Below, one piece after another: positions 1 through 64,000 of a stretch of 64,000 nucleotides of DNA (positions are counted from its first letter, which is position 1; each line of letters begins with the position of its first letter). The notes under the pieces are model-generated. The model made no database searches. It saw only the letters and a program-made list of their open reading frames with translations, and was not told the origin of the DNA. The stretch covers positions 10,506 to 74,505 of the forward strand of contig JACPDI010000012.1 of the NCBI GenBank assembly GCA_016184105.1, given 5' to 3'. This DNA is from Acidobacteriota bacterium. GTDB taxonomy: Bacteria > Acidobacteriota > Vicinamibacteria > Vicinamibacterales > 2-12-FULL-66-21. The translations under genes were made by a program, and so were the position numbers.

Positions 1-1722
1 CAGCCATCGTTCATGGTGTGGATTTCCTGGCTGACTCGCCTCTGGGGCGACCTCCGTAAGGAGCGTCGCCCTCAAGACGTCAGCGGCAGCGGTTCGCTCA
101 CTTGGGGCTTCTTTTTTCGGCTCCTCAATCGGCGGACGCGGCACGTTCACCGCGGCATCTAGCTGTCTCGTCCTGAGTTCTTCCAGCCAACGCCGCAACA
201 GGTGAGTTGATTCGACATCCTCACGGTTATACCCCTCGACGATCACGCGTGTCGCTTCCGCTATCGACGCGGGATCTCGGGCCTCCAACGCCATCTCGAC
301 CGCGATTCGGTGCGTGGCGGCATCACGCAACGGGACCTTGCGTAAATATTCGTAGTACTGTTCCAGTTCCTTGATGGAGTAGCTCTCGACGCCCGCGCGA
401 ACCGCCTGTCGCACGATCGCGTACAGATCTACGAACCGCTTTTCACGTAGTAACTCGTCGAGCGCATCTTGCCGGGTCGCGTAGCGGCCTGCGAGGCGCT
501 TTAGAGCGGTCGTTTCATAAGGGGCGAAGTGATAGATGTGCAGGCCGGGATCGCTGGCCCGGGTTTCGGCGATCACGTCCATCAACGTCTCGAACGCGTG
601 CTGCTCCTCGAGCGGATCCATCGCCCACCACGAGCGATATGTGAATTCTTTACCGCCGCCGATATGTCCGAGCCCGAACAAATAATCGTGACCACCTTCC
701 CTGACAAACCGTGCGCCCTCAAGATCTAGAAACAGGTCCCCAGAGGAAGGTTCGGGTAATCGGCACAGTCCCTCACCAGCCGACACCGGCAAGATCCTGA
801 ACACTGGCTCGTTGCGCGTCCGCTGTTGCAGTTGCACCTGCGCCTGTTCGGCAATTCGATCGTAGGTTTCCCTTGCGCCTCGGGATGGCTTGAACGTGAC
901 GGGCACCGGCAATGTCCCGGCGGCCGCCAGCGTAGTTACGCCTTGAGACACCAGTTCAACGCGCTGAGAGCTGCCAACACCGGCGATAAACGACAGGTGG
1001 TCGTCGGCTCGACGCTGGCTGTTGCAGCGGTCCCACCACCGGCAAACGTCACAATGTTCCACGGGCTCAGGGTAGCTCTCGGCAAGGAGGGCATCTGGTC
1101 CCTTCGCGAGCATTTCCAGCATCTGAGCGCGAATCAACCTGAAGTACGCTGCGTAATCCGCTAAACGGTACTCGTGCACCGCAAACGGATTGCCAGGGGT
1201 TACTACGAAGAACCGTTGCGGAGTGGCGCCCTGGACCTCGGCGAGCAACTCCGTATAAAGCGCGAGCTGGAGAATCGTGCCGCCGCGCGTCTCACGTGCG
1301 AGCTTGGTGTCGTACGGTTCGTATTGGTATTCGCCGAGGCTCGTGCGCACGCCGGTTCCACACGGAACCTTGCGCAGAATGTCCGCATAACCCGTCCAGC
1401 CTTTCCCCGCGAAAGCCCCCTGATAGATCACGTCCGCGCCAGATTTGAGCGCTTCGAGCGTTCGCGCTACGCGGACGTCTGGCGACTCGTCTGTCGCAAT
1501 TTCGACAATGTTCAGCCCTTGGCCGCGAAGGTGATCGACATAGGCTCGCTCGTGTTTGATGCCGCGCTCACGCAGAAGCTGCAACGCGGCGTCCAACCGA
1601 GTCTCTGGAGGATCGATTGTGCCCATGGCCGCAGCCAGGTCCAATCCCGTTCGGTGTTTACAGGCAAGAAAATTCGCCAAGTCTGTCGCGGCCAACACCA
1701 CGGTGTCGTCGGTTACGCGCAA
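1..1722 (-). CDS. TM0106-family RecB-like nuclease (probably N-terminal part of a nuclease-helicase), truncated by the window edge
   Basis: An open frame runs leftward off the window; 574 codons are visible with no stop. I chose a TTG start at 1722-1720 because an in-frame TAA lies just upstream and GGAGG sits 5 bases before the TTG. Visible features fit the TM0106 RecB-like family: an early LACKHRTGLDL segment, GEYQYEPYDTKLAR (RecB-type D and K of the metal site), a late cysteine cluster including HCDVCRWWDRC (Fe-S or Zn type), an RNase H-like stretch starting LFLDLEG, and EGYNREDVESTHLLRRWLEE. In the family the N-terminal nuclease is usually followed by a superfamily-1 helicase; that part would lie outside the window. 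It is the last visible gene of the Ubl operon, 65 bases after the SDH_sah gene, so co-transcription is likely but not proven. Its role in the system, perhaps as nucleic-acid effector, is inference. Confidence 0.8.
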   Translation of the reverse strand, partial: MRVTDDTVVLAATDLANFLACKHRTGLDLAAAMGTIDPPETRLDAALQLLRERGIKHERAYVDHLRGQGLNIVEIATDESPDVRVARTLEALKSGADVIYQGAFAGKGWTGYADILRKVPCGTGVRTSLGEYQYEPYDTKLARETRGGTILQLALYTELLAEVQGATPQRFFVVTPGNPFAVHEYRLADYAAYFRLIRAQMLEMLAKGPDALLAESYPEPVEHCDVCRWWDRCNSQRRADDHLSFIAGVGSSQRVELVSQGVTTLAAAGTLPVPVTFKPSRGARETYDRIAEQAQVQLQQRTRNEPVFRILPVSAGEGLCRLPEPSSGDLFLDLEGARFVREGGHDYLFGLGHIGGGKEFTYRSWWAMDPLEEQHAFETLMDVIAETRASDPGLHIYHFAPYETTALKRLAGRYATRQDALDELLREKRFVDLYAIVRQAVRAGVESYSIKELEQYYEYLRKVPLRDAATHRIAVEMALEARDPASIAEATRVIVEGYNREDVESTHLLRRWLEELRTRQLDAAVNVPRPPIEEPKKEAPSERTAAADVLRATLLTEVAPEASQPGNPHHERWL

Positions 1723-1787
1723 GGTACCCTCCGCGGCAATGGACCGATCAATTTACGGGTCCGCCAAATCGTTCACGGCACTCTCGA

Positions 1788-2738
1788 TCAAGAGGAGCTT
1801 TCAGTCGGCAGTGACGCGTACTCTGACTCGAATAGCTTGTCGCGATCCTTGATCGCCAGACGCTGGAGGCAGTAAAGCTGCCAGTATGACTGCCAGCGCT
1901 CCGTGGCAGGCTCAAGGCGCTCGACGGTCAGGCCGATTTGACTAGCGGCTTCCCAGCCAATCATCTGGCCGTGTGTCAACCACTTCTCGGTGTTCAGTAA
2001 CTCGGCAGCTATCGCCGTAAAGTTGCCGGTTGTTGACCTGAACATCCCTGTCCTCAGTTGATCTTCCGCGAATTTGCGGGCTCGCTCTCGCACGGCCTCA
2101 AAGAGCTTCAAGGTCGCGGGATCAAACTTGCTCAGCATGATCCTGGCCGCGATGTCCTCCGGATCGTCTTGCAAGGTGTCAGAGAACGCCCTATATGCGT
2201 CAAGGTAGTTCTGTACGGAGTGACGAATGGCGTTTCCGTTGCCATCGCGGAGAATTACTTGCGGATCGATCGGCCCCAACTCTGACGTATCGCTCATGAC
2301 AATGGCGTCGGCGCCGAGCGCCATAAGCGTCCCTGCGCTCTTGGCAAAATCTGGAACGATGACGCGCAAGCGCCCAGTGCCCACGCACGTGTGAACCAGG
2401 GTTATCAGCTTTTCCGCTGCGTCGATATCGCCACCGCCAGTGTGGAGCAACAAGTCCAGATCGCGACCCCTTTCCACGTTATGGAGGAGGTCCACAAAAA
2501 ACACAATGTCATCCCGATCGATCGAGGCCGCGTTGCCGCTCACAAAACACACAAGGTAGGTGCCGTACGACTCGCGAATCTTCTTAAGAAGCGCCTGTCT
2601 TTGATAGCGTGGCGCGTTGAGCGCCTGAAACATCGGCGTTTTGGTTGGCTGGAGCGGCGGAACATCTGGAGTGGGTGGCACCTCCCCGGAATTCTGCACC
2701 TTCACGTCGGCAACGTCACCATCGTTTACGCTTGCCAT
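1788..2738 (-). CDS. SDH_sah-family ClpP-fold serine protease
   Basis: A 316-residue protein of the serine dehydrogenase proteinase (SDH_sah, PF01972) family, a soluble relative of the ClpP/SppA fold. The frame can be extended to 2822, but the ATG at 2738 has AGGAGT 8 bases upstream and overlaps the preceding gene by 23 bases, as expected in an operon. Visible motifs are LLHTGGGDIDAAEKL (the GG oxyanion loop), PDFAKSAGTLMALGAD with the candidate nucleophile Ser in KSAG, and SELGPIDPQ. The N-terminal ~40 residues are polar and proline-rich, with no signal peptide. Its position between DUF6527 and the RecB-like nuclease suggests it degrades or processes proteins marked by the Ubl machinery; that is inference. 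SDH_sah genes also occur alone elsewhere. Confidence 0.85.
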   Translation of the reverse strand: MASVNDGDVADVKVQNSGEVPPTPDVPPLQPTKTPMFQALNAPRYQRQALLKKIRESYGTYLVCFVSGNAASIDRDDIVFFVDLLHNVERGRDLDLLLHTGGGDIDAAEKLITLVHTCVGTGRLRVIVPDFAKSAGTLMALGADAIVMSDTSELGPIDPQVILRDGNGNAIRHSVQNYLDAYRAFSDTLQDDPEDIAARIMLSKFDPATLKLFEAVRERARKFAEDQLRTGMFRSTTGNFTAIAAELLNTEKWLTHGQMIGWEAASQIGLTVERLEPATERWQSYWQLYCLQRLAIKDRDKLFESEYASLPTESSS

Positions 2739-3087
2739 GCTTGTGACTCCTATCAGGAACCCAAATGACTCGACCCCTTCGAAGGATGTAGTGGCAGCGT
2801 TTCTCCGGAGCGTCAAAATCAACGCTCGGCCACACCGTCAAGACGTCCGACTGCCGAAACCGCCAATGCGGCCATCGCCCCCTGTCAAGGTTCAAGAAGA
2901 TGCGATGGCCGCTACCGCACGCACAGTCGAAAACCAGCCACTTCGGCGTCTCGCCGGACTGCACGAGAATGACAGCACCGTCCTTTAATCGTTCCGGAAC
3001 TTCATCGGCAGCTTCGACGACGCTGACGATTCGCCAGGTCGGCCCAGTTAGGCGTCGCCACCAATCGCGCCAGCCTAGACCGCCCAC
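2716..3087 (-). CDS. DUF6527 family protein
   Basis: A 123-residue protein with a GTG start at 3087 that overlaps the end of the E1 gene by 13 bases, so translation is probably coupled. The central part carries FDCACGSGHRIFLNLD, the Cys-rich CxCGxGH signature of DUF6527, followed by tryptophan-rich WPHWRF and LTVWPSVDF segments. The C-terminus is very basic (HKHGKRKRW) and overlaps the start of the SDH_sah gene. DUF6527 genes are repeatedly found beside E1/E2/Ubl genes in bacteria. The cysteine/histidine pattern suggests a small zinc-binding fold, so a substrate- or E3-like adaptor is conceivable. No biochemical function is established that I can cite. Confidence 0.8.
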   Translation of the reverse strand: MGGLGWRDWWRRLTGPTWRIVSVVEAADEVPERLKDGAVILVQSGETPKWLVFDCACGSGHRIFLNLDRGRWPHWRFRQSDVLTVWPSVDFDAPEKRCHYILRRGRVIWVPDRSHKHGKRKRW

Positions 3088-4460
3088 GCCTGCTCCAGAA
3101 AGGGTTCAGTGCGTCCGAGGCCGATCTTTCGCGTGATCGGATCGCAATAGTGGTTCTTGCGCGGCTCGGCGCTATTCGTTGAAATTTCCCGGTCGTGATG
3201 TCGGAGCAGGATTTCGCTTGGCCGATACTCTGGCCCGTACCCGATGAGCCGCTCAAGTAATTCAGCAACCGCTGCGCACGCCACTGCCGTGGTGAACGTC
3301 ACAACCGCTGGTTCCACCGCTCCGAGAGCTGGCGCATACCCTTCGTCGGCCCGGCGCACTCGTTCCGCGGGGGTCAGAAGTTCGGCGGCCGCTCGACTCA
3401 GGTCGACTCGCCCACGACATACGAGGCATGCCTGACCCGGAGTTAACACTGTCACGCGGCCGTCAATTCCCGAGAGTGTCCCGTCGGTAGTGCTGGTCAG
3501 CAACACGCCGCAGTCGATAACAGGCATGAGCAAGTAAGTCGCCGCGCGCGATAGCACGAGCCGCCCAGCATTGTCGTCAGTGCAGCCGAACACAACATCG
3601 AGACCGGTTAATGTCTGAGCAGCGTCGCGCGTCGTCAACATGGCATTCACTGCCTCCACTTGCGCGCCTTCCGCCACAGCCCTGAGATGCGCCGACAGGA
3701 CATCGACTTTTGGTCGGCCAACCTGTCGAGGGAACGAACCGTAAACTCTCGTTACGTTGCTTTCTGACAAGTGGTCAGGATCAATCAGCGTGAATCGCGT
3801 GACGCCAAGCCTTACAAGCTGCTCTGCAACCGCTGAACCTGTGCCCCCGCATCCGACTATCCCGATGCGCAAGTCTGATAGCGTCTCTTGCACGGCCTTG
3901 CCAAAGGCCCGAACATTACGGTCGAACGATGGCGATAGGCCGGTCTGCTCAGCATCGAAGGTTCGATATAGGCGCAGGCGATCGCCGACAATCCACAGTC
4001 GATCGATTGACGGCGTGCGGCCATCGTGACCATGCAGTTGGCCCGTAAAACACAAGCCTCGCTCCCGCGGAGACAGGATCAGTGCCCCGTAGTAGTCACT
4101 GTTGGTCCGTAGCCGAAACAAATCTGCGAGCTGCGTGTCTACGATGCGATCGTGCGGACTAGGTCTCGGCCATGAATCGACGCCTGGATGCGTGTGCACC
4201 CATATCGCTATAGCGCCATCTTCCTCCGCTCGTCCGAGCGCGTGTACATACCCTTCGGAGGCGACCGTTAGACCATCGGTTTCGCGCCGCAAATAGGCCG
4301 AATCGTGAACGCTGTGAAACTCGCGACCGAGTAATCTCAGATCACCGTTTGGTGAATCAAGAATCCTAGCGGTTAACACTCCGCCTGATTCCAAAGGTTG
4401 GCAGGCCGCTTTCTCCAGCTCACCCGCCATAGACGAGGGAAGAACAAGAGTGACCGCCAT
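3075..4460 (-). CDS. JAB (JAMM) deubiquitinase-E1 (ThiF) fusion protein
   Basis: A 461-residue two-domain enzyme. The start is the ATG at 4460, which overlaps the E2 stop as TGATG (translational coupling); the frame extends to 4580, but that part lies inside E2. Residues ~10-150 form a JAB metallopeptidase: an early ESGG glutamate, then HTHPG and SPHD, which complete the Hx Hx7-SxxD zinc motif. Residues ~180-420 form a ThiF/E1 adenylyltransferase: GCGGTGS nucleotide loop, DPDHLSESN, VTRVYG arginine, VFGCTDD, and VIDCGVL with a candidate catalytic cysteine. ACLVC and a later YCDP may bind structural zinc. In known systems E1 adenylates the Ubl C-terminus and JAB matures or removes it. Fusion of opposing activities in one chain is a feature of the multiubiquitin/E2-E operon class. 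Confidence 0.9.
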   Translation of the reverse strand: MAVTLVLPSSMAGELEKAACQPLESGGVLTARILDSPNGDLRLLGREFHSVHDSAYLRRETDGLTVASEGYVHALGRAEEDGAIAIWVHTHPGVDSWPRPSPHDRIVDTQLADLFRLRTNSDYYGALILSPRERGLCFTGQLHGHDGRTPSIDRLWIVGDRLRLYRTFDAEQTGLSPSFDRNVRAFGKAVQETLSDLRIGIVGCGGTGSAVAEQLVRLGVTRFTLIDPDHLSESNVTRVYGSFPRQVGRPKVDVLSAHLRAVAEGAQVEAVNAMLTTRDAAQTLTGLDVVFGCTDDNAGRLVLSRAATYLLMPVIDCGVLLTSTTDGTLSGIDGRVTVLTPGQACLVCRGRVDLSRAAAELLTPAERVRRADEGYAPALGAVEPAVVTFTTAVACAAVAELLERLIGYGPEYRPSEILLRHHDREISTNSAEPRKNHYCDPITRKIGLGRTEPFLEQAWAV

Positions 4461-4849
4461 CAGCTGTGATTGCCCGTGTATCGCCGGAGTTCTTGTCGAA
4501 TCAACGCCACAAAGCTCTCCAACGAATCGACCCCTGACTTCCACTGGCCTCCGTTGAAATGCCTTGACCACCGCTGCCACGACCGGCCGAGATGTTGCTC
4601 AACGCAATTGGTAGCTGGAATCGGTTGCCCATTCGTCAAATTCACGGCCGGCCCAAACCACCACATGTCCGGCGGAACGTCCGGATAGCCAGGACTTAGT
4701 CGGAGCAACAGATCGGACTCGCGACGGTCGTAGCCAGGTGGCAAAGGAAAGCCTGGTAAGACAACGCAGATCATGTTTGCCTCGGGGACCACTTCGTATG
4801 TCTGACCGCGTCCCTCGAGGTATGCGCGGTCTTCAGCCGGCAGACTCAT
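4460..4849 (-). CDS. E2-like ubiquitin-conjugating protein (Prok-E2_E type)
   Basis: A 129-residue protein matching the prokaryotic E2 family E. An N-terminal helix and beta-meander (AYLEGRGQTYEVV, ICVVLPGFPLPPGYD) leads to the SPGYPDVPPDMWWF segment, equivalent to the E2 Y-P-x-x-P region. ATNCVEQHLGRSWQRWSRHF follows, with the single well-placed cysteine expected to carry the Ubl thioester and a nearby histidine and tryptophan. The C-terminal helix is SLESFVALIRQELRRY. It starts 6 bases after the Ubl gene ends and its stop overlaps the E1 start, so the three core genes are tightly coupled. It would transfer the Ubl from E1 to a target; the target is unknown. Confidence 0.88.
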   Translation of the reverse strand: MSLPAEDRAYLEGRGQTYEVVPEANMICVVLPGFPLPPGYDRRESDLLLRLSPGYPDVPPDMWWFGPAVNLTNGQPIPATNCVEQHLGRSWQRWSRHFNGGQWKSGVDSLESFVALIRQELRRYTGNHS

Positions 4850-4855
4850 CGAACC

Positions 4856-5122
4856 TCACCTCTGATGGCGACCAGGGTTGATTTGCGACGGCGCCGTGAA
4901 AAGCCGCAGGCCGTTGCGAATATCAACGACCTCGTTGTTTTCGATTTTCTTGTCCTGGCCCCCGGGGACGACCTGGAACAGGTCGCGATCGGGGCCGACG
5001 GGCGTTGTGGGCAAACTTCGCAGCTCACTGCCGGTCATTTGCTCTTTGGTGACGGTGTAATGAACACGATCAATCTGGATCTGAAACTGCTGAGGACCAT
5101 GGGGTTTCTCGTCTTGGGGCAT
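4856..5122 (-). CDS. Ubiquitin-like protein (multiubiquitin family, single domain)
   Basis: An 88-residue protein, first gene of the operon, with AGGAGG 6 bases before the ATG at 5122. After a ~10-residue polar leader there is one beta-grasp domain (about residues 12-75): FQIQIDRVHYTVTKEQMTG, SELRSLP, then LFQVVPGGQDKKIENNEVVDI and LRLFTAPSQINPG. This is the multiubiquitin (PF14452) pattern, but in one copy rather than the tandem repeats often seen. The chain ends PGRHQR rather than in a bare GG, so the JAB domain downstream may need to trim it to ...NPG before activation. That maturation step is inference. Confidence 0.87.
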   Translation of the reverse strand: MPQDEKPHGPQQFQIQIDRVHYTVTKEQMTGSELRSLPTTPVGPDRDLFQVVPGGQDKKIENNEVVDIRNGLRLFTAPSQINPGRHQR

Positions 5123-5144
5123 CGCTTCCTCCTGTTGTGATACT

Positions 5145-5174
5145 ACGATACCATGACACCATGATACTTGACAA
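5145..5174 (-). promoter_or_regulatory. Candidate promoter of the Ubl operon
   Basis: Read on the minus strand there is TTGTCA (5174-5169), an 18-base spacer and TATCGT (5150-5145), placing transcription start near 5138, about 16 bases before the Ubl ATG, with the AGGAGG site inside that leader. The -35 box occupies the same base pairs as the -35 of the divergent regulator. Sequence match only. Confidence 0.5.
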
Positions 5175-5186
5175 CCGTGGTGTCAT
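5153..5186. promoter_or_regulatory. Candidate operator: 9-bp perfect inverted repeat
   Basis: ATGACACCA (5153-5161) and TGGTGTCAT (5178-5186) are exact reverse complements separated by 16 bases. The repeat is centred on the shared -35 region of the two divergent promoters. This is where a dimeric ribbon-helix-helix repressor could switch both transcripts. A shorter direct repeat, CCATGA twice at 5151-5163, overlaps the left arm. Confidence 0.55.
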
Positions 5187-5196
5187 CCCCCAAAAT
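5168..5196 (+). promoter_or_regulatory. Candidate promoter of the ribbon-helix-helix gene (leaderless transcript)
   Basis: TTGACA (5168-5173), a 17-base spacer and CAAAAT (5191-5196) predict a transcription start at about 5203. That is exactly the ATG chosen for the regulator, so its mRNA may be leaderless; no Shine-Dalgarno sequence is visible. Confidence 0.5.
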
Positions 5197-5202
5197 GGGG
5201 CC

Positions 5203-5409
5203 ATGAAACCTGCCAAGTCGATGACGATCCGTCTTTCAGCGGACCAAGCGGAGGCGCTAGAAACGATCGCGACGGTCGATGATCAGTCCATTGCGGAGGT
5301 GATTCGCGCTGCCATCGCCGATCATGTGGAAAAGCGTCGGCACGAACGGACGTTTCAGGACGGTCTAAAGCAGCGAATCGACAGGGCGAAGCGCATGCTC
5401 AGTCGCTAG
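5203..5409 (+). CDS. Ribbon-helix-helix (CopG/Arc-type) transcriptional regulator
   Basis: A 68-residue protein. MTIRLSADQAEALETIA is the strand-helix start of an RHH domain and SIAEVIRAAIADHVEKRR its second helix; the basic C-terminal half (KQRIDRAKRMLSR) is an extra helix. The longer frame from 5137 includes promoter sequence, so I start at 5203, where the predicted promoter gives a leaderless message. It is divergent to the Ubl operon across an inverted repeat. The likely role is autorepression and repression of the operon. RHH proteins are also antitoxins, but the following 276 bases contain no convincing toxin. Confidence 0.75.
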   Translation: MKPAKSMTIRLSADQAEALETIATVDDQSIAEVIRAAIADHVEKRRHERTFQDGLKQRIDRAKRMLSR

Positions 5410-5685
5410 GTGCTGAAGCCACGCCAGTATCTTTGCCCGCCTCCCGAAAACTTGACCGCTGCGCACGAAAGGGCCCGTCCTGACCGGAGACGGTCCAACG
5501 ATCTGCACCGATTTCCTAGAAACAACGAAGCGAGCCAAAATCACCGACGACGTTTGGGTCGCCGCTGGACCACATTCTCGGGCTGTAGCTCGGAGGCAAT
5601 GAACGTCGGCATTTCCCTCAACGTGCTGTTTTTGATTTCGTGAGCAGCGCTACACGTGCTCCTGTCGTCCAACGCGAGTGCGCGG
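5410..5685. other. Spacer without a clear gene
   Basis: A 77-codon GTG frame (5410-5643) begins right after the RHH stop but has no recognisable domain. A second plus frame, without a start codon, reads TGDGPTICTDFLETTKRAKI and could be a decayed coding remnant. Neither is supported enough to call. Confidence 0.3.
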
Positions 5686-6370
5686 CTAACAGTCAATGAC
5701 TGTTGGCGGATGCACAAGCCTGTACCGCTCGTCGACGAGGCTCACGTTGTGGATGGGGATTCCTTGATGCTCGTATCGACCGTAGCCACCATGAACGTGG
5801 CCACAGATCACGATCTTGGGCCGGGCCCTCTCGACCGCCGCTAGCAGCTCCCACATGCCGCAGTTGACCGGCGTCGAGATCAAACGCACGGTCGCCGTAG
5901 CCACAAGGTGGCTGATGCGACACCAAAATGTCGATGCCGAACGGAATCGCCGCGTAGATAGGTTCGAGGTCGCCGGCCTCCTTCATGAAGGCCCATTGCA
6001 GGAACGTGTTCGACCACGGAGTGCCCCACACAGAGATCTGGCCAGCCCCGGGCACAGGCATGGTCGTCTCTTCATCAACCAGGATCTGCATGTCCGTCGA
6101 GCGCGCATGTTTTGGGGAGTCGGAGCGAAAGCTACACGCCTGCCCGCACCAGTCATGATTGCCCCACGTCAGAATCTTGTGCGTCGCGGGCGCGTTCGCC
6201 AGCCACGGACGAACCTTCTGGTCGAACCAAGCCTTCTGCTGATGAGGATCGTGCCGTGCCACGAACGGGCCGAAGCGGTCCGGGCAGATATCGCCAGCAA
6301 CGATCAAGAGATCGCACGGCGGGATGTCAGGCAGAAATCCGTGCTGGTCACTGAGCGCGACGATCCGCAT
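5686..6370 (-). pseudogene. Calcineurin-like metallophosphoesterase, interrupted by a frameshift
   Basis: Read leftward from ATG 6370, the first ~165 codons give the metal-binding motifs of the family in order: DQHG, GDICPD, GNHDWCG and SHQPPCGYGD. After FDLD the frame turns to unrelated sequence (ending at 5693). A frame offset by one base continues at once with TPVNCGMWELL, ARPKIVICGHVHGGYG (the GHxH motif) and a normal end at 5686. A single lost base around 5873-5880 explains both. Joined, the protein would be ~228 residues, a usual length. It is either a genuine null allele or a sequence error. The substrate is unknown; the gene lies inside the island. Confidence 0.8.
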
Positions 6371-6890
6371 GGTGAACTCACCACAACGATCTCATCGTCT
6401 ACGCAACCGTGGAAGTCGAAAGCGAGAATGAAGGATGTTCAGAATCTGGATGTGTTCATTAATAACAAACACGCCGATTCGCTGAACGATGGCCTCGGGA
6501 CGGTTGACCCGTCCGAGGCCTCCAGAGCGTTGCCAAAATGTCTCCAAAACTCCGGTGGAATCCGGAGGATTGCGGTCGACTGCCGAGAACTGACGCGTGG
6601 CAACAAGGCGTTGGGACTCAAACTCTTAGAGCCAGAAGTGACGCGCCATCAACAAGTTAGATGTGGCCGCTCGTAGAATTCGAATCCCTGCCTCACCGCC
6701 AGTTAAGTTGTTCTATCCATTGACCTTTCCTTCGGAGACGTTCCCCGTCTCCAAAATGTCCCCAGACCTCTGTACGGCCGGCGGCGGTTCAAGCGAACAC
6801 GAAGTATGGACGCTTCTTTCAGTTCCCGTGAGGGCGCCTGCCGTGCGTTCGCGCACCGAATTGAAGCCCCACATCTCGCGGCCATCCACG
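6371..6890. other. Gene-free island end with hairpins
   Basis: No frame here shows a recognisable domain. It contains a strong hairpin (GGCCTCGGGACGG / CCGTCCGAGGCC, 6491-6520, one bulged base), the displaced tRNA 3' end (6675-6701), and a second perfect 7-bp hairpin (GGAGACG / CGTCTCC, 6734-6752) just downstream of the AbiEii remnant on the minus strand. Confidence 0.5.
6675..6701 (+). other. Displaced tRNA 3' end, candidate attachment site
   Basis: The sequence from the T-loop onward, TTCGAATCCCTG then CCTCACCGCCA, is a proper tRNA 3' half: T-loop TTCGAAT, T-stem 3' strand, acceptor strand CCTCACC, discriminator G, CCA. The 5' strand of the T-stem would have to be CAGGG but reads TAGAA, so no whole tRNA is present. 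Islands that integrate into tRNA 3' ends leave such a copy at the far end. From its orientation the intact tRNA, expected to begin GGTGAGG and be of the Ser/Leu long-arm kind, should lie left of the window, placing the Ubl operon inside the island. Confidence 0.6.
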
Positions 6891-7346
6891 TCACCGTGAC
6901 CGAACTTCTGAGAGGATGGGGTCAAGCCAGGCGCCCAGTAACCGGTGGACATCGTCAAGGTTTGTCGGCAGGCCAACGCGCTCTGCTTCCCTCCGATAGC
7001 TGACTGCAAGTTCGCGCAGAGGGGGCGGCAGCCGATCGGGGACGGGGTGCGTAGCACGTCGGTCGAACACGCGCCGAATGACGTCCTTGAGGAGCCTGGC
7101 GTCCACCCGAGCGTGATCCGCATCCAAATCCACCGAGACTCGGGCATGCTCACCAAGTCTGGTCTCGAGAGCCATGCCTCCCTTGACCGCCCATCGGTTC
7201 GGCGCAACTTTCGTGAGTCGTACGATCACGCGTTCCAGGGCGGCCTGGCGACGGATGATGTATGCGGGAACGCCGAGACGACGGGCCCGGTCGCGCAGCG
7301 TGGCCTCGACCGCAGCGCGAAAGCCGGCGGGCGTCGCGTACTCACG
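6891..7346 (-). pseudogene. AbiEii/AbiGii-type toxin with a large internal deletion
   Basis: From the GTG at 7346 (overlapping the antitoxin stop by several bases, as is normal for abiE pairs; an ATG at 7394 is an alternative) the protein is ~151 residues; family members are about 280-300. The N-terminal part is typical: a helix ending PNRWAVKGGMALETRLGEHAR and the nucleotidyltransferase motif VDLDADH. It then jumps straight to the family's C-terminal segment (RRVFDRRATHPVPD, LPPPLRELAVSYRREAERVGL, LLGAWLDPIL). Roughly 100 central residues, including the rest of the catalytic core, are missing while the frame stays open. The product should be inactive. Confidence 0.75.
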
Positions 7347-7779
7347 CACGCTTGCCGGCCTCCTCGATTGCTCGTTCGACAAGCTGTCGAACACGTGCCG
7401 ACCTGCGCGTTACGGCCGTCCGCAGTTCGTTCGCTGATACGAGACCTGTCGCGAGTGCGCGAGATGTCGCCTCGACAACCACGCTGGGATCGGCGCCAAT
7501 GTCGGCGACATCGGCAACGGTACGAGCGGGAGACGTGACTTGGACGCCGAAGCGGCTTGTGACCTCCTCTCGTCGCAGCGGCACGGTTGTCGTGTGCAAA
7601 GTGACGGCGGTTGTCGTTTGTGGGGTGCGGGGACGGCGGTCGCGAGGCAGTGTGAGGTGGATCTCGTGCGAGCGGGACGGCGCCAATTCGTACAGCGCGA
7701 GCGCAGTATCGTGTGACACCACACCCCCACGTGAGGCGAATCTGAGCCAGGCCGCGACGACGTCTTCGTGGGAACACAC
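7342..7779 (-). pseudogene. AbiEi-family antitoxin lacking its N-terminal winged helix
   Basis: A 145-residue frame (GTG 7779) matching the AbiEi antitoxin C-terminal domain: SHEDVVAAWLRFASRGGVVSHDTALALYELA, HEIHLTLPRD, then VTSPARTVADVAD. Full-length relatives are ~200 residues and begin with a DNA-binding winged helix; here nothing resembling it lies upstream before the ACT gene end at 7846. It overlaps the toxin remnant in the usual antitoxin-toxin order. Without the DNA-binding part and with a gutted toxin, this type IV toxin-antitoxin pair is most likely a relic. Confidence 0.72.
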
Positions 7780-7845
7780 AAATCCCGCGGTGTCGGAGAA
7801 TCCAGCACCATCAGTACCTGGACGTGCGCCGCTGCGCGGTCGCGA

Positions 7846-8256
7846 CTAGGCGGCACCGAGCAGCGCTGCTGTTTTCTTCACATCTTTCGGCGCCACCCAG
7901 AAGATGGCTCCGTAGCGCCCGTTCACCGAGACGGCGTCGATCGCGGTCACGTTGATCCTCGCCGCGCCCAGGCGCTCCAGCAGTTCCGCGGCCGCGCCGA
8001 CGCGATCGTCGCCCTGCACCAGAAAGCCTCGTTTGGGGCCGACGACCCGCCACTTGGCTCGTTTGGCGGCCTGCTTGAAGGCCGCCGGGTCCTCCGGAAA
8101 GAAGTCGAGCTGCGTCCGGCGACGCTCGGGAAACCCCGAGAACGCCAGCAGATTCACGCCGGCCTCCTTCAGGACGTTGAGTACGCGCGCACCTTCACCC
8201 GGCTTGTCCGGCACCGTCAGGTAGAAGTAGTCGACGCCGCGAATCGTATCAGCCAT
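7846..8256 (-). CDS. ACT-domain protein
   Basis: A 136-residue protein with two ACT-like halves: [34 protein letters not shown] at the N-terminus and [32 protein letters not shown] in the C-terminal half. ACT domains bind amino acids or other small ligands and regulate metabolic enzymes. The ATG at 8256 has AGGAGA 9 bases upstream and is the intact start, although the frame stays open to 8937 through an NAD+ synthetase remnant. No catalytic domain is attached. The ligand and partner are unknown. Confidence 0.75.
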
Positions 8257-8364
8257 GTGTTGGTCTCCTGGTTGAGTGGGCGAGCGCCACTCGGTCAATC
8301 CCCTCCCGGTGGCACGCGCGCCGTCCGGCACCTCGCGTGACGCCCAGGATGTCGCCGCGGTGGA

Positions 8365-8592
8365 TCTCGCCTCGAGCAGCGCGTCCTGGTGGAACAGATC
8401 CTCATTCGAATAGCCCGACAGCCCGAGCTCGGGGAACACCGCCACGGCCGCGTGCAGCTTGTCGGCGCGCGCGGCCAACTCGATCCTCTGCGCGGCGTTT
8501 TGGATCGGGTTTCCGAGCCGGAGAGTTGGAACGCAGACCGCGATGCGAACGCACCCGTGTCGATAGATCGAATCGAACGGGGTGCGGCTCAT
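8365..8592 (-). pseudogene. nadE: 5' remnant of glutamine-dependent NAD+ synthetase
   Basis: Seventy-six codons from ATG 8592 read like the N-terminus of the nitrilase-type glutaminase domain of Nad[21 protein letters not shown], then [28 protein letters not shown], which contains the glutaminase-domain glutamate in FPELG. Homology stops there, and the rest of a ~650-residue enzyme is absent. The frame continues through ~36 unrelated codons into the ACT gene without a stop. It is a deletion relic; a complete nadE would have to exist elsewhere. Confidence 0.75.
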
Positions 8593-8736
8593 GACATCTC
8601 TGATTTTACTTGGATCGCTCTCTGCCCCGGGGAACGCAACGGGTATGCCCGTCGTTCGTGAACGCCCGGCGGTACACCTCCCGCCTCCGAGGGGCATGCT
8701 CCTCCGAGGGTGAAACACCCCGGAGGAGGTCCACCG

Positions 8737-9153
8737 ATGATGAGGCGATTGCCAGATATCGCGATCAAGGAATGCGTGGGTGAGCTGCGCGCCGCGTGCC
8801 GGCTGCCGATCGAGCCGGATGCGCTCGACGCGCTCATCGAACGTCTCCGTCCGAACTTCGAGCGGATCCTGGCGCACCCTGACGGGGTCAGGCGCTGGGC
8901 GGATCACGGCCAGCGCATGCGCGACAACGGCCGGCATCTGGGCGCGCTCGCCGACTTCTATGGCAACCGCGCCGGCCTCGTCGATCGCGATGCCCTGATG
9001 CGGGCGTTCCAGGCAATCCGCGAGGACTGCACGGTGCGCGCGCAGAGCACGCCGCTCGCGTACGAGTACTGCCGCCCTCCCGAGGCAGAGGATTCGTCGC
9101 GCGAGGACGAGGACTCCGTGCGTGGCGGCGTGCGCGTACCGGAGCCCGTCTAG
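8737..9153 (+). CDS. Hypothetical protein
   Basis: A 138-residue protein I do not recognise. The ATG at 8737 follows GGAGGAGG at 8-9 bases; an upstream GTG (8710) is less likely. It is mostly helical, with a charged first half ([52 protein letters not shown] split over two helices) and an acidic, disordered-looking tail ([12 protein letters not shown]). It has no signal peptide or membrane segment. A 10-bp hairpin closes the unit at 9168-9198. The strong ribosome-binding site and codon pattern support a real gene. Confidence 0.6.
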
Positions 9154-9167
9154 CCATCCGGCTCGAG

Positions 9168-9198
9168 CCGCCGCGGTGAGCTTGCCGAACCGCGGCGG
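9168..9198 (+). terminator. Hairpin after the hypothetical gene
   Basis: CCGCCGCGGT (9168-9177) and ACCGCGGCGG (9189-9198) form a perfect 10-bp stem with an 11-base loop, 15 bases after the stop. There is no clear T-run, so termination efficiency is uncertain. Confidence 0.5.
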
Positions 9199-9238
9199 AT
9201 CCTTCCACCCCCGTCTTCATCCAGAGGAGTGCCTGCAC

Positions 9239-12106
9239 ATGCGCCGGATTCTGATCGTGCCTGTCTTTGTCGCGTGGGTGGCGTCGCCGCTCGGCGCGCA
9301 GACGCCGGCAACCGGAAGTGTTCATGGGATTGCCAGGGACCAGCAGGGGGCAGTCGTGCCGGGCGTGGCGGTGGGGGCCACGAGCCCCACGGTGCCGGGC
9401 GTGTACCGCGCTGTCACCGACGGCGTGGGCGCGTACCGGCTGGCCGATCTGCCGCCGGGCGAATACGAGATCGTCGCGGAGCTGGCCGGGTTTGCAACGT
9501 TCCGCCGGCCGGCCGTCGTCGTCAGGACCGGACTGACGTTGACGATCGATGTCGAGATGCGGGTCGGCGGCATCGGCGAGACGGTGGAAGTGCGCGAGGA
9601 GACGCCGCTGCTCGAGACGCGCAGCGGCGGCCAGGCGGTGAACGTGAGCGGCGAGCTGCTGCGCAGCGTGCCGCTCAGCGAGCGCCGCGAGTGGTTCAGC
9701 GCGCTCGCGATCGCGCCCGGCGTCGTGACCGCCGAGTACTCCTCATCGAAGTTGTTTTACGTGAGAGGCGCGGACTCGAACGCGACGCTGATTCAGATGG
9801 ACGGCGCGGACGTCACCTCGGCCGCCAAGTCGGGCGTCACCTACCTGAATCTCAACACCGACGCGATCGATGACATCCAGATCCAGACCTCCGGCATCGA
9901 CGCGTCCGCACCGCTCGGCAACGGCGGCGTGATCAACATCGCGACGGCAAGCGGCACGAACCAGCCGAAGGGGGCGGCGGGTCTCTTCTACCAACCGAGA
10001 CGGTGGAACGACTCGAACCAGCCGGGGGGCACGAGCACGGCGATCGAGCAGACACAAGTCGATCTGTCGTTCGGCGGCCCGATCGTGAAGGATCGGGTCT
10101 GGGGGTTCGGCTCGTATCGCCGCACGGACATCACGACCGGCGTCAGCCGCACGCCGGCGCAGCTCGCGGTGATGCGGGCGCTCGTCAGCGGCTACGAGCC
10201 GATCGATCGGACGAACGACGCGAACTTCTGGATGGCAAAAGGCACCGCGCAGCTCGCCTCCGGCCACCAGCTCGTCGGCTTCTACCAGAGAGACGTGAAC
10301 CCGGTGTTTGACGTGCAGGCGACGGGACAGCATCCGTTCGGCGAGGCCGGCGGCGGGGGCGCGGCGGCGGTGCGTCTCTCTTCGGCCTGGTCGAACCGGC
10401 TGACCTCGCGGCTGAGCGCCAGCTACAACGACAAGCGCCGGCACGGCAAGAATGCCGGTGTCGAAGGCCCCAACGTGCGGCTCTTCAGCCGCACCTTTTC
10501 CTCGGCCGGAAGGCTGCTCGGCAACGGACTGCTCGCAAGTCTTGGCTCGCCGGTCCTCTCACGGCCCAGCCAGCCCAACCGCAAGTTGACAGTTTCGCTC
10601 GACACCACTCTGTACGCGCGACACCGGTCCGGCTCGCACGAGCTGCAGGCCGGCGTCTTCGGTCAGCCGCGCGTGCAGGGCCACCATCTCTCCTACGTCA
10701 ACGGCGGATTCACGATGGAGGAGCAGGTGCTTCGCACGCCGGGCGTGCTCGAAGGGGGCGCGATCCCGTTTCACCGGCTGATCGTGAACGGCACGGAGCT
10801 GACCACGTTCGAGCAGCGCGGGCGCGACTTCGCCGGCTACGTGCAGGACGCGTGGCGCCCCTCCCCGCGGCTCACCGTCAATGCCGGCGTCCGCCTCGAT
10901 CACGTGGTGTTCGAGGACAAAGTGTTCGACATCACGACCCAGCGCAGCCTCGAGATCGGACCCCGCTTCGGAGTCAACTACGGGATGACCGCTGACGGCC
11001 GCAACGTGGCCCGCGCGCACTGGGTGCGCGTCCATGATCAGCCCGGACTCGTGACCACGACGGGCAACCCGAGCCTGGGCCAGCGGGATCTGTACGACCT
11101 GAACGGCGACGGTACGTTCGAGACGGTGTTCGTCACACCCCCAACGGCGGCCGCGATCGCGAATCGGGCGATCGATCCCGACCTCCACCAGCCGTTCGTG
11201 CAGGAATGGGGCGCCGGGCTCAGCCGGCAGTTCGAGGGCAGCGTGGCTGTGAACGTGGACTTCGTCAACCGCCGGTTCGTGGACCGCCCGACGCTCGTCG
11301 AGAGCAACGCCCGTTATGACGGAGGCGTCTTCACCGGCTATGCGGACGAGAGGTTCAACGATTTCCTCCTGGCGACCAACAACCGGTGGAACACGCCGGT
11401 GTACAGCTCGCTCGAGCTGTCGCTGACGAAGCAGACGGCCCGGGTACAGGCGCTGGCCAGCTACGTCCGGCAATGGCGGCACATCGACGGCACGTGGCAA
11501 CCGGGGGATCCCGCGGCGATCATCCAGCCGAACGCATTTGCCAACGACAAGGGGATCGGCAGCTCGATAGGCACGGCCACGGCCAACTTCGACACCAACA
11601 GCCTGAGCGGGTATCACATGACGCAGGTTGTGACCGCGAGCGCGCAGTGGCAGGACCATGTCGCCAGGGCGGCGCTGTCGCTCACCGGACCGTGGGCGCT
11701 GCTCTTCTCCACCAACTACACGTTCCAGTCTGGAACGTGGTCCGGTCCGACCATCACGCGGATCGCGGCGCCGGACCCGGCATTCGGGCCGCCCACCGTG
11801 AGGCTCCCGAACGGGCGAGTGGTCAGCAATCCTCTTGCGACGACGCTCCGGTTCGCGTACCCGACCCGCGGTGAGGGGCAGCTCCGAACGCCAAACCTGC
11901 ACGCGTGGAACCTGCGCGCCGGCCGCCGCTTCGCCATCGGAACGGTGAAGGTTGACGCGGACCTGGACGTCTTCAACGTCACGAACAACGGGGCCGACCT
12001 CGGTTTCGAGTTCCTGGCCAACCAGACGTTCAACCCGTTCTTCGGACACACGACATTTCGGCAGTCTCCCCGATCGGCCCAGATCGTCATTCGCGCGTCG
12101 TTCTAG
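9239..12106 (+). CDS. TonB-dependent outer-membrane receptor with carboxypeptidase-regulatory domain
   Basis: A 955-residue outer-membrane protein. The ATG at 9239 follows GAGGAG and begins a signal peptide (MRRILIVPVFVAWVASPLGAQ, split near residue 20). Residues ~22-105 form a CarboxypepD_reg-like fold (GIARDQQGAVVPGVAV, YRLADLPPGEYEIVAELAGF). A plug domain follows (~115-240; YVRGADSNATLIQMDG, GGVINIAT), then a long barrel ending in a terminal Phe (QIVIRASF). This architecture is much expanded in Acidobacteriota and is used for uptake of large or complex substrates. The ligand is not predictable. It is followed by a bulged hairpin and then, in the same direction, by an amidohydrolase and two secreted proteases, suggesting peptide or polymer scavenging. 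Confidence 0.88.
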   Translation: MRRILIVPVFVAWVASPLGAQTPATGSVHGIARDQQGAVVPGVAVGATSPTVPGVYRAVTDGVGAYRLADLPPGEYEIVAELAGFATFRRPAVVVRTGLTLTIDVEMRVGGIGETVEVREETPLLETRSGGQAVNVSGELLRSVPLSERREWFSALAIAPGVVTAEYSSSKLFYVRGADSNATLIQMDGADVTSAAKSGVTYLNLNTDAIDDIQIQTSGIDASAPLGNGGVINIATASGTNQPKGAAGLFYQPRRWNDSNQPGGTSTAIEQTQVDLSFGGPIVKDRVWGFGSYRRTDITTGVSRTPAQLAVMRALVSGYEPIDRTNDANFWMAKGTAQLASGHQLVGFYQRDVNPVFDVQATGQHPFGEAGGGGAAAVRLSSAWSNRLTSRLSASYNDKRRHGKNAGVEGPNVRLFSRTFSSAGRLLGNGLLASLGSPVLSRPSQPNRKLTVSLDTTLYARHRSGSHELQAGVFGQPRVQGHHLSYVNGGFTMEEQVLRTPGVLEGGAIPFHRLIVNGTELTTFEQRGRDFAGYVQDAWRPSPRLTVNAGVRLDHVVFEDKVFDITTQRSLEIGPRFGVNYGMTADGRNVARAHWVRVHDQPGLVTTTGNPSLGQRDLYDLNGDGTFETVFVTPPTAAAIANRAIDPDLHQPFVQEWGAGLSRQFEGSVAVNVDFVNRRFVDRPTLVESNARYDGGVFTGYADERFNDFLLATNNRWNTPVYSSLELSLTKQTARVQALASYVRQWRHIDGTWQPGDPAAIIQPNAFANDKGIGSSIGTATANFDTNSLSGYHMTQVVTASAQWQDHVARAALSLTGPWALLFSTNYTFQSGTWSGPTITRIAAPDPAFGPPTVRLPNGRVVSNPLATTLRFAYPTRGEGQLRTPNLHAWNLRAGRRFAIGTVKVDADLDVFNVTNNGADLGFEFLANQTFNPFFGHTTFRQSPRSAQIVIRASF

Positions 12107-12118
12107 GCTGGACCGGAC

Positions 12119-12157
12119 GGGCGCCCTGGATGATCGCACGCCGGCATCCAGGCGCCC
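12119..12157 (+). terminator. Hairpin after the TonB-dependent receptor gene
   Basis: GGGCGCCCTGGAT (12119-12131) pairs with ATCCAGGCGCCC (12146-12157) with one bulged base, followed by a pyrimidine-rich ATTTCTCCTTC. It lies 12 bases after the receptor stop and overlaps an alternative ATG (12130) of the next gene, which argues for that gene's downstream start. Confidence 0.55.
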
Positions 12158-12174
12158 ATTTCTCCTTCACTGCC

Positions 12175-15100
12175 ATGACTGGTCTCCTGAGAGCCGTGCT
12201 GCGCGGGATCACTGCAACGCTCGTCATCCCCGGCGTGCTGGTCACCGTTTTACCCACGCGGGGACGTACGGCTCCATCCGCGGCGCAGCCACGCGGCCTG
12301 TCGTTCGAGCTGACGCGCAGCACTTTCCTGAACGTCGATGTTTCGCCGGACGGACGGGCGGTTGTGTTCGATCTGCTGGGCGATCTCTACCTGATGCCGA
12401 TAACCGGAGGCGCAGCGACGCCCCTCCTTGCGGGGCCGGACTGGGATCAGGCGCCGAGGTTCTCGCCCGATGGGACGATGGCCGCCTTCGTCAGCGACCG
12501 CAGCGGTATAGAAAACATCTGGGTCGTTTCTCTCGCCACCCATCGTCCGACGCAAGTCACCAACAGCGACAAACCCGTCGCCGGCACGCCATCGTGGTCT
12601 TCAGACGGGCGAGAGCTGCTGTTCGGCACGCGCGGTGTGGCATCGCGCCTTCAGGTGGTCACGGTCGATTCCCACGAGGTGAGGCCGCTCGAAGCGCATC
12701 CGGCGGGTGCGCTGGCCGACGCTCCGTTCACCTACAACTATCTTGCCGCCACGTCCGGCGTGGCTGGCAGGGACGGCGTGGTCTTCTTTTCGGAGATCCA
12801 CGTGGTGCATCCGAGGCCCGGGTTCCAGCACGGATCCAGAAGCGTGCTCGTGCGCTTCGACCCACGCGACGCATCCAGGCGCACCCTGACGAACCTGGCC
12901 CAGGCGCATGACGAATCGAAGCCACAGCTCTCGGCGAGCGGCCGGCTGCTCGCCTACTATCGCGCGCAAGACGGGGTCACCGAGCTTCGACTGCGCGACC
13001 TCGAGACGGGCGGCGACCGGCTGCTCGTCGAGGTGCCCGATGCTGACGATCCCTATCGGTGGGGAGACCGTGGGGATCCCATGCCCACATTCGCCTTCAC
13101 ACCGGACGAGCGGGCACTCGTCGTTGGCACGGGCGGCCGGATGTACCGAGTATCGATCAGCGACGGCCAACCGACGGAGATTCCATTCCGCGCCTCGGCA
13201 ACATTCGACATCCCGCCACGAGCCGCCGCGCGCCGCCGGATCAAGGACGGCCCGCTCGATGTGCGCGCGATCCGGTGGCCCTCGTTTTCGCGCGACAGCC
13301 GCCGCGCGGCGTTCAGTGCGCTCGGATCGATCTGGACACAGGAGCTGCCGGGAGGTGAACCGCGGCGAGTCAACGCGAGCGCGACCTTCGACCACATGCC
13401 GGCGATCTCGCCGGATGGGCGAAGCGTCCTGTATGTCTCCCACGATCTTCACGCCGCGCACGGAAAAGTGGTTCTCGCCGCCGTCGACGGCAGCGCGCAA
13501 CGGACCCTCCTCGGCGGCGAGTTCGAGTACTTCGCGCCGGCGTGGTCGCGTGACGGAAAGAAGATCGCGTTCGTGCGTTCCGGACGGCCGAGCGGGCCGC
13601 AACGCGATCCACGGTCGAGCGTCCTGGAGTACGGCTGGCTCGACCTCCAGCAGGGGACGACAACCGTCGCTGCGGTTCTCCCGAAGGGGCCGGTCCTTCC
13701 GTCACCCTTCGCGGTGCACGTCTCGTTCTCGGAGAACGGCCAGGAGCTGCTGTGCACCGGCCAGCCCGAATTGACGCGCATCGCGGTGTTCGCCGCGACG
13801 CTGGACGGAAGCTCTCGCAGGACGATCGCAACAGCCGGGCGCGACGTTCTCGGGGCGATTTCCTCGAACGACGGCCGCCGCGTTGCGTTCGTGGGCTGGA
13901 ATGGAGATCTGTGGCTCGCGATGCAGGAACCGGGCGCTCCGCCTGTCACGCTTCGTCCGGATCCCGCGCACGCGACGCCGATTGGCAACGACGCGACGAC
14001 GTCCCTGACCTGGCGCGACTCAGGGGCGCTCTTCGTCGCAAGCAGCCGCGCGGTCGCGCAGCTCGCGGCGCCTGACTGGACACCACGCGCCGTCACGACG
14101 CTTCACCTCGAGGCGCCGCGCCACGAAAGCAGGGCGACGCTCGCGCTCGTCAACGCCCGCGTCATCACCGTCGCGGGAGATCGCGGCGCGGGTCCAATTG
14201 TGGAGCGCGCGACGGTGATCGTGCGCGGGCGTCGGATTGCTGCCGTCGGCCCTGCGTCTCAGGTCGAAGTCCCTCGCGACGCGGGAGTCATCGACGTCGC
14301 TGGCATGACACTGCTGCCCGGGTTCCACGATGCGCACTACCACTGGATCGGCCAGGACGCAGGCTTCCGCCCGCGGGAGGACCCGAGCGCGATCCCCTTC
14401 GGCCTCACCTCGGCGTGGGACGCCATCTCCGGATACGGGGACATGGGCCAGGCGGCAGAGGAGATGCGCGGAGCAGGCCGGCTCCGTGGCCCGCGCGCGT
14501 TCTTCGCCGGCCGATCCGTCGAACACGCCGGCGGACAAGTACGTGGGCCTGAGGACGCGCAACACAGCGCCAGAATGCACGGCACGCTGGGCGTCGACCT
14601 GCTCAAGGACTACAACGTCCTGAGCCGGCGGACCCGGCGATGGTTTGCCGACGCGGCAAGGGCGGAAGGGCTCGGCATCGTTGGACACTTCGAGGGGCTC
14701 GGACAGGCGCTCTCGCGAGTGATGGACGGATACACGGGCATCGATCATCCGCGCTTCTCGGTACCGCTCGAGCAGGACGTTCTCCAGCTTCTGGCCCGAA
14801 CGAAGACGATCCTGACGCCGCAGGTGCAGCTCGCCGACGGCACGTCGAGTCTGGACGATGAGCCGTTGCGGCTGTACTTCGCGGAGGTGCAGCGCCGGAA
14901 GCCGGATCGCCTCGCCCGGATTCAGCGATACACAAGCAACAGCACCTACGTGAAGTGGATGACTCCCACGGACAAGCCGCTCGAGCGGATGCGCGCCTTC
15001 AAGGTGGCGCAGGCGTGCGCCGCGCTCGTTCGCGCGGGCGGAAGCATAGCGGTCAGCGGCCACAATGCGCCGGCAGTCCTCGTCCACGCCGAGATGTGGC

Positions 15101-15378
15101 TGCTCTGGAGAGGCGGTGTGGCGCCCGAGGAAATCATCCGCGCGGCGACGAGAACCGGCATCGAGAAGGCGGGCTATCTCGACGATCTTGGTTCGATCGA
15201 GCCCGGCAAGATCGCCGACCTCGTGATCCTGGGCTCCGACCCGCTCGCTGACGTCCTCAATACCATCGACGTCCGTTACACGGTTGTCGACGGTGTCGTG
15301 TACGACGCCGACACCGGCACGGAGATTCCGCCGCCCACGCTCGATCAGCATGGTGGCGCTCTACCCGGGAGCAGGTAA
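12175..15378 (+). CDS. Secreted TolB-like propeller plus amidohydrolase
   Basis: A 1067-residue protein. I chose ATG 12175 because the alternative at 12130 lies in a hairpin. The start gives a signal-like segment (MTGLLRAVLRGITATLVIPG). Residues ~45-640 are WD40/TolB-type repeats with recurring SPDGR/SRDG turns (NVDVSPDGRAVVFD, RFSPDGTMAAFVSDRSG, AISPDGRSVLYVS). Residues ~655-1060 are an amidohydrolase: LPGFHDAHYHW (metal HxH), LLKDYN lysine, GIVGHFEG and GIDHPRF histidines, AVSGHNAP, then EKAGYLDDLGSIEPGKIADLVIL. Related propeller-amidohydrolases are annotated as imidazolonepropionase-like or peptidase-like; the substrate is unknown. The stop shares its last base with the start of the next gene (TAATG). 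Confidence 0.8.
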   Translation: MTGLLRAVLRGITATLVIPGVLVTVLPTRGRTAPSAAQPRGLSFELTRSTFLNVDVSPDGRAVVFDLLGDLYLMPITGGAATPLLAGPDWDQAPRFSPDGTMAAFVSDRSGIENIWVVSLATHRPTQVTNSDKPVAGTPSWSSDGRELLFGTRGVASRLQVVTVDSHEVRPLEAHPAGALADAPFTYNYLAATSGVAGRDGVVFFSEIHVVHPRPGFQHGSRSVLVRFDPRDASRRTLTNLAQAHDESKPQLSASGRLLAYYRAQDGVTELRLRDLETGGDRLLVEVPDADDPYRWGDRGDPMPTFAFTPDERALVVGTGGRMYRVSISDGQPTEIPFRASATFDIPPRAAARRRIKDGPLDVRAIRWPSFSRDSRRAAFSALGSIWTQELPGGEPRRVNASATFDHMPAISPDGRSVLYVSHDLHAAHGKVVLAAVDGSAQRTLLGGEFEYFAPAWSRDGKKIAFVRSGRPSGPQRDPRSSVLEYGWLDLQQGTTTVAAVLPKGPVLPSPFAVHVSFSENGQELLCTGQPELTRIAVFAATLDGSSRRTIATAGRDVLGAISSNDGRRVAFVGWNGDLWLAMQEPGAPPVTLRPDPAHATPIGNDATTSLTWRDSGALFVASSRAVAQLAAPDWTPRAVTTLHLEAPRHESRATLALVNARVITVAGDRGAGPIVERATVIVRGRRIAAVGPASQVEVPRDAGVIDVAGMTLLPGFHDAHYHWIGQDAGFRPREDPSAIPFGLTSAWDAISGYGDMGQAAEEMRGAGRLRGPRAFFAGRSVEHAGGQVRGPEDAQHSARMHGTLGVDLLKDYNVLSRRTRRWFADAARAEGLGIVGHFEGLGQALSRVMDGYTGIDHPRFSVPLEQDVLQLLARTKTILTPQVQLADGTSSLDDEPLRLYFAEVQRRKPDRLARIQRYTSNSTYVKWMTPTDKPLERMRAFKVAQACAALVRAGGSIAVSGHNAPAVLVHAEMWLLWRGGVAPEEIIRAATRTGIEKAGYLDDLGSIEPGKIADLVILGSDPLADVLNTIDVRYTVVDGVVYDADTGTEIPPPTLDQHGGALPGSR

Positions 15379-18300
15379 TGCGTCTTGTGTGTCTGCCCAT
15401 CGTCCTCGTTCTGGTCGGTTTCCACGCGCTCGGAATCCGATCCACCAACCGCGCAACGCCGGAGAGCGACCGCCGAATGTCGTTCCACAACCGGTTGCTG
15501 CTGAACCGAGCGGTTGTGAGCAAATTGAAATCGATCGAAGTACTGGTGCTGGCCGCGGGCGATGCCCGGCCCGATGGGTTCATCCTCCACACCGAGGAGA
15601 TCGCCGCCCTCGCCAGGCACGTCGGCGGGCGCGTTGTCCGTGCGGAACGAGATATCGGGTACCTCCGGATCGAGATGCCCACCGAGCGGCTTCTCGAACT
15701 GGTCGCATCGCCGGCGATCGCGGCGTACCAGATCGCGTCGCTGTCGAAAGCGAGCTGGTACAGGGACGGGCCGCCCATGTCGAACGCCGAGATGTTTCGC
15801 GGCTTCGAGGTCGCGCCAATCGCGGCCAGCGAGCCGAGCGACACGCACGCCGGCCTTCCGCCGCTCTCCACGGCCGCGTCGCGCGAGCCGGGCTACACAG
15901 CCGACGACGACGTCGGGATCGGCGAGTGGCTGGCGGAGCATCCAACCTTTGACGGACGGGGCGTGACGATCGCGCTCGTCGAGACCGCGCTCCCCTCCTT
16001 CACCGATCCGACGCTGCGGCCGGCAAAGACGCTGGACGGGCGCGACGTGGCGAAGATCGCCGGCATCCTGAACACGCGCGGTCCCGCCGACCGCGACGAC
16101 ACGCGGGTCCTCCTCGATACCGAAGTGCAGGTTGATACGAGCTGGGCGCGCGTCTGGAGCCGGACGTACGTCCTGCCGCGGCCCGGCGCGTACCGTGCCG
16201 GACTCCTGAGATTGCCGGCCGGGTCGAACCTCGTGCACCAGTTCTGCGTTCTCGAGCACGAAGAGACGCGGGAGGTCTGGATCGACTCGAACGGCGACGC
16301 GTCGTTCCAGGACGAGACGCCGCTCGCCGACGTCAACGAGCGGTTCGAGCCGCGGTTCCTGAAACTGACGCACCCGAGAAAAGCGGACGTCAGCTTCGTG
16401 ATGGGTCGCGGGCGTGAACCGAACACGGTTCACATCTACATCGGCAGGGGCAGCCACCAGGCCATGACGGTCGGCGTGGCCGCGGGAAGCAGGACGGAGA
16501 AGAGCCTCGCGTACGGCGTCGCGCCGAACGCTCGTGTCCTGCTCGTGCGCAACCACGGATCGGATTACGAGCTGGACGTTCTGCTCGAGGGCTTCATCGA
16601 CGTGGCCAAACGCCCGGACGTGGACGTGATCAGCTCGTCGGCGGGCATCACGATGGTGCCGGACACGGCAGCGGACTTTGGCGGTCTCCTGTTCCAGCGA
16701 CTGGCCGACGTGTACCGAAAGCCTGTCCTCCTGGGCGCCGGCAACACGCACTCCGAGCTGGCGACGTCGAAGGCGCTTGGCGCAGCTCTCACTGTGGGCG
16801 GCTCTCTCGGACCAGCGACCGCCGCCGCCCTCCACGGGGGACGGCCGCTCGAGGGTTTGATGGTTCACCGCATCAGTGCGGCCGGACCGTCGATCGACGG
16901 CGCGATCAAGCCGGATTTCCTGGCGCCGATGGAACGGCTGGCCGTCGATCTCCCCTGGAACCGCGGCCTCGAGGCGGTGCCCAGGAACGCCCCCACGCAT
17001 CGGCTTCCCGCCGGCTATCAAATCTCATGCTGCACGTCGGCCAGCAGCCCGTACGCGGCCGGCGTCGCGGCGCTCCTCATCAGCGCGGCGAAGCAGCGCA
17101 AGGCGCCGTACTCGGCCGAGAGTCTGGCCCGCGCCCTGAGGCTGTCGGCCCGGTTCCTGCCCGGCTTCGGCAGCCACGAGCAGGGGAACGGCGTGCTCGA
17201 CGTCAACGCCGCCTGGCGCGCGCTGATCGATTACGTGGAGGCGCCGCGCATCATCGCCTCCGCGCGCATCGTCCACCCGCTGGCGCGGTACGCCGCCCGC
17301 GGATCCGAGGGCCAGGGCATTTTCGAGTTCGAAGGATGGACGGCCGGGATGAGCGGCACGCGGGAGATCCGGCTTCGGCGGGAGTCGGGACCTCAGTCGC
17401 CGACCAGCTACCAACTGACCTGGACCGGCAACGACGGGACGTTTCACACGGCGCCGCGGGTGATGCTGCCGCTCGGGAGGACGATCGCCGTGCCCGTGAG
17501 GATTGCGCCAAGGACGACAGGAGCGCACAGCGCGCTCCTCAATTTGCGTGACGCGTCGAACGCGGTCGTCTTCCGCACGCAGGCCACCATCGTAGCCGCC
17601 GATCGCATCGACGAATCCAGCGGATCGGTTCGCATCAGGGGGCGCGTCGGCCCGGCGCGCATCAACCGGCAGTACATCCACGTGCCGGCCGGCGCCGGCG
17701 CGATCAGCTTCGATGTCGATGTAGTTCAGGGCGTTGTCGCGCCATCCATTCTGCCGGCGCACGGTCTCTTTCCCGGCTACTACCCCCACGTGCACCCTGC
17801 CGCAGGCCGGTACGTCGGCAAAGGAAGGCACACGGTCCTCATCCCCAACCCGGAGCCAGGCACGTGGGCCATTCACCTCGACAACAGCTCGCTGCATCCG
17901 CGCTTTCCCGACGATCCGACGCCGGCCGACGACCGCGACGCGGAGTACGTGGTGACGATGCGCATCCTTGGCGCGGCCGTTCGCCCGGCCGCGTCATCGG
18001 CCGGCTCGATCGCGATTGAGGCGACGAACCTTGGAAGCGCCATTCGCGAGCCGGTGTTCATGGTGTCCCCAGCCACTCTGAAGACTCACCGAGCGGAGTT
18101 CCTCGGGAGCGGCCTGCCGCGCACGATCGAGATGTCCGTCCCGAAAGATGCCGCGGCGTTGTCGCTGCGGGTGCGCTCGGAGCAGCCGGCGGCGACCGGC
18201 GTGGAGCTGTATCTGTACGACTGCACGACCGGTGAGTGCTTCGCGTACGACATCGCGTTCCCTGCCGCCGGTGCGCACTCGATAGTCGTTCGGCGACCGA

Positions 18301-18638
18301 ACGCCGGGCGGTGGGTTGCGGCGGTGAACCCGGCGCCGTTCCCCACAGCCGGCAGCGCATTCGTGCTGGAGGAGATCATCGCCACCGGGACGCCGCGGCG
18401 TTACAACTCGAGGGGCGCGCGCGTTCCAGGCGCGCGGTGGACCGAAACGATCGAGAGCCTCAACCCCGCCCCGGCGCCGGCGGGCCCTGAAGCGCCGCTA
18501 CTGCTCATCGAACTGATCGACGCCGCGGCCGAGCGGGACGAGGCCGTTCACCGGTGGGACCCCCGTCCGGAGGTGCCCGAGCGGATGCGGCTCAGGGATC
18601 GCCCGGTGGCGCTCGGGTCGGCGATCTACCTGCGTTAG
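15378..18638 (+). CDS. Secreted subtilisin-fold (S8) protein resembling tripeptidyl-peptidase II, copy 1
   Basis: A 1086-residue protein with an N-terminal signal segment (MRLVCLPIVLVLVGFHALG). Subtilisin landmarks can be placed. DGRGVTIALVETALP is the Asp region, but the catalytic Asp reads Glu. A ~170-residue insertion contains WIDSNGDASFQDE, then SHQAMTVGVAAGS is the His region. GAGNTHS holds the oxyanion Asn, and CCTSASSPYAAGVAALL the Ser region. A long Asp-His insertion and large C-terminal beta domains recall tripeptidyl-peptidase II. The start overlaps the amidohydrolase stop, so the two are co-translated. Whether Glu supports catalysis is unclear; it could be an inactive binding protein. 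The next gene is a tandem paralogue. Confidence 0.75.
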   Translation: MRLVCLPIVLVLVGFHALGIRSTNRATPESDRRMSFHNRLLLNRAVVSKLKSIEVLVLAAGDARPDGFILHTEEIAALARHVGGRVVRAERDIGYLRIEMPTERLLELVASPAIAAYQIASLSKASWYRDGPPMSNAEMFRGFEVAPIAASEPSDTHAGLPPLSTAASREPGYTADDDVGIGEWLAEHPTFDGRGVTIALVETALPSFTDPTLRPAKTLDGRDVAKIAGILNTRGPADRDDTRVLLDTEVQVDTSWARVWSRTYVLPRPGAYRAGLLRLPAGSNLVHQFCVLEHEETREVWIDSNGDASFQDETPLADVNERFEPRFLKLTHPRKADVSFVMGRGREPNTVHIYIGRGSHQAMTVGVAAGSRTEKSLAYGVAPNARVLLVRNHGSDYELDVLLEGFIDVAKRPDVDVISSSAGITMVPDTAADFGGLLFQRLADVYRKPVLLGAGNTHSELATSKALGAALTVGGSLGPATAAALHGGRPLEGLMVHRISAAGPSIDGAIKPDFLAPMERLAVDLPWNRGLEAVPRNAPTHRLPAGYQISCCTSASSPYAAGVAALLISAAKQRKAPYSAESLARALRLSARFLPGFGSHEQGNGVLDVNAAWRALIDYVEAPRIIASARIVHPLARYAARGSEGQGIFEFEGWTAGMSGTREIRLRRESGPQSPTSYQLTWTGNDGTFHTAPRVMLPLGRTIAVPVRIAPRTTGAHSALLNLRDASNAVVFRTQATIVAADRIDESSGSVRIRGRVGPARINRQYIHVPAGAGAISFDVDVVQGVVAPSILPAHGLFPGYYPHVHPAAGRYVGKGRHTVLIPNPEPGTWAIHLDNSSLHPRFPDDPTPADDRDAEYVVTMRILGAAVRPAASSAGSIAIEATNLGSAIREPVFMVSPATLKTHRAEFLGSGLPRTIEMSVPKDAAALSLRVRSEQPAATGVELYLYDCTTGECFAYDIAFPAAGAHSIVVRRPNAGRWVAAVNPAPFPTAGSAFVLEEIIATGTPRRYNSRGARVPGARWTETIESLNPAPAPAGPEAPLLLIELIDAAAERDEAVHRWDPRPEVPERMRLRDRPVALGSAIYLR

Positions 18639-18652
18639 TAGCGAGAGGCCTC

Positions 18653-21600
18653 ATGCGGATCGCGATGCTCCTGATTGTCATCATCGTGCTCGCCGCCTCC
18701 GGCGAGCAGGGCCTCCGAACGCCGGCCACAACGGTTGCGCGGCGGATGTCCTTCCATAACCGCCTTCTGCTCAACCGCGCCGTCGTCAGCGGGCTGAAAT
18801 CGATTGAGCTGCTCGTACTCGCCAGCAGCGAGACCGCCGGCGGCAGCTTTGGCGTTCACGTGCAAGAGATCGCCGCGCATGTGAACCGCCTCGGCGGGCG
18901 CGTGCTGCGGACGAAAGCCGACATCGGCTACCTCCGCGTGGAAGTTCCGACCGGGCGGGTGCTCGAACTCGTCGGGTCTCCCGCGCTCGAGGCCTATCAG
19001 ATTTCTTCTCTCTCGAAAGGGACGTGGTACCGGGATGGCCCGCCGCTGTTGAACGCGGAGATGTTCCGCAGCTTCGAGGTCACACCGGTCGCTGCCGGCG
19101 AGCCGAACGACGCACATGCCGAGCTTCCGCTCCTCTCGAACGCCGCGTCGCGCGCTCCTGGCTACACGGCGGACAACGATGTCGGGATTGGCCAGTGGTT
19201 GGCGGAGCATCCGACGTTCGACGGCCGCGGCGTGACGATTGCGCTGGTCGAGGGCGCCCAGCCGTCATTGGTCGATCCGACGCTTCGTGCGGCGAAGGCA
19301 CTTGATGGCCGCGAGATCCCGAAGATCGCGGGCATCCTGAACACGATCGATCCGGCCCACGCGGACGACACGCGCGTCGTGCTGGACACCGAGGTGACGC
19401 CCGGCACCAGTTGGGCGCGGATCGGCAGCCGCACGTACATCCTGCCCAGGCCTGGCGGGTATTTCTTCGGCAGGTTCGTCCTGACCGCCGGTTCCAACGT
19501 GGTGCACCAGTTCGGTGTCATCGAAGACAAGCGCACCGGAAAGGTGTGGATTGACGCAAACGGCGATGCATCCTTCCAGGACGAATCGCCAGTTCCCGAC
19601 GTCAACGAGCGGTTCGAGCCGCGGTTCCTGAAGCTGAGGCATCCGCGAAATGCCGACGTGAGCTTCGTCATGGGCCGCGGATCCGGACCGCGCGTCGTAC
19701 ACATCTACGTGAGCCGGGCCAGTCACGAGGCGATGACTCTCAGCATGGTCGCCGGCAGCAGGACGGACGAGAGCCTGGCGTACGGCGTAGCGCCGGCGGC
19801 CCGGCTGCTGCTGGTGCGAAATTCGACGATGGAGTACCTGCTGGCTGACGTGCTCGAGGGATTCATTGAGGCGGCCGGCCGGCCGGAGGTCGACATCGTC
19901 AGCTCCTCGGGTGGAATCAGCCTCATCCCGGACACCGCCGCGGATTTCGGCGGCGTCCTTTTCGATCGGCTGGTGAGCGTGTACCGCAAGCCGATTTTGA
20001 ACGGCGCGCTGAACCATCACCTTCAGCTCGGGACGTCGCTCGCGCTTGGAGGTCTCCTCTCGGTGGGAGGATCTCTTGGCCCGGAGACGTACGCCGCCCT
20101 GCACGGGGGGCGTCCGCTCGAGCGGATCATCGTGCACCCAACGGCATCGGCCGGACCCGCGCTCGACGGGGCGATCAAGCCGGATTTCATCGCGCCGGTG
20201 GAGCGCCTCTCGACCGATCTTCCGTGGAACCGGGGCATCGCGGCCGTGCCGCGCACCGTTCCCGCGTGGCGCCTCCCCAACGGCTACCAGATCAGTTGCT
20301 GCACCTCGGCCAGCGGGCCCTATGCCGCCGGCGTCGTCGCCCTCCTGATCAGCGGTGCCAAACAGATGCGGTGGCCGTATTCGGTCGACAGCCTCGCGCG
20401 CGCCATGAAGATCTCCGCGCGCTTTCTCCCAGGGTTTGGGAGTCACGAGCAGGGGAACGGCCTGCTGGACATCCGCGCCGCGTGGCGCGAGCTGACCCGC
20501 TCCGTCGAGCCGCCGCGCATCGTCGCCTCGGCAAGAGTGGTTCATCCGCTGGCGCAATACGCCGCACGTGGGGCGGACGGCCAGGGGATCCTCGAGTTCG
20601 AAGGCTGGACGGCAGGCGTGAAGGCAGCTCGCGAGATCCGGTTCCGGCGCAAGTCCGGCCCGGACTTCCCGGTCACCTATCGCCTGAGCTGGACCGGCAA
20701 CGACGGGACGTTTCACACCGCTCCGTCGGTGACGCTGCCGCTCGACAAGACGATCGCCGTCCCTGTGACCATCGCGCCGAAGACGATGGGAGCCCACAGC
20801 GCGCTCCTCAACCTGCACGACGACGCGTCAAAGGCCATCGTCTTTCGGACGCAGGCCACGATCGTCGCGGCCGAGCGCCTCGACGCCTCCACCGGATCGG
20901 TGCGCTTCACCGGACGCGTCGGCCTGATGCGAACGAACGCGCACTACATCGAGGTGCCACAGGGCACCCGCGCCATCACGTTCGAGCTGGAGGTGTCCGG
21001 TGGGGTTGTCAGACCGACGATCCTGCCCGTCCATGGCCTCTTCCGGAGCTATTACCTGCACGTACACCCGTCGAATATCCGTTCCTTGGCGAGGGGCAGA
21101 CACGCGATCACGCTGCCCAATCCGGGACCTGGCACGTGGACGATCCTCATTGGCAACGACTCGGCGTGGCTTCACCTGCCCGACGAAGCGCCGGCGGATG
21201 ATGGAGACGGGGAATACGCCGTGACGGTGCGCGTTCTGAGTGCGTCGATTCGCCCCGCCCCGGCGTCGGGGCTTTCGGCCGCAGTCGAGGTGACGAATCT
21301 GGGAAGCACGGTGCGCGAGCCGGTCCTGACCGTGTCGCGGGCCGTCCTCAGAACTCATCGTGGGGACTTCCTCCCCAACGGGCTGCCCCACGTGTTCGAT
21401 ATCGACGTGCCCGAAGACGCCGCAACCATGTCGCTGCACGTGCGGCGCGAGAATCCGCCCACGACCGGTGTCGAGTTGTACCTGTACGACTGCACTTCAG
21501 GCGAGTGCTTCTCGTACGACATCGCCTTCCCTGCCGGGCCTGAGCACACGATGGTCGTGCGCAAGCCGAATCCGGGACGCTGGGTTGCGGCAGTCAGCCC

Positions 21601-21898
21601 CGCGCCGTTTCCCAATGCGGACGGAGGGTTCGTGCTCGACGAGATCATCGCCACCGGCACTGCGCGGCAGTACGAGTCGAAGGATTCGCGCGCTCCAGGC
21701 GCGCGGTGGGCCGAGACGGTCGGAGCCATCGACTCCGCACCGGTTCAGGCGAACGCCGAAATGCCGGCGCTCCTCATCGAGCTGATCGACCGCGCGGTCG
21801 AACGCGACGAGTCTGCCTACCCGTGGGACCCGAGGCCGAAGTCTAGAAAGCCGAGGGATCGCCCGATTGCGGTCGCGAGCGCGATCTACCGGCGGTAG
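18653..21898 (+). CDS. Secreted subtilisin-fold (S8) protein resembling tripeptidyl-peptidase II, copy 2
   Basis: A 1081-residue tandem paralogue of the preceding gene, alignable end to end from RRMSFHNRLLLNRAVVSG to the shared end IAVASAIYRR (RPVALGSAIYLR in copy 1). The ATG at 18653 follows GAGAGG, 14 bases after the copy-1 stop. The Asp region again has Glu (VTIALVEGAQP), the His region is ASHEAMTLSMVAGS, and the Ser region is CCTSASGPYAAGVVALL. The oxyanion region has drifted to NGALNHHLQ. So copy 1 keeps the GxGN form while copy 2 lost the Gly before Asn, which suggests divergence of function or loss of activity. A signal peptide is present (MRIAMLLIVIIVLAASG). It ends 12 bases before the 3' end of the convergent lasso cluster overlaps it (21886-21898). 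Confidence 0.75.
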   Translation: MRIAMLLIVIIVLAASGEQGLRTPATTVARRMSFHNRLLLNRAVVSGLKSIELLVLASSETAGGSFGVHVQEIAAHVNRLGGRVLRTKADIGYLRVEVPTGRVLELVGSPALEAYQISSLSKGTWYRDGPPLLNAEMFRSFEVTPVAAGEPNDAHAELPLLSNAASRAPGYTADNDVGIGQWLAEHPTFDGRGVTIALVEGAQPSLVDPTLRAAKALDGREIPKIAGILNTIDPAHADDTRVVLDTEVTPGTSWARIGSRTYILPRPGGYFFGRFVLTAGSNVVHQFGVIEDKRTGKVWIDANGDASFQDESPVPDVNERFEPRFLKLRHPRNADVSFVMGRGSGPRVVHIYVSRASHEAMTLSMVAGSRTDESLAYGVAPAARLLLVRNSTMEYLLADVLEGFIEAAGRPEVDIVSSSGGISLIPDTAADFGGVLFDRLVSVYRKPILNGALNHHLQLGTSLALGGLLSVGGSLGPETYAALHGGRPLERIIVHPTASAGPALDGAIKPDFIAPVERLSTDLPWNRGIAAVPRTVPAWRLPNGYQISCCTSASGPYAAGVVALLISGAKQMRWPYSVDSLARAMKISARFLPGFGSHEQGNGLLDIRAAWRELTRSVEPPRIVASARVVHPLAQYAARGADGQGILEFEGWTAGVKAAREIRFRRKSGPDFPVTYRLSWTGNDGTFHTAPSVTLPLDKTIAVPVTIAPKTMGAHSALLNLHDDASKAIVFRTQATIVAAERLDASTGSVRFTGRVGLMRTNAHYIEVPQGTRAITFELEVSGGVVRPTILPVHGLFRSYYLHVHPSNIRSLARGRHAITLPNPGPGTWTILIGNDSAWLHLPDEAPADDGDGEYAVTVRVLSASIRPAPASGLSAAVEVTNLGSTVREPVLTVSRAVLRTHRGDFLPNGLPHVFDIDVPEDAATMSLHVRRENPPTTGVELYLYDCTSGECFSYDIAFPAGPEHTMVVRKPNPGRWVAAVSPAPFPNADGGFVLDEIIATGTARQYESKDSRAPGARWAETVGAIDSAPVQANAEMPALLIELIDRAVERDESAYPWDPRPKSRKPRDRPIAVASAIYRR

Positions 21899-23133
21899 AC
21901 CGCACGCACAAGACGTTGCGCGAGGCGCGCCGTGGCTACGTCGAGCACGCCGTGCGCTTCGCCACGGTCGGTGCTCTTTTCGACCCGCTTCCAGCCCAGC
22001 CAGCCTTCAAGGACCGCCGCTGCCAGATCGAAGGCCGGCCAACTTACCTCTTTCAATGGCGGAGACCACGCCTCCCGGTAGGAATGGCAGGCCGAGTCAT
22101 CGTGACATCGTCTGGCGAACATCGCCATCGCGAGCGGCGCCGGTCCAAGGAACGAGTCGTCCAGATCGATGAAGCTAATCCTTCCGTCATCATCTACGAG
22201 CACGTTGACCGGATCGAGATCGAGCGGGATCCAGCTTCGGGGTACGTCCGCGCATCGCACCTCGTCGCACGCCCGTTCGACAGCGGCGCGGCACGCGCGG
22301 TCGCTCAGCAGGCCAGCGCTCCAGGCAGCGGCACTGGGAAGAGCCACTTCCTGCAGTTCCCCGAGCACCTGTGCCGACGCCATGACCCGACGCTGCACGC
22401 GCGCAAGGTCGCGGGCGACGATGGCGGCCGCTCCCGCGTCAGGCCGCGTTGCGAGCGTTTTGCCCGGACACTCCGCGGCGAGCCACCACACGGCGTCGTC
22501 CGGCCTCTCTTCCAACGCCAGCGTTCGCGCGAACGCGCGCGGCTCCAGCCCTGACAGGACGCGTGTGAGTCGAGGCTCGGCTGTCCTGTCCGCTGTGAGA
22601 CCTTTGAAGTAGACACGCCCGCGCTTGGTTTCAGCGCTGAGCACGACCTCGTGAGAGGTGACGCGGTAGGGAGTGACCGGCCCCACGCGCGGCTCACCCA
22701 CCACCTCGCCTACCCAGTCTCTGACTTCTCCGAGCCAGGTGAGATTGCCGAACGGCCCTCGTACGGACGGCAAACCGTTCTGCCGCAGCGTCGCCGCGAC
22801 GGCCCACTGCTGGTAGTCGAGCAGCGACGTCCCTGAGGCGAGAGTATCGAGGGGCGTCCAACTGAGACCACTGTTCGTCGCTCGTGAACCGGGCAGCGCG
22901 TCGATCGCCACGAGCCAATCCATGCTGTCCTGCGAAGGCGTGAGCCGTCCGAGCCAGCGCCCGGCAATGTCGCCGCGCAGTCCCTGCTCTTCGAAGCAGC
23001 GCACGATGAGTGAATCGACACGTGCGCGCTCTGGACAAGTGAGCGCGGGAAGCAGCCAGCGCGTGCCCTGCCAGGCTGCGAGCGCAGCGCGATGGCTCCG
23101 ATCGACGACGAGGAGGTGAAGAACGTGGGGCAT
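21886..23133 (-). CDS. APH-fold phosphotransferase-like protein of the lasso cluster
   Basis: A 415-residue protein; the ATG at 23133 begins MPHVLHLLVVDRS. The N-terminal ~120 residues (WLLPALTCPE, LRGDIAGRWLGRL, MDWLVAIDALPG, YQQWAVAATL) form a separate domain with a loose Nudix-like look. The C-terminal half is an aminoglycoside-phosphotransferase/choline-kinase fold: WWLAAECPGKTL, then WIPLDLDPVNVLVDDDGRISFIDLDDSFLG. The Brenner motif reads LDLDPVN (His replaced by Leu, Asp kept) and the metal motif reads IDLDD. Lying directly after the two precursor genes, it could modify the lasso peptides, as HPr-kinase-like tailoring enzymes do in paeninodin clusters, but that is inference. A 13-bp hairpin separates it from the precursors. 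Confidence 0.7.
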   Translation of the reverse strand: MPHVLHLLVVDRSHRAALAAWQGTRWLLPALTCPERARVDSLIVRCFEEQGLRGDIAGRWLGRLTPSQDSMDWLVAIDALPGSRATNSGLSWTPLDTLASGTSLLDYQQWAVAATLRQNGLPSVRGPFGNLTWLGEVRDWVGEVVGEPRVGPVTPYRVTSHEVVLSAETKRGRVYFKGLTADRTAEPRLTRVLSGLEPRAFARTLALEERPDDAVWWLAAECPGKTLATRPDAGAAAIVARDLARVQRRVMASAQVLGELQEVALPSAAAWSAGLLSDRACRAAVERACDEVRCADVPRSWIPLDLDPVNVLVDDDGRISFIDLDDSFLGPAPLAMAMFARRCHDDSACHSYREAWSPPLKEVSWPAFDLAAAVLEGWLGWKRVEKSTDRGEAHGVLDVATARLAQRLVRAVYRR

Positions 23134-23148
23134 GGACACGGCTCGGGG

Positions 23149-23184
23149 CCCTCGCCCCCGGCGTCCGCTGTCCGGGGGCGAGGG
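23149..23184 (-). terminator. Perfect 13-bp hairpin between precursors and kinase
   Basis: CCCTCGCCCCCGG (23149-23161) and CCGGGGGCGAGGG (23172-23184) pair without a mismatch around a 10-base loop. It lies 13 bases after the second precursor stop and there is no T-run. A partial terminator or mRNA stabiliser that raises precursor output over the kinase is likely, as in many RiPP operons. Confidence 0.65.
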
Positions 23185-23197
23185 TGTTGCCGACGCG

Positions 23198-23338
23198 TCA
23201 GTCGTCGAGACCGAGCGCGATGCCTTCCACCGGCCTCGAGGTTGTGGAGTCGCCGTGGTCGAACAGGCCTGGCTTGATGCCAAGCACGAGAATCGACGCC
23301 TGGCCGAGCGCGACCAGCTCAGGAGTTGCGTACTTCAT
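23198..23338 (-). CDS. Lasso peptide precursor 2
   Basis: A 46-residue peptide preceded by a near-perfect AAAGGAGGTGA site 5 bases before ATG 23338. It starts MKYATPEL, the lasso leader signature YxxPxL bound by the B1 protein. The best core candidate begins at Gly20: GIKPGLFD puts Asp at position 8, suitable for an 8-residue Gly1-Asp8 macrolactam, followed by HGDSTTSRPVEGIALGLDD. The usual Thr two residues before the core is replaced by Val, so the cleavage site is not certain. It shares leader and tail with precursor 1 but differs in the ring. Confidence 0.75.
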   Translation of the reverse strand: MKYATPELVALGQASILVLGIKPGLFDHGDSTTSRPVEGIALGLDD

Positions 23339-23386
23339 GGTCGTCACCTCCTTTCATTATTTGGTGCGGCTGAGCGCTGGCACGTA

Positions 23387-23527
23387 CTACTCATCCAGGC
23401 CCAGTCCAATGCCCTCTGCCGGACGACTCATGTTCGTCGCCCCGCTGTCGAGCACTCCACCCGGGATCCCCTGCACCAGGACCGCCGCCGTGCCGACGAC
23501 GACGAGTTCAGGCGTTGAGTACTTCAT
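23387..23527 (-). CDS. Lasso peptide precursor 1
   Basis: A 46-residue peptide whose ATG (23527) overlaps the last 20 bases of the C gene and follows the strong site GGAGGGAGGTGA. The leader starts MKYSTPEL (YxxPxL). The candidate core starts at Gly20 with GIPGGVLD (Asp8 for the macrolactam), then SGATNMSRPAEGIGLGLDE. The SRPxEGIxLGLD tail is nearly identical in precursor 2, while ring and loop residues differ. It has no similarity to other gene classes, and context with B1, B2 and C makes the assignment secure; the cleavage point is inference. Confidence 0.78.
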   Translation of the reverse strand: MKYSTPELVVVGTAAVLVQGIPGGVLDSGATNMSRPAEGIGLGLDE

Positions 23528-25241
23528 TGGTCTTCACCTCCCTCCGTTGTGAATTTGCGGGCGCGTGTTGCCGCGCCTGCAGCCACTTCTCCAGGCGCAG
23601 GACGGAGTGAACTTCTCCGCCTGTCGCTCCCCCGCCGTCGGTCAGCGCGCGGATCGCCTCGCGCAGGCGTGCCGGATCGATCCAGCCGCGCCGCACGACC
23701 TCGAGGTCCTCGATTCGCGACAGCGACGCGACCGCCTCGCGTGCCGCGCGAAAGGCGGCGGGCGGGTAGTAGCCCTTGGATGTTCGGCGGAGGACCCGAT
23801 CGGGCACGAAGCCGGCGAACGCGCGGCGCATGAGCGATCGCGTATCGCCGGGCGCGCTCGATTCCTCGCCGGGGATGGCCAGCATGAACTCGACGAGCGG
23901 GCGGTGAGAGAACGGATAGGTGTACGTGATGCCTGGCGGAAGAACGGGCACGTCGAGTCGCGCGCCAACTGAGTAGCCCAACACCATCCGCGCGAGCGCC
24001 CGCTTGGCAGGGCGAATGCCCCGCAGCAACTCCTGAAATGGATCGCTGCCGCCCGTGAATTCCTTCAGTCTCGCGGTCAGCAGGCCCGTTCCCGGATCGG
24101 CGCGGTCTTCATCGGCGGCGACGAGGAGCCTCCACGCGATTTCCACGAACGGCTTGCGCGTCGCGCGGCTCCAGGCGCGCATGTTGGCGAGCGCATCGCG
24201 CACCCGCCACCGCGCGAAGTCGTCGAAGACGGCGGCGCCGTTGTCGGGCTGACATCCCATCACCGCGTCGCCCATACGCCCCGAGAGCACCTCGCGGCCG
24301 CCGCCATCGCGCACCCGGCGCACGCACTCGAGGCCCACGCCGTGCAGCGCGTACGGCGACACCCAGTCCCACGCCTCGTCGCGGCAGTCCTGGTGTTCCT
24401 CGACGCCGACGATCTCGCTGCGCACGCCGAGCTGCCGCTCCACTTCCGCGATGAAACGCCGCTCGTCGCCTTCCGGCGAGCGCAGCGTCGCGTGCGACAC
24501 GGGGCGGATGGAGGTCGCCCCCACCTGGCCGCTCTGTATCAGGCGGTCCGCCATGCACACGACAGACGATGAGTCGAGGCCGCCGCTGAGCTCCGCCCAG
24601 ATGACGCCGCGCGCCCGCAGCCTCGAGGCGACCGCGTCGCGCCACAGCGCACGCAGGTGCTCCTCGTAGGCGCGCTTGTCGGCGTAGCGGATCAGCGACG
24701 GCTCGAGCGACCAGAACCTGCGGCGGGCGATCGCGCCTCGGGCATCGAACGACAGGCAGGTCGCCGCCGGCACCGCGCGCACGCTCTCGTAGGGCGTGTC
24801 CTCGGGCGACGGGCGCAGCGACATGAAGCGCGCGACGAACGCCTCGCTGAGCGCGTCGCGGAAGCCGCACCGCTCCACCAGCTCGCCGAGGCTGCTCGAC
24901 CACGACACCGAGTCGCTGCCGGCGTGGTAGTAGAGCGGCCGCGCGCCCATGTAATCGCGCGCCAGGTGCAGGCACCGGTTCCTCTCGTCCCAGACCGCCG
25001 CGCTCCAGTCGCCAATCAGATCCCGGAACGCGTCGAGCCCGCGCCGCTCGACGAGCGCGAGCGTAATTTCCGCGTCCGTCGCGCAGCCGGGGAGCGTGCC
25101 GCCGATCTGGAGGAGCAGGTCCTCGCGGTTGTCCAGCCGGCCGTCCCACGTCATCGCGAGCCCTGATTCCCCGCGACGGCAGCCGCTGGTGCTCGCGTTC
25201 GGCCGGCCATCGAAGAAAAAGACTCCGGACTGCGTCACCAT
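23508..25241 (-). CDS. Lasso peptide macrolactam synthetase (asparagine synthase-like C protein)
   Basis: A 577-residue protein; the ATG at 25241 has GAGGAG 6 bases upstream. The N-terminal ~190 residues are an Ntn/GATase-II-like domain (MTWDGRLDNREDLLLQIGG, ATDAEITLALVERRG) that lacks the usual catalytic Cys at position 2, typical of lasso C proteins, which use no glutamine. The C-terminal domain has the ATP pyrophosphatase loop AELSGGLDSSSVVCMA and downstream LSGRMGDAVMG. It adenylates the ring Asp/Glu side chain so the core N-terminus can attack it. It comes after B2 (10-base gap) and before both precursors, an order different from the common A-first layout. Confidence 0.88.
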   Translation of the reverse strand: MVTQSGVFFFDGRPNASTSGCRRGESGLAMTWDGRLDNREDLLLQIGGTLPGCATDAEITLALVERRGLDAFRDLIGDWSAAVWDERNRCLHLARDYMGARPLYYHAGSDSVSWSSSLGELVERCGFRDALSEAFVARFMSLRPSPEDTPYESVRAVPAATCLSFDARGAIARRRFWSLEPSLIRYADKRAYEEHLRALWRDAVASRLRARGVIWAELSGGLDSSSVVCMADRLIQSGQVGATSIRPVSHATLRSPEGDERRFIAEVERQLGVRSEIVGVEEHQDCRDEAWDWVSPYALHGVGLECVRRVRDGGGREVLSGRMGDAVMGCQPDNGAAVFDDFARWRVRDALANMRAWSRATRKPFVEIAWRLLVAADEDRADPGTGLLTARLKEFTGGSDPFQELLRGIRPAKRALARMVLGYSVGARLDVPVLPPGITYTYPFSHRPLVEFMLAIPGEESSAPGDTRSLMRRAFAGFVPDRVLRRTSKGYYPPAAFRAAREAVASLSRIEDLEVVRRGWIDPARLREAIRALTDGGGATGGEVHSVLRLEKWLQARQHAPANSQRREVKTNEVLNA

Positions 25242-25250
25242 GGCGGCTCC

Positions 25251-25649
25251 TCAGAGGCGATCGAGGACGGTGAACGCGTTCTGGTACTGCGGGCGATCGT
25301 TGACGACGCGGCCGTCGACCTCGACCCACGCGTGAGACTCGAATGGAAGAGGACGGCACCCGATGACCGTTTCCGCGCGCAGGCCGTGCCGCCGCAGTAG
25401 CCAGGTGGCGACGGCCGAGCGCTGCAGGCAGGCGGCGCGCTTCACGTACCACACGCACGCCTCGTCCACGGCCCAGACGATGTCGTCTGCGCCCGCCCAC
25501 GAGCGGCGGCTCGCAGGACGCAGGCGGCGGAGCCAACTGCAGATGTGAGAGAACCCGGCGTGCCGGGCGAGATCGAACGCGGCCAGCAGCAGCCACGCGT
25601 GGGCGGCGAGAGCGATGAAGCGGAGTCCGCGTTGCGCCTGCCACGCCAC
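25251..25649 (-). CDS. Lasso peptide leader peptidase (B2 protein, transglutaminase-like)
   Basis: A 132-residue protease that cuts the leader from the precursor. The Cys-His-Asp triad of the transglutaminase-like family is visible: AACLQRSAVATWLLRRHG (Cys), FESHAWVEVDG (His) and VVNDRPQYQ (Asp). The N-terminal part (FIALAAHAWLLLAAFDLARHAG) is hydrophobic, as in other B2 proteins. It is separated from the RRE gene by 5 bases, a split-B arrangement, and followed by C after 9 bases. Confidence 0.87.
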   Translation of the reverse strand: MAWQAQRGLRFIALAAHAWLLLAAFDLARHAGFSHICSWLRRLRPASRRSWAGADDIVWAVDEACVWYVKRAACLQRSAVATWLLRRHGLRAETVIGCRPLPFESHAWVEVDGRVVNDRPQYQNAFTVLDRL

Positions 25650-25654
25650 GGCCG

Positions 25655-25948
25655 TCAGTCCTGTACGAGGAGACCGCGCTCCACGAGCGCGGCGACGAAG
25701 GCCGCCACGTCGCCCCGCGCGCGCTCGTGCGCGATGCCGTAATCGCCGGCGAGCTGCAGCGCGATCTCAGCGCCGCTGCGCCGCTGCTCGATCAGTTGCC
25801 AGATTCGCGCGCCGACCTGGTTCGACGACCACACGAACCCGCCGCTGGCGTCGAGGAGCACGAGACCGTCGGTGGAGATCGACGCTCGAACAGCAGGCGA
25901 TGGACGAAGCCGATCCGCGTGCATGAGAGGCACTCGGGCGGCGCCCAT
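25655..25948 (-). CDS. Lasso peptide leader-binding protein (B1, PqqD-like RRE)
   Basis: A 97-residue RiPP-recognition protein. STDGLVLLDASGGFVWSSNQVGARIWQLIEQ and AEIALQLAGDYGIAHERARGDVAAFVAALVERGLL match the PqqD winged-helix pattern (strands, then the helix that cradles the leader). It should hold the YxxP leader and present it to B2 and C. The start could be ATG 25948 or ATG 25924 (MHADRLRP); neither has a strong Shine-Dalgarno site. It is the first gene of the cluster. Confidence 0.82.
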   Translation of the reverse strand: MGAARVPLMHADRLRPSPAVRASISTDGLVLLDASGGFVWSSNQVGARIWQLIEQRRSGAEIALQLAGDYGIAHERARGDVAAFVAALVERGLLVQD

Positions 25949-26374
25949 CGCAATGGACGTGCCGCGGATCGGTGCGTGTGTTTATCGGGAAAACGCGAGA
26001 GCGCTGAACTTGCGCGCGGGATTTCGCGCGGCGCGCGCATGCGCGCGCGAGGTTGGCGCCAGAGGGAAGACCGCTCCGGCCGGCAGGAGGTTGGCACGAC
26101 CTTCTCTCTTGTGTTTGAACGCGGATGACGGTAGCCTGAGCGCGTTCGCTTGCTCGTTCTTTCGTGAGCGCCCACGACTCTTCATCACATCCCGGCGCTC
26201 ACCATCCACTGGCACACCTGTGAGCGTCCGTACCTGAAATCGGTCCGGCAACGCGCGCAAACACGCTGCCGGACCTAAACCGCCAACCTTCGCCGCACGG
26301 TCGGCGGTCTGGTCCTATTCTGCCACGACCGGACTGCTCCTTCGTGCGGTGATTGCCGTCGAAGGAGGCTCCCC
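25949..26374. other. Intergenic region upstream of the lasso cluster
   Basis: There is no convincing gene in 426 bases. It must hold the lasso promoter (leftward) and the promoter of the rightward hypothetical gene. It contains an 18-bp perfect palindrome of alternating purine-pyrimidine (GCGCGCGCATGCGCGCGC, 26031-26048) and a perfect 9-bp inverted repeat (GGTCCGGCA / TGCCGGACC, 26242-26275). I could not assign -35/-10 boxes with confidence. Confidence 0.5.
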
Positions 26375-26782
26375 ATGCGTCGCCGTCGCGCGCGGGCCGC
26401 GAGTGCTGTCGAGTGGCCCCTTGCTCTCCGTCAGATCATCCTCGCCGCCGAGCGCGAATGCACGGGCGGACACGCCGAAGCGCTGCGCGAGCTGCTCGCG
26501 CTGGCGCTCGTCAAGGTGCCGTCCCGGGGAATCTTCGATCCCACGTGCCGCGGCGAGGACGAGTTGTTCACGGCGATCGAGTCCGTCGCGCACGCGTACC
26601 TCGACCTGCGGCCGGCGCGAAAGGCCTGGCGGGAGGCCTTGCGGACGGCGGCGACCGACATCAACGCGCGCGACCGCGTCGAACAGGCAGCCCTTCAACT
26701 CCAGTGTGTGTCAGATACTGCGTACTTCTACGCAGGCCTGGCATTCGGGCTGGCCGCGGTGTCGCTTTTTCGAACCCGCTGA
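26375..26782 (+). CDS. Hypothetical protein
   Basis: A 135-residue protein, not recognised. AAGGAGG sits 6 bases before ATG 26375, strong evidence that it is translated. The N-terminus is basic (MRRRRARAASAVEW). The middle is helical (LRQIILAAERECTGGHAEALRELLALAL, in two helices; DELFTAIESVAHAYLDLRPARKAW). The C-terminal ~20 residues (TAYFYAGLAFGLAAVSLFRTR) form a hydrophobic tail that could anchor it in the inner membrane. It precedes the sigma-54 activator by 61 bases; no functional link is shown. Confidence 0.6.
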   Translation: MRRRRARAASAVEWPLALRQIILAAERECTGGHAEALRELLALALVKVPSRGIFDPTCRGEDELFTAIESVAHAYLDLRPARKAWREALRTAATDINARDRVEQAALQLQCVSDTAYFYAGLAFGLAAVSLFRTR

Positions 26783-26843
26783 GCGCGGGAAAAATCGTGT
26801 CGAAGGGGTGTGCGGATCGGGTATGTCGCGCGTTTAGATCCAC

Positions 26844-27839
26844 GTGGGCCTGGGGCGCGGTTTTCCGGCTGAGGTCTTCGTCCCCGATGATCCGTTTCCC
26901 GAGATTGACGGCGCGTGTCCCGAGATCCGCGGGTTGAAACAGGACCTGTCGCGCGTGGCGCGCGACCCTGATGTGACCGTGCTGATCCTCGGCGAGTCCG
27001 GCACGGGAAAGGACCGCATCGCGCGCGCCATCCATCGCGCCTCCCCCCGTTGCCGTGCCCCCTTCGTCATCGTCGATTGCGCCGGGCTGACCGCGACGCT
27101 TGCCGGCGACGAGCTGTTCGGCCACGTCCGCGGGGCGTTCACGGGTGCGTTCGACGACCGCGCGGGCCCGTTCGAGCGGGCAAACGGAGGAACGGTGCTG
27201 CTCGACGAGGTCGGCGACCTCGCGATCGATCTTCAGATGAAGCTGTTGAGGGCGATTCAGTCCCGGACGGTCCAGCGGCTGGGCGGCAGGCAGGAAACCG
27301 GGTTCGACGCGCGGATCATCGCATCGACAAACGTGAACCTGGCGCTCGCCACGACAAGCGGCCGGTTCCGCGAGGACCTGTACTACCGGCTCAAGGTGTA
27401 CGAGATCAGAGTGCCGCCGCTGCGCTCGCGAGGCCCCGGCGACATCCGCGTGCTTGCCGCCGCGATCCTGGCGCGTCTTGCCGAGCGCCGCCACCGCCCG
27501 GCGCCCCGGCTGGACTCCGAGGTGCTCGACGTCCTGGCGCGCCACAGGTGGCCCGGGAACATCCGGGAGCTGGAAAACACGTTGGAACGGATGCTCGTGG
27601 CGGCGGCACCCGCCGATGTCGTGTTGACGGTGCGGCACCTCCCGGACGATTTCGGTGCAACCCCGAATCCGGCCGCCGGGCCGGGCCGCCACGCGCTGCC
27701 GCCGGTGCAGGACGCGCTGGCGGCGCTCGCACAAAACGGCGCTACGCTCGGGCGCACAGCGAAGGCGCTCGGTGTGTCACGCCACCAGCTTTATCGCCTT
27801 CTGAAGCGCTCCGGCGTCGGTTACCGAACGCGCAGCTGA
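26844..27839 (+). CDS. Sigma-54-dependent transcriptional activator without a receiver domain
   Basis: A 331-residue AAA+ enhancer-binding protein that remodels sigma-54 RNA polymerase. Visible motifs are Walker A GESGTGKD, the sigma-54-contacting GAFTGAF loop, Walker B GGTVLLDEVGD, sensor ASTNVNL, and RWPGNIRELENT. A C-terminal Fis-type helix-turn-helix (TLGRTAKALGVSRHQLYRLLKRSGV) follows. Only ~25 residues precede the AAA+ domain, so there is no receiver, GAF or PAS input domain; activity must be controlled by expression or a partner. The start is a GTG without a clear Shine-Dalgarno site. Its 3' end overlaps the convergent sigma-factor gene by 98 bases. Confidence 0.85.
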   Translation: MGLGRGFPAEVFVPDDPFPEIDGACPEIRGLKQDLSRVARDPDVTVLILGESGTGKDRIARAIHRASPRCRAPFVIVDCAGLTATLAGDELFGHVRGAFTGAFDDRAGPFERANGGTVLLDEVGDLAIDLQMKLLRAIQSRTVQRLGGRQETGFDARIIASTNVNLALATTSGRFREDLYYRLKVYEIRVPPLRSRGPGDIRVLAAAILARLAERRHRPAPRLDSEVLDVLARHRWPGNIRELENTLERMLVAAAPADVVLTVRHLPDDFGATPNPAAGPGRHALPPVQDALAALAQNGATLGRTAKALGVSRHQLYRLLKRSGVGYRTRS

Positions 27840-28458
27840 GAATCGATTTCTGCGATCGATCGCCGGTCAGGCGCTCGCCCGCCGGGCGTGCCCATGCCTG
27901 CAGCCGCGCGAGCCCCCGGTAGTAGTAGTGCCGCGTGCAGCCGACCGACACGCCGAGGCGCTTGGCGACGTCGCGCAGCGTGAGTTCCTCGAAGCAGGCC
28001 AGCTCGATCGTCGTGCGCTGGCGATCGGGCAGTCGCGCCAGGCCGGTCCGCAGGAGCCAGCGCCCTTCTTCCCGCGTGAGGCGTGGACGCTCGCCGGCGG
28101 CCGCGCTCTCCGCCGCTTCGAGCGGCTCTCCCGCGTACGCGACCCGTCGCTGCAGCGCCGCCTTGCGCCGGAGCGTGCGATGGTAGGCATACTGCAGCAG
28201 CCATGTCTTGACCGATCCACGCGCCGCGTCGTACAAGTACGCTTTCCGGTACACCTCCAGGAACACTTCCTGAGTGATGTCCTCCGCTTCCGCCCTGTCG
28301 CTGAGAATGCCGGCCGCAACGCGGTAGACCAGTCGCACATAGCGGGAAAACAGCGCTTCGAACGCATCGCCGTTGCCGGCGCGCAACTCGTGCATCAGCT
28401 CTTCGTCATTCTTGCCAACCGCCGCAGGGTTGATACCACCGATAGATGTCAGCATCAT
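27742..28458 (-). CDS. ECF-type sigma-70 family factor
   Basis: A 238-residue sigma factor. Region 2 is present (DAFEALFSRYVRLVYRVAAGILSD, EAEDITQEVFLEVYRKA, KTWLLQYAYHRTLRR), as is region 4 (RLPDRQRTTIELACFEELTLRDVAKRLGVSVGCTRHYYYRGLARL). AGGGG precedes the ATG. The last ~35 residues are unlike the family and lie in the antisense overlap with the sigma-54 activator. No anti-sigma gene is adjacent; a small XRE regulator lies divergently 60 bases away. Confidence 0.85.
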   Translation of the reverse strand: MMLTSIGGINPAAVGKNDEELMHELRAGNGDAFEALFSRYVRLVYRVAAGILSDRAEAEDITQEVFLEVYRKAYLYDAARGSVKTWLLQYAYHRTLRRKAALQRRVAYAGEPLEAAESAAAGERPRLTREEGRWLLRTGLARLPDRQRTTIELACFEELTLRDVAKRLGVSVGCTRHYYYRGLARLQAWARPAGERLTGDRSQKSILSCAFGNRRRSASEGDKAGGVTHRAPSLCARA

Positions 28459-28517
28459 ACATACTTACCCCTTATAGATGGTTCCACCGATCGCGGCAGT
28501 GCGATACACAACGGCGT

Positions 28518-28919
28518 GTGTCATCCCGGAGGCCGACTGCCAAGCCTCGTTCGCGCCCGGCGATACTCCGGCCTCTCGGCGCTCAACTGCGTCGCCTGCG
28601 GCTGGATCGCCGAATGTCGCAGGAAGCTCTCGCCGAGCTTGCCAGCCTGAGCTACAAGTACGTCGGCCGCATCGAGCTGGGTAAGGCGGATCCCGGCGCG
28701 GACGTCCTCGTCCGGCTCGCGCGCGCGCTGTCGGTCCCCGTCGGCGAGCTGTTCGAACCCATCACGCCGACTGGTGACGCGCCCTCCCGACTGCCAGTCG
28801 CAGAGCTGGAAGACGTGAACGCGGCCCTCGCCACGTTGACCGACGCTGTCGGCCGACTGCTCGCGCGGCAACCGCGCTCCCCCGCGCCCTCCCGCGCCCC
28901 GCGCCGTTCGTCCCGGTAG
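28518..28919 (+). CDS. XRE-family helix-turn-helix regulator
   Basis: About 133 residues from the GTG at 28518; the frame is open back to 28446, inside the sigma gene start, so the exact start is uncertain. The HTH is LGAQLRRLRLDRRMSQEALAELASLSYKYVGRIELGKADPGADVLVRLARALSVPVGELF, read in pieces. The C-terminal part (ELEDVNAALATLTDAVGRLLARQ) looks like a helical dimerisation tail. Copies of an ATAGATGGT-like motif lie close to both ends of the gene and may be binding sites. Confidence 0.75.
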   Translation: MSSRRPTAKPRSRPAILRPLGAQLRRLRLDRRMSQEALAELASLSYKYVGRIELGKADPGADVLVRLARALSVPVGELFEPITPTGDAPSRLPVAELEDVNAALATLTDAVGRLLARQPRSPAPSRAPRRSSR

Positions 28920-29048
28920 CTCGAAGCCTCACCCCGGCACAGAGCCGGACGACGATGACATCGATAGATGGTGATGTCAAGATAAATGGTACTTATGAGT
29001 GGTAGACCATTTCGTGGGGGGCGGAGGCCGGGAGGCGGCCTTGGCGCG

Positions 29049-29408
29049 CTAGCCGCGGCGGCGGGCCGGCGGGTTCGAGCGGCGCAGCGCTCGTATGGCC
29101 TGGAGAGATTGCTCGAGGCGGTCCAGCTCGCGTTCAGGTATGAGCACGACGCGGGCGCGCGCGTCGGCTGTATGCACGCCGGCAAACAGGTCCGCCACGT
29201 TCACTGAGAGGGCGGAGGCGATCCCCAGAAGGATGTCGATGCCGACGTTCACCTCTCCGCGCTCCACCTGACCGATGTGCTTGTCGGTATTGCCGACGAG
29301 TTCCGCCAGTTGTTCCTGGCTGAACCCGCGGAGTCGCCGGAGATGTCTCACGTTCCTGCCCACGCGGAGCCGGGCGAGGCGCCGGGCGTCGGGCGGGTTG
29401 TCTCGCAT
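29049..29408 (-). CDS. XRE-family helix-turn-helix regulator
   Basis: A 119-residue protein. Residues ~12-75 are the HTH: VGRNVRHLRRLRGFSQEQLAELVGN, then TDKHIGQVERGEVNVGIDILLGIASALSVNVADLFAG. The C-terminal ~40 residues (LIPERELDRLEQSLQAIRALRR) are probably helical. It faces leftward between a rightward XRE gene and a rightward sigma factor and shares a 119-base region with the latter. The target is unknown. Confidence 0.78.
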   Translation of the reverse strand: MRDNPPDARRLARLRVGRNVRHLRRLRGFSQEQLAELVGNTDKHIGQVERGEVNVGIDILLGIASALSVNVADLFAGVHTADARARVVLIPERELDRLEQSLQAIRALRRSNPPARRRG

Positions 29409-29533
29409 GACGTCCGACTATCCGGCAAGCGAACCTCATCGGGCCACCCTGCATATGTGGTCTTCGGCGGCTCTGAGGGCACCTATATATCCTTGCCGGC
29501 CGGCGTAATATCGCTGCCGGGAGGAGGGTGTCG

Positions 29534-30130
29534 GTGCCCTCAGGGGCGTCTTCGACTGCGGTGGTGCGCGCGCGCCGCGGGCCGGCATCCTGGCGTGTGC
29601 TCGCCGGGGCTCACCGGTCCGATTCGAGCGCGCTCGGGCGAGTCATCGAGCGCTGCATTCCCTCCCTCCGCAGGTGGACGCACGGTCGTTTTCCCCGGTG
29701 GGTCCGCTCGGCCGCGGACACGTCCGATCTGGTTCAGGACGCGATCGTCCGCACGCTCGCACGGCTCGACGCATTCCAGCCGCAGGGACGCCACGCCCTC
29801 GCCGCGTATCTGCGCAAGGCGGTCCGAAACAGGATTCGCGACGAGCACCGCCGCTCGGCGTGTTGGGGAATGCCGGCGGCGCTTCCCGACACGCTCGCCG
29901 CGCGCTCGGCCTCGCCGTTTGACACCACACTCGGGAACGAGACGGAGCGCCGCTATCGGATGGCGCTTGCCCGTCTGAAACCGCGCGATCGGGAGCTGAT
30001 CGTGGCGCACATCGAGCTCGACTACAGCCACGAGCAGCTCGGGTGCATGATTGGCCGGTCACCACATGCCGCGAGGATGGCGTTGTGCCGCGCGATTGAG
30101 CGGCTGGCGGCGCTCATGCGCGATTGCTGA
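29534..30130 (+). CDS. Sigma-70 family RNA polymerase sigma factor
   Basis: About 198 residues from GTG 29534 (GGAGG 9-10 bases upstream; GTG 29528 is an alternative). Sigma-2: TSDLVQDAIVRTLARLDAFQ and LAAYLRKAVRNRIRDEHRR. Sigma-4: RRYRMALARLKPRDRELIVAHIELDYSHEQLGCMIGRSPHAARMALCRAIERL, in pieces. It is the subtype often found beside Acidobacteriota Ser/Thr kinases and resembles ECF factors controlled by kinase partners. The kinase gene that follows overlaps or directly abuts it, so a kinase-sigma pair is likely. Confidence 0.82.
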   Translation: MPSGASSTAVVRARRGPASWRVLAGAHRSDSSALGRVIERCIPSLRRWTHGRFPRWVRSAADTSDLVQDAIVRTLARLDAFQPQGRHALAAYLRKAVRNRIRDEHRRSACWGMPAALPDTLAARSASPFDTTLGNETERRYRMALARLKPRDRELIVAHIELDYSHEQLGCMIGRSPHAARMALCRAIERLAALMRDC

Positions 30131-32453
30131 CGCGCCGCGGCTTCCCACCGATGTCGGGCACGCGTTTGTCGATCGCGTGCCGGTCGACTGGACTGCCCTG
30201 ATCGCGCGCGTGCGTGATTCGCGCGACCGCGCGGCGGTCCAGGACCTCCAGCGTCTCGATCGCCTGCGTGGACGGCCGAGCGGTGATGGACTCCCTGCCG
30301 GAAGTCCCGGGCGCAGTCTTCCATTCCTGCGCTGTCTGGTTGCAGCGGCCGTGCTGCAGGTCGCGGTTCGGCTCGGCGCAGCGGGGATGGCGGTCGGCGC
30401 CGGCCGGCCGCTGATGGAGCTGGCCTCCACGCTTCTCCCAACCCTCGCGTTCGCTGGCGCGGGCCTCCTCCTGGGAGCCGCCTCGTCACGCGACAGGCGC
30501 AGCTTCTTCCTGCTCGCCACGTTTGTCCTCTCGGCGAGTGCGTTCGCGCGCGCCGTGCCGGCCGGGCCCGCGCTGATGTGGCCCGCCGCGCTGGACGCCG
30601 CGTTCCGTGGCGTATTTCCGGAGGCCTTTGCGCCGGCGGCCCTCTGGCACTTTGCCGTGGTCTTTCCCCACGTGCGCCGGTTTACGCCGTTTGATCTGTT
30701 CGCGAGGCGGGCGATTGCCGTCGCCTGGGTGGTTGGCGCGGTCCTCTTCTTCGTGAATCTGGCGCTGGCGTATCGCGTCATGGACGGCGCGCACGTCGTG
30801 AGGCTCGGGCGCGATCATGCCGGCAATCTGTTCTGGGACCTGTTTACAGTGACGGCGCTCGGCGCCGTGGTGGCGATCCTCGCGCGGTCGCGGTGGGCGC
30901 CTCCTCCGGAGCAGCGACGGGTCGCGCGGTTCGCCACGGCGATTGCCGCCGGCACCGCTCCATTCCTGCTGGCCGGCGTCGCCCGGATGGCGCTGCCTGG
31001 CGTGGACGGCTGGCTGCAGGCGGCGAGCCCGCAGCAGCGCCTCTGGTTTGACGTTCCCGTGGTGGGCGCGCTGGCCGCTCTGCCCGTGCTCACGACGCTC
31101 GCGGTCATCGCGGACCGGCCGTTCGAGTTTCAGTTCGCGCCGCCGTGGCCCATGAGCCGGTGGACGCGCAAGCGGCGATCGCGCTGGCGGATGAAGCATC
31201 GTGAAAGACTGTCGGCGGCACTCGAACGCGTGCGCCACGCGCGCAGCGCCCGTGAGCTCGTTGCCCTGCTCCAGCGGGAACTGCAGTTCGGCGTCGGCGC
31301 CGGTGCCGTTCGAATCCTCGACAGGGGCGCGCTCCCGTCCGACACGGCTCTCATGCCCATGCTCGCTGAATCCACTGCCGTGCTGGAGATGTCGAGAGAC
31401 GGAAGCCTGTTTCGACTGATGCCGCGGCACGACCGCGAATGGCTCGAGGCCGGCGGCATCACGCTGATTGGAGCCCTGAAGCTTCGCGATGGCACCGTCG
31501 CGGCGCTGGTCGGACTGGGCGCGAAACGCGGCCGCGCGTCATTTGGCGGCCGGGATCGGTGGTTCGTCTCGACGCTGCTCTCCGGCGCGGCTGTCGCGTG
31601 GGCGTCGCTCGGCGTGCAACCGGCCTCGCCAACGGAGGACGACGAGCCGGCTCTGGAGTGCCCGCGCTGCGGAAGGGTGTCAGCTTCGGAGACGCTGCCC
31701 TGCGGCTGCGAAGCGCGCGCGGTCACGGCCGCGCTTCCCCGCCGAGTGGCCGGGAAATTCACCGTCGTGCGCCGGCTGGGCTCGGGCGGCATGGGCGTGG
31801 CGTATCTCGGTCGGGACAGCCGACTGCGCCGCGACGTCGCCCTGAAGACGCTGCCCGAACTGCGCGACGGCGGGGTGTCGGGGCTGACCGAAGAGGCGCG
31901 CGCGATGGCCGCGCTGAATCACGAAGCGGTCGCGACGATTTACGGTCTGGAGATCTGGCGCCGCACGCCCGTCCTCGTCGTCGAGTACTTTCCCGATGGA
32001 ACGTTGCGTCAACGGCTCGCGCGGGGACCGCTGTCGCCGCGCGAGGTGATCGCCCTCGGGACGCGTCTGGCTGGCGGCCTGGCCTACATGCACGAACGAG
32101 GCGTGCTTCACCGTGACGTCAAGCCGAGCAACATCGGGCTGACGGGAACCGGCGCGCCCAAGCTTCTGGACTTCGGCCTCGCCAGTGAAGAGGGAGCCTT
32201 CGCCGGCACGCCGGGGTACCTGCCGCCCGAGGCTCTCGAAGGCGGCGACCCGAACACGGCTGTGGATCTCTGGGGTCTCTCGACCGTCCTGCTGGAGGCG
32301 TGCGGTGGCCGCGATCGGCTGCCGCTGGCGCTCCGTCGATTCTTCGATCGGGCGCTCGCGGCTGGGCCGGCATCGCGCTTTCAGTCGGCCCATGAGTTTC
32401 GCGCCGCGCTGGACCGTCTCGGCACGCAACCGGCCGCGCGGGCCGGCGCGTGA
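30066..32453 (+). CDS. Membrane serine/threonine protein kinase with N-terminal multi-helix domain
   Basis: About 795 residues. The start is unclear: ATG 30066 overlaps the sigma gene, and GTG 30177 is the first alternative after it. Order of domains: a short cytoplasmic segment (WTALIARVRDSRDRAAVQDLQRLDRLRG); about seven hydrophobic helices (~residues 95-355); a GAF-like region (ERLSAALERVRHARSARELVALLQ); a possible zinc knuckle CPRCG..LPCGCE; then the kinase at the C-terminus. The kinase has LGSGGMGVAYLGRD, VALKTL, HRDVKPSN, LLDFGLAS and GTPGYLPPE. The kinase is C-terminal to the membrane part, the reverse of the usual bacterial PknB layout. It probably senses a signal in the membrane and acts with the upstream sigma factor. 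Confidence 0.82.
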   Translation: MPRGWRCAARLSGWRRSCAIADAPRLPTDVGHAFVDRVPVDWTALIARVRDSRDRAAVQDLQRLDRLRGRPSGDGLPAGSPGRSLPFLRCLVAAAVLQVAVRLGAAGMAVGAGRPLMELASTLLPTLAFAGAGLLLGAASSRDRRSFFLLATFVLSASAFARAVPAGPALMWPAALDAAFRGVFPEAFAPAALWHFAVVFPHVRRFTPFDLFARRAIAVAWVVGAVLFFVNLALAYRVMDGAHVVRLGRDHAGNLFWDLFTVTALGAVVAILARSRWAPPPEQRRVARFATAIAAGTAPFLLAGVARMALPGVDGWLQAASPQQRLWFDVPVVGALAALPVLTTLAVIADRPFEFQFAPPWPMSRWTRKRRSRWRMKHRERLSAALERVRHARSARELVALLQRELQFGVGAGAVRILDRGALPSDTALMPMLAESTAVLEMSRDGSLFRLMPRHDREWLEAGGITLIGALKLRDGTVAALVGLGAKRGRASFGGRDRWFVSTLLSGAAVAWASLGVQPASPTEDDEPALECPRCGRVSASETLPCGCEARAVTAALPRRVAGKFTVVRRLGSGGMGVAYLGRDSRLRRDVALKTLPELRDGGVSGLTEEARAMAALNHEAVATIYGLEIWRRTPVLVVEYFPDGTLRQRLARGPLSPREVIALGTRLAGGLAYMHERGVLHRDVKPSNIGLTGTGAPKLLDFGLASEEGAFAGTPGYLPPEALEGGDPNTAVDLWGLSTVLLEACGGRDRLPLALRRFFDRALAAGPASRFQSAHEFRAALDRLGTQPAARAGA

Positions 32454-32546
32454 GATGCCGGATGAAGGTGCTATTATCTGGACAATGTGCGGCATCACGA
32501 AGAGCGGGAAATCCGACGACGGTTCGTGCGCTCCACGGGAGGGCGC

Positions 32547-33452
32547 GTGACGCCGCAGGACGTCAGGAAACGCTCCGGCCGCCGACCGCGTCAGGAGCAG
32601 CCCCGGGAAGTTCGACGGCTCGTGCGCAGCGGCGTTCCTCTTTACTATCAGCTCGCCACCGTGCTGAGAGAGGAGATCGTCTCGGGACGCCGGCGCCTGG
32701 GGGAAAAGCTGGCGTCGGAGACCGAGCTCGAGAGGACATACGGCGTGAGCCGCATGACCGTGCGCGAGGCGCTGCGCAGTCTCGACGAAGAAGGCCTGAT
32801 TCGCCGCGAGGCCGGCCGCGGCAGCTTCGTGGCCGGCCTGCCCGCCTTTACCGGCACACAGCAGATAGACGGTACGCTGAACGGCCTGATCGCCATGGGT
32901 GTGGCCACCGCGCCGAGACTCCTCGAACTCCGCGAGGTCGAGTTGCCCCCGGACGAGGCCGAGGCGCTGGGCATGGCGGGGACGCGCACGATCATGCGGG
33001 CGGAGCGTCTGCGGTATTACAAGGACGAGCCGTACTGCCACATCGTCAACAACGTGGTCCCGGAGCTGGGGCGCCGCATCGGCCGCGCCCACTGGGAGCG
33101 GGGTTCTCTGCTCAGGTCCATCGAGATGAAGCTCGGCGTCGAGTTGGGGGACGCCGAGGAGCGCGTGCGCGCGACTCTGGCGGACGCGTCGCTCGCGCAC
33201 TGGCTCGACGTGCGCGTGGGCGCGCCGCTGCTGCGTGTCGACTATCTGATCAGGGATCGGGAGGGGCGCGCGGTGGAAACCGCGATCATCCACTACCGCA
33301 GCGACACGCACGTCTTCACGCTCCACCTGACACGATCCCCGGAGAGAACGCGCAAAGAGGGCTGGTCGCTGCGTGACGAGGAGTCGCGGCCGGCAGGCGG
33401 CGTGAAACCGGGCGGGGCATCGCAGCACGCCGGGGCGACCGCGTTTACTTAG
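32547..33452 (+). CDS. GntR-family regulator with UTRA ligand domain
   Basis: A 301-residue regulator; I chose GTG 32547 because GGGAGGG lies 6-7 bases upstream (ATG 32487 is possible). Winged helix: VPLYYQLATVLREEIVSGRRRLGEKLASETELERTYGVSRMTVREALRSLDEEGLIRREAGRGSFV, in pieces. C-terminal UTRA domain (HutC/FarR type): TLNGLIAMGVATAPRLLELREV, RAERLRYYKDEPYCHIVNNVVPEL, LLRVDYLIRDREGRAVETAIIHYRSD. UTRA domains bind sugars, amino acids or similar effectors. No metabolic gene follows in the same direction, so its targets are elsewhere or include itself. A hairpin terminates it. Confidence 0.85.
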   Translation: MTPQDVRKRSGRRPRQEQPREVRRLVRSGVPLYYQLATVLREEIVSGRRRLGEKLASETELERTYGVSRMTVREALRSLDEEGLIRREAGRGSFVAGLPAFTGTQQIDGTLNGLIAMGVATAPRLLELREVELPPDEAEALGMAGTRTIMRAERLRYYKDEPYCHIVNNVVPELGRRIGRAHWERGSLLRSIEMKLGVELGDAEERVRATLADASLAHWLDVRVGAPLLRVDYLIRDREGRAVETAIIHYRSDTHVFTLHLTRSPERTRKEGWSLRDEESRPAGGVKPGGASQHAGATAFT

Positions 33453-33457
33453 TCTGA

Positions 33458-33476
33458 ACGGCGCGCAAGGCGCCGT
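33458..33476 (+). terminator. Terminator-like hairpin after the GntR gene
   Basis: ACGGCGC (33458-33464), loop GCAAG, GCGCCGT (33470-33476), 5 bases after the stop, followed by ATTC. The short tight stem is plausible for termination, without a full T-run. Confidence 0.5.
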
Positions 33477-33615
33477 ATTCATGCGGCGGGCCTGGCGTGT
33501 TGAACTGCGACTGCGGGCCGTGGCAGAAGATCGTGGCAGAGCTTCCCCGGTGACGGAAGTCGCTGGAGAAGATAGGGATGCGATTCCAGGCGCTGGAGAC
33601 ACACGTGCGTGTGCG

Positions 33616-33633
33616 GGCGTGTGCGCACACGCC
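33616..33633 (-). terminator. 18-bp palindrome downstream of the dehydrogenase gene
   Basis: GGCGTGTGCGCACACGCC is a perfect palindrome 32 bases past the minus-strand stop at 33666. As RNA it can only fold with a minimal loop, so it may be a protein site or part of a terminator; alternating purine-pyrimidine content also favours Z-DNA. Confidence 0.35.
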
Positions 33634-33665
33634 GCCCCTTCTGAAGAAGTGTCCGCGCAGGAATG

Positions 33666-34778
33666 CTATTTCGTGTAGCTGATGCGGTAAATCACGTCCG
33701 CAAAGTCATCCGCGACAAACAACGCGCCATCGGGCGCCACCAGGACGTCCGCGGGGCGCCCCCAGGGTTTCGACCCCTGCAGCCACCCTTCCGCGAACGG
33801 CGTGTAGCTGACCGCCTTCCCGTCCTGCACCTTCACCAGCGACACGCGATAGCCGATGGGCGTGCTCCGATTCCACGAGCCGTGCTCCGCGACGAAGACC
33901 TGGTTGCGATACTCGGCGGGGAACATCTGGCCGGTATAGAAGCGCATGCCGATCGCGGCGACGTGCGGGCCGAGCTTCTGGGCAGGCGGCGTGAACTCAC
34001 CACACGCGCGCGCGCTGCCGAACTCCGGGTCCTTGATCGACCCGGCATGACAGTACGGATACCCGAAGTGCAGTCCCGCCTTCGGGGCGCGATTCAGCTC
34101 GTCGCTGGGCGCCTCATCGCCGAGCAGATCGCGGCCGTTGTCGGTGAACCACAGCTCCCTGGTCTGCGGATGCCAGTCGAAGCCCACGCTGTTGCGGATG
34201 CCGCTCGCGAACACCTCGAAGCCGCTGCCATCCGGCTTCATCCGCGTGATCGACGCAAACCGCGGGTCCTTGCTCTCACAAATGTTGCACGGCGCGCCGA
34301 CGGGCACGTACAAGAGTCCGTCCGGCCCGAACGCGATGAACTTCCAACCGTGGTGACGCTCGGTGGGAAACGTGCCGTTGACGACGACCGGCGCGGGCGG
34401 GTTGTCGAGGCGTGACTCGATCCTGTCGAAGCGAATCACGCGGCTGATCTCGGCGACATACAGGGCGCCGTCGCGGAACGCCACGCCGCTCGGCATCGAG
34501 AGGCCCGAGGCGATCGTGACCACGCGATCCGCGCGGTGGTCCTTGTCGGCGTCGACGATCGCGTACACCTGACCGGCGCCGCGCGAGCCCACGAACAAGA
34601 CGCCCGAGGGGCTGAGCGCCATCTGGCGCGCGTTGTCGACGCCAGCGGCGAACACGTCGATGGTGAACCCGGGCGGCAGCGTGACCTGGTCGAGCGGCAG
34701 GCCGCCGCGCTGCTGCGCGCTGGTGGTCATCGCCGCGAGGATCGCCAAAAATGCCCCGGAAAGAGCGAACTTCCGCAC
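33666..34778 (-). CDS. PQQ-dependent sugar (sorbosone-type) dehydrogenase family protein
   Basis: A 370-residue periplasmic protein. I start at GTG 34778 (GGAGGG 8-9 bases upstream); an upstream ATG extends into the divergent gene. The signal peptide RKFALSGAFLAILAAMTTSAQQ is followed by a six-bladed beta-propeller of the glucose/sorbosone dehydrogenase (GSDH) family: LPPGFTIDVFAAGVDNARQMALSPSG, GLSMPSGVAFRDGALYVAE, ERHHGWKFIAFGPDGLLYVPVG, FASGIRNSVGFDWHP, WFTDNGRD, and a late PADVLVAPDGALFVADD. His in the RHHG segment and the GIRN arginine correspond to family active-site residues. The substrate cannot be told from sequence. Confidence 0.85.
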   Translation of the reverse strand: MRKFALSGAFLAILAAMTTSAQQRGGLPLDQVTLPPGFTIDVFAAGVDNARQMALSPSGVLFVGSRGAGQVYAIVDADKDHRADRVVTIASGLSMPSGVAFRDGALYVAEISRVIRFDRIESRLDNPPAPVVVNGTFPTERHHGWKFIAFGPDGLLYVPVGAPCNICESKDPRFASITRMKPDGSGFEVFASGIRNSVGFDWHPQTRELWFTDNGRDLLGDEAPSDELNRAPKAGLHFGYPYCHAGSIKDPEFGSARACGEFTPPAQKLGPHVAAIGMRFYTGQMFPAEYRNQVFVAEHGSWNRSTPIGYRVSLVKVQDGKAVSYTPFAEGWLQGSKPWGRPADVLVAPDGALFVADDFADVIYRISYTK

Positions 34779-34845
34779 GTGATGTCCCTCCGTCCTCTGC
34801 CGGATCTTATGCGAACTCGGTGGGCTGCGGTACCATTTGGGCACG

Positions 34846-35895
34846 ATGCTCGTGATCTGGACGGTGATCTTCGCCCTGATCCTGATGACGGCGCTGTATG
34901 TCGCGGCCGAGTTCGCCGCGGTGAGCGTCCGGCGGTCGCGGCTGCGGCGGCTCGCCGAGGACGGCAACACGCTCGCCGCACAACTGTTACCGCTGGTCCA
35001 GGACCCGCGTCACCTCGACCGGTATATCGCGGCATCGCAGATCGGGATCACGCTGGGCAGCCTGATTCTCGGCGCATACGGGCAGGCCACGCTTTCCGGG
35101 AGCGTGGCGCCGTGGCTCGTGCGCGCAGGCGTTCAGCCTGACTCCGCCGAATCGAGCGCGGCCGGCCTCGTCCTGGTATCGCTCACCGTGCTGGGCGTCA
35201 TCCTCGGCGAGCTGGTCCCCAAATCGCTCGCGCTGCAGTATCCGACCGCCACGGCCGTTGGCACGTTCCTCCCCATGCGCTGGTCGCTGCGCGTGTTCGC
35301 CCCTTTCATCTGGCTCCTGAACGGCAGCGGCGTGCTGCTGTTGCGGCTGTTCGGCGTGCGCAACGCGGGCCATCGGCATATTCATTCGCCCGACGAAATC
35401 GCGCTGCTGATTGCGGAGAGCCGCGACGGAGGCTTGCTCGAGCCGGACGAGCAGGTCCGCCTGCACCGCGCCCTGCAGCTCGGGCTGCGCACCGCGAAGC
35501 AGTTGATGGTGCCGCGCGAGCGGCTCGCGGCCATCAGCGTCGAGCTGGCGTTCGACCAGGTCGTGCAGGTGGCCGCGACAACTCCTGACACGCGCCTGCC
35601 TGTGTACCGCGGCACGCTCGACAACCTGGTCGGCATGGTCCGCACCAAGGACGTGGCCGTGCACTTCGTCACGGCGGGGCCTCGAGGCCGGCTGGAACCT
35701 CTCATTCGCCCGATGCCGCGCGTGCGCGAGGATCTCGCGGCCGACAAGCTGCTCGCGTTCCTGCGGGAACAGCGCGCGCACCAGGCGGTGGTGGTCGACG
35801 ACCAGGGACGCGTCGCAGGACTGGTGACGCTGCAGGACGTGCTCGCCGATCTCCTCGGCGGCGCTCGAAAGGGGGCGAAGCCGGCCGGTGCCTGA
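34846..35895 (+). CDS. CNNM-domain membrane protein with CBS pair (hemolysin/CorC family), first copy
   Basis: About 349 residues from ATG 34846. Residues 1-~165 are the CNNM/DUF21 membrane domain (IWTVIFALILMTALYVAAEFAAVSVRRSRLRRL, IAASQIGITLGSLILGAYG, LGVILGELVPKSLALQYPT). They are followed by HSPDEIALLIAESRDGGLLEPDE and a CBS pair (MVPRERLAAI; HQAVVVDDQGRVAGLVTLQDVLADLLG). It lacks the C-terminal CorC_HlyC domain present in the next gene. The family is linked to Mg2+/Co2+ transport or resistance. Its end overlaps the start of copy 2 by 8 bases. Confidence 0.83.
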   Translation: MLVIWTVIFALILMTALYVAAEFAAVSVRRSRLRRLAEDGNTLAAQLLPLVQDPRHLDRYIAASQIGITLGSLILGAYGQATLSGSVAPWLVRAGVQPDSAESSAAGLVLVSLTVLGVILGELVPKSLALQYPTATAVGTFLPMRWSLRVFAPFIWLLNGSGVLLLRLFGVRNAGHRHIHSPDEIALLIAESRDGGLLEPDEQVRLHRALQLGLRTAKQLMVPRERLAAISVELAFDQVVQVAATTPDTRLPVYRGTLDNLVGMVRTKDVAVHFVTAGPRGRLEPLIRPMPRVREDLAADKLLAFLREQRAHQAVVVDDQGRVAGLVTLQDVLADLLGGARKGAKPAGA

Positions 35896-37192
35896 CGTCT
35901 ATCCGTACCTGATCGTGCTGGCGCTCGTTCTGCTGAACGGCCTGTTCGTGGCCGCCGAGTTCGCCATCGTCGGTGCCCCGCGGGCGGCCATCGATCGGCT
36001 GGCCGCACAGGGAAGCACGGCCGCGCGCGGCGTCCAGAGGGTCCTCCACGACCCGCGGCGGCAGGATCGGTTCATCGCCACGGCGCAACTCGGCATCACC
36101 GTCGCCAGCCTGGGCCTGGGCATGTACGGCGAGCACGCGATTGCGGACCGTCTGGCGCCGCACCTGGAACAGCTCGGTGCGGCGCGCTGGGTCGCGGTGC
36201 ACGCCGCGTCGAGCGTCATGGCCGTCGCGCTGCTCACCTATCTGCACATCGTCATTGGCGAGATGGTGCCGAAGTCCATCGCGCTCCAGCACGCCGGGGC
36301 GGCGGCGCTCTGGATCACGCCCCCGATGCGATGGCTGCAGTTCGCCGTGATGCCCGTTGTCATCGCGATGAACGGGATCGGCAACGGGCTGCTGCGGATC
36401 GCCGGCGTGCACCGGCAGATCACCGCGCGCGAGCACTACTACACGCCAGAGGAACTGCAGTTGATCGTCGAAGAGAGCGAGGAAGGGGGTGCGATCCGCG
36501 GCGAGTCAGGGCGGATGCTGCTCGAGCTGTTCGAGTTCGGTGACCTGACGGCCGGTGGCGCCATGGTGCCGCGCGTCAGCGTCGTCGGCATCCCCATCGA
36601 CGCGAACCACGACGAGCTGCGCGACATCATCCGCGAGTCGCCGCACACGCGATATCCGGTCTACGAGGAGGATCTCGACCACGTCCTCGGCGGCATCCAC
36701 ATCACGGACCTGCTGCGCGTCTTGACGGCGAACGCGCCGCTCTCATCCGTGCGCCTGCGCGCGCTGCCGGTCGTGCCCGAGACCACCCCGCTGGACGACG
36801 TGCTCGCGGTGCTGCGCCGCGAAGAATCGCCGATGGCGCTGGTGATCGACGAGCATGGCGGGACCGCGGGCACCATCACGCTCGCGGACCTTTTCGAGGA
36901 GGTCGTCGGCGAGATCGACGAGAGCGCCACGGACGTTCCTGATATCCGCGTGGAGGCCGACGGCCGCCTGCGCGTGCTCGGCACCGTGCGCCTCACGGAA
37001 GTCGGCGAGAAGATGGATCTGGATGTCGAGCACGGCGACGTCGAGAGCGTCAGCGGCCTCGTGCTGATGCTGCTCGGACGGCCGCCGAAGGTGGGTGACA
37101 TCGTCGCGTTCGGCCGCTTGAACGTGACCGTCACCGCGGTCCGCGGCCGCGGCGTCGAAGAGGCCCTCGTCTCCTATTCGCCAGAGAGCTAA
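35888..37192 (+). CDS. CNNM/CBS/CorC_HlyC membrane protein (hemolysin family), second copy
   Basis: 434 residues from GTG 35888, overlapping the previous stop. CNNM domain (VLALVLLNGLFVAAEFAIVGAPRAAIDRL, IATAQLGITVASLGLGMYGEHAI, LTYLHIVIGEMVPKSIALQ), then YYTPEELQLIVEESEEGGAI, CBS motifs (MVPRVSVVGI; RYPVYEEDLDHVLGGIHITDLL; LVIDEHGGTAGTITLADLFEEVVGEI) and a C-terminal CorC_HlyC domain (DGRLRVLGTVRLTEVGEKMDLD). The tandem pair probably forms a heteromeric divalent-cation transport or efflux unit; the metal is unknown. Confidence 0.86.
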   Translation: MPDVYPYLIVLALVLLNGLFVAAEFAIVGAPRAAIDRLAAQGSTAARGVQRVLHDPRRQDRFIATAQLGITVASLGLGMYGEHAIADRLAPHLEQLGAARWVAVHAASSVMAVALLTYLHIVIGEMVPKSIALQHAGAAALWITPPMRWLQFAVMPVVIAMNGIGNGLLRIAGVHRQITAREHYYTPEELQLIVEESEEGGAIRGESGRMLLELFEFGDLTAGGAMVPRVSVVGIPIDANHDELRDIIRESPHTRYPVYEEDLDHVLGGIHITDLLRVLTANAPLSSVRLRALPVVPETTPLDDVLAVLRREESPMALVIDEHGGTAGTITLADLFEEVVGEIDESATDVPDIRVEADGRLRVLGTVRLTEVGEKMDLDVEHGDVESVSGLVLMLLGRPPKVGDIVAFGRLNVTVTAVRGRGVEEALVSYSPES

Positions 37193-37216
37193 ACGAACCT
37201 TTCCCCTTTTTTCCTT

Positions 37217-37711
37217 TTACCTCTTACCCCGTGACTCCACGATCGCATCCGCCTCTTCGATCTGCTTCTCGCTGAAGACGCGCACGCCGGCGCGCCTGAG
37301 CGCCGCCGCCGCGACCCCTTCGCCGCTGATCCGGCGCCCCGAAAATCCGCCGTCATACACCATCGTCGAGCCGCACGACGGGCTGAGGTCTTTGAGCAGG
37401 GCGACGGTGATACCGTGCTCGCGCGCGAGGGCGACCGCGGCTTCGGCGCCGCGAACAAACGCGGCGGTCACGTCCACGCCGTCACGGCGCCGGACAAACG
37501 CGACCTTGTGCAGGACGTCATTTCCCCTGCCCCCCTGCATCTCGGCGGGCGGTCGAGGTATTGGCAGCCCGCCTTCGACTTCGGGGCAAACCGGGACGAT
37601 CAAGCCTTCCTGGCGCCACCGCTCGAGGATGGGGTGATCGAGCGTGGCTTCCCCGCCGTGGTACCGGACCTTCTCGCCGAGGAGGCAGGCGCTGACGAGG
37701 ATCTTCGCCAT
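37217..37711 (-). CDS. DUF523 family protein
   Basis: 164 residues from ATG 37711. Conserved DUF523 cysteines: [35 protein letters not shown], and [22 protein letters not shown]. The function is not established; some relatives are called thiol-based or YbbK-like. The first base of the gene is only 19 bases from tRNA-Ser, transcribed divergently, and no Shine-Dalgarno site is visible. The last three residues and stop lie in a purine-rich repeat also found at the end of glmU. Confidence 0.82.
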
Positions 37712-37729
37712 GCGATAATTGACCGAGCG

Positions 37730-37817
37730 GGAGAGGTGGCCGAGTGGTCTATGGCGGTGGTCTTGAAAACCACTGTGCCGCAAGGCACCGGGGGTTCGAA
37801 TCCCTCCCTCTCCGCCA
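37730..37817 (+). tRNA. tRNA-Ser (anticodon TGA)
   Basis: 88 bases with CCA encoded. Acceptor GGAGAGG pairs with CCTCTCC, and the discriminator is G. The D-arm is GGCCGAGTGG. The anticodon loop CTTGAAA, flanked by GGTGGT / ACCACT, gives TGA. The variable arm TGTGCCGCAAGGCACC is long, as in class II tRNAs, and the T-loop is TTCGAAT. It decodes UCA and related codons. It lies between DUF523 and the convergent serS gene, with 66 bases to the serS stop. Confidence 0.95.
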
Positions 37818-37883
37818 GCCTTCGCTCATGTCTCACGCGAAGGGTTGCCCGCCGTAGCCTTGGCGAAGGCGGGCTGTTTCTGC

Positions 37884-39179
37884 TTACCGCTTTTCGATCG
37901 CTTCCAGCCCGCGCATGTACGGCCGCAGCGCCTCCGGGACGATGACGCTGCCGTCTTTCTGCTGATAGTTCTCCAGGATCGCGATGAGCGTGCGGCCGAC
38001 CGCCAGCCCTGAGCCGTTGAGCGTGTGCACGAACTCCGGCTTGCCTTGGCCGTCCGGACGGAACTTGATGCCCGCCCTTCGTGCCTGGAACGCTTCGGTG
38101 TTGCTGCAGGACGAGATCTCGCGGTAGGCGTTCTGGCCCGGCAGCCACACCTCGATGTCGTAGGTCTTCGCCGACGCGAAGCCCATGTCGCCGGTGCAGA
38201 GCAGCACCGTGCGATAGGCGAGGCCGAGGCGCTTCAGCACCTCTTCGGCGTTGGCCGTGAGCGACTCCAGCTCGTCGTACGACTGGTCGGGGCGCGCGAA
38301 CTTCACCAGCTCCACCTTGTCGAACTGATGCTGTCGGATGAGGCCGCGCACGTCCGCGCCGTAGGACCCCGCCTCGCTGCGGAAGCACGGCGTGTAGGCG
38401 GCGTAGCGGATCGGCAGCTCGCGGCCGTCGAGGATCTCGCCGCGGTGCAGGTTGGTGAGCGGCACCTCCGCGGTGGGGATCAGGTACAGGTCCCAGTCGC
38501 CGGCGATCTTGAACAGATCGCCCTCGAACTTCGGCAGGTTGCCGGTGCCGGTCAGCGTCGCGGCATTCACCAGAAATGGCGGCTCGACCTCTGTGTACTC
38601 ATGCTCGCTGGTATGCAGATCGAGCATGAAGTCGATCAGCGCGCGCGCGAGCCGTGCGCCCGCGCCCATCAGCACGGAGAAGCGTGCGCCGGACATCTTC
38701 GTCGCACGCTCGAAGTCGAGGATGCCGAGCGCCGGCCCCAGGTCCCAGTGTGCCTTCGGCTCGAACGCGAACGCCGGCGGCTCTCCGTGGCGACGAACCT
38801 CGCGGTTGTCCGAGGGGGTCGTGCCGCGCGGAACAGACCCGTGGGGAAGGTTCGGGATCCGCAGCAGCGCCTGGTCTCGCGTCGCCTCGGCCTGGCGCAA
38901 TTGTTCTTCGAGCGCCGCGATCTCGGCGGCCAGCGACCGTGACTGCTGTTTGAGTTCTTCGGCCTCGGCCCCGTGGTCCTGCGTTGCGGCAATCAGCCGG
39001 CCGACCTTCCGGCTGAGCGTCTTCTGCTCCTGTCGCTTCGTGTCGAGGCGCGGCGTCAGCGTCCGTCGCGCCGCCTCCGCCTCGCGAAACATCTCGAGGT
39101 CCGCGGGGACGCCGCCCCTGGTCGCGAGCCTCTGCGCAACCTCGTCGAGGTTCTGCCGTACAAATGCCGCATCGAGCAT
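37884..39179 (-). CDS. serS: Seryl-tRNA synthetase
   Basis: 431 residues, usual length. The N-terminal coiled-coil arm that grips the long variable arm is residues ~30-105 ([40 protein letters not shown]). The class II core has [15 protein letters not shown] (serine-binding loop), [22 protein letters not shown] (motif 2), [20 protein letters not shown], and [19 protein letters not shown] (motif 3). It is divergent to galU with only 35 bases between start codons, so promoters must overlap. Confidence 0.97.
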
Positions 39180-39214
39180 GGCCTAAATCCTATATCCTAA
39201 CGTCCGGAGCACGT

Positions 39215-40120
39215 GTGACTGACCAGATCCGCAAAGCCGTCTTCCCCGCCGCCGGCCTGGGCACCCGCTTCCTTCCCGCGACGAAGGCGCAGCCCAAGGA
39301 GATGCTGCCGCTGGTGGACAAGCCCATCATCCAGTACGGCGTCGAAGAGGCCGTCGCCTCGGGGGTGGACAACATCATCCTCGTCACCGGCCGCGGCAAG
39401 AACGCGATCGAAGATCACTTCGACGTGTCGGTGGAGCTGGAGACGTTTCTCGAGACGCGCGGCAAGAAGGAGCAACTCGACGAGGTCCGGAAGATCTCGA
39501 GCCTCATCAACGTGTCGTACGTGCGGCAGGGAGAGCCGCTCGGCCTCGGACACGCGGTCCTCGTCACCAGGGCGCTGGTGGGCGACGAGCCGTTTGCGGT
39601 GCTCCTCGGCGATGACGTGATTGACGCCACGCCGCCGGCCCTGCGACAGATGATCGACGTGTTTCACCACGTCGGCGGGCCCGTGCTGGCGGTCGAGCGC
39701 GTACCGCGCGATGAGGTCAGCAGCTACGGCGTCATCGCGTACGAGCCGGTGCGCGATGGCGTGTTCCGGATCACGGATCTCGTCGAGAAGCCGGCGCGCG
39801 ACGAGGCCCCCTCGGACCTCGCGATCATCGGCCGCTACATCCTCACGCCGGATATCTTTCCGGCGCTCGAAGCGACCGCCGCAGACCGCACCGGCGAGAT
39901 CCAGCTCACCAACGGCCTGCGCCGGCTGCTGCAGAAACGCCCCCTGTACGCGTGCGAAATCTCCGGCGTCCGCCACGACACGGGAAACAAGCTGGGCTTT
40001 CTCAAGGCCGTCGTGTATTTCGCGTTGCGCCGCCCGGATCTGGCCGACGCCTTCCGCGAGTACCTGCGCTCGGCTGACGCCGATCCAGCCGGGAAGGGGA
40101 AGAAGTCGGTGCCGGTTTAA
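39215..40120 (+). CDS. galU: UTP-glucose-1-phosphate uridylyltransferase
   Basis: 301 residues from GTG 39215 (GGAG 6 bases upstream). Nucleotidyltransferase signature FPAAGLGTRFLPATKAQPKE with MLPLVDKPIIQYGVEEAV, then VRQGEPLGLGHAVL, LLGDDVID, VSSYGVIAYEP, LVEKPARDEAPSDLAIIGRYIL, EIQLTNGLRRLL and the closing GVRHDTGNKLGFLKAVVYFAL. It makes UDP-glucose for glycogen, trehalose and envelope glycans. A short GGGTTCAGGGTTCGG direct repeat follows its stop. Confidence 0.95.
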   Translation: MTDQIRKAVFPAAGLGTRFLPATKAQPKEMLPLVDKPIIQYGVEEAVASGVDNIILVTGRGKNAIEDHFDVSVELETFLETRGKKEQLDEVRKISSLINVSYVRQGEPLGLGHAVLVTRALVGDEPFAVLLGDDVIDATPPALRQMIDVFHHVGGPVLAVERVPRDEVSSYGVIAYEPVRDGVFRITDLVEKPARDEAPSDLAIIGRYILTPDIFPALEATAADRTGEIQLTNGLRRLLQKRPLYACEISGVRHDTGNKLGFLKAVVYFALRRPDLADAFREYLRSADADPAGKGKKSVPV

Positions 40121-40135
40121 GGGTTCAGGGTTCGG

Positions 40136-40447
40136 TCAGGACGACTTGCTGCCGTCGGCGGGTTTTGAAGGCGGCGGCGACTCGGACTCGGAGGCGGACC
40201 CGGAACTCGACTCGCCCGAACCCGTCGAACCGCTCGAACCCGTCGAACCGCCCGAACCCGTCGAACCTTTCCGGGCGTAGTCCGTGACATACCACCCGCT
40301 TCCCTTGAACTGGATCGCGGGCGAGGACAGGAGCTTGCGGACCTTGCCCCCGCAGGCGGGGCAGTCCTCGAGCGGAGGATCGGAGAACTTTCGGATGACC
40401 TCGAAGCGATGGCCGCACGCTTCGCACTCATATTCGTACAGCGGCAT
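40136..40447 (-). CDS. FmdB-type zinc-ribbon protein with Gly/Ser-rich tail
   Basis: 103 residues. The first 40 are the FmdB regulatory-type zinc ribbon: MPLYEYECEACGHRFEVIRK and EDCPACGGKVRKLL (two CxxC pairs). GSGWYVTDY follows at ~51-59. The tail is low complexity: a GSTGSGGSTGSSGSTGSGE run from a tandem DNA repeat (unit near GAACCCGTCGAACCG, about 40208-40270), then Ser/Glu/Pro. The role of the family is unclear; it is a small, widely conserved, probably regulatory or chaperone-like zinc protein. Confidence 0.85.
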   Translation of the reverse strand: MPLYEYECEACGHRFEVIRKFSDPPLEDCPACGGKVRKLLSSPAIQFKGSGWYVTDYARKGSTGSGGSTGSSGSTGSGESSSGSASESESPPPSKPADGSKSS

Positions 40448-40461
40448 CTGTTGATTCTACT

Positions 40462-42123
40462 TCACTCGATCAGGGGCGCCCGGTCGTCGGCCCCGAGCAA
40501 CAACTGGCGGTGCAGGCGGAAGGGGACCGTCCCGTGGCCAAGCAGCGCGTCGTGAAACGCGCGCAGCGAGAACGTCCCTCCCTGTTGCGCGCGGAATTCG
40601 TCGCGGAGCTTCAGCAGCATCAGCTTTCCGATGGCATAGACGACATAGCCGGGATCGAACGTGCCGCGCTCGGCTTCGCGCCGCGCGCTCCCTTCCTCCA
40701 TGTACGCCTCGTCGCGGAAGAACCGGACTCCCTGCTCGACCGACAAATCCTCGGCGTGCAGCCGGATCCCGACGATCACGCGACAGAGCCGGATCAAGGC
40801 TTCGGCGAGCTGCCCGAGCTGAACGGCGGGATTGCCGCGCCCGAACCCCGCCTCGACCATCATCTGCTCGGCATAGTGCGCCCATCCTTCGATGAACGAC
40901 GCCGACGCAAACAGGATCGATTTGCGCAGCCTGGACTCGACGCGGCGCAGGTGCTGGTAATGCAGGAAGTGCCCCGGATACACCTCGTGGATCGAAATCG
41001 CCCAGAGCGCGCCGAAGTTCAGATCGCGCATGTGCTCGCTCTGGCGTTCCGCGGGCCACGCGGGATCGACGTCGGTGATGTAGTAGTACGCGCGGAGCGG
41101 GCGCGCTTCGAACGGTCCGGGCGTCCACATGCTCGCAAACGTCCAGCGATAGAACCGCGGCGTGGAGGCGACCTGCACCCGCTCGCCATCGGGCACCGAG
41201 ATCAGCCTCTCGCGCTCGATAAACGCGAGGAGGTCGGCAAGCTGCCCCTCCACGACGCCCACCAGCGCGCCGGCGTCCGGGTGTTCGTTCTTGATGCGGC
41301 GCCAGGCGTCAACCGGATCCCCGGCTTCCAGGCGCCCCGCCACGCGCTTGAATTCCTCCTGCACCGCGCCTAGCTCGCGCATCGCGATCTCGAGGAGCTT
41401 CGACGAGTCGATCGCGAGCCCCTCTTCGAGCCGCAGCTTTTCCTCGAACGCCGCTTTGCCGAGGCGGAACGAGCCCTTGCTCCTCGGACCGAGGTCGCGC
41501 TCCAGGTAGTCCGCGTAGCCGCGAAGCGCCGCCGAGGCTTCGTGAGACGCGTCAGCCAGATCGCCGAGGAGGTGGAGATCGTCGACCGAGGCGAGCGCCA
41601 GCGGCAGGTCTTCCTCGATGAAGCGGACCGTGCCGCGCAGCGTCTCCAGCGACACCTTCATGAAGATGCCGGGCGCATCCTTGATGTTGTCGCGCGCGCT
41701 CTGCACGAAACGCGGAACCTGCCGGAGCTTCGAGTGAATCCGCCGCGCGCGCTCGGCCGCAGGGGAGTAATCGAACAATACCTGGCCGGCAAGACTCGTG
41801 GCGATGACGTCCGCGTAGTGCTGCGGGCTCCGCTCCCAGGAGCGAACGGTTTCGAGCTCGTACAGTCGCGACTTGATGTTCGCTTCGATGACCGGCTTCT
41901 CGAGCCGCTCGAGGTCGTTGAGTCCCGCGGCGTCTATCGCCGCCAGCCGGCGCCCGAAATCGCCGAGCTCGCGGGCCTGCGCATCGATGGACCCGCGGCT
42001 GAAATCCTCGAGCAGGTCGTCATGCGTGTGAACCCCGTCGAACGTTGCGCTGGTGGGGTGCCGCTCGTAGAGGTACGACAGGTAGTCGTCCACGAAGTGC
42101 GGCAGGGGCTCGGAAGAATGCAT
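40462..42123 (-). CDS. DUF885 family metallopeptidase-like protein
   Basis: 553 residues, normal for DUF885 (PF05960). HEVYPGHFLHYQHLR supplies the HExxxGH zinc motif, and FIEGWAHYAEQMM a downstream EGWAHY motif conserved in the family. The N-terminal half is helical (FVDDYLSYLYERHPTSATFDGVHTHDD). No signal peptide is visible, so it is probably cytoplasmic. The family resembles metallocarboxypeptidases; the substrate is unknown. Its ATG (42123) directly abuts the rsmI ATG on the other strand (ATGCAT). Confidence 0.85.
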   Translation of the reverse strand: MHSSEPLPHFVDDYLSYLYERHPTSATFDGVHTHDDLLEDFSRGSIDAQARELGDFGRRLAAIDAAGLNDLERLEKPVIEANIKSRLYELETVRSWERSPQHYADVIATSLAGQVLFDYSPAAERARRIHSKLRQVPRFVQSARDNIKDAPGIFMKVSLETLRGTVRFIEEDLPLALASVDDLHLLGDLADASHEASAALRGYADYLERDLGPRSKGSFRLGKAAFEEKLRLEEGLAIDSSKLLEIAMRELGAVQEEFKRVAGRLEAGDPVDAWRRIKNEHPDAGALVGVVEGQLADLLAFIERERLISVPDGERVQVASTPRFYRWTFASMWTPGPFEARPLRAYYYITDVDPAWPAERQSEHMRDLNFGALWAISIHEVYPGHFLHYQHLRRVESRLRKSILFASASFIEGWAHYAEQMMVEAGFGRGNPAVQLGQLAEALIRLCRVIVGIRLHAEDLSVEQGVRFFRDEAYMEEGSARREAERGTFDPGYVVYAIGKLMLLKLRDEFRAQQGGTFSLRAFHDALLGHGTVPFRLHRQLLLGADDRAPLIE

Positions 42124-42990
42124 CTACCTCGCAATGGTACAATAAAGCCCTTGCCGGGCACCCTTTACGTGGTGGCCACGCCGATCGGCAACCTCGAAGA
42201 CATCACCCTGCGTGCGCTGCGGGTGCTGCGTGAGGTGCAGCTGATTGCGGCCGAAGATACCCGCCGTACGGCCAGGCTCCTCACGCATTACTCGATCACG
42301 ACGCCAAGCACGAGCCTGCACGAACACAACGAGGCGCAGAAGACCGGGCGATTGATCGATCGGTTGCGGGCCGGAGACAACATCGCGCTCGTGTCCGACG
42401 CCGGCACGCCGCTCATCTCCGACCCCGGACGCCACCTGGTCGGCGCCGCACGGCAGGCCGGCCTCACGGTCGTGTCCGTGCCTGGCCCGAGCGCCATCAT
42501 GGCCGCCCTGTCTGCGGCGGGTGTGGAGGCAGACCGGTTCACGTTCCTCGGCTTTCCCCCGCGTAAGTCTGAAGCCCTAAAAAAATGGGTCTTGACGCAC
42601 TTGGGTGGCAGCCACGTAACGGCTGTGTTTTTTGAGGCGCCGCATCGGATCGGCTCGACGCTGACGGCGATGCTGAATATATTGGGCAATAGACCAATTA
42701 TAATTGGGCGCGAGCTCACCAAGATTCACGAGATATTGGTTGAACAACCAATATCGACGCACATTGAACTGCTCGACAATCCGCGCGGGGAATTTACGGT
42801 CATCGTGCCGAGCCAGGAAGCTGTTAGTCTGCCCCGAAGCCTACCGTCAGCTGATGAGCTAGTTGTAGAAATGGGTCTATTGACAGAAAACGACCAGCTC
42901 TCCACGCGAGAAGCTGCTCGTGTTGTCGCAACGCGCTATGGCTTGCCAGTGAACGAAGTTTACCGGGCAGCCGCGTCAAAACGCCGTTAG
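42118..42990 (+). CDS. rsmI: 16S rRNA 2'-O-methyltransferase RsmI
   Basis: 290 residues from ATG 42118; a TTG at 42151 (LPGTLYVVATPIGNL) would give the more typical N-terminus and coincides with the start predicted from TACAAT at 42138-42143. Tetrapyrrole-methylase fold: GTLYVVATPIGNLEDIT, AAEDTRRTARLLTHY, LVSDAGTPLISDPG, VVSVPGPSAIMAALSAAG, FTFLGFPPRKSEA, FFEAPHRIGSTL, RELTKIHEIL, RGEFTVIV. It methylates C1402 of 16S rRNA (family knowledge). The 3' half is markedly AT-rich, about 44% GC over 42661-42780, with two perfect palindromes. Confidence 0.93.
   Translation: MHLPRNGTIKPLPGTLYVVATPIGNLEDITLRALRVLREVQLIAAEDTRRTARLLTHYSITTPSTSLHEHNEAQKTGRLIDRLRAGDNIALVSDAGTPLISDPGRHLVGAARQAGLTVVSVPGPSAIMAALSAAGVEADRFTFLGFPPRKSEALKKWVLTHLGGSHVTAVFFEAPHRIGSTLTAMLNILGNRPIIIGRELTKIHEILVEQPISTHIELLDNPRGEFTVIVPSQEAVSLPRSLPSADELVVEMGLLTENDQLSTREAARVVATRYGLPVNEVYRAAASKRR
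42694..42755. repeat. Two perfect palindromes inside rsmI
   Basis: CCAATTATAATTGG (42694-42707) and GATATTGGTTG / CAACCAATATC around AA (42732-42755) are perfect inverted repeats 24 bases apart in an AT-rich coding stretch. The first contains TATAAT. They may be an internal regulatory site or a trace of recombination. Confidence 0.5.
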
Positions 42991-43058
42991 GTCGTACGAC
43001 CATGCGTTCTTGACCGGCCGATTGCCATTTGCTAACGTTACTCGGCTTAAGAAGGCCG

Positions 43059-43706
43059 ATGGCAAAAGCGCGGCGGGCGCGTCCACGGAGCGCCCCAAAA
43101 CCAACCGCCAAACGCACGACATCCGCGCCGCCCCCACAGCGGCCCGAGCGCGTCGCCGTTCAGGACGCCCCTGCACAGCCGGAACGCCAATCCACGTACC
43201 CGGCTGCGGTGGCCACCTACGAGCGCGGCATCGCCGCGCTGCAGCGTCGCGCCTACCAGGCGGCCGCCGATTCGTTCCGCGACCTCATGTCCCGGTTCCC
43301 CGAAGAGCGCGAGCTTCAGGAGCGCGCGCAGGTGTACCTGCGCGTCTGCGAACGGGAACTTGCCGCGTCGGCCACGCCGCGCACGAACGAAGAGAGGCTG
43401 GTGGCCGCGACCGTCGCTCTCAATGCCGGCGACCACGCGCGGACGCTCAGCCTCCTCGATGACGTGCTCCGAGACGACCCCAAGAGCGACCTCGCCGAGT
43501 ACATGGCTGCCGTCGTCTATTGCGCCAAGGGGGATCCGGAGGCGGCGGTCGCCAGGCTGCGCCGGGCCATCGAACTGAATCCGGAGAACCGCACGCTGGC
43601 CCGCCAGGACGGCGATCTGGACGCGCTTCACGACCTCGAAGCCTTCCGCCAGATGCTCGAAGCGCCGGCGCCTGCTCGACGGCGCAAGTCTCGCAACGGC
43701 CGCTGA
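43059..43706 (+). CDS. Tetratricopeptide-repeat protein
   Basis: 215 residues from ATG 43059 (AAGAAGG 4 bases upstream). The first ~50 residues are basic and proline/alanine-rich (MAKARRARPRSAPKPTAKR). TPR helices then appear: YERGIAALQRRAYQAAADSFRDLMSRFPEE, AATVALNAGDHARTLSLLDDVLRDDP and AVVYCAKGDPEAAVARLRRAIELNPEN. TPRs mediate protein-protein contacts; the partner is unknown. The gene is followed by glmU after 2 bases, so it is probably part of the same transcript. Confidence 0.78.
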   Translation: MAKARRARPRSAPKPTAKRTTSAPPPQRPERVAVQDAPAQPERQSTYPAAVATYERGIAALQRRAYQAAADSFRDLMSRFPEERELQERAQVYLRVCERELAASATPRTNEERLVAATVALNAGDHARTLSLLDDVLRDDPKSDLAEYMAAVVYCAKGDPEAAVARLRRAIELNPENRTLARQDGDLDALHDLEAFRQMLEAPAPARRRKSRNGR

Positions 43707-43708
43707 AC

Positions 43709-45103
43709 GTGCCGTCTGTCCATCTCGTCGTTCTCGCGGCCGGGAAGGGCACCCGGATGAAATCGCGCGTGCCCAAAGTCCTGCACCGGGTCGCCGGCCG
43801 GCCGATGATCGACCACGTTCTGGACCTCGCCGCGGAACTTTCTCCTTCATCGGTGACCCTCGTCGTTGGTTACGGCGCCGATCTTGTCCGCGAATCTCTC
43901 GCAGCTCGGCCGGGACTGCGGTTTGCACTGCAGGAACCGCAGCTCGGCACGGGGCATGCTCTGCTGCAGGCAGAGCCTCTACTGGAGGGCGCCAGCGGCA
44001 TCGTACTGTTGCTCTCCGGCGACGTACCGCTGCTCAAGGCAGCCACACTGCGTCGCCTGGTGACCGCGCACGACGCGGCCGGCGCGGCCGCCACGGTGCT
44101 GACCGCGCGCGTGGACCAGCCGGAGGGTTACGGTCGGATCGTCCGGGAGTCACCCGGGGGACGGATCCTCCGGATCGTGGAGCATCGCGACGCCGGCGAG
44201 GAGGAGCGGCGGATTCGCGAAATCAACACGGGCATCTACGCCTTCGACGTCGCCCCGCTGTTCGCCGCGCTTCACGCGATCGGCGCGGCCAACGCCCAGG
44301 GCGAGTACTACCTGCCCGATCTGGTCGCCATCTACCGGAGCCGTGGTCTCGGCGTCGAGACCGTTGAGACAGGAGACGTTCGCGAAGTGCAGGGCATCAA
44401 CAGCCGTTCGGAGCTTGCCGAAGCCAGCGCGGCGGTTCGCCGCCGCCGGTGCGAGGAACTGATGGCGGCCGGCGTGACCATCGTCGATCCGGCCGCCACC
44501 TACATCGATTCGACCGTCACGGTTGGCGCCGACACCACGATCCACCCGAACGTGTACCTCGAGGGCGCGACCAGCATTGGCGAGGGCTGCGAGATCCACT
44601 CCGGCGTCCGCGTGGTCGATTCCGCGATTGGCAGCGGAGCGGTCATCCTCAATCACTGCGTCATCACATCGTCGATGATCGGTGACGGCGTGCGCGTCGG
44701 GCCATTCGCGCACGTCCGCCCGGAATCGCACGTCATGGAAGGGGCGCACATCGGCAACTTTGTCGAGCTGAAGAAGACGACGGTCGGCCGTGGATCGAAA
44801 GCCAACCACCTGACGTACCTCGGGGACGCCACGATCGGGGAGAAGGTGAACGTCGGCGCCGGCACCATCACCTGCAACTACGATGGCGAGAAGAAGCATC
44901 CGACCGTGATCGAAGACGGCGCGTTCATCGGCAGCGATACGCAGCTCGTGGCTCCCGTCAAGGTCGGCAGGGGGGCTTACGTGGGCGCAGGCTCCTCGAT
45001 CACGAAGGACGTGCCGCCCGGCGCGCTCGCGATCGCGCGCGGCACGCAGGTGAACAAGGACGGGTGGGTCGAGAGAAGGAAGAAGGAAAAAGGTAAAAGG
45101 TAG
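43709..45103 (+). CDS. glmU: Bifunctional GlcNAc-1-P uridylyltransferase / GlcN-1-P acetyltransferase
   Basis: 464 residues from GTG 43709. N-terminal pyrophosphorylase: VVLAAGKGTRMKSRVPKVLH, QLGTGHALLQA, LLLSGDVPLL, EGYGRIVR, INTGIYAFD. A C-terminal left-handed beta-helix carries the acetyltransferase site: FVELKKTTVGRGSKANHLTYLGDATIGE, then VGAGTITCNYDGEKKHPTVIEDGAFIGSD, in pieces. It makes UDP-GlcNAc for peptidoglycan and LPS. glmS follows after 6 bases: the end-product and entry enzymes of one pathway in one operon. The C-terminal residues RRKKEKGKR are encoded by a purine-rich repeat. Confidence 0.96.
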   Translation: MPSVHLVVLAAGKGTRMKSRVPKVLHRVAGRPMIDHVLDLAAELSPSSVTLVVGYGADLVRESLAARPGLRFALQEPQLGTGHALLQAEPLLEGASGIVLLLSGDVPLLKAATLRRLVTAHDAAGAAATVLTARVDQPEGYGRIVRESPGGRILRIVEHRDAGEEERRIREINTGIYAFDVAPLFAALHAIGAANAQGEYYLPDLVAIYRSRGLGVETVETGDVREVQGINSRSELAEASAAVRRRRCEELMAAGVTIVDPAATYIDSTVTVGADTTIHPNVYLEGATSIGEGCEIHSGVRVVDSAIGSGAVILNHCVITSSMIGDGVRVGPFAHVRPESHVMEGAHIGNFVELKKTTVGRGSKANHLTYLGDATIGEKVNVGAGTITCNYDGEKKHPTVIEDGAFIGSDTQLVAPVKVGRGAYVGAGSSITKDVPPGALAIARGTQVNKDGWVERRKKEKGKR

Positions 45104-45108
45104 AAGGC
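45077..45108 (+). repeat. Purine-rich tract at the glmU 3' end
   Basis: A run of AAGAAGGAAAAAGGTAAAAGG type spans the last codons and stop of glmU and includes the Shine-Dalgarno region of glmS. The complement of a similar tract lies at 37199-37232 at the end of the DUF523 gene. Confidence 0.5.
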
Positions 45109-45109
45109 C

Positions 45110-46954
45110 ATGTGCGGGATCATCGGCTACATCGGGCAGCGGGAAGTCGTCCCGATTCTGCTGGACGGGTTGCGGCGTCTCGAGTACCGCGGCTACGACT
45201 CGGCGGGAGTCGCCGTCGTACGGCACGGGAGCATCGAGCTTCGCCGCAGCGCGGGCAAGCTCTCCCGGCTCGAGGAAGTCATCGGCAGGAACCCGGTTGA
45301 GGGTGACTACGGCATCGGGCACACGCGGTGGGCCACGCACGGCCGTCCGACGGAGGAAAATGCCCACCCGCATCGCGACTGCACCGGCCGCATTGTCGTG
45401 GTCCACAACGGGATCATCGAAAACTACCTCCAGCTGAAGCACCAGCTGCAGCGGGAAGGGCACACGTTTCTCACGGAGACCGACACCGAGGTCGTCGCGC
45501 ACCTCGTCGAACGGGAGATGCAGGACGACGGCCTGGAGAACGCGGTGCGCCGGGCGTTGCTGCTGCTGCGCGGGCTGTTCGCGCTGGTGCTGATTTCGAC
45601 CGACGACCCGCGAAAGATCGTCACGGTCCGCAACGGACCGCCGATTGTCGTCGGGCTCGGGGACGGCGAGTTCTTCGTCGCGTCGGACATCCCGGCCATC
45701 CTGCAGCACACGCGCGACGTGATCTTCCTGGGCGATGAAGAGATGGCGGTGATCACGCCGGCCGGCGTGGACTTCACCGATTACTCCGGCCGTTCGGTAT
45801 CGAAGGCGAGCACGCGGGTCTCCTGGGATCCGGTGATGGCCGAGAAGGCCGGGTACAAGCACTTCATGCAGAAGGAGATCTTCGAGCAGCCGTGGGCGGT
45901 CAAGGAGACGGTGCTCGGCCGGGTTTCAGCGGAGACCGGCACGGTCTTCCTGAACGAGATTCAGATCCCGGACGCGCGGCTCCGCCAGATCGACCGTGTG
46001 GTCGTCCTCGCGTGCGGCACCTCCTGGCACTCCGGGCTGATCGGCAAGTTCCTCATCGAGAACATCGCGAAGCTGCCGGTTGAAGTGGACTATGGATCGG
46101 AGTATCGCTATCGCGATCCGATCGCCACCGACAGAACGCTCGCCGTCGTCATCACGCAGTCGGGGGAGACCGCCGACACGCTTGCGGCGCTGCGCGAGGC
46201 CAAGAAGCACGGCGCCAGCAGCATCGCCGTCTGCAACGTCGTTGGCAGCATGGCGACGCGCGAGGCGGAGGGCACGGTGTACACGCACGCGGGGCCGGAA
46301 ATCGGCGTGGCGTCCACCAAGGCGTTCACCTCGCAGCTGGTGGCCCTGCACCTGTTGGCGCTGTACCTGGCGCAGGTCAGAGGCACGATTACGCCTGAAG
46401 CCGCGCGGCCCCAGCTCGAGGCGCTCGCCCAGCTCCCCATCCAGGTCGAACAGACGCTCCGGTGCGACGCGCTGACCGAGGAGATCGCGCGCCGCTATTA
46501 CCAGCGTTCGGACTTCCTGTACCTCGGACGCGGGCTGAACTACCCGATCGCGCTCGAAGGGGCGCTGAAGCTGAAGGAGATTTCCTACATCCACGCGGAA
46601 GGGTACCCCGCGGGGGAGATGAAGCACGGGCCCATCGCGCTCATCGACGAGAAGATGCCCGTTGTCGCGATCGCGCCGCGCGATCACGTCTTCGAGAAGA
46701 TGATGGGAAACGTGCAGGAGGTCAAAGCCCGCGGCGGCTCGGTGATCGCCATCACGAACGAGTCAGGGCGCGAGCTGGAGGCGCTGCTCGACTCGACGAA
46801 CGACTTCCTGATGGTGGTGCCGGAAACGCACCCGATGCTCACGCCCGTGCTGATGGTGGTGCCGCTCCAGCTGCTGGCGTATCACATCGCGATTCGGCGG
46901 GGCTGCGATGTCGATCAGCCGCGGAACCTGGCAAAGAGCGTGACGGTCGAATAG
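45110..46954 (+). CDS. glmS: Glutamine-fructose-6-phosphate aminotransferase
   Basis: 614 residues, usual length. Cys2 of MCGIIGYIG is the glutaminase nucleophile. The N-terminal domain has [25 protein letters not shown] and [10 protein letters not shown]. Two SIS domains bind the sugar phosphate: [19 protein letters not shown] with [17 protein letters not shown], and [38 protein letters not shown], in pieces; the end is [16 protein letters not shown]. It makes glucosamine-6-phosphate. There is no glmS-ribozyme-sized leader, since glmU lies 6 bases upstream. The 3' end overlaps convergent leuB by 116 bases. Confidence 0.97.
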
Positions 46955-47984
46955 CGCCGAGAATGGCGGCGGTCACGTCCGAGCAGCGGGCGTCGCCGCC
47001 AAGATCCGTCGTCCTCGCGCCTGCGGCCAGCGCCGACTCGCACGCTCCCTCCAGTGCCGCCGCTTCCTCCTCCAGCTTCAACCCGTACCGCAGCAGCATG
47101 GCCGCTGACGCGATCGCGCCGATGGGATTCGCCACATCGCGCCCGGCGAGCGCGGGCGCCGATCCGTGCACCGGCTCGAAAAGACCGGGGCCGTTGCCAA
47201 GGCTCGCCGATGGCAGCAGCCCCAGAGAGCCGGCGATCGCGCCGGCTTCGTCCGACAGCACGTCGCCAAACAGGTTCTCGGTCAGGATCACGTCGAACTG
47301 CGTCGGCTTCAGCGCGATCTGCATCGCGCAGTTATCCACGTACATGTGATCGAGCCGGACGTCCGGGTACTCTTCGGCGACGTGCGACACGACCGCGCGC
47401 CAGAGCTGAGACACTTCAAGAACGTTCGCCTTGTCCACGGAGACGACGTGGCGGCGGCGGCGACGCGCCTCGGCGAACGCGACGCGCGCGATGCGCTCGA
47501 CCTCGGCGCTGCTGTAGCGCATCGTGTTCACGGCCGCATCCGCGAGGAACCCCCGCGGCTCGCCGTAATACAGCCCGCCGGTCAGCTCTCTGACGACGAC
47601 GAAGTCCGTGCCCGTGACGACCTCGGGTTTCAGTGGGCTGAAGGATTCAAGGCCCGGCCACAGGCGCGTCGGCCGCAGGTTGGCGTACGCCCCGAGCGCC
47701 TTTCGCAGGTCCAGCAGGCCGCGCTCCGGCCGGCGCGGGGGCGGCTCGCGGTCGAAGCGTGGGTCCCCAACGGCTCCGAGCAGGATCGCGTCGGCACGAA
47801 GACACGCCTCGAGTGTCGGCGCCGGCAGCGGCGGAAGGCCTGCGGCCAGCGCCGCGCCGCCGATGGGATGCGGCTCGAAATCAAACTGCTGGTTGAACGC
47901 GCCGGCGATCGCGGCGAGCGCCCGCTCGGCGGCGCCGACCACCTCCGGGCCGATCCCGTCGCCCGGCAGAAGAACGATCCGCAT
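46839..47984 (-). CDS. leuB: 3-isopropylmalate dehydrogenase with antisense-derived C-terminal tail
   Basis: 381 residues from ATG 47984, 16 bases after the leuA stop. Family landmarks: [94 protein letters not shown] and [21 protein letters not shown]. The normal end is near [12 protein letters not shown]. About 35 further residues ([19 protein letters not shown] onward) are read from the strand opposite the glmS 3' end and are unlike the family. The function should be intact: NAD-dependent oxidation of 3-isopropylmalate. Confidence 0.93.
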
Positions 47985-48000
47985 CCCGGTTCCCGTACGG

Positions 48001-49224
48001 CTACACGCCGTGCCCGTAGCCGTGTTCCGTGGCATGCGTCGCCGCGGCGGCCGGCGTTGACGCGTGAATTTCCTGCCGCACGCGGTCGAGGACCATCACG
48101 AGGTCGTCATCGTTGACGGTCTTCTGGATGTCGGCAAGCGCGATCACGCCCCGGTAGACCCGATCCAGCTCGAGGCGCGACAGCTCTATCCCGAGCTGCT
48201 CGCACCGGCGCTGGACCGCGTGACGGCCGGAGTGCTTGCCGAGCACCAGCGTCGCGGCCGGAACTCCGACGTCCTCCGGACGCATGATTTCATACGTCCG
48301 GCGGTCCTTCAGGATGCCGTCCTGGTGGATCCCCGCCTCGTGCGCAAACGCGTTCGCGCCGACGATGGCCTTGTTCGCCTGCACGTGCTGGCCGGTGAGA
48401 TCCGTCAGCAACTGGCTGGTCCGATACAGCTCCGGCGTGTTGATCGCCGTCGAGAAGGGATGGCGGTCGGCCCTGACGCGCGTCGCCATCACGACTTCCT
48501 CGAGCGACGCGTTGCCCGCGCGCTCGCCGACGCCATTGATCGTGCACTCCACCTGCCGCGCACCCGCCCGCACCGCCGCCAGGCTGTTGGCCGCCGCCAG
48601 GCCGAGGTCGTCGTGGCAATGCGTGCTGAAGATCACCGAGTCGGCGCCCGGCACGCGCGTGCGGATGGCGGTGAAGAAGTCGAAGATCTCGTCGGGGGTC
48701 GAGTAGCCGACGGTATCCGGGAGGTTGATGGTCGTGCAGCCCGCCTCGATCACCGCGTCGATCACGCGGCAGAGGAACTCCATGTCGCTGCGCGTGGCAT
48801 CCTCGGCCGAGAACTGCACGTCGTCGGTGAACTGGCGGGCGCGACGCACCGCGGCGACCGCCGCCTCGAGGCAGGCGTCGCGCGAGATGCGGAGCTTCCG
48901 TTCGAGGTGCAGGTCGGAGGTGGCGATGAAGGTGTGGATCCGCGGGCCGCGGGCCGGCGCGAGCGACCAGCCGGCGCGGTCGATGTCCGCGGCGCACGCC
49001 CGCGCCAGAGCGGCGATCCGGGGCTCGCGCACCTCCTGCGCGATCCGCCGGACCGCCTCTGCGTCGGCGTCCGACGCAATCGAGAAACCCGCTTCGATGA
49101 TGTCGGCTCCCAGCCGCGCCAGCTGCCGCGCCATCGACAGTTTCTCGTCGATGCGCATCGAGAAACCGGGGGCCTGCTCGCCGTCACGGAGGGTGGTATC
49201 AAACACCAGCAGACGTTCTTTCAT
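48001..49224 (-). CDS. leuA: 2-isopropylmalate synthase lacking the regulatory domain
   Basis: 407 residues. The catalytic TIM barrel is complete: [91 protein letters not shown], and [15 protein letters not shown] with LGKHSGRHA. The chain stops after the accessory helices ([18 protein letters not shown], then [12 protein letters not shown]). Typical LeuA has ~500-550 residues with a C-terminal allosteric leucine-binding domain; here it is absent. Feedback inhibition by leucine may therefore be lost or replaced by transcriptional control. Homocitrate or citramalate synthase is an alternative, but the leuB partner favours LeuA. Confidence 0.88.
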
Positions 49225-49261
49225 GACCTAGTGTTTGTACGCCCGGCGCCGCCATGCTGGC

Positions 49262-49290
49262 AAATTTATAATGTTTAATATTTGATAAAA
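49262..49290. promoter_or_regulatory. AT-rich leuA-lysR intergenic operator/promoter
   Basis: Within GC-rich DNA, 49262-49291 is nearly all A/T and contains TATAAT (49267-49272) and an imperfect dyad TTTAT ... ATAAA (arms near 49265-49269 and 49285-49289), resembling a LysR T-N11-A site. It lies between divergent leuA and lysR and is the obvious site for control of both. Confidence 0.5.
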
Positions 49291-49297
49291 TTACCTT

Positions 49298-50188
49298 ATG
49301 GAAATCCAGGAACTTCGGGTGTTCGTCACCGTGGCCGCCGAGCGCAGCTTCTCGCGGGCGGCGCGCAAGCTCGGTCGCACCCAGCCGGCGATCAGCCAGG
49401 CGATCCGCCGCCTGGAGGACGAACTGGGGGAGCCGCTCGTGGACCGCTCCGCCCGCGACGGGACGCTGACCGAGGCGGGCGTCACGTTCCGGGAGTACGC
49501 GCAGCGCGTGCTCGATCTGGCCGCCGAGGCGGAGCGCGCCATCTTGGAGCTGCGGGACGTCCAGCGAGGGCGCGTGCTGATCGGCTCCAACGAGGCGGCG
49601 GTGCACACGTTGCTGCCGCTCGTCGCGGTGTTTCAGGGAGCGTATCCCGGCGTGCAGGTGGACGTGCGGCGCGTGCCCGCGCGGCAGATGGCGCACGAGG
49701 TGCTGTCGCGCGCGCTCGACTTCGGCGTGCTCACGTTTCATCCCGGGGAGCGGGGCCTGCAGTCGCTCGTCATCGGGTCCGACGAGCTCGTGCTCCTGAC
49801 GTCTCCCTCGCACCCGTTCGCCAGGCGGCGGACGGTGAAGCTGGAGGAGGTCGGCCGCGATTCGGTCATCGCCCACAACGACCCCTCTCCCGCGCGCGAT
49901 CGCGTCCTGCGCGCGTACGAGGAGCGGCACGCGCCGGTCAACATCACGATGGCGCTGCCGAGCCTCGATGCGATCAAGCGTGCCGTGGAAATGAAGATGG
50001 GCGTGGCGCTGCTGCCCCGGCGCTGTGCGCTGTCGGAGCTGGCGCTGGGCCAGCTGTCGGCGGTACGGGTGCCGGAACTCCGGATTGCCCGTCACGTGCG
50101 GCTCATCTACCGGCAGGCGGGCGAGCGCTCGCACGCCGCGGCCGCGTTTCTCGAGACGGCTCAGACGGCCGCGAAGTCTCTCAAGTAA
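49298..50188 (+). CDS. LysR-family transcriptional regulator
   Basis: 296 codons. N-terminal winged HTH: MEIQELRVFVTVAAERSFSRAARKLGRTQPAISQAIRRLEDELGEPL, in pieces. The effector domain starts RGRVLIGSNEAAVHTLLPLVAVFQGAYPGVQV and includes LDFGVLTFHPGERGL and GVALLPRRCALSEL. It is divergent to leuA-leuB and convergent with leuC-leuD, and likely controls leucine synthesis; many LysR proteins sense a pathway intermediate. No Shine-Dalgarno site is visible before the ATG. The 3' end overlaps leuD by 28 bases. Confidence 0.88.
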   Translation: MEIQELRVFVTVAAERSFSRAARKLGRTQPAISQAIRRLEDELGEPLVDRSARDGTLTEAGVTFREYAQRVLDLAAEAERAILELRDVQRGRVLIGSNEAAVHTLLPLVAVFQGAYPGVQVDVRRVPARQMAHEVLSRALDFGVLTFHPGERGLQSLVIGSDELVLLTSPSHPFARRRTVKLEEVGRDSVIAHNDPSPARDRVLRAYEERHAPVNITMALPSLDAIKRAVEMKMGVALLPRRCALSELALGQLSAVRVPELRIARHVRLIYRQAGERSHAAAAFLETAQTAAKSLK

Positions 50189-50757
50189 GGGAGCCTGGCG
50201 GCCAGGGCCTGCACGTCCTCAGGGCGCTCCCGCAGCAGTCCGGTCGCGTCCCAGGCGCCCGTGAGGAAGGCGTCGCGCGCCGCATCGGGGAGCGCTGCGC
50301 CGACGCGCAGCGTGCCGGCCGCGACCGCACCCTGTTCGAGGTCCACGGTCACCACGAGGCTCGGATCCGCTTCGATGGCGTCCATGAGCGCCGCAGCATC
50401 CGTCCTGCGGACGGTGAGGCAGGGGAGCCCCAGCGCGACGGCATTGCCAAAGAAGATCTCGGAGAATGACTCGCCCACAATCGCCCGAATCCCGTTGCGG
50501 TAGATGGCCTGCGGCGCGTGCTCGCGTGACGATCCGCACCCGAAGTTGCGGTTCACGATCATCACCGTCGCGCCGGCGAACCGCGGGTCATCCAGCGGAT
50601 GACCGGGGCGCGCCGCGCGGTCGTCTTCGAACAGATGTCGCTCGAGCCCTTCGAAGGTGATCGCCTTCAGGAAGCGCGCCGGGATGATGCGATCCGTGTC
50701 GACCTCGTCGCCGCGCACGGGCAGCGCGCGGCCGGTCACTCGCGCGACGGCACTCAT
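50161..50757 (-). CDS. leuD: 3-isopropylmalate dehydratase small subunit
   Basis: 198 residues from ATG 50757, overlapping the leuC stop by four bases (ATGA). The swivel-domain motif [12 protein letters not shown], then [26 protein letters not shown] (in pieces) and [20 protein letters not shown], are diagnostic. It pairs with LeuC to isomerise 2- to 3-isopropylmalate. The open frame extends to 52035, but that part is antisense or out of frame to leuC. Confidence 0.95.
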
Positions 50758-52178
50758 GCGGTCACCTCCGCTGCCGGGAGCAGGAGCGTTCTCACGTCGA
50801 CGACCTCTCCAGCCACCGCGGCGGCCGCCACCATGGCCGGGCTCATGAGGAGCGTCCGTCCTGTCGGGCTCCCCTGCCGCCCCTTGAAATTGCGATTGGA
50901 CGAGGAGGCGCAGATCTCCCGGCCGTTCAATCGATCCGAATTCATCGCGAGGCACATCGAGCAGCCGGCCGCGCGCCAGTCGAAGCCCGCGTCCCGGAAG
51001 ACGCGGTCGAGCCCCTCTCGCTCGGCGGCCGCCCTCACGGCCTGCGATCCCGGCACGACGATCGCGCGGACGCGGGACGCCACGCGCCGGCCGCGCAGGA
51101 CGCGCGCGGCCTCCTGCAGATCGGACAGCCGCGCGTTGGTGCACGACCCGATGAACGCCACGTCGATCGGGGTGCCCGCAATGCGCGCGCCGGCCGGCAG
51201 TCCCATGAAGGCCAGCGCTTCCGCCGTGGAGCCCCTCTGCTCGGGGGGCACGTCGCGCTCGGCGGGAATCTTCTGGCTCACGCCGACCGACTGTCCGGGG
51301 TTGATGCCCCAGGTGACCGTCGGCTCGATGTGCTCTGCACGCAGGTGCACCAGGTCGTCGTAGGCCGCGTCGCGATCCGACGCGATCGAGCGCCACCACC
51401 GTTTCGCGCGCTCGAAGGCGTCTCCCTGCGGCGCGAACGGCCGTCCTTCCAGGTACGCGAAGGTGGTCTCGTCCGGGTTCACGTATCCCGCCCGCGCGCC
51501 CCCTTCGATGGACATGTTGCAGATCGTCATGCGCTCGTCCATCGACATCCGCTCGATCGCGTCGCCGCCGTACTCGTAGGCGTAGCCGACGCCGCCGTTC
51601 ACGCCCAGCTCGCGGATGATCGACAGGATGACGTCCTTCGCGTACACGCCCTCTGCCAGGCGGCCCGTGACGCTGATCCGCCGCACCTTCAGCGGCTCCA
51701 TCGCGAGGCACTGCGATGCCAGCACGTCGCGCACCTGCGAGGTGCCGATCCCGAAGGCGATCGCCCCGAACGCACCGTGCGTGGACGTATGGCTGTCGCC
51801 GCACGCAATCGTCATCCCCGGCTGCGTCAGCCCCAGCTCCGGCCCGATCACGTGCACGATTCCCTGCCGGCCGGTGCCCATGTCGAACAGCGGGATGCCG
51901 TGCTCGCGGCAGTTTCGTTCGAGCGACGCCATCATCTGCTCGGCCATCAGATCCGCGAACGGCCGTCGCTGGTCCTCGGTCGGGACGATGTGATCGATCG
52001 TGGCGAAGGTCCGTTCCGGGAACCGCACGTTCCACCCGCGCGCGCGCAGCATGTCGAACGCCTGCGGGCTCGTCACCTCATGCACGAGGTGGAGGCCGAC
52101 GAACAGCTGGTCGTGCCCGTTCGGCAGCACGCGCACGCGATGCTGCTGCCAGACCTTCTGGAGGAGAGTCGATGACAT
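50754..52178 (-). CDS. leuC: 3-isopropylmalate dehydratase large subunit
   Basis: 474 residues of the aconitase family. Substrate and Fe-S motifs: [64 protein letters not shown], and [34 protein letters not shown] (in pieces); the three cysteines of the [4Fe-4S] cluster are present. leuD overlaps its end. The unit starts separately from leuA-leuB, about 3 kb away with lysR between. Confidence 0.96.
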
Positions 52179-52441
52179 GGTTGAAGGATGATCGTAGCAC
52201 GGCCCGCAGACCGCCAGGCACAGCCCTTGCGACAGCCGAGCTCAGACCGCACGTTCGGAGCGGGTTATGTCAGCAATTGCGTACCTGTCGGGAAACAGCG
52301 AAAGCAATATTCGCCGCCTCGCCAGGTGCGGCTGTGTGGTGGTTCCGCCGGCAGGGCAGAAATGACCGCGACAGCGCTCACACGCTGGTGGCGAGGCGCG
52401 AGACGATATACTCGATCGTTCTCTTTCTGATCTGATCCTGG

Positions 52442-54736
52442 ATGGATTTCCTGTCCTCCCTTAACGGCGCGCAGCAGGAAGCGGTGCTGCACACCGACGG
52501 CGCGCTGCTGATCCTGGCGGGCGCCGGATCGGGCAAGACGCGCGTGATTACGTACCGCATCGCGTACCTGATCGGCAACGGCTTCGCCGAACCCGGGGAG
52601 GTCCTCGCCGTCACCTTCACGAACAAGGCGGCCGACGAGATGCGCGAGCGCGTGCAGGCGCTCATCGGCGACGACAGCCGCACGGTCTGGCTCTCCACCT
52701 TCCACGCGCTCTGCGCGCGGCTCCTGCGGCGCGAGGCGCCCGCGATCGGCCTCACGCGCGACTTCGTCATCTACGACTCCTCGGACCAGGTCGCCGTCGT
52801 CAAGCAGGCGATGCGGCAGCTCGGGATGGACGACAAGAGCCTGCAGCCGCGCCAGGCGCTCGGCCGGATCAGCAGCGCCAAGAACCAGATGCAGAGCCCC
52901 GGGCAGCTGCGCGGCGGCGGCTGGAGCCTGCGCGACGAGCAGATCGCGAAGATCTACGACTTCTACGTGCGCGCGCTCGCCGATGCGAACGCGCTCGACT
53001 TCGACGACCTGCTGCTCAGGACGGTGGATCTGTTCGAGGCGTCCGAGGCGGTGCGGACCAGGTACGCGCGGAAATTCAAGTTCGTGATGGTCGACGAGTA
53101 CCAGGACACGAACCGCCCGCAGTACCTGCTGATCAAGCGGCTCGCCGCAATCCATCGCAACCTGTGCGTCGTGGGAGACCCGGATCAGTCGATCTACAAG
53201 TGGCGCGGCGCCGACCTGCGCAACATCCTCGATTTCGAGCAGGACTTCCCCGAGGCGAAGGTCGTGCGCCTCGAGCAGAACTACCGCTCCTCGCAGGTGA
53301 TCCTCGACGCCGCGTCGGCCGTGATCGGCAGGAACCGCAACCGCAAGGACAAGCGGCTGTGGACGGACCGCTCGGGCGGCGAGCCGATCGCGTACTTCCG
53401 CGGCGGCGACGAAATCGAGGAAGCCGACTTCATCATGCGCACCATCCGGCAGGCGCGCGCCGAGGATGTCGAGTCCACGATTGCCGTCCTGTACCGGACC
53501 AACGCACAGTCGCGCGTGATCGAGGACGCGCTCATGCGCGAGGGGATCGCGTACAAGATCATCGGCGGCGTCCGCTTCTACGAGCGCAAGGAAATCAAGG
53601 ACGCCCTCGCGTACCTCAAGCTGATCATCAACCCTCACGATGACGTGAGCCTGCGCCGGGTGATCAACGTGCCGGCGCGAGGGATCGGCAAGAGCGTGCT
53701 CGACGGCCTGCAGGCCGTCGAGCCGTCCGACATCGAGCGCGATACGCCGCCGCTCCTGGTGGCGGGCCTCCAGGAGTCCTCCTCGTCGCGCTCGCTCTGG
53801 GCGAAGCTGGTGTACGCGATCGAGCAGAAGTCGCTTCCGCCCCGCGCGGTCGCGTCCCTGCGCGCGTTCCGCGATCTGATCGCGGGCCTTGCCGAGGTCG
53901 CGCGACGCGAGGCCGTTTCGATCGCCATCGGAAAGATGCTCGACCAGACGGGCTACCTTCGGGAGCTGCGCGAAGAGCAGTCCGAGGAGGCCGAGGGTCG
54001 AATCGAGAACCTGATGGAGCTGGTCTCCGCCGCGCGCGAGTACGAGTCGCGGGACCAGGAGGCTTCGCTCGGCGGCTTCGTGGACCGGCTGTCGCTCCTC
54101 TCGGAAGCGGACGAGGAGGCGGGCAACCGCGACGCCCGCGTCTGGATGATGACGATGCACGCGGCCAAGGGGCTCGAGTTTCCGGTGGTCGTGCTCGCCG
54201 GCCTCGAAGAGGGACTCTTCCCGCACTCGCGATCGAGCGACGACCTCGAGGAGCTCGAAGAGGAGAGGCGCCTCTGCTACGTCGGCATGACGCGGGCGCA
54301 GGCCCGGCTCGTGCTGACGGGCGCGGCGCGCCGACGGGTGTTCGGCGAGTACCAGGGCACGCAGCCGTCCCGCTTCATCGCGGAAATGCCCCCGGACCTG
54401 CTGAAGGTCATGACGCCGGCGTGGGCCGCCCCCACACAGGAATCGTTCGCGCACTCACATTACGAGTTCCGCACCAACCCCTACGGGCGCCGCGGCCGCC
54501 GGCCGGACCGCTGGCACGAGGAACCCGCCGCCAAGGGGACCTACGTGTACGAGGACGAGGACCAGTCGTCGCTGTCCGGCGTGAAAGCCGGCATGCGGGT
54601 GCGGCATCCGCAGTTCGGCGTGGGCACCGTGGTGTCCGTCGAAGCCCATAACGACGACGAGAAGATCACGGTGCGGTTCCTGACTGTCGGCCAGAAGAAG
54701 CTGCTGGCACGATACGCCCGTCTAGAACGAGCCTGA
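52442..54736 (+). CDS. pcrA: ATP-dependent DNA helicase, PcrA/UvrD family
   Basis: 764 residues, a typical SF1A helicase. Q motif LNGAQQEAV, motif I AGAGSGKTRV, Ia VTFTNKAADEMRERV, II VDEYQDTN, III VGDPDQSIYKWRGAD, IV EQNYRSS, V MTMHAAKGLEFPVV, VI EERRLCYVGMTRAQARL. The C-terminus has the Tudor-like domain that binds RNA polymerase in PcrA/UvrD (GVKAGMRVRHPQFGVGTVV and KKLLARYARLE). It acts in nucleotide excision repair, recombination control and replication restart. TATACT 30-40 bases upstream is a candidate -10. The 3' end overlaps the convergent lipoprotein gene by 71 bases. Confidence 0.95.
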   Translation: MDFLSSLNGAQQEAVLHTDGALLILAGAGSGKTRVITYRIAYLIGNGFAEPGEVLAVTFTNKAADEMRERVQALIGDDSRTVWLSTFHALCARLLRREAPAIGLTRDFVIYDSSDQVAVVKQAMRQLGMDDKSLQPRQALGRISSAKNQMQSPGQLRGGGWSLRDEQIAKIYDFYVRALADANALDFDDLLLRTVDLFEASEAVRTRYARKFKFVMVDEYQDTNRPQYLLIKRLAAIHRNLCVVGDPDQSIYKWRGADLRNILDFEQDFPEAKVVRLEQNYRSSQVILDAASAVIGRNRNRKDKRLWTDRSGGEPIAYFRGGDEIEEADFIMRTIRQARAEDVESTIAVLYRTNAQSRVIEDALMREGIAYKIIGGVRFYERKEIKDALAYLKLIINPHDDVSLRRVINVPARGIGKSVLDGLQAVEPSDIERDTPPLLVAGLQESSSSRSLWAKLVYAIEQKSLPPRAVASLRAFRDLIAGLAEVARREAVSIAIGKMLDQTGYLRELREEQSEEAEGRIENLMELVSAAREYESRDQEASLGGFVDRLSLLSEADEEAGNRDARVWMMTMHAAKGLEFPVVVLAGLEEGLFPHSRSSDDLEELEEERRLCYVGMTRAQARLVLTGAARRRVFGEYQGTQPSRFIAEMPPDLLKVMTPAWAAPTQESFAHSHYEFRTNPYGRRGRRPDRWHEEPAAKGTYVYEDEDQSSLSGVKAGMRVRHPQFGVGTVVSVEAHNDDEKITVRFLTVGQKKLLARYARLERA

Positions 54737-55130
54737 CGACAATCCAGCGTCCGACGGCGCCGCCCGTCTCCGCGCGCTCAATCGTGACCTCGATCGGCCG
54801 CTCCGCGACCGTCCCCGCGCGATGGACCTGCGCGCGCAGCGTCACCGTCCTGCTGACCAGGGTGGCGGTCGTGTCGTCGTGTGAGTGCAGGGGATCGGCC
54901 AGGCTCAGGCGGGTGACATGAGAGCTGGTCGAGGCGGGGCGCCGTCGCGGAGCGCTGATGCCGGCCAGGCGGAAATGCCCGACGGCGCCATCGCGCTTCG
55001 GATCGAGCGTGACCAGGGCGACGTTTGCCAGCGCGACGTCGTCCGCCGCGGCGCACGCGTCGAAGTAGCCGCGCAGAAGGTGTTCTTCCGCGCGGCCGCC
55101 GCATGCCACGGTGAGGAGCGCCACGAGCAT
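54666..55130 (-). CDS. Small putative lipoprotein, paralogue of the next gene
   Basis: 154 residues from ATG 55130. MLVALLTVACGGRAEEH is a short lipoprotein-type signal with a candidate lipobox cysteine at residue 10. The region LLRGYFDACAAADDVALANVALVTL, and RDGAVGHFRLAGIS, can be aligned with the neighbouring lipoprotein's ILRKYFQANQLRDQSTVGNVATVEF and DGTVQSFDVTGVS. A C-terminal EVTIERAETGGAVGRWIVV parallels VTMEKATLKGP...DGRWIIT there. It begins 23 bases after its paralogue ends. The function is unknown; an envelope location is expected. Confidence 0.65.
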   Translation of the reverse strand: MLVALLTVACGGRAEEHLLRGYFDACAAADDVALANVALVTLDPKRDGAVGHFRLAGISAPRRRPASTSSHVTRLSLADPLHSHDDTTATLVSRTVTLRAQVHRAGTVAERPIEVTIERAETGGAVGRWIVVRLVLDGRIVPAASSGRQSGTAP

Positions 55131-55153
55131 CGCGCAGCGCGATCGCGCGACGG

Positions 55154-55873
55154 CTATTTCCCCTTGATGTCGGTGATGATCCAGCGGCCGTCGCGCTCGC
55201 CGGCCGGGCCTTTCAGCGTCGCCTTCTCCATCGTCACCACGAGGATGCGGTCGACGACTTCCCCCTGCGGCTTCTTGACCTTCGCGGTGACCGTCACGTC
55301 CTTGGAGATCAGCTCGCCGTCGTACTCGGTCATGTCGATCGGCTTGAGCGAGTTGAACGTGCTCAGCTCGGCGACCCTGGTTTCCGTCGACAGCTTGCGG
55401 CGGGTCTCGGCGAGCCGCTGCGTGTGCTCGACGCGATCGGCCACCCACTTGGACCACGACGCGTGCAGCTCGGCATCCTTCCCGCGGAGCGGCTTGTTCT
55501 GCCCGGCGGCGCGCGTCACGCGGTCGATCTCCTGTGCGTTGTCCTTCTGGTACTTGTTGACTTCCTTGCTGAACGCGTCGTTGTCCTCCTTGGCCTTCCG
55601 GAACTCCTCCGCGTACTGGCGGATGTTCAGCGTCCGGCGCCGCTCTTCGCTGACGCCGGTGACGTCGAAGCTCTGAACGGTGCCGTCCGTCGTCGCATCG
55701 AACTCGACGGTGGCGACGTTCCCGACCGTGGACTGGTCGCGGAGCTGGTTGGCCTGGAAGTATTTCCGAAGAATCTGCTGCTCGCCGGAGTAGCCCGAGC
55801 AGGCAGATGCAGAAACGAGTGCGGAGACCGCGGCAAGCGCCGCAGCGACCGTGAGCACGAACCGTCGCGGCAT
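55154..55873 (-). CDS. Putative lipoprotein of unknown function
   Basis: 239 residues with GGAGGAGG 7 bases before ATG 55873. Signal and lipobox: MPRRFVLTVAAALAAVSALV, then SASAC. The mature part has a beta-rich N-terminal piece (GNVATVEFDATTDGTVQSF) and a long charged helical middle (YAEEFRKAKEDNDAFSKEVN, VADRVEHTQRLAETRRKL). A second beta-rich piece follows (ELISKDVTVTAKVKKPQGEV, DGRWIITDIKGK). It is probably anchored in an envelope membrane. It lies between gyrA (32-base gap) and its own shorter paralogue. I do not recognise the family. Confidence 0.7.
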   Translation of the reverse strand: MPRRFVLTVAAALAAVSALVSASACSGYSGEQQILRKYFQANQLRDQSTVGNVATVEFDATTDGTVQSFDVTGVSEERRRTLNIRQYAEEFRKAKEDNDAFSKEVNKYQKDNAQEIDRVTRAAGQNKPLRGKDAELHASWSKWVADRVEHTQRLAETRRKLSTETRVAELSTFNSLKPIDMTEYDGELISKDVTVTAKVKKPQGEVVDRILVVTMEKATLKGPAGERDGRWIITDIKGK

Positions 55874-55905
55874 GACAACCTCCTCCAGGACGCGCGTGGC
55901 GCTCC

Positions 55906-62085
<6,180 letters not shown>

Positions 62086-62435
62086 TCGTCTCCTCGCGGG
62101 GCCGCCTGTTTCGTGGCCCTGTATTTCTTCAATGTGCAACTCAGTTCACCGCCACTGTTGCGGCGGTTGTCACTGCGGCGCGGGTGGCCTCGTGGCGGCC
62201 TTGTATTTCCAATAATCGTCTAGAAAATAGAATAAAAAGTATATCAAGAATTAGGTGCTGTTGAAAAGCGGACGGCAGCCACTTAATCCTTGAAAATCAA
62301 TAAATTAGGCTGTGCACGGATCCGGGGTGCGGGTGCGCATGCTCCGGCCACGTACGGCGGACAAAATCAGGCCCGCAGATCATCGACAGAACACCCACAC
62401 CTCGCCGGAGAGAACACTGTGGAAAACCCGCTGGA
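62086..62435. other. dnaA-dnaN intergenic region: candidate part of oriC
   Basis: 350 bases without a gene. It includes an AT-rich block (62201-62262, and again 62281-62308) that could be the unwinding element. A DnaA box TGTGGAAAA (62418-62426) lies next to the dnaA stop. A candidate dnaN promoter reads TATACT on the minus strand (62243-62238) with a weak -35 TTCAAC 16 bases upstream. Bounding GC-rich hairpins (for example CCGCC / GGCGG near 62151-62165) are present. Confidence 0.55.
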
Positions 62436-63770
62436 CTACCGGAAAGACTCGATGAAACCGGTGATCTGGCTGTTGAAATCCTGGTCGGTCCTGCGCAGCT
62501 CCTCGATCTTCCGGATCGAGTGAATGACGGTCGAGTGGTGCTTGCCGCCGAAGCTCTTGCCGATTTCCGGAAGCGACGCGTTTGTGAGGGCCTTGCACAA
62601 ATACATCGCGATCTGGCGCGGCATCGACACGGACTTGGCGTTGTTGCGCGACTTCAGATCGCCGAACTTCAACTGGTAGAACTCGGACACGAACTTCTGA
62701 ATCTGCTCGATCGTGACCGCCTTCTCCTCGTGGCCCAGCACCTTCCTGAGCACTTCCTGCGCGAGGGACAGCGAAATCTCGCGCCCCGTCAGCGACGCGT
62801 ATGCGATGAGCCGGATGAGCGACCCTTCGAGTTCACGGATGTTCGATTTGATCTTCCCCGCGATGTAGATCGCCACGTCATCGGGCAGCGGGACAGCTTC
62901 CGCTTCCGCCTTGCGCTTGAGAATCGCGACCTTGGTTTCAAGATCGGGGAGCTGGATGTCCGCGATGAGGCCCCACTCGAACCGCGAGCGCAGGCGCTCC
63001 TCGAGCGACGGAATTTCATGGGGAGGACAGTCGCTCGAGATGACAATCTGCTTCTGTGAATCGTAGAGCGAGTTGAACGTGTGGAAGAACTCGGTCTGCG
63101 TTCCTTCCTTGCCGGCGAGAAACTGGACGTCGTCGACGAGAAGGACGTCCACGCTGCGATAGCGCTCGCGGAAGTCCAGGATCTTGTCGTACCGGACCGC
63201 GTTGATCATCTCGTTCATGAACCGCTCGGACGAGATGTACGTCAGCTTCAGGCCGCGCGCGTTCGTCAGCACGTAGTGCCCGATCGCGTGCATCAGGTGC
63301 GTCTTGCCGAGACCCACCCCTCCGTAGATGAACAGCGGGTTGTACGAGCGCGACGGTGCTTCGGCGACGGCGCGCGACGCGGCGTGTGCGAACTGATTGG
63401 AGGGCCCGACGATGAACGTGTCGAACGTGTAGCGGGGATTCAGACCGGCTGGACTCGTGATCAGCGGCTGGTCGATCGCCGGCGTCGGCGGATCCCCCGC
63501 CGCAAACGGGGCCGCTCGCGGCTTCCCGTCGTCGATGACGAACTCGACCGTCGATCCTTTGCGGCCGACTTCGGCGAGCGCCTCGTCGATGACGGCCGCA
63601 TAGTGCTTGACCAGCCAGTCTCGAAACAGGGGGTTGGGCACACAGACCGTGATGGACCCGCCGCTTTCGGAGACGAACGCGGTGGGCTGGAACCAGGTCA
63701 GGAAGCTGTGCCGGTTGACCTTGGCTTCAATGCAGGTCAGAACCTGATCCCAGATGTTAGGGCCTGTCAT
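62436..63770 (-). CDS. dnaA: Chromosomal replication initiator protein DnaA
   Basis: 444 residues. Domain I (IWDQVLTCIEAKVNRHSFLTWF) and a linker lead to domain III AAA+ (NPRYTFDTFIVGPSNQFAHAA, GGVGLGKTHLMHAIGHY, VDVLLVDDVQFLAGKEGTQTEFFHTFN, SSDCPPHEIPSLEERLRSRFEWGL, in pieces). Domain IV carries the DnaA signature (MPRQIAMYLCKALTNASLPEIGKSFGGKHHSTVIHSIRKIEEL, in pieces). Boxes lie on both sides of the gene. It is transcribed leftward toward dnaN, away from the presumed rpmH side. Confidence 0.97.
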   Translation of the reverse strand: MTGPNIWDQVLTCIEAKVNRHSFLTWFQPTAFVSESGGSITVCVPNPLFRDWLVKHYAAVIDEALAEVGRKGSTVEFVIDDGKPRAAPFAAGDPPTPAIDQPLITSPAGLNPRYTFDTFIVGPSNQFAHAASRAVAEAPSRSYNPLFIYGGVGLGKTHLMHAIGHYVLTNARGLKLTYISSERFMNEMINAVRYDKILDFRERYRSVDVLLVDDVQFLAGKEGTQTEFFHTFNSLYDSQKQIVISSDCPPHEIPSLEERLRSRFEWGLIADIQLPDLETKVAILKRKAEAEAVPLPDDVAIYIAGKIKSNIRELEGSLIRLIAYASLTGREISLSLAQEVLRKVLGHEEKAVTIEQIQKFVSEFYQLKFGDLKSRNNAKSVSMPRQIAMYLCKALTNASLPEIGKSFGGKHHSTVIHSIRKIEELRRTDQDFNSQITGFIESFR

Positions 63771-63811
63771 GGGTACGGCTTCTGCCCGACTTTCGCCTCA
63801 TTTTGTGGGCC

Positions 63812-63843
63812 TTTTCCACATCTTTTTCCACAGTTGTGGAAAA
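63812..63843. promoter_or_regulatory. Cluster of three DnaA boxes upstream of dnaA
   Basis: TTTTCCACA at 63812-63820 and again at 63824-63832, and TGTGGAAAA (the reverse) at 63835-63843, separated by 3 and 2 bases. They lie 42-73 bases before the dnaA start. Such clusters serve as oriC or as the autoregulatory site of dnaA. Confidence 0.75.
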
Positions 63844-63932
63844 CTTGGGGGGAGACCCTACCGGGCCGGCGAAACGGGAGGACGGTCAATCTAGCACACG
63901 GACAGAGGGGTCGCAACGCGGACCTATCTGCG

Positions 63933-63962
63933 TTGACAGTGCTCAGAAGCCTCCGATACTAT
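63933..63962 (+). promoter_or_regulatory. Strong rightward promoter, probably for rpmH
   Basis: TTGACA (63933-63938), an 18-base spacer and TACTAT (63957-63962). No gene starts before the window ends; the ATG at 63965 stops after six codons. In many bacteria rpmH (ribosomal protein L34) is transcribed away from dnaA at this position; the assignment is inference. Confidence 0.6.
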
Positions 63963-64000
63963 TCATGTTTCGCCCTCATAGACGTCATCGGGCCGGGGAC

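Follow-up and report, generated by a model that had tools for sequence, protein, structure and literature searches.

A displaced tRNA-Ser(GCT) 3' end as the probable junction of two tandem integrative elements in an Acidobacteriota genome

The locus and its tRNA fragment

The window, by which the whole analysed stretch of 64,000 nucleotides of contig C12 of an Acidobacteriota draft genome is meant, carries in its left part a ubiquitin-like (Ubl) conjugation operon, followed by a fragment of a tRNA gene, the last codons of a tyrosine integrase gene and a toxin-antitoxin pair. The features around the fragment, with the evidence for each in brackets, are listed below; element 1 and element 2 denote the mobile elements to the left and to the right of the fragment.

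1-6525, no strand: visible part of element 1 (right end at 6526-6701)
1788-5122, minus strand: Ubl operon, cargo of element 1, with multiubiquitin (4856-5122), Prok-E2_E (4460-4849), ThiF/E1 (3075-4580), DUF6527 (2716-3087) and SDH-type protease (1788-2822) genes (Pfam)
6526-6678, plus strand: right end of element 1, with arm-like repeat and conserved block, up to the core (172-bp match, profile)
6528-6559, plus strand: arm-like repeat CCAAAATGTCTCC in the right end (direct repeat with 6746-6770; also matched by the left-end model)
6632-6651, plus strand: conserved 20-bp block, window copy CCAGAAGTGACGCGCCATCA, consensus CCAGAAGTCGCGCGCCATCA (alignment of 22 right ends)
6679-6701, plus strand: core, the tRNA-Ser(GCT) 3' end and att site (exact match to intact tRNA-Ser(GCT) in relatives)
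6702-6790, plus strand: left, integrase-side end of element 2 (about 90% identity to the left end in genome G027; profile)
6713-6790, minus strand: truncated tyrosine integrase, last 25 codons and stop, EPPPAVQRSGDILETGNVSEGKVNG* (73% identical to residues 357-382 of the G027 integrase)
6746-6770, plus strand: arm-like repeat CTCCAAAATGTCCCC in the left end (direct repeat with 6528-6559; left-end alignment and model)
6887-7779, minus strand: AbiE toxin-antitoxin pair, AbiEii and AbiEi (90-92% DNA identity to G001:C59:5288-6570)

The core (TTCGAATCCCTGCCTCACCGCCA) consists of the T-loop TTCGAAT, the 3' half of the T-stem CCCTG, the acceptor strand CCTCACC, the discriminator G and CCA, while the 5' half of tRNA-Ser(GCT) is missing here and no tRNA was called by ARAGORN upstream of or across these positions. 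The sequence is identical in 23 of 23 bases to the 3' end of the intact tRNA-Ser(GCT) genes of relatives (G002, G010, G027, G082 and others), as is found for islands targeted to tRNA genes (tDNA). These genes have the 5' acceptor strand GGTGAGG, and in G027 all 7 of 7 acceptor pairs form. The original prediction of a displaced tRNA 3' end, whose partner should start with GGTGAGG and end in the same sequence, is thus borne out, and the partner type is tRNA-Ser(GCT). The extent assigned to the fragment (6675-6701) has to be shortened, since its first four bases (AGAA, 6675-6678) are element-end sequence outside the tRNA. It had also been claimed that the upstream half of the T-stem does not pair; with TAGAA in this place both of the two loop-adjacent pairs fail, as claimed, while a chance pairing of the three outer positions is possible. 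The tRNA-Ser(TGA) at 37730 was considered as the partner and rejected, having 2 mismatches in the 23-mer and lying on the wrong side for a 3' fragment on the plus strand.

The genome's own assembly of 4.24 Mb has a single exact copy of the 23-mer (the reversed-pattern control gave 0), against about 1e-7 copies expected by chance for a given 23-mer when both strands are counted. In the family set it was found in 7 of the 12 genomes, the own one included, being a displaced end in G001, G006, G007 and G008 and the end of an intact tRNA-Ser(GCT) in G002 and G010. Chance similarity or a degraded tRNA pseudogene, for which the short length of the fragment speaks, has a probability close to nil: it is refuted by the exact 23/23 match against this expectation and by the conserved ends, described below, which meet at the core from both sides. 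The 23-base fragment is a genuine trace left by the insertion of mobile DNA.

Element ends on both sides of the core

About 165 bp left of the core are homologous to the DNA left of displaced tRNA ends elsewhere, and the similarity in these alignments stops at CCA. The 172-bp match of this right end reached 83% identity to G001 and 68-80% to other genomes, and the end is present in about 20 of the 162 genomes of the order (68-83% identity), where it adjoins tRNA 3' ends that have been displaced; the own genome has a further copy on another contig, which precedes a displaced tRNA-Gln(CTG) end and shares 69% identity with the 172-bp stretch ending at CCA. The right-end profile gave E=5e-46 over 6526-6701 with the window among the rows used to build it, and the left-end profile E=2e-19 at 6702-6790 with the window among its 12 rows; because the window contributed rows to both, the independent evidence for the two ends is the pairwise identities. 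The 22 aligned right ends share one order, namely repeats of the column-conserved CGTCTCCAAAATGTCTCCA, the block CCAGAAGTCGCGCGCCATCA and then a target-dependent tRNA 3' end, which is of the Ser(GCT), the Gln(CTG) or the CTCTCTCC type (like tRNA-Ser(TGA)) or, in one case, resembles tRNA-Asp. Within the phylum sample the exact 20-bp consensus was confined to the order, where 6 of the sampled genomes had it, and IMG/VR contained no exact copy of the block.

The claim that the mobile DNA lies to the left of the fragment agrees with this conserved end and with the lower GC content there (0.587 for 1-6700 versus 0.674 for 9001-64000). The right end at 6526-6678 therefore places the Ubl operon inside an island. 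Element 1 appears to continue leftward across a 64-N scaffold gap directly left of the window (C12:10442-10505) into a 10.4 kb locus (L036), an assignment that depends on the scaffolding because the gap intervenes; the tRNA fragment with its two flanking ends lies well away from this gap. The cargo of this locus includes an AAA_12-domain helicase, a ResIII helicase, a RE_endonuc nuclease, a DNA methyltransferase fusion and a Vsr nuclease. At 6243-8481 of the locus the ResIII helicase and RE_endonuc frames overlap as two ORFs, like a frameshifted type III-like restriction gene. Two further ORFs without Pfam match at the left end of the contig (3-2017 of the locus) are 45-63% conserved near tRNA-Gln in G010 (L063 18084-19761) and are therefore probably mobile.

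On the right side the first 80 bp or so (6702 to about 6780) share about 90% identity with the DNA that follows the intact tRNA-Ser(GCT) in G027, and of the integrase gene everything except the 25 codons is gone. The AbiE pair, which is damaged (AbiEii is without a stretch of about 395 bp present in G001), lies right of displaced tRNA-Ser ends in G001 as well and is the probable cargo of element 2. No right end of element 2 was detected by profile in the window and C12:74001-94000. Its delimitation by synteny was also rejected, since the family does not conserve 9-33 kb at this position and shows synteny only from the CNNM-type genes near 34.8 kb onward. Element 2 presents a left att site and a truncated integrase, to be compared with the att sites on both sides and absence of integrase or transfer genes that define a CIME (cis-mobilisable element). 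At 7846-8937 a single ORF combines an ACT-domain protein with a fragment of the NAD synthetase N-terminus (by eye), possibly as a pseudogene remnant.

It was originally predicted that the fragment marks an island boundary. A single island on the left, with ordinary chromosome beyond the fragment, would agree with the right-end homology, the orientation and the lower GC, and most of the DNA toward the right of the window does look chromosomal (gyrA, gyrB, dnaN, dnaA and serS by reading); nevertheless this is very unlikely, being contradicted by the left end with integrase stub at 6702-6790 and by the AbiE pair common to the G001 array. The boundary claim is therefore not retained: directly to the right of the fragment a second element of this family begins with its integrase-side end, so that there is mobile DNA on both sides. 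As a separate observation, gyrA, gyrB, dnaN and dnaA stand together at 55906-63770 (by reading), which suggests a replication-origin region.

The complete arrangement is seen in G027, where one contig (contig 205, L100) holds a whole element of 14.8 kb, from tRNA-Ser(GCT) through the right end and displaced core:

2459-2552: intact tRNA-Ser(GCT)
2564-3712: integrase, pointing at the tRNA
17167-17336: right end and core

The order is tRNA-Ser(GCT), left end, integrase, hsdS, hsdM, hsdR, a PDC-M21B gene, Avs2, right end and displaced core, with type I restriction-modification and Avs2 as defence cargo. This element provides both boundaries and the integrase that is missing from the window. A tyrosine integrase beside an intact tRNA, proposed as the mark of the partner site, is found in relatives, and the proposed origin of the displaced 3' end by site-specific integration is supported. 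Intact integrases are present in G027, G097, G006 and G123.

In the window 6526-6701 and 6702-6790 are contiguous and represent the right end of one element and the left end of the next with one common core, as in a tandem array. Because right end, core and left end follow each other at 6526-6790, the fragment joins two tandem elements; the reading as a junction of two tandem mobile elements of the same family, inserted by tyrosine recombinases at the tRNA-Ser(GCT) 3' end in at least two events, is given a probability of about 0.88. Comparable junctions of right end, core and left end were recognised by inspection in G026, G037, G088, G123 and G159. In G123 (L112 2191-2935) an intact tRNA-Ser(GCT) is followed after about 0.5 kb by a displaced right end and core and then by an element with intact integrase; the 0.5-kb stretch is a very short remnant element.

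According to the proposed mechanism, an integrative element would insert by its tyrosine recombinase into the 3' end of tRNA-Ser(GCT), and its attP would hold a copy of the last 23 bases, so that insertion rebuilds the tRNA and the old 3' end is displaced to the far side of the element. This would have happened at least twice. The first event may have left element 2, of which the left end, 25 integrase codons and probably the AbiE pair have survived decay; later element 1, of the same family and carrying the Ubl operon and restriction genes, would have integrated between the tRNA and element 2, making 6679-6701 the common att site between its own right end and the left end of element 2. The decayed element 2 is the member farthest from the presumed target gene, and in tandem accretion the decayed member is usually the farthest one (PMC7563491).

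The element family and related systems

When GTDB species genomes were scanned with the integrase alignment, 26 loci were obtained, mostly in Acidobacteriota, some in Myxococcota and one labelled Gemmatimonadetes. Where the target is visible, it is a tRNA-Ser(GCT), Asp, Gln, SeC, His, Ala, Pro or tmRNA gene directly adjoining the related integrase, and in some copies an HTH_17 excisionase-like gene stands ahead of the integrase. In the integrase tree the Asp users form one group and the Gln users another, Ser(GCT) needs two changes, and targets are clustered more than in shuffles. IMG/VR gave only two integrase matches (23-29% identity), and phage and plasmid records contained no match of at least 60% to the integrase (the best about 26%). 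By Pfam and PADLOC no phage structural, packaging or satellite hallmark genes were found among the larger genes of L036, the left part of the window and the G027 cargo.

The mechanism of tDNA-targeted islands and tandem accretion is known and of textbook character. The Islander catalogue of genomic islands at tRNA and tmRNA genes contains 125 tandems of two or more in a table of 3919 islands (PMC4383910), and its islands likewise have a tyrosine integrase within, a displaced 3' tDNA fragment at the far end and tandem arrays (PMC4383910). In contrast to them the array in the window has no tDNA in the assembly and its right-hand member has no integrase, while the integrase family and end sequences are specific; with the tDNA missing and this integrase lost, the Islander rules would not resolve the array. 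The CIMEs and ICE/IME accretion arrays of Streptococcus are similar in their tandem att sites and in a decayed, integrase-less element farthest from the target gene (PMC7563491), but among the larger ORFs of the visible, right-hand part of element 1 there was none recognisable as a relaxase, coupling or VirB4-like gene, and the outer att of element 2 was not found. Defence islands borne by integrases at hotspots, for example in E. coli, also combine an integrase, interchangeable defence cargo (type I restriction-modification and Avs2 in G027) and a fixed site (PMC10121019); they differ in belonging to another element family, the present host being an Acidobacteriota order with distant Myxococcota relatives.

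No publication on such elements specific to Vicinamibacter or Acidobacteria was found in the limited, open-licence literature searched, in which the family appears to be undescribed. It is conceivable, though doubtful as a whole, that there is an undescribed family of small elements (about 5-15 kb where complete) in Vicinamibacterales-type Acidobacteriota with Myxococcota relatives, composed of an HTH_17 excisionase-like gene, a tyrosine integrase and a conserved end of about 160 bp with a near-invariant 20-bp block. Such elements would shuttle defence cargo, here the ubiquitin-like conjugation operon, between tRNA and tmRNA genes and accumulate by successive insertions at one tRNA; for the 20-bp block a role as directionality or transfer site is conceivable. 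The tandem junction puts the Ubl operon and the restriction genes next to it within an integrative element, not just near a suspected boundary. The succession of right end, core and left end is a signature met repeatedly in an order that consists mainly of uncultured Acidobacteriota. In fragmented genomes that lack the tRNA or integrase, and with which standard island finders therefore cannot deal, elements of this kind with defence cargo can be delimited by the end profiles.

The array in its own assembly

The own assembly is incomplete, and among its 37 Rfam tRNA hits none is tRNA-Ser(GCT); an intact copy would presumably lie to the left of the array. Contig C12 extends only 17.2 kb beyond the fragment on the left, and an extension by overlap was rejected because its first 60 bases are shared by no other contig. 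The integrase of element 1 is likewise absent from the assembly and would lie off the contig, the only integrase in the window being the 25-codon stub of element 2. In relatives tRNA-Ser(GCT) is situated left of gltX. The own gltX (contig C25) has no tRNA-Ser beside it and the array of the window is on another contig, so a rearrangement in this genome is likely.

The position of the array away from gltX would also suit the attP of a single circularised element taken up into the chromosome in some other way, for example by homologous recombination, as an excised circle would show the same order of right end, core and left end. This is considered highly improbable: integrase-mediated insertion anywhere would split the core, and the same order occurs in several other genomes, in G123 about 0.5 kb downstream of an intact tRNA. 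A chimera of the draft assembly, joining two unrelated contig ends at a repeat-like core, is hardly credible, since the 23-mer is unique in the assembly and the same junction order is found in independent assemblies, even if the draft consists of 69 contigs, ends of tRNAs and elements resemble repeats and the scaffold gap is 6.7 kb from the junction.

A second tandem array was observed in the same genome, with an intact tRNA-Gln(CTG) (L052 18378-18451) and displaced Gln ends at L050 1557-1579 and L051 5604-5626 (contigs C25 and C10). These contigs are joinable by an overlap of about 127 bases, and if the join holds, the displaced ends lie about 3 kb and about 27 kb downstream of tRNA-Gln(CTG); only the second of them carries the right end of the element family of the window. 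Near the end of a further contig, from position 1501 of L048 (C5:49289), there is the 5' half of a tRNA-Ser(GGA)-like gene, in which the similarity to tRNA is lost after the anticodon.

Follow-up and report, generated by a model that had tools for sequence, protein, structure and literature searches.

A lasso peptide cluster in an acidobacterial genome encodes two precursors with different predicted rings and a shared C-terminal tail, together with a kinase, and converges with genes for subtilase-like proteins and a TonB-dependent receptor. We read this arrangement as a lasso system of the receptor/isopeptidase type in which the kinase would tag the peptides, S8 proteins would replace the S9 protease and the constant tail would serve as a handle, a reading of the whole to which we assign a probability of about 0.5. 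The locus lies within a stretch of 64,000 nucleotides (the window), part of contig C12 of an Acidobacteriota MAG of 4.24 Mb, and comprises the following features.

23387..23527, minus strand: lasso precursor A1, sequence MKYSTPELVVVGTAAVLVQGIPGGVLDSGATNMSRPAEGIGLGLDE; leader residues 1-19, core GIPGGVLDSGATNMSRPAEGIGLGLDE, predicted ring Gly1-Asp8
23198..23338, minus strand: lasso precursor A2, sequence MKYATPELVALGQASILVLGIKPGLFDHGDSTTSRPVEGIALGLDD; core GIKPGLFDHGDSTTSRPVEGIALGLDD, predicted ring Gly1-Asp8
23508..25241, minus strand: C, lasso macrolactam synthetase, asparagine-synthetase-like (Pfam, NCBIfam); shares its final 20 nt with the start of A1
25251..25649, minus strand: B2, leader peptidase, transglutaminase-like (Pfam; NF033537 over cut-off)
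25655..25948, minus strand: B1, PqqD-like leader-binding protein (RRE; Pfam, NCBIfam)
21886..23133, minus strand: K, APH-fold kinase (Pfam APH; conserved residues in 13 lasso-linked relatives)
18554..21898, plus strand: secreted S8 subtilase-like protein; converges with K, the two genes sharing 13 nt
15378..18638, plus strand: second S8 subtilase-like protein, with a homologue in 7/162 genomes of the order
12130..15378, plus strand: beta-propeller (PD40) and amidohydrolase protein
9122..12106, plus strand: TonB-dependent receptor with plug, carboxypeptidase-regulatory and outer-membrane barrel domains
26375..26782, plus strand: 135-aa protein without assigned function, transcribed divergently from B1, mostly restricted to genomes with the cluster
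27742..28458, minus strand: ECF-type sigma factor, syntenic in relatives

The minus-strand genes follow one another in the transcription order B1, B2, C, A1, A2, K, and the lasso cluster is complete, with B1 (RRE), B2 and C encoded together with two A genes and the APH-fold kinase. Under the strict NCBIfam cut-offs B2 scores above and C and B1 below, and the match of A1 to lasso_leader_L3 falls just below its cut-off. The 20-nt overlap of C and A1 is identical in all five clusters of the family. The 135-aa protein has no Pfam match and a distribution nearly equal to that of the lasso/kinase cluster, and the ECF-type sigma factor is a possible regulator, other regulators also being syntenic in the relatives. 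The same genome carries a second lasso-type locus (L089, G000:C54:6500-21000) with B2, a C candidate and an HPr-kinase-like gene.

Both 46-residue precursors are open reading frames on the minus strand where the original prediction had placed them, and the unusually strong ribosome-binding sites that it described are present, GGAGGTGA lying 6 nt before the ATG of A1 and the full AGGAGGTGA 5 nt before that of A2. The Shine-Dalgarno match is thus near-perfect at A1 and perfect at A2, and is absent or weak at B1, B2, C and K, a difference that would fit high output of precursor and low output of enzyme. Since the GTG start listed for A2 falls within the Shine-Dalgarno site, the start is taken to be the ATG at 23338. 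In four further genomes of the order, A1-like precursors are encoded between C and K (E values of 5e-12 to 2e-6 for the best copy per genome with A1 as query, and about 1e-23 with the family profile; matches elsewhere in the order with E 0.001-0.1, mostly fragments within long open reading frames, were left out). A six-frame scan of the window finds no further copy of the tail motif with a stop codon after it. This recurrence between C and K and the uniqueness of the motif in the window argue that the precursors are not chance reading frames, and presence in five genomes of the order rules out a single-cluster oddity. The counts out of nine given below refer to the precursors from these five genomes.

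The assignment of the precursors as lasso peptides, with a core starting at Gly20 and a Gly1-Asp8 ring, is borne out by the leader spacing and the homologues. Tyr, Pro and Leu stand at positions -17, -14 and -12 relative to the core in all nine precursors, so that the YxxPxL motif lies 17 to 12 residues ahead of Gly20. Characterised leaders have the same spacing (PMC10368454), and by it the cut falls before Gly20, with Val as residue -2. This Val, present in 9/9, replaces the usual Thr(-2) of lasso leaders, Ile or Val at -2 being an accepted exception that includes Acidobacteriaceae (PMC10368454). Gly is found at core position 1 and the ring Asp at core position 8 or 9 in 9/9; every precursor also has Gly as its fifth or sixth ring residue, and the ring and loop are the most variable parts across the nine. 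The calculated masses of full-length macrolactams are 2564.254 Da for A1 and 2748.372 Da for A2. We hold the lasso cluster and the Gly1-Asp8 ring with high confidence; threading is predicted.

The kinase K matches Pfam APH at 8e-5, just under the cut-off, and 9 of its 13 lasso-linked relatives match the same family (best 2e-11); the kinase profile additionally yields weak matches to hygromycin-B and spectinomycin kinases. Lys177, Glu186, Asp305, Asn310 and Asp323 are invariant among all 13 lasso-linked relatives, which keep the ATP-binding Lys, the catalytic Asp with an Asn five residues on and the metal-binding Asp of APH proteins. The AlphaFold model of K, made with the window sequence and two relatives, is poor (pLDDT 42). 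One relative, the kinase of G102 (L021:5417-6556), misses some 60 residues after the region of the ATP-binding Lys, by deletion or assembly fault. Linkage to lasso genes is consistent: the first kinase set stands beside B1/B2/C in 13/13 cases, and among further kinase regions of family f26, which belongs to the same phylum and lies outside the window's class, 16/20 do so and one more ends at a contig edge after B1. K is not of the HPr-kinase type, as judged by its APH match and by precursors that end in Asp or Glu rather than Ser, an ending that makes the published C-terminal phospho-Ser impossible here. Phosphorylation by K is proposed with moderate confidence.

On the opposite strand, an S8 gene is convergent with K in 5/5 clusters, the gene ends overlapping by 13-16 nt, and the plus-strand run beyond it leads to a TonB-dependent receptor wherever the contig is long enough; at the window locus this run contains two subtilases and the amidohydrolase with beta-propeller. 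The subtilase occurs in 7/162 genomes of the order, including all five with the lasso/kinase cluster, and the probability that five random genomes would all fall within those seven is about 2e-8 (calculated by hand and ignoring relatedness). In the sixth such genome (G006), pieces of S8 and receptor genes lie on short contigs, and the seventh (G160) has an S8 protein that retains the catalytic Asp, in a stretch without lasso genes. Full-length copies of the receptor at 59% identity or more are confined to genomes with the cluster, counting G002, in which the contig ends inside C, and TonB receptors of the same type are otherwise numerous in these genomes; the window receptor, missed by a TonB HMM built from family f26, was identified by Pfam and synteny. 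The S8 proteins keep the His and Ser motifs of the subtilase triad, and the first catalytic Asp of Asp-His-Ser is replaced by Glu in those lasso-linked copies that cover the site (window 15378-21898, plus strand; L022, L023, L024 and L211), so that the Glu-bearing proteins could be weakly active or inactive. A relative of the propeller-amidohydrolase protein (12130-15378) is found at L025:84-782, directly convergent with the L025 lasso genes, and this protein may be part of the system. We hold with moderate confidence that the locus acts as one system.

The position occupied by the S8 genes has a counterpart elsewhere in the phylum. In the eight f26 kinase clusters of the first set, an S9 protease and then a TonB receptor stand at the same convergent position, as they do at L132 and L159, and the best solved-structure match of two such S9 proteins is the lasso isopeptidase AtxE2 (7e-19 and 2e-27). 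In the window's genome, S9 matches are confined to other contigs and are partial and distant, and a screen restricted to Walker and LSGG motifs found no ABC exporter in window positions 1-40000 or at L021-L024. The locus has the TonB receptor of isopeptidase-type clusters and, as is usual for them, shows no exporter by motif, but has S8 subtilases where they have an S9 isopeptidase. We read this as one protease family, S8, having taken the fixed place of another, S9, in a lasso locus of the receptor/isopeptidase type.

The f26 kinase-linked precursors end in YEADE or similar; in 17/20 of them the residue four positions ahead of the Tyr is Ser or Thr (background 19%), and so they appear to use a different motif with the same logic as the tail described below. 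These precursors (L087, L088, L117, L121, L127, L141, L144, L241-L243, L245, L248-L251, L253 and L258) have Asp or Glu at core positions 7-9 in only 6/20 cases; a Lys with Asp or Glu six or seven residues on is found in 19/20 (shuffles average 7.7 and reach this count in 0/5000), which may mean that the ring is unusual or that the core starts elsewhere. Several f26 clusters also have a long gene between K and B2 (L121:4955-6985; L088:7580-9613), that of L121 encoding a prolyl-oligopeptidase-family protein.

The tail itself, described in the original prediction as a near-invariant SRPxEGIxLGLD, deserves that description when A1 and A2 are compared (10 of the final 13 residues identical), but the wider family fixes just G..LG.D plus a Ser/Thr. 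G..LG.D is present in the tail of 9/9, and a slightly altered form of the end G[ILVM]xLG[LV]D[DE] is kept by the precursor of L025, the second lasso cluster of G161; the full SRPxEGIxLGLD is not invariant. Core positions 12 and 15 (A1 numbering) hold Ser or Thr alone in all nine kinase-linked precursors (6S/3T and 7S/2T), compared with a Ser/Thr background of 6% elsewhere in the core, although the kinship of the precursors inflates the 9/9 count. Because exchange between Ser and Thr alone is the pattern of a kinase target, both positions are candidate phosphate sites. The tail is two-layered, combining a site for a hydroxyl residue with GIxLGLD(D/E) at the C-terminus. The expectation that conserved tails are unusual for a lasso core is not supported, since other acidobacterial lasso families also keep constant parts around variable middles, as observed at L152-L156 and at L162, L171 and L184 (DCxGLCLDG and GCL/PCL-ending types).

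One explanation of such a tail is recognition by the kinase and nothing else, with K binding GIxLGLD(D/E) and phosphorylating a nearby Ser/Thr, and with receptor and subtilases unrelated to it. A fixed tail Ser/Thr in both kinase-linked groups (9/9 twice; 17/20 in f26) and an end that is constant within each group speak for this, and the accompaniment of the kinase by two Ser/Thr-only columns upholds part of the earlier suggestion of a kinase motif. The L025 precursor, however, ends in GLEVGLDD without Ser/Thr at core 12 or 15, and no kinase is present in the approximately 900 bases remaining 3' of it, where a contig end cuts the cluster, so that the C-terminal end is not merely a kinase tag. 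Acidic ends also occur without this kinase in clusters with S9 and TonB genes, at L159 (DTDE) and at L132 (EEE or DED in three paralogues), and published lasso kinases require the leader, aided by B1 (PMC10368454). From L025, L132 and L159, the few kinase-less clusters available, the acidic constant end would track receptor/protease-type clusters and the Ser/Thr columns the kinase; a purely kinase-linked tag is weakened by the same three, and we consider it unlikely.

Alternatively, the tail could be kept for folding, as a threaded part that C or B1/B2 need to pre-fold the lasso and hence under ordinary structural constraint. Its Gly, Leu and Asp positions are fixed though the kinase, receptor and protease types differ among groups, and the constant parts of other lasso families are in keeping with such a role; yet f26, with related B1, B2 and C, has a different end motif, and the 27-residue core provides more tail than a minimal lasso needs, which makes this explanation improbable. 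For the proposal of a follower, in which the tail would be removed once maturation is complete, possibly by a subtilase, to give shorter lasso peptides, there is no positive support: two subtilase-like proteases are encoded next door and the conservation of the tail is separable from that of ring and loop, but the isopeptidase-like S9 proteins at that position in related clusters point to breakdown rather than trimming, and removal of followers is not known as a feature of lasso maturation, so that we regard this possibility as very remote. The receptor and subtilases of the conserved locus, to which the original prediction drew no link, are the other likely partners for the tail, and a shared handle for uptake or breakdown appears likelier than a removed follower, although our confidence as to which protein reads it is low.

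Several known systems share parts of this arrangement. The metagenomic acidobacterial BGC 482.1, described in 2022 (PMC9064862), likewise has B1, B2, C, a pair of A genes of 141 bp each and a kinase given as 'aminoglycoside phosphotransferase' and lists no D gene, differs in gene order and in having Leu and Ser at -2, and yielded no detected product; no discussion of a receptor or protease role was found. The bsf cluster of Bradymonas sediminis (PMC10368454) shares a non-Thr residue at -2 (Ile, compared with Val in the window), the Gly1-Asp8 ring and a kinase, which in bsf acts on the precursor; BsfK is HPr-kinase-like and targets ring Ser3, whereas the window K has an APH fold and candidate sites at core 12 and 15, and bsf has an ABC transporter, of which the motif screen detected none at the window locus. 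The paeninodin and pseudomycoidin kinases (PadeK, ThcoK, PsmK) are also encoded with lasso genes and act on the precursor, but modify a C-terminal Ser, in contrast to an APH-fold K with precursors ending in Asp or Glu. The isopeptidase-type clusters of astexin, sphingopyxin and benenodin combine a TonB receptor and a protease with the lasso genes, as the window does, and such clusters usually have no ABC exporter (PMC9266682); their isopeptidase is of the S9 prolyl-oligopeptidase type rather than an S8 subtilase, and no kinase of the window type has been described for them.

Val/Ile(-2), an APH-type kinase with paired A genes, and a TonB receptor with isopeptidase have thus each been published separately. 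The combination of kinase and receptor types, the exchange of S8 for S9 and the Ser/Thr-only sites were absent from the open-licence papers searched, and no relevant paper on subtilases in lasso clusters was found in that literature. The two-layer tail and the convergent extension of the locus into a TonB-dependent receptor and subtilases look new.

In the mechanism that we propose, B1 would bind the YxxPxL leader, B2 would cleave before Gly20 and C would close the 8-residue Gly1-Asp8 ring, all by known chemistry. As published lasso kinases act on the precursor, K would probably phosphorylate the linear precursor at Ser/Thr12, Ser/Thr15 or both, which lie in the loop or upper tail. By analogy with the S9 clusters, the TonB-dependent receptor would most likely return the mature peptides across the outer membrane, and the secreted S8 subtilase(s) would open or degrade them. 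Ring and loop would be free to vary, with GIxLGLD(D/E) retained as a handle for shared machinery, so that one receptor and one protease set could serve two peptides with different rings and loops. Published lasso isopeptidases recognise the loop and not the tail (PMC9266682), in which case the tail would fall to the receptor. The sequences themselves show the gene set, the leader spacing, the pattern of conservation, the retained kinase residues, the conserved locus and the S8/S9 exchange; threading, phosphorylation and its sites, uptake, cleavage and the partner of the tail are inferred. A bolder version, doubtful in our estimation, holds that Ser-His-Glu subtilases are a second, independently evolved lasso-opening class that displaces S9, and that a private TonB receptor reads the constant, possibly phosphorylated tail in a cycle of making, tagging, retrieving and opening.

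The locus bears on what lasso peptides of the receptor/isopeptidase type contribute to the bacteria that make them. Since a pair of peptides with unlike rings and a common tail apparently shares one set of receptor and protease, tail swaps would reveal the part read by uptake, and the exchange of S8 for S9 predicts lasso opening or degradation by a subtilase in vitro. The Ser/Thr-only columns name candidate target residues for a kinase class without lasso-pathway characterisation in the papers found. Taken as a whole, the locus points to a bacterium that would produce and tag its own lasso peptides and later retrieve and degrade them, using a protease whose family is unexpected.
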